Shown: positions 1-33,245 of the stretch, one piece after another | Numbering within the stretch: position 1 is the first letter of the stretch | Layout: each line of letters starts with the position of its first letter | Origin: an uncultured Gammaproteobacteria bacterium | GTDB taxonomy: Bacteria; Pseudomonadota; Gammaproteobacteria; GCA-001735895 | Length of the DNA: 33,245 nt | Direction: 5' to 3' | NCBI GenBank assembly: GCA_937894085.1 | Contig: CALCSG010000338.1 | Span: 1 to 33,245, forward strand | Program-made: the position numbers and the translations under genes | Notes under the pieces: model-generated | Database searches by the model: none | Seen by the model: the letters and a program-made list of their open reading frames with translations, nothing else | What the model was told of the DNA's origin: nothing

Positions 1-348
1 AAACTGATGGTAGCCGTTGCTATCGTAGTACTGGTCGAATCGCATCCGTCGCCATGGGTAGCTATACCATCGATGATTATCATCAGTCGTGAAATAACAG
101 TATCTGCATTACGTGAATGGATGGCAGAACTTGGGAGCAGGGCAACCATCAAAGTCAGTTTCGTCGGCAAAGCCAAAACAACGGCGCAATTATGTTCATT
201 AATATTAATGATCTATAATCAGTCATTATTCGAGGTATCGATGTTTCAGGTCGGGTTAGTGTTTTATTATGTGGCCGCATTTTTAACGCTGTATTCGATG
301 GCTCTTTACCTGAAAGCGGCCTGGCCCGTGATGACCAGACACAGCTAA
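1..348 (+). CDS. pgsA: CDP-diacylglycerol--glycerol-3-phosphate 3-phosphatidyltransferase, C-terminal part
   Basis: This is the 3' part of pgsA; the reading frame is open from base 1, so the start lies outside the window. The enzyme makes phosphatidylglycerol phosphate from CDP-diacylglycerol and glycerol-3-phosphate at the inner membrane. About 115 codons are visible of a family length near 180. The catalytic DxxDGxxAR region would lie upstream of the window. The visible part holds the family-typical stretch SMIIISREITVSALREWMAE followed by two hydrophobic segments (around LCSLILMIY and VGLVFYYVAAFLTLYSMALYL). A tRNA-Gly, tRNA-Cys, tRNA-Leu set follows, the order seen after pgsA in enterobacteria, which supports the call and a gammaproteobacterial host. 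Confidence 0.93.
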   Translation, partial: KLMVAVAIVVLVESHPSPWVAIPSMIIISREITVSALREWMAELGSRATIKVSFVGKAKTTAQLCSLILMIYNQSLFEVSMFQVGLVFYYVAAFLTLYSMALYLKAAWPVMTRHS

Positions 349-439
349 AAGTCAACTAAAATAATTTCCAGGAAAACGCTGGAAATGGGCAGTTTAAACT
401 TGACAGTTTTTGCTCAATCGCTATTATAGCGCCTCTTTT

Positions 440-515
440 GCGGGAATAGCTCAGCTGGTAGAGCACAACCTTGCCAAGGTTGGGGTCGCGAGTTCGAATC
501 TCGTTTCCCGCTCCA
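440..515 (+). tRNA. glyW: tRNA-Gly (GCC)
   Basis: A complete 76-nt cloverleaf: acceptor GCGGGAA pairs with TTCCCGC, the anticodon loop is TTGCCAA with anticodon GCC, the T-arm has GTTCGAATC, and CCA is encoded. It is the first of three tRNAs after pgsA. Confidence 0.97.
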
Positions 516-523
516 GATTCCAG

Positions 524-549
524 GCCCCGATAATATCGGGGCTTTTTTT
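524..549 (+). terminator. Rho-independent terminator after tRNA-Gly
   Basis: A perfect 9-bp stem GCCCCGATA/TATCGGGGC with a one-base loop by strict pairing (in practice a slightly shorter stem) is followed directly by seven T. It lies 8 nt after the tRNA-Gly CCA end. Confidence 0.9.
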
Positions 550-630
550 CTGAATTTAAAGAACGAACATTTTAACGGTTTTAGTTTTGCACATAAGCAA
601 GGATAAAAACGATAAGACGTAACCGTATTT

Positions 631-704
631 GGCTGGTTGGCAGAGTGGTTATGCAGCGGCCTGCAAAGCCGTGGACGGCGGTTCGATTCCGCCATCAGCC
701 TCCA
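631..704 (+). tRNA. cysT: tRNA-Cys (GCA)
   Basis: A 74-nt cloverleaf: acceptor GGCTGGT pairs with ATCAGCC (one G-T pair), the anticodon stem-loop has CTGCAAA with anticodon GCA, the T-arm has GTTCGATTC, and TCCA ends the gene. Confidence 0.96.
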
Positions 705-724
705 AATATAAAGTCCATCTTTAA

Positions 725-808
725 GCCCGGATGGCATTGTGGTAGAAAGGTGTTTGAAGACCTACCATGACTTAAGAATGGGCTGTATTAAGACCATCCT
801 GTTTCAAA
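725..808 (+). repeat. tRNA-Leu-5'-like tandem unit, copy 1
   Basis: An 84-bp unit opens with GCCCGGATGGC and TGGTAGA, matching the acceptor and D-arm of the tRNA-Leu at 895, and then diverges. It continues with CTACCATGACTTAAGAAT, GGGC and AAGACCATCC. TGGTAG and CTACCA can pair as a 6-bp stem, and the opening GCCC can pair with the later GGGC. It lacks the anticodon and T-arm parts of a functional tRNA, so it is a partial duplication or a structured spacer rather than a tRNA gene. Confidence 0.75.
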
Positions 809-894
809 GCCCGGGTGGCGCTGTGGTAGACTGTAGTTTAAAAAACTACCATGACTTAAGAATAGGGCATATTCAAGACCATCCAAGTATCAAA
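809..894 (+). repeat. tRNA-Leu-5'-like tandem unit, copy 2
   Basis: The second unit (86 bp) directly abuts copy 1 and the true tRNA-Leu. Its first bases GCCCGGGTGGC are identical to the tRNA-Leu 5' end. It shares with copy 1 the TGGTAG/CTACCA stem, ATGACTTAAGAAT, GGGC and AAGACCATCC. The loop between the stem arms differs from copy 1 and has its own hairpin, GTAGTTT/AAACTAC. Stem arms conserved around a divergent loop hint at RNA structure. Confidence 0.75.
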
Positions 895-981
895 GCCCGG
901 GTGGCGAAATTGGTAGACGCAAGGGACTTAAAATCCCTCGGCTTAACGGCCGTGCCGGTTCGATTCCGGCCCCGGGCACCA
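895..981 (+). tRNA. leuZ: tRNA-Leu (UAA)
   Basis: An 87-nt type II tRNA: acceptor GCCCGGG pairs with CCCGGGC, the anticodon loop is CTTAAAA (anticodon TAA), there is a long variable arm (CGGCTTAACGGCCG region), the T-loop is GTTCGATTC, and ACCA ends the gene. A tyrosine recombinase gene begins about 150 bp downstream, so this tRNA is the likely chromosomal attachment site. I found no second copy of its 3' end in the window, so the far end of that element is not located. Confidence 0.97.
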
Positions 982-1134
982 TTACTTCATTTGCCATATC
1001 CGGCTATATCTTATTATTCCTTATTATTCAATTAGTTACGATTGATATTTAAAATCGTTTGCATTTAATATATTGCCATAATTTGCCAATTCTCGTGAAT
1101 TTTTACGAACAAATTACGAACGGAGTGCGAACTG

Positions 1135-2109
1135 ATGGCTACAATTCGAAGAACAAAAAATAAAACTTGGCTGGCTGAGGTTAGAAAATTTGGTCAATAT
1201 AAAGCCAAGACCTTTGATACTAAATTAAAGGCTCAAGCATGGGCAGTTGAAGTTGAGCAAACCATGACGCCGGATACCCTTGTGCTTGGTAAATCTTTAA
1301 AAGATGCTTTTTTACGATATCAAAAGGAGGTTTCACCTACAAAAAAATCCTGGAAAAATGAGCATAATCGGCTTAATAAATTTTCTCGTAATAAAATGGC
1401 CAATTTGATATTAGAGGATATCAGGCAAACAGATATATACGAGTGGATCGATGAAGAGCTTAAACGAATTAAAGGTAGTTCTGTAAATCGAGATCTTAAT
1501 CTATTGTCGAGCGTATTCGAAAAAAGTATACGTTGGAGCTGGACTAATAATAACCCTGTCAGAGGTATTGAAAGACCGAAAAATCCACAGCCAAGAGATC
1601 GTCGTATAAGTGAGTATGAAATTACTCGAATTCTTGATGCGTTAGCTTTTAATGGCAGTGAAATTACTGAGCAGCGGCATGAGATTGCAGTTGCTCTACT
1701 ATTCGCTATCGAAACAGCAATGCGTCAAAGTGAAATATGGGGGCTCGACTGGGCTTTTATTAATTTAAATCGAAAATTCCTAAGGCTAAATGAAACTAAA
1801 AATGGAACGAGACGCGACGTCCCATTATCAGTTGAAGCCATTCGGTTGATGAAGTTATTGAAGCCAAAAAAGACAGGCAGAGTTTTTATTTCCAATCAAA
1901 ACTCATCTGCAACTATCTTCGGGAGGGCAGTTAAATTAGCAGGAATTGTTGATTTAACTTTTCACGACTCTCGACATGAAGGTATAACAAGATTATCAAG
2001 GAAATTAGATATTCTGGACCTTGCTCGAATGGTGGGACATCGAGATCCACGCTCACTGATGATTTACTACAATGCAACTGCCGAGGAAATTGCAAATAGG
2101 TTGGATTAA
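1135..2109 (+). CDS. int: Tyrosine recombinase (phage/island integrase)
   Basis: A 324-aa site-specific recombinase that would integrate an element next to tRNA-Leu. The catalytic residues are all in place: R197 (in AIETAMRQSEIWGL), K222, H277-x-x-R280 (HDSRHEG), H302 (MVGHRDP) and the nucleophile Tyr at 311 or 312. The N-terminal ~55 residues resemble the arm-binding region and residues ~55-150 the SAM-like core-binding domain, so the protein looks full length. ATG is preceded by GGAG at a suitable distance. The position just after tRNA-Leu, reading away from it, is the standard layout for a tRNA-targeting island. The gene is AT-rich compared with the flanking tRNAs. Whether it still acts on anything in the window is unknown. 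Confidence 0.93.
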   Translation: MATIRRTKNKTWLAEVRKFGQYKAKTFDTKLKAQAWAVEVEQTMTPDTLVLGKSLKDAFLRYQKEVSPTKKSWKNEHNRLNKFSRNKMANLILEDIRQTDIYEWIDEELKRIKGSSVNRDLNLLSSVFEKSIRWSWTNNNPVRGIERPKNPQPRDRRISEYEITRILDALAFNGSEITEQRHEIAVALLFAIETAMRQSEIWGLDWAFINLNRKFLRLNETKNGTRRDVPLSVEAIRLMKLLKPKKTGRVFISNQNSSATIFGRAVKLAGIVDLTFHDSRHEGITRLSRKLDILDLARMVGHRDPRSLMIYYNATAEEIANRLD

Positions 2110-2148
2110 AAACTTCATACACTCGGCGTAAATGAATAGACATAACAT

Positions 2149-2192
2149 GTATAAGTCTAGATGCCATCCGACAGACTAGAAAAGTTATTTAG
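2149..2192 (+). repeat. Left arm of a 44-bp inverted repeat (partner at 7611-7654)
   Basis: The reverse complement of this segment matches 7611-7654 at 40 of 44 bases by direct alignment; similarity stops at both ends. Each arm has a partial internal dyad (AGTCT...AGACT around GATGCCATC), like a recombinase or transposase binding site. It lies 40 bp after the integrase stop codon. Confidence 0.85.
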
Positions 2193-2348
2193 CTTGAAAA
2201 AATATACAACAGCGATAGAGTTGATTGGTCAAGTGGATATGACCTACAGCAGATGAATTTGCGCCGACAGCAGTATATCAATGCACTTAGAACTGCCGAT
2301 ACAGGGGACTACACAAAATTGTTTGAATTCGCCGGAGTAGGTCAGTAA
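2193..2348 (+). pseudogene. C-terminal remnant of a Fic-like / mobile-mystery-protein-B-like gene
   Basis: This is an open frame of 51 codons without a start codon, beginning at the edge of the inverted repeat and ending in TAA. It encodes a tail with VDWSSGYD, then RRQQYINALRTADTGDY and LFEFAGVGQ. From memory, the pattern W-x(n)-R-x-x-YI-x-ALR-x-AD-x-x-DY-x-x-L-x-EFA closes some Fic-domain proteins carried on mobile elements (mobile mystery protein B type). The catalytic HPFxxGNGR part is absent, so it cannot be functional. The truncation point coincides with the repeat arm, suggesting that insertion or recombination there removed the rest. The family call is a recollection, not a search result. 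Confidence 0.45.
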
Positions 2349-2384
2349 ATCAATTATCTTAGAGGGAGAGTATTTATTCTTTTT

Positions 2385-2546
2385 CCTGATTACGTACAAT
2401 GATCCGCTGACTCGTAAACTGCCTAATTTTTGGCTGTTTTCAGAAGTTTTCTTACAGCTTATCTGAGCTTTTTGACGATTTATATAGCGAATTCAGCGCT
2501 ATAGCACCAGACAATCGATACTGGCGGAGCTTCATACGTAATCAGG
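2385..2546. mobile_element. 162-bp MITE related to the IS1595-family element at 11224-12266
   Basis: It begins CCTGATTACGTA and ends TACGTAATCAGG, a perfect 12-bp terminal inverted repeat. It is flanked on both sides by the direct repeat TTCTTTTT (2377-2384 and 2547-2554), an 8-bp target duplication as expected for IS1595-family insertions. Its outer ~30 bp match the left end of the IS at 11224 (26 of 30) and its right 27 bp match the IS right end (24 of 27). The interior has no coding capacity. It is a non-autonomous derivative probably moved by an IS1595-type transposase. Confidence 0.88.
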
Positions 2547-2554
2547 TTCTTTTT

Positions 2555-2846
2555 TAATGATATCTTTCTGATAGCCGCCATTAAATTAATGACCCTGAAC
2601 TAGCGCTATCGACCCATAGCGGGCATTGTAGAGGGTACGAAAATAGGTCGGTTCATGACCCGCAACGGACATGCCAGCCTCCTTTGTTTTCTCATCCATA
2701 TGAGTGATGCTTTGCCTTAAACGGTCTAACTGTCGAAACTCTTTCGAAAGCACTGTTTACATTCATGTGAATAGTCGGCACTGTGATTGTACAAAAATAA
2801 AACAGTATATCTATAACAATTATAAGGAGCACTCCCTACGGTCACG
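2555..2846. other. Gene-free stretch
   Basis: No supported gene is seen here. A short inverted repeat, GCTATCGACCCATAGC, lies near 2603-2618. A 90-codon frame from 2704 has no recognisable features and runs antisense into the ATP-grasp gene, so it is not called. Confidence 0.5.
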
Positions 2847-2882
2847 TAAAAACGCTGCCGCAGGTGATAACGATGACCTGCG
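2847..2882 (-). terminator. Putative terminator of the leftward four-gene cluster
   Basis: Read on the minus strand, CGCAGGT and ACCTGCG form a perfect 7-bp stem with a 10-nt loop, followed after 6 nt by five T. It lies about 33 nt beyond the stop codon of the ATP-grasp gene. The spacing to the T-run is longer than ideal, so the call is moderate. Confidence 0.5.
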
Positions 2883-2914
2883 TTTCTTTAGGGACTTGAC
2901 CGAAGACCCTGAAT

Positions 2915-3982
2915 TCATTTTTCTAGTTCGTTTTTTAAACGATCCCTCAGGAGTGTTGTCGTTAGTGGAGTGGTAAATGTATGATAGGTTTTATTACGCC
3001 ATCCTTTTAGGTAGAACTCACCCGTATTCTCTAAAAGATAATTTGAATAAGATCTGCAATCCGCTAAAGTTTCTATTTCGTTTAATACCCACTCACCGCT
3101 TTCAATATCAACAAAAAAATCGAATCGTAAATTAGGGAAAGTTGAGGATTTTGCCAATGACAAGGCTATTTTTTTAAGCTTATGAAAAAACTTATCTTGC
3201 AACATTATTGCAGTTTCTTGACTTCCTTCTAGGTGCTCGCCATTGCTACCCAGACAAACTCCATGGCTATTTCTACAACCGACAAATAGCAACTCTCCCC
3301 AGGCAGTCATAAATTTCATCTCAGTAGGCCCTCTTTGCTCTTTATTATGCGGAAACAATTCCTGAATAATCAAGCCAGGTTCAATATGGAGAAGATGGGT
3401 GTCAATGTTGCCAGATGTAACACCCATAATGTCGTCAGAAACCCAATGCTTAAATGTCTCGTAATCTGAGACAACTTTTAAAGCATCGATATATTTAGAT
3501 TCGGAATTTTTTGCAGACAAAAACGTTGCTATATATTCATTTTTACATTGAAAAACCTTTAAGGTTCCAATACTTTCCGAGCCGTTGGTAGGCTTAATGA
3601 TAAATTCTTCACGACTCTCTACTTTAAGGATAACAATTTTGAACAATCGTTTTACTTCTGACTCATCATTCAACAATGAACTGAAACCAAAGGTTTTTTG
3701 AATTGGAACCAATCCATTTGTCCATTCCCGCAGCAATAGCTTATTTGCAAATAACGAAAGCGCTCCCACCTTGTTCGCGGTTAACACTGGTTTTTGAACG
3801 TTATGCATTAAACTGTGGTAGTCAAAGTCTCCAGAGTATTCTTCCATTTCGCGGCTACAATCGAATATTGATGATAGACAGAAATTTTCAGAATAATTTA
3901 AAGCGGGTTTGTAAATACTATCTTTATCTAAGCGATCAGAATTATTTGGATTTACCGCAATTTTTACAGCGTGATTTTTCAT
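2915..3982 (-). CDS. ATP-grasp-fold protein of a putative headgroup cluster
   Basis: A 355-aa protein with ATP-grasp features: a nucleotide-binding lysine and glycine-rich turn (FIIKPTNGSESIG, middle of the protein), a central strand set (EMKFMTAWGELLFVG), and a C-terminal metal-binding region (RFDFFVDIESG then LNEIETLADCRSY) in which D and the NEIE acidic residues would hold Mg-ATP. ATP-grasp enzymes usually ligate a carboxylate to an amine through an acyl phosphate. The substrate here is unknown. It is the last gene of a leftward run, 104 bp after the cytidylyltransferase. I chose ATG at 3982, preceded by GGAAG, over an in-frame TTG one codon earlier. Its role in acylating an amine headgroup is inferred only from the neighbours. 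It does not look like a classical D-Ala-D-Ala ligase or carbamoyl phosphate synthetase. Confidence 0.6.
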   Translation of the reverse strand: MKNHAVKIAVNPNNSDRLDKDSIYKPALNYSENFCLSSIFDCSREMEEYSGDFDYHSLMHNVQKPVLTANKVGALSLFANKLLLREWTNGLVPIQKTFGFSSLLNDESEVKRLFKIVILKVESREEFIIKPTNGSESIGTLKVFQCKNEYIATFLSAKNSESKYIDALKVVSDYETFKHWVSDDIMGVTSGNIDTHLLHIEPGLIIQELFPHNKEQRGPTEMKFMTAWGELLFVGCRNSHGVCLGSNGEHLEGSQETAIMLQDKFFHKLKKIALSLAKSSTFPNLRFDFFVDIESGEWVLNEIETLADCRSYSNYLLENTGEFYLKGWRNKTYHTFTTPLTTTLLRDRLKNELEK

Positions 3983-4086
3983 CAAAGTTTCTTCCGGATT
4001 TTAGGTCTATATACACCACAACTAAGGTCTGACCCCGCCATGCTGTAAGGCTTTAACCTTAGATTTAGCTTTCTACACAAGCGCTT

Positions 4087-4809
4087 TTAATTAAATATTT
4101 CTTTTGCCGTGATGAAATCTTCTTTGGTGTCTATTTCGATCCATTTTAAACCAGAAATATCAAGCGCATAAAAAGGTACATCCTTTTCGATCAATTTTTC
4201 GTATGCCGCTTCGTAGTATTGCTGATGGTTTTTTTCATCCTGCATCATGATTTCCAATTCAGCGAACAGCTGTATTGCTGTGCCTGCACTAATCTTTTCA
4301 ATACCGATAGATTCACCGATTGCTTCTGCTGGATTAACCGTTTTGCTGGCTTTGACCACACGGTTATTTCCTCTAATGATGACTTTGATCTCTTCAGCAT
4401 CGAGATGTATGTTTTTATCAATACACAATGCGTTGTCATGTTCACAGCCGATGAGTTGGCTAAGGATGGTTTTATCAAACACCACATCTGCATCAAATTT
4501 AATAAAAGAGGAGCCCGCAACAAGATCCCGGGTCAACATTAATGAGAAGCCGGTATTGGTGGTTGCATACTGCTCATTGGTGATGAAGTGGGCGTTTAAT
4601 TCAGGAAAATTATGCGTCACATACTCTTCAATCTGCTCCTGTAAATAACCCAGTACAAATACAATCTCCGTGATCCCGCAGTCACGTATATGCGAAATCA
4701 TCATCTCAAGAATGGTGTGCCCGCCAACCTTTAAAAGGCTTTTTGGGCAGTTGTCGGTTAAAGGCCTGATTCTTGAACCCACGCCTGCAGCCAGAATGAC
4801 AGCCTTCAT
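4087..4809 (-). CDS. LicC/PntC-like CTP-dependent nucleotidyltransferase
   Basis: A 240-aa sugar-nucleotidyltransferase-fold protein. The N-terminal signature is AVILAAGVGSRIRPLTDNCP followed by KSLL, with the conserved lysine. FDADVVFD carries the metal-binding aspartate, and GESIGIEKIS and WIEIDTKEDFITAKEIF are typical of phosphocholine and aminoethylphosphonate cytidylyltransferases (LicC, PntC). Such enzymes turn a phosphorylated or phosphonate amine plus CTP into the CDP-activated form, which suits the CDP-alcohol phosphotransferase encoded next to it. I chose the second ATG (4809): AAGGAAAG precedes it at a good distance, and the fold begins directly with MKAVILAAG. An ATG nine codons earlier is possible. 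The exact substrate (phosphocholine, phosphoethanolamine or 2-aminoethylphosphonate) cannot be told by eye. Confidence 0.82.
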   Translation of the reverse strand: MKAVILAAGVGSRIRPLTDNCPKSLLKVGGHTILEMMISHIRDCGITEIVFVLGYLQEQIEEYVTHNFPELNAHFITNEQYATTNTGFSLMLTRDLVAGSSFIKFDADVVFDKTILSQLIGCEHDNALCIDKNIHLDAEEIKVIIRGNNRVVKASKTVNPAEAIGESIGIEKISAGTAIQLFAELEIMMQDEKNHQQYYEAAYEKLIEKDVPFYALDISGLKWIEIDTKEDFITAKEIFN

Positions 4810-4893
4810 ATTTGTTCTTTCCTTAATTGTTTTCATTGTCTAGATGACTCGTTTAATAAAGCGTATTGTGTGAAAATGATCGCGCTCTTGCGA

Positions 4894-5670
4894 TTATTTA
4901 CCAAGAATTTTACTGCTGTTATTAGTCATATTGACACCACGCAGCCAGCTACGCATAAGGCCATGGATGACTTGGCTAATGGCAAACAGCCAAAGCATCG
5001 GCGTCAGTGTATTGAGCACCAGGGCCAACGACAGCATAAAAATGAAAACGCCCTCATTAAAGTTAATGATTTTCCGTTGCTCAAGCACAAACCATTTCAT
5101 ATTGGCTAACAAACCATAGCCAGGCCCTGCAACATCTTCACGTTTGAGATCAGCTTCTTTTTCGGATATTTTTTCCAAGTATTGGTTGTCGTCGGCTACC
5201 TCGGTATAAATGGCAACGTATTTGGAATAGCCACGCAGTGAGTAAAAGGAAACACCTATAAAGGCCAAAAACACCGGCACCACATCGTACGATTGTGCGT
5301 AAGCGGCATAGCCAATCGCGCCAAACCATAGGGTGACTTGTAGCTGATCAGTTAGCTTGTCAAAATAACAACCCGCTAAAGAGGGCGTGTTACGATAACG
5401 GGCCATCTGCCCATCCATGCAGTCCAGTATATGACTTAGATGGATTAGCAGAGCAGCGCTAATAAAGTTTACTGTCCCGCCTGCGATAATTAAGACAGCA
5501 GACAGGATGGCAACAACAAAAGAGAGCAAGGTGATCACGTTTGGGGTTAACCACTTAATATCCACGGCAAGATAATTTAGCGCGATGGCCAGTGGTGCGG
5601 TCACAAATGAAGACCACCATTCATCATTCTTGGTCTTGGTTGCCCATAGGCGAGTTAGTTTGTCATTCAT
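4894..5670 (-). CDS. CDP-alcohol phosphatidyltransferase
   Basis: A 258-aa integral membrane enzyme with a perfect CDP-alcohol phosphotransferase motif, D-x-x-D-G-x-x-A-R-x8-G-x3-D-x3-D, seen as DCMDGQMAR, then G, D and D in LAGCYFDKLTD. The four aspartates bind two metal ions. Several hydrophobic segments surround it (VITLLSFVVAILSAVLIIAG; FISAALLIHLSHIL; VPVFLAFIGVSFYSL; FIFMLSLALVLNTL). It would transfer a CDP-activated headgroup onto a lipid or polyol acceptor. ATG overlaps the upstream aminotransferase stop by 4 nt (ATGA), with a GGAGGG ribosome site, so translation is coupled. This places it in one pathway with the cytidylyltransferase and aminotransferase. Confidence 0.9.
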   Translation of the reverse strand: MNDKLTRLWATKTKNDEWWSSFVTAPLAIALNYLAVDIKWLTPNVITLLSFVVAILSAVLIIAGGTVNFISAALLIHLSHILDCMDGQMARYRNTPSLAGCYFDKLTDQLQVTLWFGAIGYAAYAQSYDVVPVFLAFIGVSFYSLRGYSKYVAIYTEVADDNQYLEKISEKEADLKREDVAGPGYGLLANMKWFVLEQRKIINFNEGVFIFMLSLALVLNTLTPMLWLFAISQVIHGLMRSWLRGVNMTNNSSKILGK

Positions 5671-6866
5671 ATTTCACCCTCCGCTACGCCGAGAACAGCA
5701 CAGGCTAAAGATTCCTTATGGTTATGAGCAACCATTCTAAGTACGTTTGTGATGGGGGGAACGACGGGTATTATCGGAATAAAACTGGCCAAAACGTCTC
5801 TGAGTGAATCGATAAAGAATTGGATGTCATCATGGGATAACTCGCCAATATTGCCCACCTGAAACACCTTGCCACGAAAACATCCCTTGCCCTCATAGAT
5901 GATGATCGACTTTTCTCGTAATCGATTACGAAATTGGGTGACCTCAATGTGTGCGGGGATGTTTACGGTGGTGAGCATCGAACACATCTCTTTTTCTTTG
6001 ATAAGAAAAGTGAGCCCGCATTTCAGCATTCCCCGCCGTAACAGGCTAGCCTTGTATTGTATACTGGCATATCGATTAGAGATTCCCTCGTTCAAAATAT
6101 TGATTAGCGCTTGTTCGAGGGCGAAAAAGAGGTGGGTGGCCGGTGTGTTGGGTGTCTGTGACACGGTGCTTATAAAATGGTAGAACTTGTACAGGTTAAG
6201 GTAGGTTGATTTTGCCGGATAGGATTTTAATCTTTCAAATTCTTCTTTCCTGCCAATCACGAACGACAGACCGGAATACGAACCAATAGCTTTGGAACTG
6301 GAGCTGGAGAAGAAGGCAATATGATTCTGTTCCATATCAATCACCTCCGTTCCTGCACTACTTACGCAGTCGACGATAAATATCGACCCATTGGCCTTTG
6401 ATAAAGTGCCGATGTCGTACAACGAATTGAGCATGCCTGAGCTGGTTTCATGATGCACCATGGCAACGACATCAATCTTGTTCTCATTCAGATAGGTTTC
6501 AACTTCCGAGGTGTTTATCTTGTTCCCCCAACCAAAGTCGAGCAGGAAGGTGTTTTTGTTGTGTATTTTCGAGGTGTTATAGAGCCTATCACCAAATTCA
6601 CCATTGGTGAGAATAAGGATGTTTTGTTCATCGACTACAGATGAGAGCATCGATTCATTGGCGGCCGTGCCTGAGCCAGTAATGACAACCGCACGGTAGT
6701 CAGCGGTATTCTTGATCTCAAATAGTTGCAGTAATTTTTGTTCGATACTCTGTAACAAATAATCAAAGTCTGCCTCACGATGACAGATATCTTCTTTTGC
6801 AATAGCCGTTCGAACATTGCTTGCCACGTTTACTGGGCCAGGTGTAAATAGCAAATACTTTTTCAT
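5667..6866 (-). CDS. Class V aminotransferase, 2-aminoethylphosphonate--pyruvate transaminase (PhnW)-like
   Basis: A 399-aa PLP enzyme and the first gene of the cluster. It opens LLFTPGPVNVASNV and has VITGSGTAANE (cofactor phosphate region), HHETSSG, an aspartate contacting the pyridine ring (D166 in FIVDCVSSAG) and the Schiff-base lysine K192 in SSSSKAIGS. The PhnW family converts phosphonoacetaldehyde and alanine to 2-aminoethylphosphonate or the reverse. PhnW proteins are near 365 aa; this one has a ~35-residue extra tail (IIPVVPPITNVLRM onward). No PEP mutase or phosphonopyruvate decarboxylase gene is in the window, so a phosphonate substrate is not proven; another small aldehyde or amino-alcohol is possible. 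Confidence 0.72.
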   Translation of the reverse strand: MKKYLLFTPGPVNVASNVRTAIAKEDICHREADFDYLLQSIEQKLLQLFEIKNTADYRAVVITGSGTAANESMLSSVVDEQNILILTNGEFGDRLYNTSKIHNKNTFLLDFGWGNKINTSEVETYLNENKIDVVAMVHHETSSGMLNSLYDIGTLSKANGSIFIVDCVSSAGTEVIDMEQNHIAFFSSSSSKAIGSYSGLSFVIGRKEEFERLKSYPAKSTYLNLYKFYHFISTVSQTPNTPATHLFFALEQALINILNEGISNRYASIQYKASLLRRGMLKCGLTFLIKEKEMCSMLTTVNIPAHIEVTQFRNRLREKSIIIYEGKGCFRGKVFQVGNIGELSHDDIQFFIDSLRDVLASFIPIIPVVPPITNVLRMVAHNHKESLACAVLGVAEGEI

Positions 6867-7160
6867 CTGTTTTAGTACCTTCTGATATGAGAGGAGTCAT
6901 CGCAGGCCTAAAATTTTTATTATGTCGGAGCACTCGTTCTACCATACAGTCATTATTTGAACCAGAGAAAAGCGATCACCCACACAGAAAATGAGCTGGA
7001 TCATGTGAATATCAATCGTTCAAATAGCGATAGCTGACGCCATAAGCGTCAATTATTTATGACACTGAATCGAGGAGTAGACCAGGCAACCACAGTTAAG
7101 GCAGTGCATAGACTGTTCGACTTATTAATAAAAAGTATAGGCTTTGAGGGCCGGGTTTTT
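6867..7160. other. Upstream region of the four-gene cluster
   Basis: No gene is seen. It should contain the leftward promoter of the cluster, but I could not pick convincing -35/-10 boxes. AGAAGG lies about 13 nt before the aminotransferase ATG, a rather distant ribosome site. Confidence 0.4.
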
Positions 7161-7223
7161 GGCTTGAAGGCTTGGGGCTTGTAGGCTTGAGGGCTTGAGG
7201 GCTTGAGGGCTTGAGGGCTTGAG
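7161..7223. repeat. 8-bp tandem repeat (TTGAGGGC)
   Basis: GGCTTGA-type words are repeated across about 60 bp, becoming a perfect 8-bp tandem array of TTGAGGGC (about five units) from about 7195. The left part is degenerate (GGCTTGAAGG, CTTGGGGCTT). The 96-codon leftward frame across it (7049-7339) gives a KPSSPQA-type repeat, an artefact of the array. It is a candidate variable-number repeat. Confidence 0.85.
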
Positions 7224-7610
7224 TCTCGCGGGCGAGGTCGATAGTAAATACTATCAACTGCATTAGCAACAAATATCGCGGCAGTATTAGGATTGGTCAT
7301 ATCCAGTTTTGTGGCCACTAATACACTTTGACGAATCAATCACCCATCTTAATCCCGCTGGCAGCCGTGCAACAATTCGATATAAATGAATATCCTTTCT
7401 CGGAGCAGATTTCCCCAGTGTCATCCATTAGAGATCTTAGGCCAAATAGGTGACATATCTAGGGTCTCCACGAATAGGGCGTTTGTTCCCCCTATACTCA
7501 ACTTTATTTTACATCCGATTTTTTTCCGACGCTTACACCTTGTTTAGTCTCTTATTGGCACATTTTTGCCTATTGCGCCGCACAAAAGAATGTCTGTTGT
7601 CAGGCCAAAT
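7224..7610. other. Gene-free stretch
   Basis: I see no supported coding or RNA gene between the octanucleotide array and the right inverted-repeat arm. Confidence 0.45.
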
Positions 7611-7654
7611 CTAAATAGCTTTTCGAGTCTGTCAGATGGCATCTAGACTTGTAC
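7611..7654 (-). repeat. Right arm of the 44-bp inverted repeat (partner at 2149-2192)
   Basis: It matches the reverse complement of 2149-2192 with four substitutions and no gaps. Together the arms bracket the Fic remnant, the MITE and the headgroup cluster, 5.5 kb in all. Confidence 0.85.
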
Positions 7655-7673
7655 TGATAATCTTATTTAATAG

Positions 7674-7714
7674 TAAAGGTTATTGTTTCAGTAAAATAAG
7701 TGTCGTAACCTTTA
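7674..7714. promoter_or_regulatory. Dyad TAAAGGTTA/TAACCTTTA upstream of a small gene
   Basis: Two perfect 9-bp arms (7674-7682 and 7706-7714) are separated by 23 bp, 37 bp before the ATG at 7751. The spacing suits a dimer-binding operator more than a terminator, and no T-run follows. Confidence 0.4.
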
Positions 7715-7750
7715 GGTGTACTTTTAGTTCTCTACAACAATGTTAATGCG

Positions 7751-7993
7751 ATGACTAAAGTTGATTTAAAAAACGATAATGCAAGCGATGCTGCTGATAT
7801 GAATGATTCTGAGCTTGAGGATCTGGTATCTCAAAAGTTGAAGGAGTCCATCTCATCAACCCAAAAAGCAAATCGCAAAGTGGCCAATGATCTGGAGAGA
7901 TTACTTCAGGGGTCACCCGTTGAAAAATTGAATGCCACTGAAGAAGGTTTTGAATGGCTTAATGATTCCACGAAGGGAAATGTGCTTATCTGA
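7751..7993 (+). CDS. Small hydrophilic hypothetical protein
   Basis: An 80-aa, highly charged, probably helical protein, acidic at the N-terminus (NDSELEDLVSQKL), with a basic centre (KANRKVANDLERLL). No membrane segment, cysteine motif or recognised domain. No good ribosome site precedes the ATG, though a dyad lies 37 bp upstream. It could be a small regulator or an orphan antitoxin-like protein, but nothing in the sequence shows that. It sits just outside the right arm of the inverted repeat. Confidence 0.5.
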   Translation: MTKVDLKNDNASDAADMNDSELEDLVSQKLKESISSTQKANRKVANDLERLLQGSPVEKLNATEEGFEWLNDSTKGNVLI

Positions 7994-8097
7994 TACGTAT
8001 ATTAACAAAACGAGCATTGGTATGGGGTTATAGATGGCCCTGGACACCTTATTCCTTATTTTTGAGTAAATGATGTATTCACCTGCCAAGAGCGGAC

Positions 8098-8343
8098 ATG
8101 AAAATGGTGAAGATAGCCGACTATCGCGAGCTAAAACTAATAACCTGGAATATTCATATCCCTTTGCTTACCGAAGGAGAAGCTTAAGATATATATAAAA
8201 TGTACTGGCGTCATGTCAGTGAAGATTTGATGAGTGACAAAGAAAAAACTCTCGTGAGAACGCTATGTAAAAAGTATGGTGGCGGGGTTTCGCTTTTGTC
8301 TTGTGACGGCTTAAACCGGCCAGTAGCGGACATGATTCCATGA
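8098..8343 (+). pseudogene. Split small ORF coupled to the HAD gene
   Basis: One frame runs from ATG 8098 through a single in-frame TAA (8185-8187) to TGA 8341. The halves read MVKIADYRELKLITWNIHIP and, after the stop, MYWRHVSEDLMSDKEKTLVR with ALCKKYGGG-like residues. From memory, the pattern DYxExRLxxWN...EAxxxYxxxWRHV...LxxxExxLxxxLxxKYGxG occurs in short uncharacterised proteins, so both halves probably belong to one interrupted gene. The second half can restart at ATG 8200 (47 codons). Its TGA overlaps the ATG of the HAD gene (ATGA), so the pair was probably co-translated. Confidence 0.5.
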
Positions 8344-8783
8344 TTCTTTTTCTAGAATTTGACGGAGTGACACATCCAAGAGTCGGTAGTTCCGGTTTCA
8401 TCGACGCCTGCATGAGCAGCCTAAAGGAGGCCCTTAAGCCATTCGATATTGAAATAGTCGTAAGCAGTACCTGGAGACTTACTTGCCATAGCTCGGAGTT
8501 GCAGAAGCTTCTTTCGCCGCTTGGCAAGCCAATTGTTGGAGTTACCCCTGAGCTTGAGCGAGGTACTGACTATAAGCGCCAAAAAGAAATCGTGTCCTAT
8601 ATCTCCCAAAATAATATTACCAAGTGGATCGCGATTGACGATTCCAGGTTCTCCTTTTTTCCAGATCAGTCCCAGAACGTTTATTTCACTAACCCAAAGA
8701 CGGGATTCACGGCAGACGATATTGCGCCACTCAAAGAGCTTCTGAGTTCGTCAGGAAAGCTGTCGTTGTCGCCCTGGAACTGA
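8340..8783 (+). CDS. HAD-fold protein of the RNA-repair-associated (Swiss Army Knife) type
   Basis: A 147-aa small HAD-like protein. The N-terminal strand reads ILFLEFDGVTHP, followed by VVSSTWR (motif II Ser/Thr region), VGVTPELERG and an acidic IAIDDSRFSFF (motif IV). This order fits the short HAD family described with Swiss Army Knife RNA-repair proteins. The nucleophile position normally held by the first Asp of DxDG is Glu here (E6, with D8 kept), so a standard phosphoaspartyl reaction is doubtful. No ligase or other repair gene is adjacent. The ATG overlaps the stop of the preceding interrupted frame. Confidence 0.68.
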   Translation: MILFLEFDGVTHPRVGSSGFIDACMSSLKEALKPFDIEIVVSSTWRLTCHSSELQKLLSPLGKPIVGVTPELERGTDYKRQKEIVSYISQNNITKWIAIDDSRFSFFPDQSQNVYFTNPKTGFTADDIAPLKELLSSSGKLSLSPWN

Positions 8784-8874
8784 TCAGGTTGGTATTTGTC
8801 ACTGATTGTTTCTGAGTAGACAGGGTTACCGTCTTTCCCGATACTCCATACAAAGCCGACTGAAGCTGTTACTT

Positions 8875-9150
8875 CTACCGACTGAAATCATGGTGTTGAA
8901 AAACACCAAAATGGTCTGAAATGACCGATTCGAGTCCTGGTAATCGCATACCACAAAAGGGACAAAAGAGAATATTGAGATGGGTCGACCAGATAACATC
9001 ACCAGTATTTTCCAGGTAATGATTTTCTTCAAGATCTGATTCTGTTGCTTCTTTCTGAATATTCAAAGTCCAGGCAGGGACGGCATCCTCGAAGTGTAGA
9101 TAAACGCCAGATTTTGGCAGGGCGTTACAACTATGTTCTTTAATCGTCAT
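8875..9150 (-). CDS. Small CPxCG zinc-ribbon-like hypothetical protein
   Basis: A 91-aa protein reading opposite to its neighbours. Its key feature is CPFCGMRLP (C63, C66) preceded by a hydrophobic LNILF strand, and there is one more cysteine near the N-terminus (EHSCNAL). This resembles small proteins that end in an I-x-FCPxCGxxLP module. Only one cysteine pair is visible, so zinc binding would need C8 and a histidine or a dimer. It is convergent with the HAD gene. No clear ribosome site. Confidence 0.5.
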   Translation of the reverse strand: MTIKEHSCNALPKSGVYLHFEDAVPAWTLNIQKEATESDLEENHYLENTGDVIWSTHLNILFCPFCGMRLPGLESVISDHFGVFQHHDFSR

Positions 9151-9225
9151 CTTGAAGGGCAGAGTTTATGGAAGCAGTACGCTACTATATCAAGGTCAAA
9201 CTTAGTCAACTATTCAAGACTCAAA

Positions 9226-10209
9226 ATGAAAACTCGACGAAACGATCCCTGTCCCTGCGGTAGCGGTAAAAAATACAAACACTGTTGCCTGAATCCAGCC
9301 TCAGCCGTCAATGACGAATTGAAACAATTGCTGGCAGGGCAGGAATTTAACTCGATTGAAGAGGTTCAGGCTATGGTTAATCAGTTCATGCAACAGAGAA
9401 ACCAAAAGCCTCAGGATGATTATCAGGGCCTATCATCCGAACAGGTTCATCGAATGCTGAACTTCCCGTTAGATTCACCCTGGTTCTTTTCTTTTCCAGA
9501 AGTTCTATCCACTGAACCTGATACGCCCATACTGACACTGATTCAATGGATCGCGGATGCCACTGATGAAAAAGGCCTGAAAGCCACAGCCAAGGGCAAT
9601 CTACCTCAAAAGCTTTGCCGTCATGCTGCGCTCGATTACAGGAAAGAACTGCCAGACGATGACATACACCACCGGATGAGTGTCAACAAGGAAGAGGATT
9701 TTATAGATCTGCACGTCACCCGGATTATTATGGAACTCGCCGGTTTTCTCAGGAAAACAAAAGGGCGCTTTTTTTTAACAAGGAAATATCATCAACTTGT
9801 TGATCAGGTCGGCAACGTGGCACTGTACCCAAAAATATTCGACACCTTTTGTAGAGAGTTCAACTGGGGTTATTGGGATCGTTATCCGGAAATACCCTTT
9901 ATCCAACAATCCTTTCTTTTTACCCTGTACCTACTTCGACAACATGGTGATGACTGGAATCCTCCAGAGTTCTACACAGATGCCTTTTTGAAAGCATTTC
10001 CGATGGTAGTGGATGAAGTGGAACCACTGCCCTATATGACAGCCGAAGACGAAATTCGACACTGTTACAGCTTACGCGCTTTGGAGAAATTCCTGCAATT
10101 TATGGGCTTGGCAAAAATTGAAAAAATACCCAGCGGCAAACCCTTCTCACATGATTATCGGATTAAAAAAAGACCACTACTGAATGAAGTGGTACGTTTT
10201 TCTGTTTAA
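9226..10209 (+). CDS. SEC-C motif protein of unknown function
   Basis: A 327-aa protein with an N-terminal SEC-C zinc motif, NDPCPCGSGKKYKHCC, as at the SecA C-terminus, where it binds zinc and protein partners. The remainder (~300 aa) has no membrane segment and matches no domain I recognise; aromatic-rich helices such as SPWFFSFPEVLS and FCREFNWGYWDRYPEIPF suggest a compact helical fold. I chose ATG 9226 because SEC-C motifs normally sit at the extreme N-terminus (MKTRRNDPCPCG); an upstream ATG at 9133 would add 31 unlike residues and overlap the opposite-strand gene. Such proteins are common, poorly characterised island cargo. Confidence 0.75.
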   Translation: MKTRRNDPCPCGSGKKYKHCCLNPASAVNDELKQLLAGQEFNSIEEVQAMVNQFMQQRNQKPQDDYQGLSSEQVHRMLNFPLDSPWFFSFPEVLSTEPDTPILTLIQWIADATDEKGLKATAKGNLPQKLCRHAALDYRKELPDDDIHHRMSVNKEEDFIDLHVTRIIMELAGFLRKTKGRFFLTRKYHQLVDQVGNVALYPKIFDTFCREFNWGYWDRYPEIPFIQQSFLFTLYLLRQHGDDWNPPEFYTDAFLKAFPMVVDEVEPLPYMTAEDEIRHCYSLRALEKFLQFMGLAKIEKIPSGKPFSHDYRIKKRPLLNEVVRFSV

Positions 10210-10739
10210 GAATCACAAGTGAGTGTGCTGGGGCAGGGGGCTTGATAATCAGAAATATAGGCTACCAAACAAAGAACTCTGATGGGCAACTATTTGAATA
10301 TATTCAACAGAATTTTCAGGAAGCAGACATTTAGGGGAGCACGTTGGTTGCGACTCGATGGCCTGACGAACGTGATTGGGCGGGCATATGGCAATGCCTG
10401 AGATCGGCAGGAAAGGAGTCGTTGCTGGCTCAGTTCAGATTGTGACGATCAACACTACTGCATAGCCAAAATCTATCGTTGCTGATCTAGTTTTATCGGA
10501 AATTTGGGCAGGATTTGGTTCTTTGGAGTCTTTATGTGTACCTGACCCCAGTTATTTTCTGACCCCAGTTATTTCCTTACATAGCATATTGAAATTTCAT
10601 ATGGCGACTGTAGATAAAAAGACTATTTAATCGAATTGATTTAACTTCAGATTTGTTTGATCCGTAAGGCAGAGTGATGCGTGCTCTATATAATGTTTAT
10701 CGATAAGAGATTGACCAGTAAAATTTAGAAATCTTGGTA
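10210..10739. other. Gene-poor stretch with degenerate fragments
   Basis: No intact gene. A short open frame (codons ending EYIQQNFQEADI then TAG near 10333) looks like a broken C-terminus. A 17-bp direct tandem repeat lies at 10542-10575. Confidence 0.45.
10542..10575. repeat. 17-bp tandem duplication
   Basis: CTGACCCCAGTTATTTT is followed immediately by a second copy differing only in the last base. A related word (TCTGACCCCGCC) occurs near 4027. It may be the footprint of a small mobile repeat. Confidence 0.7.
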
Positions 10740-11000
10740 TCATTTTTTTATCGGCTCGCGGTTCCGCTTTAGCCATTCCTTTATTTCTTTTGCATACCAT
10801 CTCCTTCCGCCTCCATTACCTGTGGTAGGGATCCTAACTGCCCGAGGGAAATCTATACGGCATATAATTCTAGATTGGACAGAGGAGCGGGTAAGCCTCA
10901 TGTACCTCGCGATATCGTCAGCTCTCCATAACTCCAAATTTGAGATATTTTGTTTTTTGAGCTCACTCAATATTTCAAATAAAATTTTCTCTTGCAGCAT
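10740..11000 (-). CDS. AlpA-like / excisionase-type winged-helix regulator
   Basis: An 86-aa DNA-binding protein. The core reads LWRADDIARYMRLTRSSVQS (helix-turn-helix), DFPRAVRIPTTG (wing) and RRWYAKEIKEWLKR (C-terminal helix), the layout of AlpA and MerR-like excisionases that control integrase genes of prophages and islands. An N-terminal ~25-residue helix (LFEILSELKKQNISNLE) is extra. It is the only gene on its strand here. Its likely partner is the integrase at 1135 or one lost by rearrangement; that link is inference. Confidence 0.72.
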   Translation of the reverse strand: MLQEKILFEILSELKKQNISNLELWRADDIARYMRLTRSSVQSRIICRIDFPRAVRIPTTGNGGGRRWYAKEIKEWLKRNREPIKK

Positions 11001-11223
11001 AATTTACGCCTTTACTCTATGGGTTTGTTACGAAAATATCGACTCATGATCAGAAAATTCTTCTCAAGTGCTTATTATTAACGTAACTGCTAGTGTAGGA
11101 AGGTAAATTGTCACAAGTTTTTAAAATAGATAAAATTAATTTTTGGTGTACGATTTATACCCGGTATCCATTTAACGATTTTTGACAAGGTAGAATCGAA
11201 GAGATGGATTAAATAAAAAATTT

Positions 11224-12266
11224 CCTGATTACGTACAAAGAACCGCTGGCTCACGTAGTGAGCTACTAAGTGATTGATAATACAGTTTTTCAGTCACAAT
11301 TGGAGCCTACCATGCCACGTAATCTCATTCAGTTTCAATCCGGACTTTCTTTGCCCGATTTTCTTAAACAATACGGTTCACTTTCACAATGTGAATCCGC
11401 GCTCGAATCCTCACGATGGCCGCAAGGATTTGTCTGCCCACACTGCCATGATACTCGACATAGCGCTTACTTTCGCAAGGATAAAAAACGGTTCCAATGT
11501 GCTCGTTGTAGGCGTCAAAGCAGCCTGACCTCCGGCACAGTTTTTGACTCATCCAAGCTACCACTGACCACCTGATTTCTTGCGCTGTATTTTATCTCCC
11601 AGTCCAAGAACAATGTCGCTGCCCTTGATATTTCTCGACTGCTCGGTGTGAGTTATAACACCGCTTAGCTGATCAAACATAAACTCCTGAAGGTAATGCG
11701 GGAGCGCAAACACCATCGCGAACTCACAGGCCGTGTCGAGATCGACGATGCCTACCTCGGTGGCGAGCGCAAAGGCAAGCCAGGTCGGGGCTCACCGAAT
11801 AAAGTTCCTTTTATCGCTACCGTTCAAACCTCTGATGATGGGCGACCATTCTATGTGCGTTTTGACTGTATCCAACGCTTTGACCATTCATCTATCGAGT
11901 CATGATCTCGGCACTGACCGCTTCGACCCGTGCTTATTCCAATGGGCTGCCTGCATTTACCATCCTGTCCGAAATGGTCGATCAACATACTTCATTTGTG
12001 ACAGGAATCGGGCAACAAGCGGCAAGGCATCCTCAGTTCCGCTGGGTCAACACATTACTCGGTAACTTGAAAACCGCCATCACCGGTACCTATCATGCCA
12101 TCAAGTTCCAGAAATATGCTCAGCGTTATCTGGCAGAAGCGCAATATCGTTTTAACAGGCGCTTTGATTTAAAATCCATTCTGCCCCGTTTACTCCGGGC
12201 AGCTGTTAAGACCAAACCCAAACCGCTTTATGTCACCAGACTGGCGGAACTTTGTACGTAATCAGG
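11224..12266 (+). mobile_element. Degenerate IS1595-family insertion sequence
   Basis: The element is 1043 bp with terminal repeats CCTGATTACGTACAAAG... and ...TTTGTACGTAATCAGG (16 terminal bases pair with one mismatch). Its single transposase gene is broken. The flanks AAAAATTT and AAAAAATA match at only 6 of 8 bases, so the target duplication has decayed or the ends were rearranged. Confidence 0.88.
11312..12261 (+). pseudogene. IS1595-family transposase, inactivated
   Basis: The coding remnants align end to end with an IS1595-type transposase: an N-terminal zinc ribbon (WPQGFVCPHCHD then FQCARCRRQSSLTSGTVFDS), a DDE-type first acidic cluster (VEIDDAYLGGERKGKPG) and a C-terminal FRWVNTLLGNLKTAITGTYH followed by RRFDLKSILPRL. 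It is interrupted by in-frame TGA (11573-11575) and TAG (11666-11668) and by a frameshift near 11900. It cannot make a full protein. It is the only transposase with ends matching the MITE at 2385, but in its present form it could not have moved it. Confidence 0.88.
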
Positions 12267-12566
12267 AAAAAATATTTTATTTTGCTAAATGGGCACAGAG
12301 TGATTCCAAGTATATTTTATAACGCATTTATATCCATGCATGCTTCAAGTTAACAAATCCTTTATTCCCTATGTTACTGTCGCGACATTATGGTGTTATT
12401 AATTAGATAATTTATCTTCGACATGTCTCATTACAAAAATCGAGATTATATTAATTTCAAATTAAAATTATCAAAGACATATTAAATAGTGGATTCAATT
12501 TGCTAGTGCAACAGTTGGTTTAATACAGAAACCGGAAATAATTAATGTTAAGTTTCGAGTTATATT

Positions 12567-12719
12567 GAAAAACTGCCGGAAAGAGCACTAAATCAGAATA
12601 GGTTTACAATCCTGAGGGAAAATCTGCCGGAAAGGACACTAAATATTATTGCGTTTACAATCCCTAGGGAAAAACTGCCGAAAAGGGTACTAAATTCACG
12701 GATTTAATTATTTTGCCTT
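12567..12719 (+). repeat. Three 51-bp direct repeats
   Basis: Units start at 12567, 12618 and 12669, exactly 51 bp apart. Each opens GAAAAWCTGCCGGAAAGRRC-like sequence followed by ACTAAAT (unit 3 has GCCGAAAAG). Units 1 and 2 also share GTTTACAATCC and AGG; unit 3 loses similarity in its second half. No coding sense is evident. They could be iterated protein-binding sites, or the multiple end repeats of a vanished IS21-type element; a nearby TGGCGATCACGCATCG near 12781 also reminds me of IS21-family DNA. Confidence 0.8.
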
Positions 12720-13646
12720 AAGGAAAAAAGTCCTAAATGCGTGTTAAAACAATATGGATTTTAAATCACGCTGCATATTCTGGCGATCACGCATCGAAAG
12801 CACTGAGTTCTGAACGAGTTATCAAAATCAATCATCAGCTTATTTTTCTTTTTTAAGATGAGATTACGCAAATATTTCCTTTGATATTATGATGTCTGAC
12901 AGGAGAAAGCATATTTTATATCGAGTAATCATCCATTTTAACAACACCATTTTGTCGGGGAAGTAACATGGGTAGTAGGCAATATACTCTTAACGGTTAC
13001 CGTGGAAATTTCATGATTTTTTTACCATAATGGATAGCTTAAGACTGAGCTATTGATATTTGAACATTGATTTAAATATCCGTTATAGACTCAAGTAATT
13101 TCAATCTTTCGTTTGTCAGTGTCCCCATGTTTTGATGCAAGGAGGATACGATTTGGTTTCATTAGCTCCGCAAGGTTGCGAAAGGATTGTCAATATGTTG
13201 ATGAAGGTTGTGACAGAGCATGATTTTACAGCTATGAGAGTCTGTCATTTGGGCAGAAAATCAGGCCTAAAGTAATCTAATTTATCTAACTCCCCCTTAC
13301 TTTGGGAAGGAGCTAGGCCCCATTCTACTGCTTGAAATTATTTGTGTATCTCATCGACTATTTGGTGAACTCGATTATATATCTCATTGTTTTTTCAGAA
13401 TGGGCATAGCCAATTTTTCAATCAGTAGATATAAAAAACTCCAGTGAGATAACAGCTGATTACGCATATGGGTTGAATGGAAACTTTAGGGTTATGTGAT
13501 ATAAGTGCGATATGGGCCGGAACTATTCAATAAATTTAAGGGGTAGCCTTCGGTTTGTATATCCGTAACCGTTTAGTTGTGAATTCGATCTATGGTACAG
13601 TTCGAAATTATTAGAATACCAACAATTAGGAATACAGTAATTATAT
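12720..13646. other. Gene-poor leader of the BREX locus
   Basis: AT-rich DNA with no gene I can support beyond a possible 46-codon frame at 13135. It must hold the BREX promoter, but no -35/-10 pair is convincing. No gene for a WYL-domain BrxR-type regulator is present, although one often precedes brxA in related loci. Confidence 0.5.
13135..13275 (+). CDS. Possible small ORF
   Basis: A 46-codon frame from ATG to TAA, with MQGGYDLVSLAPQG, then RIVNMLMKVV and FTAMRVCHLGRKSG. The composition looks protein-like, but there is no ribosome site and no recognised family. It may be a leader peptide or the scar of a lost gene. Confidence 0.2.
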   Translation: MQGGYDLVSLAPQGCERIVNMLMKVVTEHDFTAMRVCHLGRKSGLK

Positions 13647-14429
13647 ATGGATTCGAGTTTTTCCTGCTTAATAAAGTTCGGCTTTAAATCTGGTCAAAGT
13701 GGAGCGCATTCTGCTCGCAGCATGATGCTCGCTGAGCTGCAAGCCCTGTTTCAAGTCACTAATTCAGATGCAACTCAGAAGGATTATGAAGCTGAGATTT
13801 GTGTGCATAATACGCTCGACAAGCCCACCGTTAAATCCCGTTCTCTGACTTACCGTCATTTGGTTGATCTCTATGGGATGAACCCGGATATCCCTTTATT
13901 TAGGGTGTTCCGTAAACTGTGGTCTATCGAACTGACTGCGCAACCGGTTCTGGCCATGCAAATGGCGTTAGTAAGAGATCCATTACTGGCGCGAACTAGC
14001 AATTTTATGTGTGAGACGCCAGAAGGCTCGATGATCAACCGGCAGGATGTGGAACAGATACTCAAATCGCCAGACCCTGACAGGTTCAGCCCTGCATCAC
14101 TCAAATCCTTCGCTCAAAATATTAATGGAAGCTGGACCCAGGCTGGCTTTCTCAAAGGAAGAACAAAAAAATTCCGTGTGCAACCAGAAGTTACTCCGGT
14201 AAATATCGCATTTTCGTTCTTCCTGGGCTATCTTACCGGTGCAACAGGTGAGCGCCTGTTTAAAACGACATATACCAAGTTATTCAGCCTGACAGAACAT
14301 CAGATTTCTGAGCTAGCGATAGCTGCCGGTCATCGGGGGATTATTGATTTCAAGCAATCCGGAGGCGTTACAGAAATACGTTTCCCTGCTTATCTAACCA
14401 GGGAAGAGGAGTTAATGCTGCATGAGTAG
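13647..14429 (+). CDS. brxA: BREX protein BrxA (DUF1819)
   Basis: A 260-aa protein, first gene of the type 1 BREX operon. BrxA is a small helical DNA-binding protein needed in full BREX defence. The start region reads FSCLIKFGFKSGQSGAHSAR and is followed by SMMLAELQALF; a middle part has LVDLYGMNPDIPLFRVFRKLW and the C-terminal half a winged-helix-like region. The assignment rests on length, composition and the exact operon order with brxB, brxC and pglX. Its end overlaps brxB by 8 nt. The ATG lacks a strong ribosome site, so the start could be slightly different. Confidence 0.85.
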   Translation: MDSSFSCLIKFGFKSGQSGAHSARSMMLAELQALFQVTNSDATQKDYEAEICVHNTLDKPTVKSRSLTYRHLVDLYGMNPDIPLFRVFRKLWSIELTAQPVLAMQMALVRDPLLARTSNFMCETPEGSMINRQDVEQILKSPDPDRFSPASLKSFAQNINGSWTQAGFLKGRTKKFRVQPEVTPVNIAFSFFLGYLTGATGERLFKTTYTKLFSLTEHQISELAIAAGHRGIIDFKQSGGVTEIRFPAYLTREEELMLHE

Positions 14430-14970
14430 CCGAATTGCCCGTTTGGTTCACAGTTATCAGAGCTTTATCGAGCTTCCCTGGGAGCAAGGTCTTGCAGGAG
14501 CGCAAAAAGTGATCTTCGCCGTTTACGATAAAACTGAAGAATTGCGCATTAGAGCACATGTTGAAGAGTTCGAAATCGCAACCAAAGCCGCGCAGCACCA
14601 GTGGCGCTTAATCGATATCACCGATGCTTTTCCACAGTGGCTGGTCAACCACGACTATTGCGAAGGCTACTTTGAATCTCCAGACGATTTACAGGACTGC
14701 CTTCCCGAATTTACCGAAAGCATCGTTGCTTTGATCAATGCTGAGCTGCTTGAAGCGGATGATAATACCGTGGTCGCGTTACAGGGTGTGGCGGCAGTGT
14801 ATGGTTTTAGTCATGTCTCCGAGATCATTGCCAAAATTGCCAATAATGTAAAAGGTCGCTTGTTAGTATTATTTCCGGGCGAATACGAAAACAATAATTA
14901 TCGCCTGCTGGATGCCCGACCCGGCTGGAACTACCAGGCTATACCGATCACCGCGAATCAGAATCTATAA
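14422..14970 (+). CDS. brxB: BREX protein BrxB (DUF1788)
   Basis: A 182-aa cytosolic protein of the DUF1788 family. Family-typical parts are the opening LVHSYQSFIELPWEQGLAGA, the RVIF-type strand KVIFAVYDKTEELRIRAHVE, and near the end GRLLVLFPGEYENNNYRLLD followed by ARPGWNYQAIPI. Its biochemical role in BREX is not established; it is one of the core genes of type 1 systems. Translation is coupled to brxA by an 8-nt overlap, and brxC follows after 24 nt with an AAGGAG ribosome site. Confidence 0.9.
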   Translation: MSSRIARLVHSYQSFIELPWEQGLAGAQKVIFAVYDKTEELRIRAHVEEFEIATKAAQHQWRLIDITDAFPQWLVNHDYCEGYFESPDDLQDCLPEFTESIVALINAELLEADDNTVVALQGVAAVYGFSHVSEIIAKIANNVKGRLLVLFPGEYENNNYRLLDARPGWNYQAIPITANQNL

Positions 14971-14994
14971 GAACAAAACCGTAAGGAGTTATTC

Positions 14995-17900
14995 ATGTTA
15001 AACAAGGATATTTATGTCAAAGATCCTCTAGCTAACCAACTCGCCAATAATGGCGTGGCCGAAGTTAAGGATGACAATTCGGAGCAGGCGCTGGCAACCC
15101 TCAGGTACGAACTCGAAACCTTCGTCTGCGATGGTGAATACGAGAAAGGCCTGGAAAATATTCTTAATACCTTTCTCACCAACCTGAATAAAGATGCGGA
15201 ACAGCCGGGAATCTGGATCAGTGGCTTTTACGGCTCCGGCAAGTCGCACCTGGCAAAAATGCTACGCGCGCTGTGGACTGATTTCAGCTTTAGCGATGGC
15301 ACCTCGGCCAGAGGAATAACAACACTGCCGCAGGATATTCGAGATCATTTAAAAGAGCTGACCAACCAGGGCAATCGTTATGGTGGTTTGCACGCGGCCT
15401 CGGGCACACTCGGTCAGGGCGCAAGCAATTGGGTTCGAGCCGCCTTACTCGGCATTGTTTTTAAATCAGCGGGCTTGCCTGAGCTTTATCATCTGGGCCG
15501 ATTTGTAATCTGGTTACGCCAGCAGGGCATAGAACAGCAGGTTAAACAGGCTGTTGAGGCAGAAGGTAAAGACTGGATGCACGAGCTAAGCGCATTATTC
15601 ATGTCACCAGTGATCGCTAATGCTTTGCTAAAAGCAAAACCAGAGCTCGCCAGTGATGAAAGAGAGCTGCGAGAGCAGTTGAGGGCCGAATTCAAAAGGG
15701 TTGACGATGTCTCAAACGATCAAATGGTGCAGGGAATAAAAGATGCGCTAACCGTTGACGGTAAATTCCCATTAACCCTGATCGTGCTCGACGAGGTACA
15801 GCAATACATTGGCACTGATGCGGATAAAGCCTACCAGGTGCAGGAGGCAGTTGAGGCCTGTTGCAAACACTTTAGCAGTCAGTTGTTGTTTGTCAGTACC
15901 GGCCAGAATGCCTTGTCGGGCATGCCTATTTTGATGAAATTGATGGGCCGTTTCCAAGTGCCGGTGCAACTTTCTGATACCGATGTCGAGTCGGTCATCC
16001 GCAAGATCATTCTACAAAAAAAATCATCCGCGGCTTCAGAAGTCGAGAATGTCTGGAAAACCAACCTGGGTGAAATCAACCGCCATTTGCGCGGCACCAA
16101 AATCGAATCCACCACCCAGGATGAAGCCTACATGACGGCCGATTATCCCATATTGCCGGTGCGCCGACGGTTATGGGAAAAAATACTGCGCATCGTGGAT
16201 ACCACTGGCACCGTTTCGCAGTTGCGTAACCAGTTGAAGGTGGTCCATGAAGCGGCAAAAATCACCGCGAATCATCCATTGGGTAGTGTAGTGACAGGCG
16301 AGTTTATCTATGGACAGATTGCACCGAACCTATTGCAGACCGGGGTAATCTCCAAAGAGTTCTATGAAAGCATCGCCCGCCTGGCAACCGGTGCAGAAGA
16401 TGAGAAGCTACAATCAAAATTGCTCGCGCTGATCTTTCTAATCGGCAAACTGCCCAGCGACGCCATCGCCAGTATTGGTGTTAAAGCCACTGAAAATACA
16501 CTAGCAGATTTACTGGTTGAAAACCTCAGTGAAGGATCAACCGAGCTGCGCAAGCACGTACCGCGACAATTAGAGGTGTTGGAGAAATCCGGAACCATCA
16601 TGGTGATGGATAGCGGTGGCGAGAACGAGTACCGGCTGCAAACCCGCGAAAGTAGCGCCTGGCACGATACCTATCGCCAGCAGGAAGCGGAAATAGCGGG
16701 TAACCCGCAGCGTATTGATACCGAACGGGACGACCTGCTAGCCAGGCAGATTCGCCAGCAGAGTAGTGAAATCCGCTTGCAGCAGGGTGGCAGTAATGAG
16801 CCGCGCAAGCTCAACCTGTGCTTCGACGCCGAGCTGCCGCGCGATGCGCATAAACAGCTCTATGCTTGGATTCAGCACGGCTGGCAGACCGATGAAAAAT
16901 CTGTCATTGCCGATGCCCGTGCGGATGACAGCAAAAACGCCAGCCTGTATGTGTTTGTTCCGGCGCGTAATCGTAGTGATCTTAACCACGCTATCACTAC
17001 CGAAAAAGCAGCTTCCGCAACCATGGATTTACGCGGTATTCCCTCCAGTACCGAAGGCAAAGATGCCCGAGCCGCGATGGAAACTCGAAAACAGGATGCA
17101 AAGAAATCCAAGCTGCGCTTGCTAGCTGAAATCTTCGATGGGGTGCGCGTTTTTATCTCTGGCGGCAGTGAAATCGATGGTAACAATCTAAAAGAAAAAC
17201 TTGAGAAAGGCGCCAAAACCGCGCTCGAGCGCTTATACAAGCAATTCGATGTCGCAGATGAAGCTCACTGGGGTAAGGTCGTCGAAAAAGCCCGTAAAGC
17301 CGGCGGCGAAACCGCGCTGAGTGCAATCAATTTCAAGGGTGAGAATGTCCTGCACCCGGTGTGCGCGCAGATTCTTAAATACATTGGTTCCGGTAAAAAA
17401 GGCCTCGAGGTTCGAGAAAATTTTCAGGAAGCTCCCTACGGCTGGCCGCAGGATGCTATCGATGGCGCGCTTTACGCGCTACTGGCCAGCGGTGACGTAA
17501 AAGCCAAGAATGCTGCCAGCCAGACCGTTGATGCTAAAACTCTGGAGCGCAAACACATCACCCAGGCGCGCTTCGAAGTCGAAAACGTCACCCTAAGTAC
17601 TGCGCAAAAACTGGCGGTACGCAAATTACTGACCGAAACCATCGGTTGTAAACCTGGTGAAGAGGAAAGCAAAACCATCGAATTTTTGCAGTACGCTCGC
17701 GAACTCGCTGAAAGCGCTGGTGGTGCCGCACCTCGCCCACATAAACCTGATACCGCCCGAATTGACGAAATTGCAGCTGAAGCAGGCAACAGCCGACTGG
17801 TTAAGTTATACGATTACAGAGACGATATTCTGAGCGATGTTCAATCATGGAAAAAACAACAGGCAGGCATAGAACAGCGCATGTCAAACTGGGGTGATCT

Positions 17901-18450
17901 GGTGACGTTGGCTGCATTGAGCAAAGGGTTGAGTTTTCAAAATGAACTCAATGTCGAAGTCTCAGCAATCCAGTCGGGTCGCCGATTGTTGGAAGACCCC
18001 GACCCGGTGCAAAACCTGGTGAAGGAAACCACGGATAATTTACGCTCAGCAATTTTGCATCATTACGACGGATATAAGAAGACCTACGAGCAGGCGTTAA
18101 TTCATGTCGAAGCCGATGCCAACTGGATTCAACATGATCCCGCCAAGCAACAGGCATTACTGGCCAAACACGGCATTAAAGCGCCCGTGCAACCAGCACT
18201 GAATTCAACCGAAGAAGTGATCGATGCGATGGAATCTTGCTCGCTCGAACAATGGAACGATCGCCGTGATGCCTTACAAAATAAATTTGAAAATGCACGT
18301 GAAGAAGCCGCGCAATTGCTGATGCCAAAAGCCGTACGTGCGCAGTTGCCGCGTGCCACATTGCAAACTGCTGAGGATATCGATGACTGGCTGTCTCAGG
18401 CCAAAGCCGAGTTGGAAAGCAAACTTGAACAAGGTCCGGTTATTGTCTAG
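14995..18450 (+). CDS. brxC: BREX AAA+ ATPase BrxC
   Basis: A 1151-aa ATPase (DUF499/PglY-like), the usual size for type 1 BrxC. Walker A is GFYGSGKS at residues 77-84, and Walker B is LIVLDEVQQY around residues 262-271 (D266, E267). The long C-terminal half is helical with coiled-coil character (KLRLLAEIFDGVRVF; LEKGAKTALERLYKQF) and a final charged helix. BrxC is essential for BREX defence and is thought to couple ATP hydrolysis to complex assembly or remodelling on DNA. ATG 14995 follows AAGGAG. GC-rich compared with the flanking island DNA. The frame is intact. Confidence 0.94.
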   Translation: MLNKDIYVKDPLANQLANNGVAEVKDDNSEQALATLRYELETFVCDGEYEKGLENILNTFLTNLNKDAEQPGIWISGFYGSGKSHLAKMLRALWTDFSFSDGTSARGITTLPQDIRDHLKELTNQGNRYGGLHAASGTLGQGASNWVRAALLGIVFKSAGLPELYHLGRFVIWLRQQGIEQQVKQAVEAEGKDWMHELSALFMSPVIANALLKAKPELASDERELREQLRAEFKRVDDVSNDQMVQGIKDALTVDGKFPLTLIVLDEVQQYIGTDADKAYQVQEAVEACCKHFSSQLLFVSTGQNALSGMPILMKLMGRFQVPVQLSDTDVESVIRKIILQKKSSAASEVENVWKTNLGEINRHLRGTKIESTTQDEAYMTADYPILPVRRRLWEKILRIVDTTGTVSQLRNQLKVVHEAAKITANHPLGSVVTGEFIYGQIAPNLLQTGVISKEFYESIARLATGAEDEKLQSKLLALIFLIGKLPSDAIASIGVKATENTLADLLVENLSEGSTELRKHVPRQLEVLEKSGTIMVMDSGGENEYRLQTRESSAWHDTYRQQEAEIAGNPQRIDTERDDLLARQIRQQSSEIRLQQGGSNEPRKLNLCFDAELPRDAHKQLYAWIQHGWQTDEKSVIADARADDSKNASLYVFVPARNRSDLNHAITTEKAASATMDLRGIPSSTEGKDARAAMETRKQDAKKSKLRLLAEIFDGVRVFISGGSEIDGNNLKEKLEKGAKTALERLYKQFDVADEAHWGKVVEKARKAGGETALSAINFKGENVLHPVCAQILKYIGSGKKGLEVRENFQEAPYGWPQDAIDGALYALLASGDVKAKNAASQTVDAKTLERKHITQARFEVENVTLSTAQKLAVRKLLTETIGCKPGEEESKTIEFLQYARELAESAGGAAPRPHKPDTARIDEIAAEAGNSRLVKLYDYRDDILSDVQSWKKQQAGIEQRMSNWGDLVTLAALSKGLSFQNELNVEVSAIQSGRRLLEDPDPVQNLVKETTDNLRSAILHHYDGYKKTYEQALIHVEADANWIQHDPAKQQALLAKHGIKAPVQPALNSTEEVIDAMESCSLEQWNDRRDALQNKFENAREEAAQLLMPKAVRAQLPRATLQTAEDIDDWLSQAKAELESKLEQGPVIV

Positions 18451-18514
18451 GTCGGTTGCAACAACCGCTGCTTAAAACGATCTTGTATGATTCGATTACT
18501 CATGGAGTGACAAA

Positions 18515-21500
18515 ATGCGAAACCCGTTAGATAAAGCCCTGCGCAATCAGCTCGAAAAAGCAGTTGAAAAAGCGCGTGATATTGCCGAACTGGCCGCGCA
18601 AGAAGAATTGCAACGCCTGTCCGTGGCCGATTCAAAAGCGGCTGATTATCTCACCGCAGAGCAACGAGAATTGCGTAACCGTCTGCGCGCCCATGCCCGC
18701 TTTCTGGGCGATACACGTAATGCCAACGGTGAACAGGAGCTTAATCTGCTGGTTGTCGAAATTGCCTACGAGCATTGGCACCGCATGTTGTTTTCACGCT
18801 TCCTGGCAGAAAACGATTTGCTCATGTATGAAGATGGCATCACGCCACTGGCGATTAGTGATTGTTTTGAGCTGGCCGAAGAGGAAACCGGCGACAGCTC
18901 CAACGGCTGGCGCTATGCCGCTAACTATGCGGCCAAAATGCTGCCACAGATATTCCGTAACGATTCCCCCGTGTTTGAAATTGAGTTTGCCCCAAATCAT
19001 CAGAAAACACTGGAGCAACTGCTGGAAGGATTAGATCAAGCCACCTTCCAGGCCCAGGATGCGCTGGGCTGGGTGTATCAATTCTGGCAAAGCAGGCGAA
19101 AAGCTGAAGTCAATGCCTCGGAAGTTAAAATAGGGGCCAGAGAGTTGAGTCCGGTCACCCAGCTCTTTACCGAACCCTATATGGTGAGCTTTCTTCTGGA
19201 CAATGCCCTGGGTGCCTGGTGGGCCAATCAACAACTGACCGAACAGGATTACGTCAGCGCGCAAAGCGAAGCCGAGCTGCGCCAAAAAGCCGCCATCGAA
19301 GGTGTACCCCTGCATTATCTGCGCTTTATTAGAACCTATACCCCCGAACAGAAAACCATCATCGATCAGGCACAAAGTGACGGTGAATCGATAGAAAAGC
19401 CAGAACCCCTGGGCCCCTGGGAGCCTGCCGCGGGTCAATTCGCGCAGTGGCCGGATCACCTGGCGGAACTCAAAACCCTCGACCCCTGTTGCGGCTCCGG
19501 TCACTTCCTGGTGGCGGTGTTTTTAATGCTGGTACCGCTGCGCATGCAACGAGAGGACTTAAGCGAACAACAAGCCATCGATGCAGTACTCAGGCAAAAT
19601 ATCTACGGCCTGGAATTGGATCAACGATGTGTTGAAATTGCAGCCTTTGCCCTCGCGCTGGAAGCCTGGCGTTATCCGAATGGTGGCGGTTATCGGCAGT
19701 TACCCGAGTTGCATCTTGCCTGTTCCGGCCTATCGGTAAGAGCGGCTAAGGAAGAATGGAAGCAATTGGGTCTGGGGAAAAGGAATCTGACCATCGCATT
19801 GGATTGGATGCACAAGGAGTTTAGTGATGCGCCGGTATTGGGCAGCCTGATTAATCCGGCTAAATCCTCCGCCGCCAATATCGTCTCCTGGGATGAGCTA
19901 TCGCAAACCCTCAATTCCGCGCTGGAGCAGGAATCCAGCAATGAACATAACAGCGAGGCCAGCCAGCGGAGCTTTGAGGCCACCGTCGTGGCGCAAGGCT
20001 TGGCCAAGGCCGCGACTATGTTGGCCGGGAAATACCAGTGGGTGGTGACTAATGTGCCCTATTTGGCGCGGGGTAAGCAGGATGACACCTTGAAGGAGTT
20101 TATTGAGAAACATTACCCGGCAGGGAAAAACGATTTGGCGACCGCGTTTCTGGATCGATGTTTGGAGTTTTGTGTTGAGGGTGGAAGTAGCTCTGTGGTG
20201 TTACCGCAGAACTGGTTATTTTTGACTTCTTATTCGAAGTTTCGGGAGAAATTATTGACGAGGGATACCTGGAATATATTGGCTCGTATGGGTTCCGGGG
20301 CCTTCGATACCATTAGTGGGGAGGTTGTTAAGGCGATACTGATTACTTTAACTAGGGGCAATCTGCTGTCAGATAATCAGGGGTTGTTTGCTAGTGAAGA
20401 TTTCAAACACGACTTGCGAGGTGTGGATGTTTCAGAGTTGAAGTCAGCTGCTGATAAGGCTGAACAGCTGTTGGATTGTAAAGTTAAGACGGTGGGGCAA
20501 GTAAACCAACTTAAAAATCCAGATTCACGTATAGCTTTTGATGAAAAATCTGAAGTTGCATTACTTTCAGCTTATTCAAGTGATAGCTCAGGCTGTCTAA
20601 CTAGTGATGGTGAAAGTTTCTATAGATACATGTGGGAGCAAACTGTACACGGTAATGATTGGTTACCATTACAATCGACAGTGAAAGGCCAATTGCACTT
20701 CTCAGGGTTATCGCAAGTTGTGTTGTGGGAAAATGAAAAGGGACGGTTAGCCCGATTAGCTGCTGAAATGAAGGGGACTAACCATGCTGTACAAAATTGG
20801 AAGAGAGGCCAGGAATTTTGGGGAAGGAAAGCTGTAGTCATTAGTAGTATGGGAAATTTGCCAGTAACCCTGTATCAGGGCACTCGTTTCGATAATAACA
20901 CTGCTGTTCTTATGCCGAATGATGATAGGTTTTTACTACCATTGTGGTGTTTCTGTTCTTCGCCCGAATACAACGAAGTAGTGAGGCAAATTGACCAAAG
21001 CCTTAAAGTTACAAATGCCACGCTAGTAAAAATACCTTTCGACCTCGACCGCTGGGCCAAGGTCGCCCAAGAGAATTACCCTCAAGGTCTTCCTGAGCCT
21101 TATACAAACGATCCGACTCAATGGATTTTCCACGGCCACCCCTGCGGCTCCGTAATCTGGGACGAAGCAACAAAATGGACAGTCAAATCCGACTTGCGTA
21201 TCGATGACACTGTCCTGCAAGTCGCCGTAGCCCGCTTGCTCGGCTACCAATGGCCCGCCGAACTCGACTCCGAAATGGAACTCGCCAGTGAACAACGCGA
21301 ATGGGTAGAAGAAGCCAAAAAACTCTTGCCCTATGCCGATGACGACGGCATTGTCTGCCTGCCCGCTGTGCGTGGGGAAAAAGGCGCCGACCAACGCTTG
21401 GAAGCCCTGCTGCAAGCCGCCTACGGCGATGCCTGGTCCAGTCAAACCCGCAACCAGCTTCTAGAGGCCGTGGGTTACAAAAACAAAACCCTGGATACCT

Positions 21501-22072
21501 GGTTACGTGAAAAGTTTTTCGAACAGCACTGCAAGCTATTCCAGCACCGCCCCTTTATCTGGCAACTCTGGGATGGCCTAAAAGACGGCTTTTCCGCCCT
21601 GGTCAATTACCACCAGTTGGATAAGAAAAACCTGGAGCGCCTAATCTACACCTACCTGGACGACTGGATTCGTACCCAAAGCCATCAGCAGAGCGAAGGC
21701 GTGGATGGCGCCGCCGAACGTCTCATCGCCGCCCAAAACCTCAAACATCGCCTGGAGCAAATCCTCGAAGGCGAAGCCCCCTACGATATCTTCGTGCGTT
21801 GGAAGCCCCTGGCAGAACAACCTGTCGGCTGGAACCCCGACCTCAACGACGGTGTGCGCCTGAACATTCGCCCCTTTATGTCAGTAGCCGACGTAGGTAA
21901 AAAAGGCGCCGGTATCCTACGCGCAAAACCCAGTATTCACTGGAAAAAAGACCGCGGTAAAGATGTCGAATCCGCCCCCTGGTTCACCCTCGGCCTGGAA
22001 TACGGCGGTAAAGAAGGCGACCGCATTAACGAGCACCATTTATCCCTGGTTGAAAAAGCCAAAGCTCATTAG
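18515..22072 (+). CDS. pglX: BREX adenine-specific DNA methyltransferase PglX
   Basis: A 1185-aa methyltransferase that marks the host at a non-palindromic BREX site (N6-adenine in studied systems). The SAM-binding motif I is DPCCGSGHFL from residue 323. The catalytic motif is NVPY from residue 513, a variant of NPPY. The N-terminal ~300 residues are the BREX-specific helical domain; the target-recognition part follows the catalytic motif. ATG 18515 has GGAGTG upstream, 64 bp after brxC. Between roughly 20180 and 21030 the DNA turns AT-rich while both sides are GC-rich: hand counts give 19 of 60 G+C for 20521-20580 and 41 of 60 for 21361-21420. The shift covers the expected recognition domain and suggests recombinational swapping. 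The frame is intact. Confidence 0.95.
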   Translation: MRNPLDKALRNQLEKAVEKARDIAELAAQEELQRLSVADSKAADYLTAEQRELRNRLRAHARFLGDTRNANGEQELNLLVVEIAYEHWHRMLFSRFLAENDLLMYEDGITPLAISDCFELAEEETGDSSNGWRYAANYAAKMLPQIFRNDSPVFEIEFAPNHQKTLEQLLEGLDQATFQAQDALGWVYQFWQSRRKAEVNASEVKIGARELSPVTQLFTEPYMVSFLLDNALGAWWANQQLTEQDYVSAQSEAELRQKAAIEGVPLHYLRFIRTYTPEQKTIIDQAQSDGESIEKPEPLGPWEPAAGQFAQWPDHLAELKTLDPCCGSGHFLVAVFLMLVPLRMQREDLSEQQAIDAVLRQNIYGLELDQRCVEIAAFALALEAWRYPNGGGYRQLPELHLACSGLSVRAAKEEWKQLGLGKRNLTIALDWMHKEFSDAPVLGSLINPAKSSAANIVSWDELSQTLNSALEQESSNEHNSEASQRSFEATVVAQGLAKAATMLAGKYQWVVTNVPYLARGKQDDTLKEFIEKHYPAGKNDLATAFLDRCLEFCVEGGSSSVVLPQNWLFLTSYSKFREKLLTRDTWNILARMGSGAFDTISGEVVKAILITLTRGNLLSDNQGLFASEDFKHDLRGVDVSELKSAADKAEQLLDCKVKTVGQVNQLKNPDSRIAFDEKSEVALLSAYSSDSSGCLTSDGESFYRYMWEQTVHGNDWLPLQSTVKGQLHFSGLSQVVLWENEKGRLARLAAEMKGTNHAVQNWKRGQEFWGRKAVVISSMGNLPVTLYQGTRFDNNTAVLMPNDDRFLLPLWCFCSSPEYNEVVRQIDQSLKVTNATLVKIPFDLDRWAKVAQENYPQGLPEPYTNDPTQWIFHGHPCGSVIWDEATKWTVKSDLRIDDTVLQVAVARLLGYQWPAELDSEMELASEQREWVEEAKKLLPYADDDGIVCLPAVRGEKGADQRLEALLQAAYGDAWSSQTRNQLLEAVGYKNKTLDTWLREKFFEQHCKLFQHRPFIWQLWDGLKDGFSALVNYHQLDKKNLERLIYTYLDDWIRTQSHQQSEGVDGAAERLIAAQNLKHRLEQILEGEAPYDIFVRWKPLAEQPVGWNPDLNDGVRLNIRPFMSVADVGKKGAGILRAKPSIHWKKDRGKDVESAPWFTLGLEYGGKEGDRINEHHLSLVEKAKAH

Positions 22073-22089
22073 CCGTCAAGGAATTGGTA

Positions 22090-23907
22090 ATGATTAATTC
22101 TGTATATGCTTACCCAATCTCTACATTACTCAATGGGGATAACAATATTGTCTACCATATTCCGCGCTATCAGCGTGAGTACAGTTGGGGCAAGGCTCAT
22201 TGGGAGAGTCTGTTTGATGATTTGTTAGACAATGACCCCGGTTATTTTTTAGGGTCTATTATCTGCATCAATCAATCTACGGACTCTCTTGCGAGTCAGC
22301 AGCTCGAGCTGGTCGATGGTCAGCAAAGAATGACGACCGTATCCCTATTTTTGGCCGCGTTGTATTCAAGCCTCAAAGACGATCGCGATCAATTGGATGA
22401 AGATCAAAATATGGATTTTATGGCGTTGAAGTATCGGCTGATGCACAAGAAAAGCAATCAAACGCGCCTGGAATTGCAAAAGCAAAATTCGAACTTTCAG
22501 GATTATCAGGCCATTTTGTCAAGAATAGGTCTTCTGGAGGATATTGAGCCATTGTCTAATGCAGGTAATCGCCGCGTGTTTAAAGCCTACAGGTATTTTC
22601 AGCAGCGCATAGAGAGTTTTTGTGAATCCTCAAATGATACTGTAGAGGCACGTTTTCAGTTGCTGAATTCCATTAATCAATCCGTGCTGGTCAAAATTGA
22701 GGTTAATAGTCATTCCGATGCCTATGTATTGTTTGAGTCGTTGAATAATCGGGGAGCACCTTTAACCGCGATTGATTTGATAAAGAATAAACTGTTGGCT
22801 GAGGTTGGGAAGATTAATCAGGAAAAGATCGATCCTGCGTTTGATAAATGGAAACGTCTGCTTGATTATTTAACCGATGACTACGCCATACAGGAACGGT
22901 TTTTCAGGCATTACTACAATGCTTTTCAAAACGAGTTGCGGCAGATCACGAAAATCCCTTTTGCTACTCGTTCAAAGCTGATGAAGATATACGAAAAGCT
23001 CATCAACCATGATGTGTTTGGCTTTTTGCAGGATATAACTGTGGCGGGTAGTTGCTACTCACAGATCATCGGTGAAACCGAGCTACAGAATTTACCAACG
23101 TTGGAAAAGCCACTTGAGGATTTAGAGCATATTCAAGGAGCGCCGTCCTATATTCTGCTGGTTTTTCTATGGATCAAGAAAGACGACTTGGGCTTGGAGG
23201 AACAACAGTTAAAGCAGGTGATTCAAATCCTGGTCAAATTCTTCGTTCGACGCAATCTGACCGACACGCCACCCACACGCGATTTGGATCGCTTGTTTGT
23301 GAGTATTATCACCAATATCAATGACGGCAATTTGTCGGGACAGGCTTTGGTCGACCAGGTGCGAGCATCACTAGTCAGCGTCTCCACATCGCTTGATGAT
23401 ATGGAGTCTGCGCTGAAGGGCGATTTATATATCGATAATGCAGCGGTTGCGCGATTTGTATTATGCGCGTTAGAAGAAACCTCGATGACGCGCGAAACAA
23501 CGATCGATCTTTGGAAACTGGATAAGCACAAGAAATATGTATGGACGATAGAGCACATTTTCCCCCAGGGGGAAAATATACCCATGCACTGGGTCGATAT
23601 GATAGCGCAAGGCGACAAAGATTTGGCCAATGAATACCGGGATAAATATGTGCATCAGCTGGGCAATCTGACTATATCCGGCTTTAATAGCGCTTTGGGT
23701 ACCAAGAGCTTTATTGACAAGAGAGATCGTGTAGATAAACAAGGACGACAGGTTGGGTATAAAAATGGCTTGACGCTTAATAGAACTTTGGCCGATAAAG
23801 ACAAGTGGAGCATCGAGGATATTCAGTACAGAACAGGTTTGTTAGCCAGTCGAGTTATGGAGCTTTTCGCGTTTGAGGGTGAGGATCGTTTAACCAGGGG
23901 CGACTGA
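22090..23907 (+). CDS. DUF262/DUF1524 (GmrSD-like) putative nuclease within BREX
   Basis: A 605-aa protein with the N-terminal DUF262 ParB-like NTPase fold: IPRYQREYSW, FLGSI, and the DGQQR motif at residues 76-80, followed by SLNNRGAPLTAIDLIKN. The C-terminal DUF1524 part has an HNH-like IEHIFPQG with H489 and LGNLTISGFNSALGTKSF. GmrSD and BrxU proteins with this architecture cut modified DNA (e.g. glucosylated hydroxymethylcytosine) and partner with BREX in some loci, covering phages that evade it. That activity is inferred here. I chose ATG 22090, with AAGGA 8 nt before it, over a TTG two codons upstream. It is 17 nt after pglX, so co-transcribed. Confidence 0.87.
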   Translation: MINSVYAYPISTLLNGDNNIVYHIPRYQREYSWGKAHWESLFDDLLDNDPGYFLGSIICINQSTDSLASQQLELVDGQQRMTTVSLFLAALYSSLKDDRDQLDEDQNMDFMALKYRLMHKKSNQTRLELQKQNSNFQDYQAILSRIGLLEDIEPLSNAGNRRVFKAYRYFQQRIESFCESSNDTVEARFQLLNSINQSVLVKIEVNSHSDAYVLFESLNNRGAPLTAIDLIKNKLLAEVGKINQEKIDPAFDKWKRLLDYLTDDYAIQERFFRHYYNAFQNELRQITKIPFATRSKLMKIYEKLINHDVFGFLQDITVAGSCYSQIIGETELQNLPTLEKPLEDLEHIQGAPSYILLVFLWIKKDDLGLEEQQLKQVIQILVKFFVRRNLTDTPPTRDLDRLFVSIITNINDGNLSGQALVDQVRASLVSVSTSLDDMESALKGDLYIDNAAVARFVLCALEETSMTRETTIDLWKLDKHKKYVWTIEHIFPQGENIPMHWVDMIAQGDKDLANEYRDKYVHQLGNLTISGFNSALGTKSFIDKRDRVDKQGRQVGYKNGLTLNRTLADKDKWSIEDIQYRTGLLASRVMELFAFEGEDRLTRGD

Positions 23908-23947
23908 CATTGGCATTATTGGAGAGTCGCTATAAGAGCCAGTCAAT

Positions 23948-24000
23948 AACATATTAATTGCACGATAACATTCGGAGTGTTATCGTGCGTTAATAATGTT
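23948..24000. promoter_or_regulatory. 53-bp imperfect palindrome before the AbiE-like pair
   Basis: A perfect 11-bp inverted repeat GCACGATAACA/TGTTATCGTGC with a 7-bp centre (23960-23988) lies inside a wider dyad whose outer arms are AACATATTAA and TTAATAATGTT. No T-run follows, so an operator is more likely than a terminator. AbiEi antitoxins are known to repress their own promoter through inverted repeats, and the next gene is AbiEi-like. Confidence 0.65.
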
Positions 24001-24011
24001 AAATACATGTT

Positions 24012-24017
24012 TATAAT
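24012..24017 (+). promoter_or_regulatory. Candidate -10 box TATAAT
   Basis: A perfect TATAAT lies 15 bp before the ATG at 24027. A plausible but weak -35 (GTTAAT or TTAATA) lies at ~17 bp spacing within the right end of the palindrome. Transcription would begin almost at the start codon, implying a near-leaderless message; no ribosome site is seen. Confidence 0.4.
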
Positions 24018-24026
24018 AGATAAGAT

Positions 24027-25055
24027 ATGCCAATGGAGACATTGATCCATCAAGCCGATAGCTATCTACACGAGGTTATAGGCAGTAGCGACGGGATACG
24101 GGCATTGGAGGAAAAAGCCTGGGGTGAGAGCGGTGTGTTGCCCTTCTATCTCCAAAATCTCTACAGCTTTAGCCTGGCTCAGGTGCTGAACCAGGTTTGT
24201 CTGTTAATGCTTAACCGTGCGCCAACAACAGAAACTCCCGCTGTTGTGCGTAAGCATTGGGAAGCAGTCAGCAAGCATTACCCGGGTGATGTGATTTACG
24301 TGGTCGAGAGCATAAGCTCATATAATCGCAAGCGCCTGATTGAGCAGAGAGTGCCTTTCATTGTGCCGGGTAATCAACTGTATATACCGATGCTGGGTGT
24401 AGATTTAAGAGAGCATTTCAAACAAAGCAAAAAGCCCGAGAAACAATGGTTGAGTGCTGCTGCACAAGTGTTGGTTCTAAAAGAAATATTTGGTTCTGAA
24501 TCTCGAGTGTTACCGTCGAAAGAGCTTGCTGAGCTATTGGGTTACAGCGCGATGACCTTAACTCGTGCGATTAAGGAACTGGTTGACCGGGAGTTGGCGA
24601 CCGCTGAAATGGTGGGACGGGAAAAGCGTTTGAAATTTAACTATGACGGCCAGGAGTTATGGTTAAAGGCAAAATCGAATCTACATAACCCGATAAAAAA
24701 AAGGGTGTGGATAACAAATGAAAATCTCAATGAATTAATGGATGTAGCAGACGCGAAAATCGCCGGTGATAGCGCGTTGGCCAAACTCACTATGATCGCT
24801 GATCCCAATAATCTGGTGCTGGCGATCAGCGCTGATGAATGGCCGGGCATAAGAAAATTAATGGATATTTACGAAATGAATGGTCGGGAGAATGATGCTG
24901 CCGAAATACAACTCTGGCGCTATAGCCCTACGATTACAACAACGAATCAAATGGTTGATCCCTTGTCTTTGTGGTTGAGTTTTAAAGATACTCATGACGA
25001 GCGTATTGAGATGGCGAGAGATACCTTATTGGAAAAGGTCTGGGGTAGGTTTTAG
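24027..25055 (+). CDS. AbiEi-like antitoxin / winged-helix regulator
   Basis: A 342-aa protein with a winged helix in its middle (about residues 145-205: LPSKELAELLGYSAMTLTRA, then a recognition helix and the wing LATAEMVGREKRLKF), flanked by N- and C-terminal domains I do not recognise. Its position directly before an AbiEii-like nucleotidyltransferase, overlapping by 1 nt, fits the antitoxin of a type IV AbiE toxin-antitoxin pair, in which the antitoxin also represses transcription. It is larger than classical AbiEi (~200-270 aa), so it may be a divergent member or a MarR-like regulator. A large palindrome and a TATAAT box lie just upstream, suggesting autoregulation separate from the main BREX promoter. 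An ATG two codons later is an equal start candidate. Confidence 0.62.
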   Translation: MPMETLIHQADSYLHEVIGSSDGIRALEEKAWGESGVLPFYLQNLYSFSLAQVLNQVCLLMLNRAPTTETPAVVRKHWEAVSKHYPGDVIYVVESISSYNRKRLIEQRVPFIVPGNQLYIPMLGVDLREHFKQSKKPEKQWLSAAAQVLVLKEIFGSESRVLPSKELAELLGYSAMTLTRAIKELVDRELATAEMVGREKRLKFNYDGQELWLKAKSNLHNPIKKRVWITNENLNELMDVADAKIAGDSALAKLTMIADPNNLVLAISADEWPGIRKLMDIYEMNGRENDAAEIQLWRYSPTITTTNQMVDPLSLWLSFKDTHDERIEMARDTLLEKVWGRF

Positions 25056-25819
25056 TGGTTAAGGGATTAGACTATTTTCGGGAATATTTTAAAGGTTTTG
25101 AAGATCGCTATATCCTGATTGGCGGAACTGCTTGCGATGTGCTGATGAACGAAGCAGGCCTCGAGTTTCGAGCGACCAAGGATTTGGACATTGTGTTGTG
25201 TGCTGAAGCGTTAGATGCTGAATTTGTGGCCAGATTTTGGCAGTTTGTCCGGGAGGGCGAATACGAGCATAAGGAAAAAAGCACGGGTGATAAACAATTC
25301 TATCGCTTTAAGAACCCTTCAGGTCCAAAGTTTCCTGAAATGTTAGAGCTATTCTCTCGTAAACCCGATGAACTTGTTTTTGAAGGTGAAGGTAATCTGA
25401 CCCCGATCCCCTTTGATGAGGATGTATCCAGCCTATCTGCCATTTTATTGAATGACGCATATTATCGCTGTATTGAGCGTGGGCGTTTAATTATCAATGG
25501 TGTATCAGTTTTAGGGCCAGAGTATATTCTGGTTTTCAAGGCAAGGGCCTGGATTGATTTGTCCAGCCGTAAAGCTAAAGGCGCACAAGTGGATTCAAAA
25601 AAGATTAAGAAACATAGGAATGATGTGTTCAGAATTTCCGCTTTGCTTGCACCCAGCCAGAGAGTCGAACTGGAAGCTGGTATAAGAAAAGATATGCAGC
25701 ATTTTGTTGAGTCAATGGTTAATGAACCGGGTCTGGATATCAGTAATTTTGGGTTAACGGGCAGTTCTTTAAACGAAGTTTTGACTAGCCTGCGCATAAT
25801 TTATCAACTGGAGGCTTAA
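25055..25819 (+). CDS. AbiEii-like nucleotidyltransferase (putative toxin)
   Basis: A 254-aa nucleotidyltransferase-fold protein. Motif I is LIGGTACDVL (G23-G24) and the metal-binding motif RATKDLDIVL provides D43 and D45, the AbiEii/MNT pattern GGxA...RxTxDLD. Later parts include ILVFKARAWIDL followed by KKHRNDVFRI, matching the family's K-x-x-A-x-x-DL...K-x-x-D layout. AbiEii toxins act as NTP transferases blocking growth or phage production; some relatives modify tRNA 3' ends. The start is GTG sharing a base with the upstream TAG (TAGTG), so it depends on antitoxin translation. pglZ begins 3 nt after its stop, so the pair is embedded in the BREX operon. Confidence 0.78.
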   Translation: MVKGLDYFREYFKGFEDRYILIGGTACDVLMNEAGLEFRATKDLDIVLCAEALDAEFVARFWQFVREGEYEHKEKSTGDKQFYRFKNPSGPKFPEMLELFSRKPDELVFEGEGNLTPIPFDEDVSSLSAILLNDAYYRCIERGRLIINGVSVLGPEYILVFKARAWIDLSSRKAKGAQVDSKKIKKHRNDVFRISALLAPSQRVELEAGIRKDMQHFVESMVNEPGLDISNFGLTGSSLNEVLTSLRIIYQLEA

Positions 25820-25821
25820 CC

Positions 25822-28155
25822 ATGTCCTCGGTGATCAGTCATCTAGTCAATCAAATCCGAGAGGCGTCGGTCTACAACCCCAATACACAGGATAAGCCGG
25901 CAGCAGTACTGTGGACGGATAAGGAATGTCAATGGCAGCCGGTGATGTCGAAGTTGTTGGAAGTCTTGCCTGAATTGTTGATTTTAGGCGATATTAAAAG
26001 TGAGCAACGAACAGGGCCTGCGATATGGTTGAAGTGCGTCGTGGCGAGAACCCTGGCTCAAGAGGTTATACCCGACGAACTAACGCCAGTTATATATCTG
26101 CCTGGTATTTCCCGATCTGAATTGCGCGACGTGGTCAATTGTCCGGATGCACTTAAACCATTGGCTGAACTGCAATATCGAGGCGCTCTATATAGCCAAT
26201 ACAATGGCAAGGACTGGACGGTTAACGCTTTTTTGACGTCGGCGAGCTATGGTTTGGATTTGGATATTGCGCAGGATCAAAGTACCCAGCAGGCGATGCT
26301 AAGAGCGTTGGAAGAGTTACTGGAAAACGATGTTCGTCAGCTCGAGGGACGCAGGTTGGAAGAGTCTGATTTTAATCAATTAGTAACTCGAGACCCAATT
26401 CGAGAGTTGTTGAGCTGGATGAATGCGCCAGATGACACTAGGGCCCGATTAAGCGACTCTGGCTGGCAGGTTTTATGTGATGAAGCAAGGCGTGACTACG
26501 ATCTTGACCTAGAATGCGATGGTGTTTTCGCTGCAGCAGAAAAACTGTGTGAGGCTGCGGGCAGGTGGCAACATGTTTGGGATCGATACGCACAGATGCC
26601 GGACTTGTATCCGGCTTTACCGGATTTATTGCTGCGGGTTGAGTTGCCAGATATGTTCGCTGATGTTGATCGTTATCCGAGGGCGAATGAGCAGCAAGAG
26701 CAGCGCTTATTAAAATCTCTTCAGGACCTGGCTGCTTCGACTACTGAGGAAGCCAGAACGGGACTCAAAACACTGGAAAAAGAGCACGGAGATAGGCGTC
26801 AACATTTGTGGGCCAGGCTGGGGAAATCTCCCTGGATTATGCTGCTCGAGCCTTTGGTGCAGGTAGCCTGTTCAACCCAAAATGCACTCGGTGGTTTAAC
26901 TTCTGACGAAATCGGCGAACGCTATTCTGCTGATGGCTGGCAAGCTGACGCAGCCGCATTGACCTGTATTCGAATATGTTCATCGAAGCTACAAACGACT
27001 TTAGTTGTTGAATTATTGAAAGTAATCTACACGCCGTGGCTCGAGCAAGTGAATGAGCGATTCCAAAAGCATGTGGCTGACCAGGGCTACCCCGGTGGAG
27101 CTTCTAAGACTTCGCTCAAAGGTGTTAATGAAGCTGTAGCCAATTATGAATCGAGCGGTGAATGCGTCTTCTTCGTTGATGGGTTGCGACTGGATGTTGC
27201 GCACCAGTTGATGGATTTATTGGCCGAAGTTGATTTAAATCCAATATTAAAAACCCAGTGGGCCGCACTACCCTCGGTGACAGCAACTGCCAAAGCTGCA
27301 GTCAGCCCTGTGGCAGACTATTTGATGGGGCTGCCGACAGATAAAGACTTTGAACCCAGTGTGATCGGTGAGGGCGCTTTGAGCCATGATCGGTTTAAAC
27401 GAACATTAAAGAAGATGGGTTGGCAGTATCTGGAGGAGGATGATTTTGGTGACCCCGGTAAAAATGCCTGGACGGCTACCGGAGACATCGACAAGGAAGG
27501 CCATAAGAGTGAATTCAAGCTGCCATCCAGAATCCCCTATATTTTGAACGCTATCGTTGAGCGCATTCAGGAATTACAGCAATCTGGTTGGAAAAAGATA
27601 CGCATTGTCACGGATCACGGTTGGCTTTTAGTACCGGGTAACCTGCCGAAATATAATCTGCCAAGCCAAGCAGTTGATAGCCGATGGGGACGATGTGCCC
27701 AGTTAAAACCGGGTGTGGAGGTGGATGGCTTAACTATGGGGTGGTATTGGGATCCCAGCACCGCGATCCATTTTCCACCGGGTATTCATTCTTATATTGC
27801 CGGCCGAGCCTATGCTCACGGCGGTGTAAGCCTTCAAGAGTGCCTAATTCCAGTCATAATTCTTGAAAGTGCAACTCGTCAATTGGCCGAAGCACGTATC
27901 ACAGCTGTGCGGTGGTTGGGACTGACCTGTAAGATCGAAGTAGACAGTAATGCTGGGAAATTGTTTGTCGACTTGCGCACCAAGTTGGCGGATAGCGAAA
28001 CGTCTTTAGTCAAAGTAAAGCCGGTTGACGATGGCAAATGCAGTTTAATGGTCGCAGATGATGACCATGAAGGCTTGCAAGCCCTGGTTGTCGTTTTGGA
28101 TGAAGATGGGAACGTTCTAGCGAAGCAAGTAACCCAAGTAGGAGGAGATGAGTAA
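25822..28155 (+). CDS. pglZ: BREX alkaline-phosphatase-fold protein PglZ
   Basis: A 777-aa PglZ, the signature protein of BREX. The alkaline phosphatase-like core is at the C-terminal half: FFVDGLRLDVAHQL with the metal-binding D453, and IVTDHGWLLVPG with D598 and H599. HFPPGIHSYIAGRAYAHGG then VSLQECLIPVI closes the domain. The N-terminal half is a helical platform. Related PglZ proteins bind zinc and hydrolyse phosphodiesters in vitro; the in vivo substrate is unsettled. ATG 25822 has GGAGG 9 nt upstream. The stop overlaps the brxL start (TAATG). Confidence 0.94.
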   Translation: MSSVISHLVNQIREASVYNPNTQDKPAAVLWTDKECQWQPVMSKLLEVLPELLILGDIKSEQRTGPAIWLKCVVARTLAQEVIPDELTPVIYLPGISRSELRDVVNCPDALKPLAELQYRGALYSQYNGKDWTVNAFLTSASYGLDLDIAQDQSTQQAMLRALEELLENDVRQLEGRRLEESDFNQLVTRDPIRELLSWMNAPDDTRARLSDSGWQVLCDEARRDYDLDLECDGVFAAAEKLCEAAGRWQHVWDRYAQMPDLYPALPDLLLRVELPDMFADVDRYPRANEQQEQRLLKSLQDLAASTTEEARTGLKTLEKEHGDRRQHLWARLGKSPWIMLLEPLVQVACSTQNALGGLTSDEIGERYSADGWQADAAALTCIRICSSKLQTTLVVELLKVIYTPWLEQVNERFQKHVADQGYPGGASKTSLKGVNEAVANYESSGECVFFVDGLRLDVAHQLMDLLAEVDLNPILKTQWAALPSVTATAKAAVSPVADYLMGLPTDKDFEPSVIGEGALSHDRFKRTLKKMGWQYLEEDDFGDPGKNAWTATGDIDKEGHKSEFKLPSRIPYILNAIVERIQELQQSGWKKIRIVTDHGWLLVPGNLPKYNLPSQAVDSRWGRCAQLKPGVEVDGLTMGWYWDPSTAIHFPPGIHSYIAGRAYAHGGVSLQECLIPVIILESATRQLAEARITAVRWLGLTCKIEVDSNAGKLFVDLRTKLADSETSLVKVKPVDDGKCSLMVADDDHEGLQALVVVLDEDGNVLAKQVTQVGGDE

Positions 28156-30206
28156 TGGAACTTGATCAACTGGATCAAAAAGCAGCCGATTCATTTGAAG
28201 GCTATGTGGTACGAAAAGACCTGGTCAGAACATTTAGCCGTCAGTTTCCGGTGCCGACTTATGTGGTGGAGTTTTTACTGGGCCGATATTGCGCAACTAC
28301 AAATGAAAAAGAGATTGAGGAAGGTCTTGAGATTGTGCAACGACAGCTGTCTTTAAGAACGGTAAAAGCGGGTGAGCAGGAGCTGTTCAAAGCGAGAGCC
28401 TATAAAGACGGAAATGTAAAGTTGATCGATATGGTCAGCGTGAGATTTAGCACCAAGGACAACGGCTATTTAGTCTCACTGCCGAGCCTACATTTAAATA
28501 ATGTAAGAATCCCTGACAAATTGGTTGATGAAAATGAGCGTTTATTAACAGGAGGTTTCTATGCTGAAGTTACCCTTGAATATGATGCCATCATCGCTGA
28601 AGAAAAAGGTGGAAACCCTTTTGGTGTTTTTGCGTTAAAGCCAATACAACTGTCTAAGCGGAATGTTTTGGATATTTTGTCTGAAGCGCGCAAACAGTTT
28701 TCTACTCAGGAATGGATTGATTTGCTGCTACGTTCGATCGGTTTGGAACCTGAAAAGCTCAGCGATGATTCAAAGAATGCAATGTTATTGCGTATGGTTC
28801 CATTTGTGGAAAGAAACTACAACATGGTTGAGCTTGGCCCCAGAGGGACGGGTAAAAGTCATCTTTACCAGCAGGTGTCGCCTTATGCGCATTTGATTTC
28901 TGGGGGTAAGGCAACGGTTGCTAAGATGTTTGTGAATAATGCGACTGGTCAGCGTGGATTGGTGTGCCAATATGATGTTGTTTGTTTTGACGAAGTGAGT
29001 GGTATTTCATTTGACTCAAAAGATGGGGTGAACATTATGAAAGGGTATATGGAGTCCGGTGAGTTCAGTCGTGGAAAAGAGAGTATTCGAGGTGATGGCT
29101 CCCTAGTGTTCGTCGGCAACTTTGATGTTGATGTTGAACACCAACAGAGAATTGGCCATTTGTTTGGACCCTTACCTGATGAAATGAGAGATGACACGGC
29201 TTGGATGGATCGTATTCATTGTTACCTGCCAGGCTGGAATGTACCGAAGATGAGCGGAGACCTTTTGACCGATCATTTCGGTTTAGTGAGTGACTTTTTG
29301 TCGGAATGTTTAAGCCACCTCCGCAATCAAAGCCGAGTGAGCGCAATTCAGGGGCGAGTTCATTTTGGTGGGGCATTGAGTGGTCGAGATACAAATGGCG
29401 TTAACAAAACAGTTTCTGGTTTATTAAAGCTACTTTATCCGGGTATGGATTCCCAAGTTTCTGATGAAGATCTCGAATGGGCCATTCGTCAAGGGCTGGA
29501 AGTTCGGCGCCGGGTGAAAGAGCAGCAAAAGCGTATTGGATCAGCAGAATTTAGGAATACACATTTCAGTTACATTATGGGCAATGATGGTATTGAGCAG
29601 TTTGTTTCGACACCAGAGTTGCATGCGGATAATTCCATCGGGTCAGACCCCCTGGAGCCAGGCCAAATTTGGGCTATCAGCGAAGGTGGTAACGAAGCTG
29701 ATGACAATGCAGGTCTATATCGGATTGAGGTGAATGAAGGGCCTGGAGCTGGCGTCAAGATTTTAAATAATCCGATACCTCCGGCCTTTAAGGAGTCTGT
29801 CCGCTATGCTGAACAAAATTTGTATTCAAGAACAGCGCAGCTGGTTGGTGATCGTGATCCACGATCTCATGAGTTCACCATTCAATTAAGAGCCTTTGAT
29901 GCCTCAAAGAAAGGAACAAAATTAGGTATGCCAGCGTTGGTAGCCATGTGCAGTAGTATGCTAAAAAAACCGATTCGCGGTGGTTTGATTCTCATTGGAG
30001 AATTGAATCTTGGAGGCTCTATTGAGCCGGTCATAAATGCTGTAAACGTTATTGAGCTAGCGGTTGAAAAAGGGGCGCAAGCCGTACTTTTGCCAGTTAG
30101 TTGTCGTCGTCAGTTGTTTGATCTTTCCGACGAGATGGCTACTAAAGTTGATGTCCAGTTTTACGCGGACGCAAAAGATGCGATGCTAAAGGCATTGGTC
30201 GAATAG
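28155..30206 (+). CDS. brxL: BREX Lon-like AAA+ protein BrxL
   Basis: A 683-aa type 1 BREX protein. The N-terminal DUF4357/BrxL domain is followed by an AAA+ core with Walker A GPRGTGKS (residues 228-235) and Walker B VVCFDEVSG (D279, E280), and a C-terminal Lon-like fold (KPIRGGLILIGELNLGGSIE then PVINAVNVIELAVEKGAQAV). The GPSAG catalytic serine motif of true Lon proteases is not visible at the matching place (GMPALVAMCSS), consistent with reports that BrxL acts as a DNA-binding ATPase rather than a protease. It starts on the pglZ stop codon with GGAGGAG just upstream. Confidence 0.94.
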   Translation: MELDQLDQKAADSFEGYVVRKDLVRTFSRQFPVPTYVVEFLLGRYCATTNEKEIEEGLEIVQRQLSLRTVKAGEQELFKARAYKDGNVKLIDMVSVRFSTKDNGYLVSLPSLHLNNVRIPDKLVDENERLLTGGFYAEVTLEYDAIIAEEKGGNPFGVFALKPIQLSKRNVLDILSEARKQFSTQEWIDLLLRSIGLEPEKLSDDSKNAMLLRMVPFVERNYNMVELGPRGTGKSHLYQQVSPYAHLISGGKATVAKMFVNNATGQRGLVCQYDVVCFDEVSGISFDSKDGVNIMKGYMESGEFSRGKESIRGDGSLVFVGNFDVDVEHQQRIGHLFGPLPDEMRDDTAWMDRIHCYLPGWNVPKMSGDLLTDHFGLVSDFLSECLSHLRNQSRVSAIQGRVHFGGALSGRDTNGVNKTVSGLLKLLYPGMDSQVSDEDLEWAIRQGLEVRRRVKEQQKRIGSAEFRNTHFSYIMGNDGIEQFVSTPELHADNSIGSDPLEPGQIWAISEGGNEADDNAGLYRIEVNEGPGAGVKILNNPIPPAFKESVRYAEQNLYSRTAQLVGDRDPRSHEFTIQLRAFDASKKGTKLGMPALVAMCSSMLKKPIRGGLILIGELNLGGSIEPVINAVNVIELAVEKGAQAVLLPVSCRRQLFDLSDEMATKVDVQFYADAKDAMLKALVE

Positions 30207-30222
30207 CCGGGGTTTTAAAGTT

Positions 30223-30885
30223 ATGGAAAACGAATCGAAATCATTTCAATTGCTAAAAAACAGACATCGTGAAGTTAGAGATAATCTTCCTCAACACTTA
30301 TCTCTTCGCATACATCGGGCATTGAGCTGGCTAAATTGTGCGGATAAGAAAGATGACGAAGATTCAAAATTTATTTTTCTATGGATTGCTTTTAATGCTG
30401 CCTACGCACATGAAATCCCAAATCGATGGGAGGTTAATGAGCGTCAAATATTGAGCAATTATCTTCAAATACTGATAACTGCAGATGATGAGAATACTTT
30501 ATACAATATTGTCTGGAATGAATTCCCCAGCTCTATTCGATTGTTGATAGACAATAAATATGTGTATCAACAATTTTGGGATTTTCAAAATGAGAAAATA
30601 GAAGAAGATCACTGGTTAGTGATATTTAATAAAAGTAAAGAGATGGCTAACAGGGCGCTAGGCAAAATGGATACGGGGAAAATTCTGTCAATTGTGTTTG
30701 AGCGCTTATACACCTTAAGAAATCAAATGATTCACGGAGGCGCAACCTGGAACAGCTCAGTGAATAGAGACCAGATTAGGGATGGTGTAAAGATAATGAG
30801 CCAGATCGTACCAGCCATGATATTTATCATGCTTAATAAAAAGACTAATTTAATAGGTAGCCCTTGCTACCCTGTTGTAGATTAG
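30223..30885 (+). CDS. HEPN-like protein, last gene of the BREX operon
   Basis: A 220-aa helical protein 16 nt after brxL. The C-terminal part carries R-x4-H in RLYTLRNQMIHGG (R166, H171), the catalytic signature of HEPN ribonucleases found in many toxin and defence proteins. An N-terminal FIFLWIAFNAAY helix is also typical of one group of HEPN-like hypothetical proteins. If active it would cleave RNA, possibly as a last-resort arm of the locus; that is inference. No cognate antitoxin lies beside it, so BREX components or a distant partner would have to restrain it. The gene is AT-richer than brxC. The frame is complete. Confidence 0.65.
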   Translation: MENESKSFQLLKNRHREVRDNLPQHLSLRIHRALSWLNCADKKDDEDSKFIFLWIAFNAAYAHEIPNRWEVNERQILSNYLQILITADDENTLYNIVWNEFPSSIRLLIDNKYVYQQFWDFQNEKIEEDHWLVIFNKSKEMANRALGKMDTGKILSIVFERLYTLRNQMIHGGATWNSSVNRDQIRDGVKIMSQIVPAMIFIMLNKKTNLIGSPCYPVVD

Positions 30886-31007
30886 TTTTGAGATGTGAAT
30901 GCGATGACAAGCTTTACGAACCATAGGGTAGGAGAATGGCTCTCGGATTATATGTCCGATAGTTGCTGTTGTACCAGTCTTCCAAATTGGGTGCTATGTG
31001 TGTTGAG
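30886..31007. other. Right end of the BREX transcription unit
   Basis: No terminator hairpin with a T-run and no gene are seen between the HEPN-like gene and the inverted repeat at 31008. Confidence 0.4.
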
Positions 31008-31047
31008 TTGCATTGAAATTTGACCCCCGGATCAATATTCAATGCAA
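31008..31047. repeat. 10-bp perfect inverted repeat beside a tRNA fragment
   Basis: TTGCATTGAA (31008-31017) and TTCAATGCAA (31038-31047) are perfect arms around a 20-bp centre containing TTTGACCCCCGG. It ends 8 bp before a tRNA 3'-end fragment and may be part of a recombination site or a small hairpin left by a mobile element. Confidence 0.55.
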
Positions 31048-31054
31048 ATCAACA

Positions 31055-31085
<31 letters not shown>

Positions 31086-31244
31086 ATTTTCTGTTTAGGC
31101 GCTTAATTCTCTAAGTGGATAATATAGGAGCAGGGTGATCATTGATAAAGGGGGGGCAATGCGAGCATGAGCTTCTTCCATCGATCAGTTTTCATTGCCG
31201 TTTTATTTACCAAGAGATTGTTTGACGTGGATAGACGACGCTAT

Positions 31245-31865
31245 TTATACCTCATTAGTTTTCCGAGCTATCTCAATCAGCTCATTTTGAAGACGTCGAT
31301 TATCTTTACGGGCTTTCTTTAAATCCTCTTTAATATCCTTCATTAAAGAGTCTTTGTCGGTGATTTGAGCATTCAGTGCTATCTTTTCAGCTTTTAATTG
31401 TGCAATAAATGAACTCTCTTTTGACAAGTCGCCATTAATATTTTCAATAATTTTATCCTTATTTTCCAATACCTTTTCGAGCTCAGCTAAACGACTCTCG
31501 AGTCTCTGGATATCTTTTAAAGCATCGTTAAGTTCGAGATTTGACTCATTAATTCTGTTCTCTGCTTCAAATCGATAATTTTCGACGGCCTCTGTGGCTA
31601 ATTTGCTAGCGGTTCCCCAAATTTGACTCACTGATATTTCTACTGCTCTTTTCAGGTCAGCAGGCATATCTAGGGCGTATTCCACTCCAGACTTTCGAGA
31701 CTCTCTCCACTCTTTCATGACAGGAGAAATATCTGAAAGAGAACCACTACCCATTCGGTCTCGAACCTGGGCATTCGTAGGAGATTCTATTCCTTCGCCG
31801 ACTAGTTCGTTAGCCGAGACAGTTATCCGTTCTCTGATTTCAGGGTTTATATTTTTAGTTGGCAT
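31245..31865 (-). CDS. KfrA-like DNA-binding coiled-coil protein
   Basis: A 206-aa protein with an N-terminal DNA-binding domain of the KfrA_N type (residues ~1-100: INPEIRERITVSANELVGEG, then TNAQVRDRMGSGS and SDISPVMKEWRESRK) and a long continuous coiled coil to the C-terminus (DIQRLESRLAELEKVLENKD and the repeats after it). KfrA proteins bind operators next to their own gene and help maintain plasmids. A perfect-arm palindrome lies 19 bp upstream of the ATG. Its location between a recombinase and a tRNA fragment indicates an integrated element, possibly of plasmid origin. AT-rich like its neighbours. Confidence 0.82.
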   Translation of the reverse strand: MPTKNINPEIRERITVSANELVGEGIESPTNAQVRDRMGSGSLSDISPVMKEWRESRKSGVEYALDMPADLKRAVEISVSQIWGTASKLATEAVENYRFEAENRINESNLELNDALKDIQRLESRLAELEKVLENKDKIIENINGDLSKESSFIAQLKAEKIALNAQITDKDSLMKDIKEDLKKARKDNRRLQNELIEIARKTNEV

Positions 31866-31883
31866 ATTTTGATCTCAAAATAG

Positions 31884-31919
31884 ATTGTACGTATTATATG
31901 TATTAATAGTACGTACAAT
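31884..31919. promoter_or_regulatory. Palindromic operator upstream of the KfrA-like gene
   Basis: ATTGTACGTA (31884-31893) and TACGTACAAT (31910-31919) form perfect 10-bp arms with a 16-bp AT-rich centre, just upstream of the KfrA-like start at 31865. Position and symmetry fit autorepression as known for KfrA proteins. Confidence 0.65.
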
Positions 31920-32036
31920 ACAAAATACAAGAGCTTTTTCTTCATGAATCATTGTGCGGATGACGATTACTCAACTGAATTTAGTGCTCAGTTGAGCATA
32001 ATAAATAAGTAAGTTTAGAATCCGAGGCTTATAGCT

Positions 32037-32333
32037 TTAGTAGAATTGATGTCTAGATTTTAAATCATTTATCATATGGTATAACCGCTCTTCTAAAAGC
32101 ATCAGGGTTTCTTCTGGTTTTAATTGTTCTTTATCTAGTAATTGATTTTTGATCCAGTATTTTATCGCTTCTTGGTTATTATTTTCATTTCCTTTACCAA
32201 GGGACGAAACTAGCTCAATACCGTCGTTAATTTGTAAATTAAATACAATAGCTTGTGCTAATTTTTCAGCAGTACGGTCATCAATAGATGTATTAAAATT
32301 ATTATTGATTTCAAATCGATCATTATTATTCAT
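32037..32333 (-). CDS. Small hypothetical protein coupled to the right integrase
   Basis: A 98-aa acidic, helical protein with an asparagine-rich N-terminus (NNNDRFEINNNFN) and the segments AEKLAQAIVFNLQINDGIEL and EETLMLLEERLYHMINDL. No recognised domain. Its ATG overlaps the end of the integrase gene by 8 nt and is preceded by GGAG, so the two are co-translated. It could be a recombination accessory or regulator, by position only. Confidence 0.6.
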   Translation of the reverse strand: MNNNDRFEINNNFNTSIDDRTAEKLAQAIVFNLQINDGIELVSSLGKGNENNNQEAIKYWIKNQLLDKEQLKPEETLMLLEERLYHMINDLKSRHQFY

Positions 32334-33204
32334 GATTTATCTCCTGTAGTTTCTTAAGTTGATCGTGGATAACTTTTTCAGTTAATAGTCCGTCTCGTCT
32401 AGCCAAATTTGGTACGTAAGCTGAGTAGACTTTAAACAACATACTTGTCGTAGAGTGTCCTAATTGTCGGGCTATCCATTCTGGGCTTTCTCCTGCAGCT
32501 AGCCAAAGTGAAGCGGTTGTATGTCTTGTTTCATATGGACGCCTGCGTTCTAAATCTATAAGGTCTAAAACGGGATACCAAATTCGCTTACAAAAGTTGC
32601 AACTGTCGATTGGTTTATTATTTCTGTTTGTGAAAACATATTTCTCTTCACCTGATATCTGATGTTGTGTTTTAAGTGCCTCAAATACAACTTTATTCAT
32701 TGCTACTTCACGACTAGAGCCATCATTTTTTACTGGGGTACTTTTACCGTTAATCCATGCTTCTCTAATTAATATTTGTCTTGATTCGAAATCTATATAC
32801 TTCCACTTCAAGCCATTTATTTCAGATGTTCGAAGCCCAGTAAAAAATCTGACAAAAATATAATTCTTGTAACGATTATCAACGTTATCTAAGATGTTAT
32901 TAATTTCATTAACTGAAAATGGTTTAATGTTCGCCTTTGGAAGCTTTAGTGTTTTAATATTTCTAAACTCACTTTTATAACCAAAGCGATCTGCAGCATC
33001 TTTCAAGATCATCCTGAGGGTGCTCAAGATATGATTTATTCGGCTAGTTGAGATATATGTATTTTTACCTCTTCCCGAGGCTTTCGAGGTAAGAGCGTTT
33101 CTGAAATCCAAAATGTCAGTCTTAGAAATATTTTTTATTAATGAGCCACCAAATTTATCATTAAGGTGATTTTCAATAATTGACCTCACGTTGAGAGTAA
33201 CCAA
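32326..33204 (-). CDS. int: Tyrosine recombinase, 5' end unresolved
   Basis: At least 292 aa of a phage-type integrase. Catalytic positions: R125 (TGLRTSEINGL), R227 in PYETRHTTA, where the usual first His of HxxR is Tyr (Y224), H250 (QLGHSTT) and the nucleophile Y260 (FKVYSAY). The N-terminal part is a SAM-like core-binding domain, but no arm-binding domain is visible. The frame opens with TTG at 33204 and continues upstream as GDNPSFI-like codons to an in-frame TAA next to a run of seven A, so either the start is non-standard or a frameshift separates it from sequence beyond the window. The gene reads leftward towards a tRNA fragment at 31055 and would belong to an element extending right. 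Confidence 0.82.
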   Translation of the reverse strand: MVTLNVRSIIENHLNDKFGGSLIKNISKTDILDFRNALTSKASGRGKNTYISTSRINHILSTLRMILKDAADRFGYKSEFRNIKTLKLPKANIKPFSVNEINNILDNVDNRYKNYIFVRFFTGLRTSEINGLKWKYIDFESRQILIREAWINGKSTPVKNDGSSREVAMNKVVFEALKTQHQISGEEKYVFTNRNNKPIDSCNFCKRIWYPVLDLIDLERRRPYETRHTTASLWLAAGESPEWIARQLGHSTTSMLFKVYSAYVPNLARRDGLLTEKVIHDQLKKLQEINHE

Positions 33205-33245
33205 AATAAATGATGGGTTATCCCCGTTTTTTTATCACATTATTT

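Follow-up and report, generated by a model that had tools for sequence, protein, structure and literature searches.

A PhnW-like PLP enzyme moves with a cytidylyltransferase and a CDP-alcohol phosphotransferase in a three-gene cassette that may make a phospholipid headgroup

Genes and surroundings of the locus

The window, i.e. the whole 33,245-nucleotide stretch of DNA analysed here, carries between positions 2915 and 6866 the four genes that had been predicted to run in one direction, and all four open reading frames are found there on the minus strand (Table 1). The gene for the PLP enzyme overlaps that for the transferase by 4 bases, and these are followed by genes for a cytidylyltransferase and a fourth protein. 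The fourth gene has an alternative start, a TTG at 3985 that would yield 356 aa, while a GGAAG sequence resembling a ribosome-binding site precedes the ATG at 3982. A short tandem repeat with an 8-base unit (GGGCTTGA) lies upstream of the first three genes, at 7152-7222.

Table 1. Features of the locus, in window coordinates.
Feature	Position	Strand	Basis or remark
PhnW/AepZ-like class-V PLP enzyme, 399 aa	5667-6866	-	Family matches, PDB match, tree, alignment
CDP-alcohol phosphotransferase, 258 aa, motif intact	4894-5670	-	PF01066, motif, predicted structure
LicC/PntC-like CTP:phospho-X cytidylyltransferase, 249 aa	4087-4836	-	NTP_transferase, PDB matches
Putative ATP-grasp ligase, 355 aa from ATG at 3982	2915-3982	-	Motifs, two homologues
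Upstream DNA, presumed promoter region	6867-7280	-	Common to L001, L002 and L043 with the trio (to 7419 in L043)
Tyrosine recombinase (phage integrase family)	1135-2109	+	Beside left repeat arm, downstream of tRNA genes; context, cassette membership not implied
Inverted repeat, left arm, 47 nt, 89%	2149-2195		Flanks the four genes; 40 bases after tyrosine recombinase gene
Inverted repeat, right arm, 47 nt, 89%	7608-7654		Flanks the four genes

The transferase is a CDP-alcohol phosphotransferase by its PF01066 match, its motif and its fold. The motif, originally described as perfect, is indeed complete (D83-x2-DG-x2-AR-x8-G-x3-D-x3-D), and none of its four Asp varies among 32 homologues. Sequence searches match the protein to AF2299 and choline phosphotransferase, and in a profile search AF2299 and the cholinephosphotransferases come nearest, with enzymes using CDP-diacylglycerol behind them. 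Since the best matches of the predicted structure (pLDDT 82) include AF2299 and IPCT-DIPPS, the acceptor may be non-lipid. For the cytidylyltransferase, the first PDB match is LicC of S. pneumoniae (E 5e-19), followed by the PntC domain of a Treponema PntC-AEPT fusion (E 1e-16), and the order is the same when it is used as a profile (LicC 8e-23, Treponema PntC 3e-22); these matches to solved structures predict that it is of the PntC/LicC type. Both proteins also match the bifunctional IPCT-DIPPS family of di-myo-inositol phosphate synthesis, which, like AF2299, combines a cytidylyltransferase with a CDP-alcohol phosphotransferase, whereas the window has separate genes for these activities plus a PLP enzyme.

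The fourth protein falls into no Pfam or NCBIfam family at default threshold. It nevertheless contains motifs (IIKPTNGSESIG ... LRFDFFVD...WVLNEIET) that look ATP-grasp-like, as well as one sub-threshold match to ATPgrasp_ST (E 0.009), and is thus probably an ATP-grasp ligase. Its AlphaFold model (pLDDT 45) was too poor for a fold search.

On one side of the four genes is a tyrosine recombinase near tRNA genes, on the other a BREX region. The inverted repeat that flanks them may reflect inversion or be the relic ends of an element; as a repeated mobile end it was discarded, the genome holding these two core copies only. The BREX-type defence region (13647-30206) encodes BrxA, BrxB, BrxC, PglX, a GmrSD-like restriction protein (22084-23907), PglZ and BrxL. 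Elsewhere in the window, pieces of an IS1595-type transposase occur as separate, apparently broken ORFs (11270-12261), and a second tyrosine recombinase (32326-33204) and a KfrA-like plasmid protein (31245-31865) are encoded near the right contig end.

Distribution and transfer of the cassette

A scan of 84,980 species genomes by exact short patterns, by which divergent members will be missed, returned 44 loci, many of them in MAGs. The original prediction had treated the four genes as a set. This holds for the trio of PLP enzyme, transferase and cytidylyltransferase, which gene maps show to recur in this order at 27 of the 44 loci, but not for the fourth gene, which proved to be an occasional partner. 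Besides many Rhodobacteraceae, the 27 trio loci include MAGs under the labels Gammaproteobacteria, Chlamydiae, Bacteroidetes and Aerophobetes. The carriers are mostly marine, and some, such as Lentibacter algarum and Litoreibacter albidus, are in culture. Five further loci are incomplete at contig ends, and in L005 an ATP-grasp gene follows the transferase. In a second arrangement (11 of the 44 loci, two of them truncated upstream), the same transferase family, with members 45-66% identical to the window's, is preceded by a BhcA-like aminotransferase and a different cytidylyltransferase that shares about 26% identity with the window's. Relatives of the ATP-grasp gene are found, among the 44 loci, at two others only, L005 (57%) and L039 (63%), in each case directly after the transferase; these were the two homologues with which the fourth gene was compared. 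That the three occur in both cassette types is as if they acted on a common product. Searches of viral contigs and plasmids gave no relatives of this gene. At L036-L038 and L040, which are of the second type, the transferase is followed by a uridine-kinase-like gene, as it is at L008, the sole window-type locus to have one; a different P-loop gene near the cassettes of L012 and L013 was left out of this count. In a Labilibaculum MAG (L007), a gene for a HAD-type phosphatase (1943-2476) lies between those for the transferase and the cytidylyltransferase. The MAG that carries L028 holds a second copy of the trio (L034, 8825-11496), which is broken into several frames and apparently decaying.

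The trio is a horizontally moving three-gene cassette that has been transferred jointly with its upstream DNA. The three closest relatives, L001, L002 and L043, align to the window only over the trio region and this upstream DNA, up to 7280-7419 and with 86-89% DNA identity, and in L002, whose contig runs on, the alignment goes no further than the end of the cytidylyltransferase gene. At E <= 1e-20, the transferase is found in one of 369 genomes of the class, which is the window's own, and among 248 Rhodobacteraceae it is found in one, the centre genome. One full-length copy is on a plasmid, in Sulfitobacter sp. SK012. The pairwise identities of the three proteins co-vary, and the differences between the window's trio and those of L002 and L043 concentrate at third codon positions; these first three genes are under purifying selection. 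Conserved order and joint transfer rule out that they are chance neighbours. The possibility of phage cargo was rejected because neither IMG/VR nor a phage collection yielded a relative of the transferase.

The PLP enzyme and the phosphonate question

The PLP enzyme resembles the transaminases of 2-aminoethylphosphonate (AEP) but departs from them. Its Pfam match is Aminotran_5, its first PDB match is the AEPT domain of the Treponema PntC-AEPT fusion, and, as in the PhnW/AEP transaminases, it has a class-V fold in which Lys192 aligns with the PLP lysine. However, its best NCBIfam match, TIGR03301 (PhnW-AepZ), scores 287.5 bits, below the equivalog cut-off of 360.8, and TIGR02326 scores 218.8 bits, below 400.8. 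At position 336 the alignment has Gln in all 32 window-type enzymes and Arg in every reference protein, the AEP transaminases included, as well as in all nine second-type enzymes. We take this Arg to hold the acid group of the substrate in the PLP family, a role in which it could be replaced by another residue. Asn13, His29, Asn240 and Phe330 also set the window-type enzymes apart. The window-type enzymes form their own supported clade (100/99) in a tree built with BhcA and AGXT-like proteins, the Treponema AEPT, a PepM-linked AEPT and PhnW proteins, five of these from settings of phosphonate catabolism and two with solved structures. The clade is sister to all AEP transaminases and thus outside the PhnW/AEPT clade; the program warned of long branches, and the deep placement of single rows is unsure. 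For contrast, we used a Burkholderia locus that encodes a cytidylyltransferase together with PepM, Ppd and AEPT.

The absence of PEP mutase (PepM) and phosphonopyruvate decarboxylase (Ppd), remarked on when the locus was first described, extends beyond the window, as a search of its genome assembly found neither over cut-off. The best PepM match there reaches 112 bits against a cut-off of 319.55 and has an EDQ...CGH sequence, such as a methylisocitrate lyase would presumably show. Among the carriers, PepM (TIGR02320) passes its cut-off in none of 25 of the window type and in two of 10 of the second type (G009 and G032), where it has the EDKxxxxxNS motif and adjoins Ppd; Ppd (TIGR03297) exceeds its own cut-off in these two only of the 35 carrier genomes. 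This absence from nearly all carriers, together with Gln336 in place of Arg, makes de novo phosphonate synthesis unlikely. A phosphonate cluster with pepM, ppd, AEPT, an NTP transferase and a CDP-alcohol phosphatidyltransferase has been described (PMC5987646) and would, with the two PepM-bearing carriers, offer a precedent for a phosphonolipid made de novo by means of pepM and ppd genes located elsewhere in the genome. Such an explanation, already disfavoured, is highly improbable, because both of those carriers have the second cassette type, and the 33 carriers with neither protein over cut-off include every window-type one and the window's genome. More generally, AEP clusters contain pepM, ppd, AEPT and a PntC-type nucleotidyltransferase, and one with a CDP-alcohol phosphatidyltransferase is described in Nostoc and Burkholderia (PMC6697681, PMC5987646). 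Like the window, such clusters have an AEPT-like PLP enzyme and a LicC/PntC-like cytidylyltransferase, and some also have a CDP-alcohol phosphotransferase, but they differ from it by pepM and ppd and by their PLP enzyme, that of the window belonging to a sister clade with Gln336. Alternatively, AEP could be salvaged, i.e. imported, converted to CMP-AEP by the cytidylyltransferase and built into a phosphonolipid by the transferase, with the PLP enzyme balancing AEP and phosphonoacetaldehyde. AEP is the most abundant marine phosphonate, and its reuse by genomes lacking pepM has been proposed for another pathway (PMC9381506); moreover, the Treponema PntC-AEPT fusion is a match for the PLP enzyme as well as for the cytidylyltransferase. 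We nevertheless consider salvage unlikely: the invariable Gln336 speaks against it, as does a PLP enzyme that it would not need and that is always kept, and at the loci examined neither an AEP transporter nor phnX adjoined the cassettes.

Two further explanations leave phosphonates aside. The product could be a soluble phosphodiester rather than a lipid, in the way that IPCT-DIPPS serves di-myo-inositol phosphate, and the match of both transferase and cytidylyltransferase to that bifunctional family points in this direction. But cholinephosphotransferases match the transferase profile as well as or better than IPCT-DIPPS, and the inositol pathway has no place for a PLP enzyme, which renders this explanation rather doubtful. 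The product could also be plain phosphatidylethanolamine, if a bacterial CDP-ethanolamine route took the place of phosphatidylserine decarboxylase (PF02666). This family was not found in the window's genome, yet occurs in 53 of 57 genomes in a set of relatives, and it is absent from nine Rhodobacteraceae carriers. However, in G653, a relative of the same genus, psd belongs to a stretch that corresponds to the break between contigs C505 and C117 in the window's genome, which makes an assembly gap the likely reason for its absence there. Furthermore, in a set of 248 Rhodobacteraceae genomes (the family of G010), 141 have no PF02666 match and the cassette is in the centre genome only, and psd is present in most carriers outside the Rhodobacteraceae. 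With no association in Rhodobacteraceae and a gap at a contig break in the window's genome, replacement of the decarboxylase was rejected and its absence is given no weight here; this route appears improbable.

A candidate headgroup pathway

Our preferred explanation, to which we give almost an even chance, is that the trio is a Kennedy-like cassette by which an amino-alcohol phosphate is made, activated as its CDP derivative and moved to a lipid; substrate, product and direction of the steps are what we infer from gene content, as is transfer to diacylglycerol. The PLP enzyme would convert a common metabolite to a small amino-alcohol phosphate, for example dihydroxyacetone phosphate to serinol phosphate or phosphoserine to ethanolamine phosphate, which the cytidylyltransferase would turn into a CDP-amino alcohol. 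The membrane phosphotransferase would then transfer the phospho-amino alcohol to diacylglycerol or a similar lipid and, where present, the ATP-grasp ligase may couple the free amine to an acyl or amino-acid group. This sequence of making an amine, activating it with CTP and transferring it is the one originally proposed for the locus, and gene content, conservation of the trio and the matches of the transferase (AF2299, choline/ethanolamine phosphotransferases) agree with it. It is supported by the occurrence of the trio at 27 loci of several phyla, its transfer as a unit with upstream DNA and its co-varying identities, by the near-absence of PepM and Ppd and the separate clade of PLP enzymes with Gln336, and by a transferase profile nearest to AF2299 and the cholinephosphotransferases. 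Spread across phyla suggests a starting compound that most cells have, and the uridine-kinase-like gene that adjoins the cassette at five loci suits a phosphate ester. Counting against this Kennedy-like cassette, the nearest characterised relatives of the PLP enzyme act on AEP, the Treponema PntC that the cytidylyltransferase resembles prefers AEP, and the kinase adjoins a single window-type locus.

The parallel with the Kennedy pathway (CCT and choline/ethanolamine phosphotransferase) and with LicC lies in the activation of a small phospho-amine by CTP and its transfer by a CDP-alcohol phosphotransferase; the difference lies in the cassette's own PLP enzyme and in a kinase that adjoins few cassettes. 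A precedent by function for the first step is provided by Campylobacter jejuni, where the PLP enzymes Cj1437 and Cj1436 make amino-alcohol phosphates from central metabolites (serinol phosphate from DHAP and ethanolamine phosphate from phosphoserine, respectively), and an ATP-dependent ligase (Cj1436/Cj1437/Cj1438 system) uses the products, although these become capsule amides rather than CDP-linked headgroups (PMC11800397). No account of such a trio lacking pepM turned up in the literature searched. The phosphonolipid that had been offered as one possible product is weakened by the missing PepM and Ppd and by the change from Arg to Gln, while the other, a new phospholipid headgroup, is the better half of that proposal and still a candidate. 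Taken one step further, the cassette is possibly, though we say so tentatively, a PepM-free relative of the phosphonolipid clusters, in which a PLP enzyme that acquired a new activity with the loss of Arg leads to an undescribed amino-phospholipid headgroup, and which spreads between phyla as a trio, sometimes with the ATP-grasp gene.

If this is right, some AEP-transaminase-like genes are not phosphonate genes, which would bear on surveys in which phnW serves to trace the marine phosphonate cycle. Marine bacteria would then possess a transferable headgroup pathway, and, several carriers being named strains, its product would be directly searchable.
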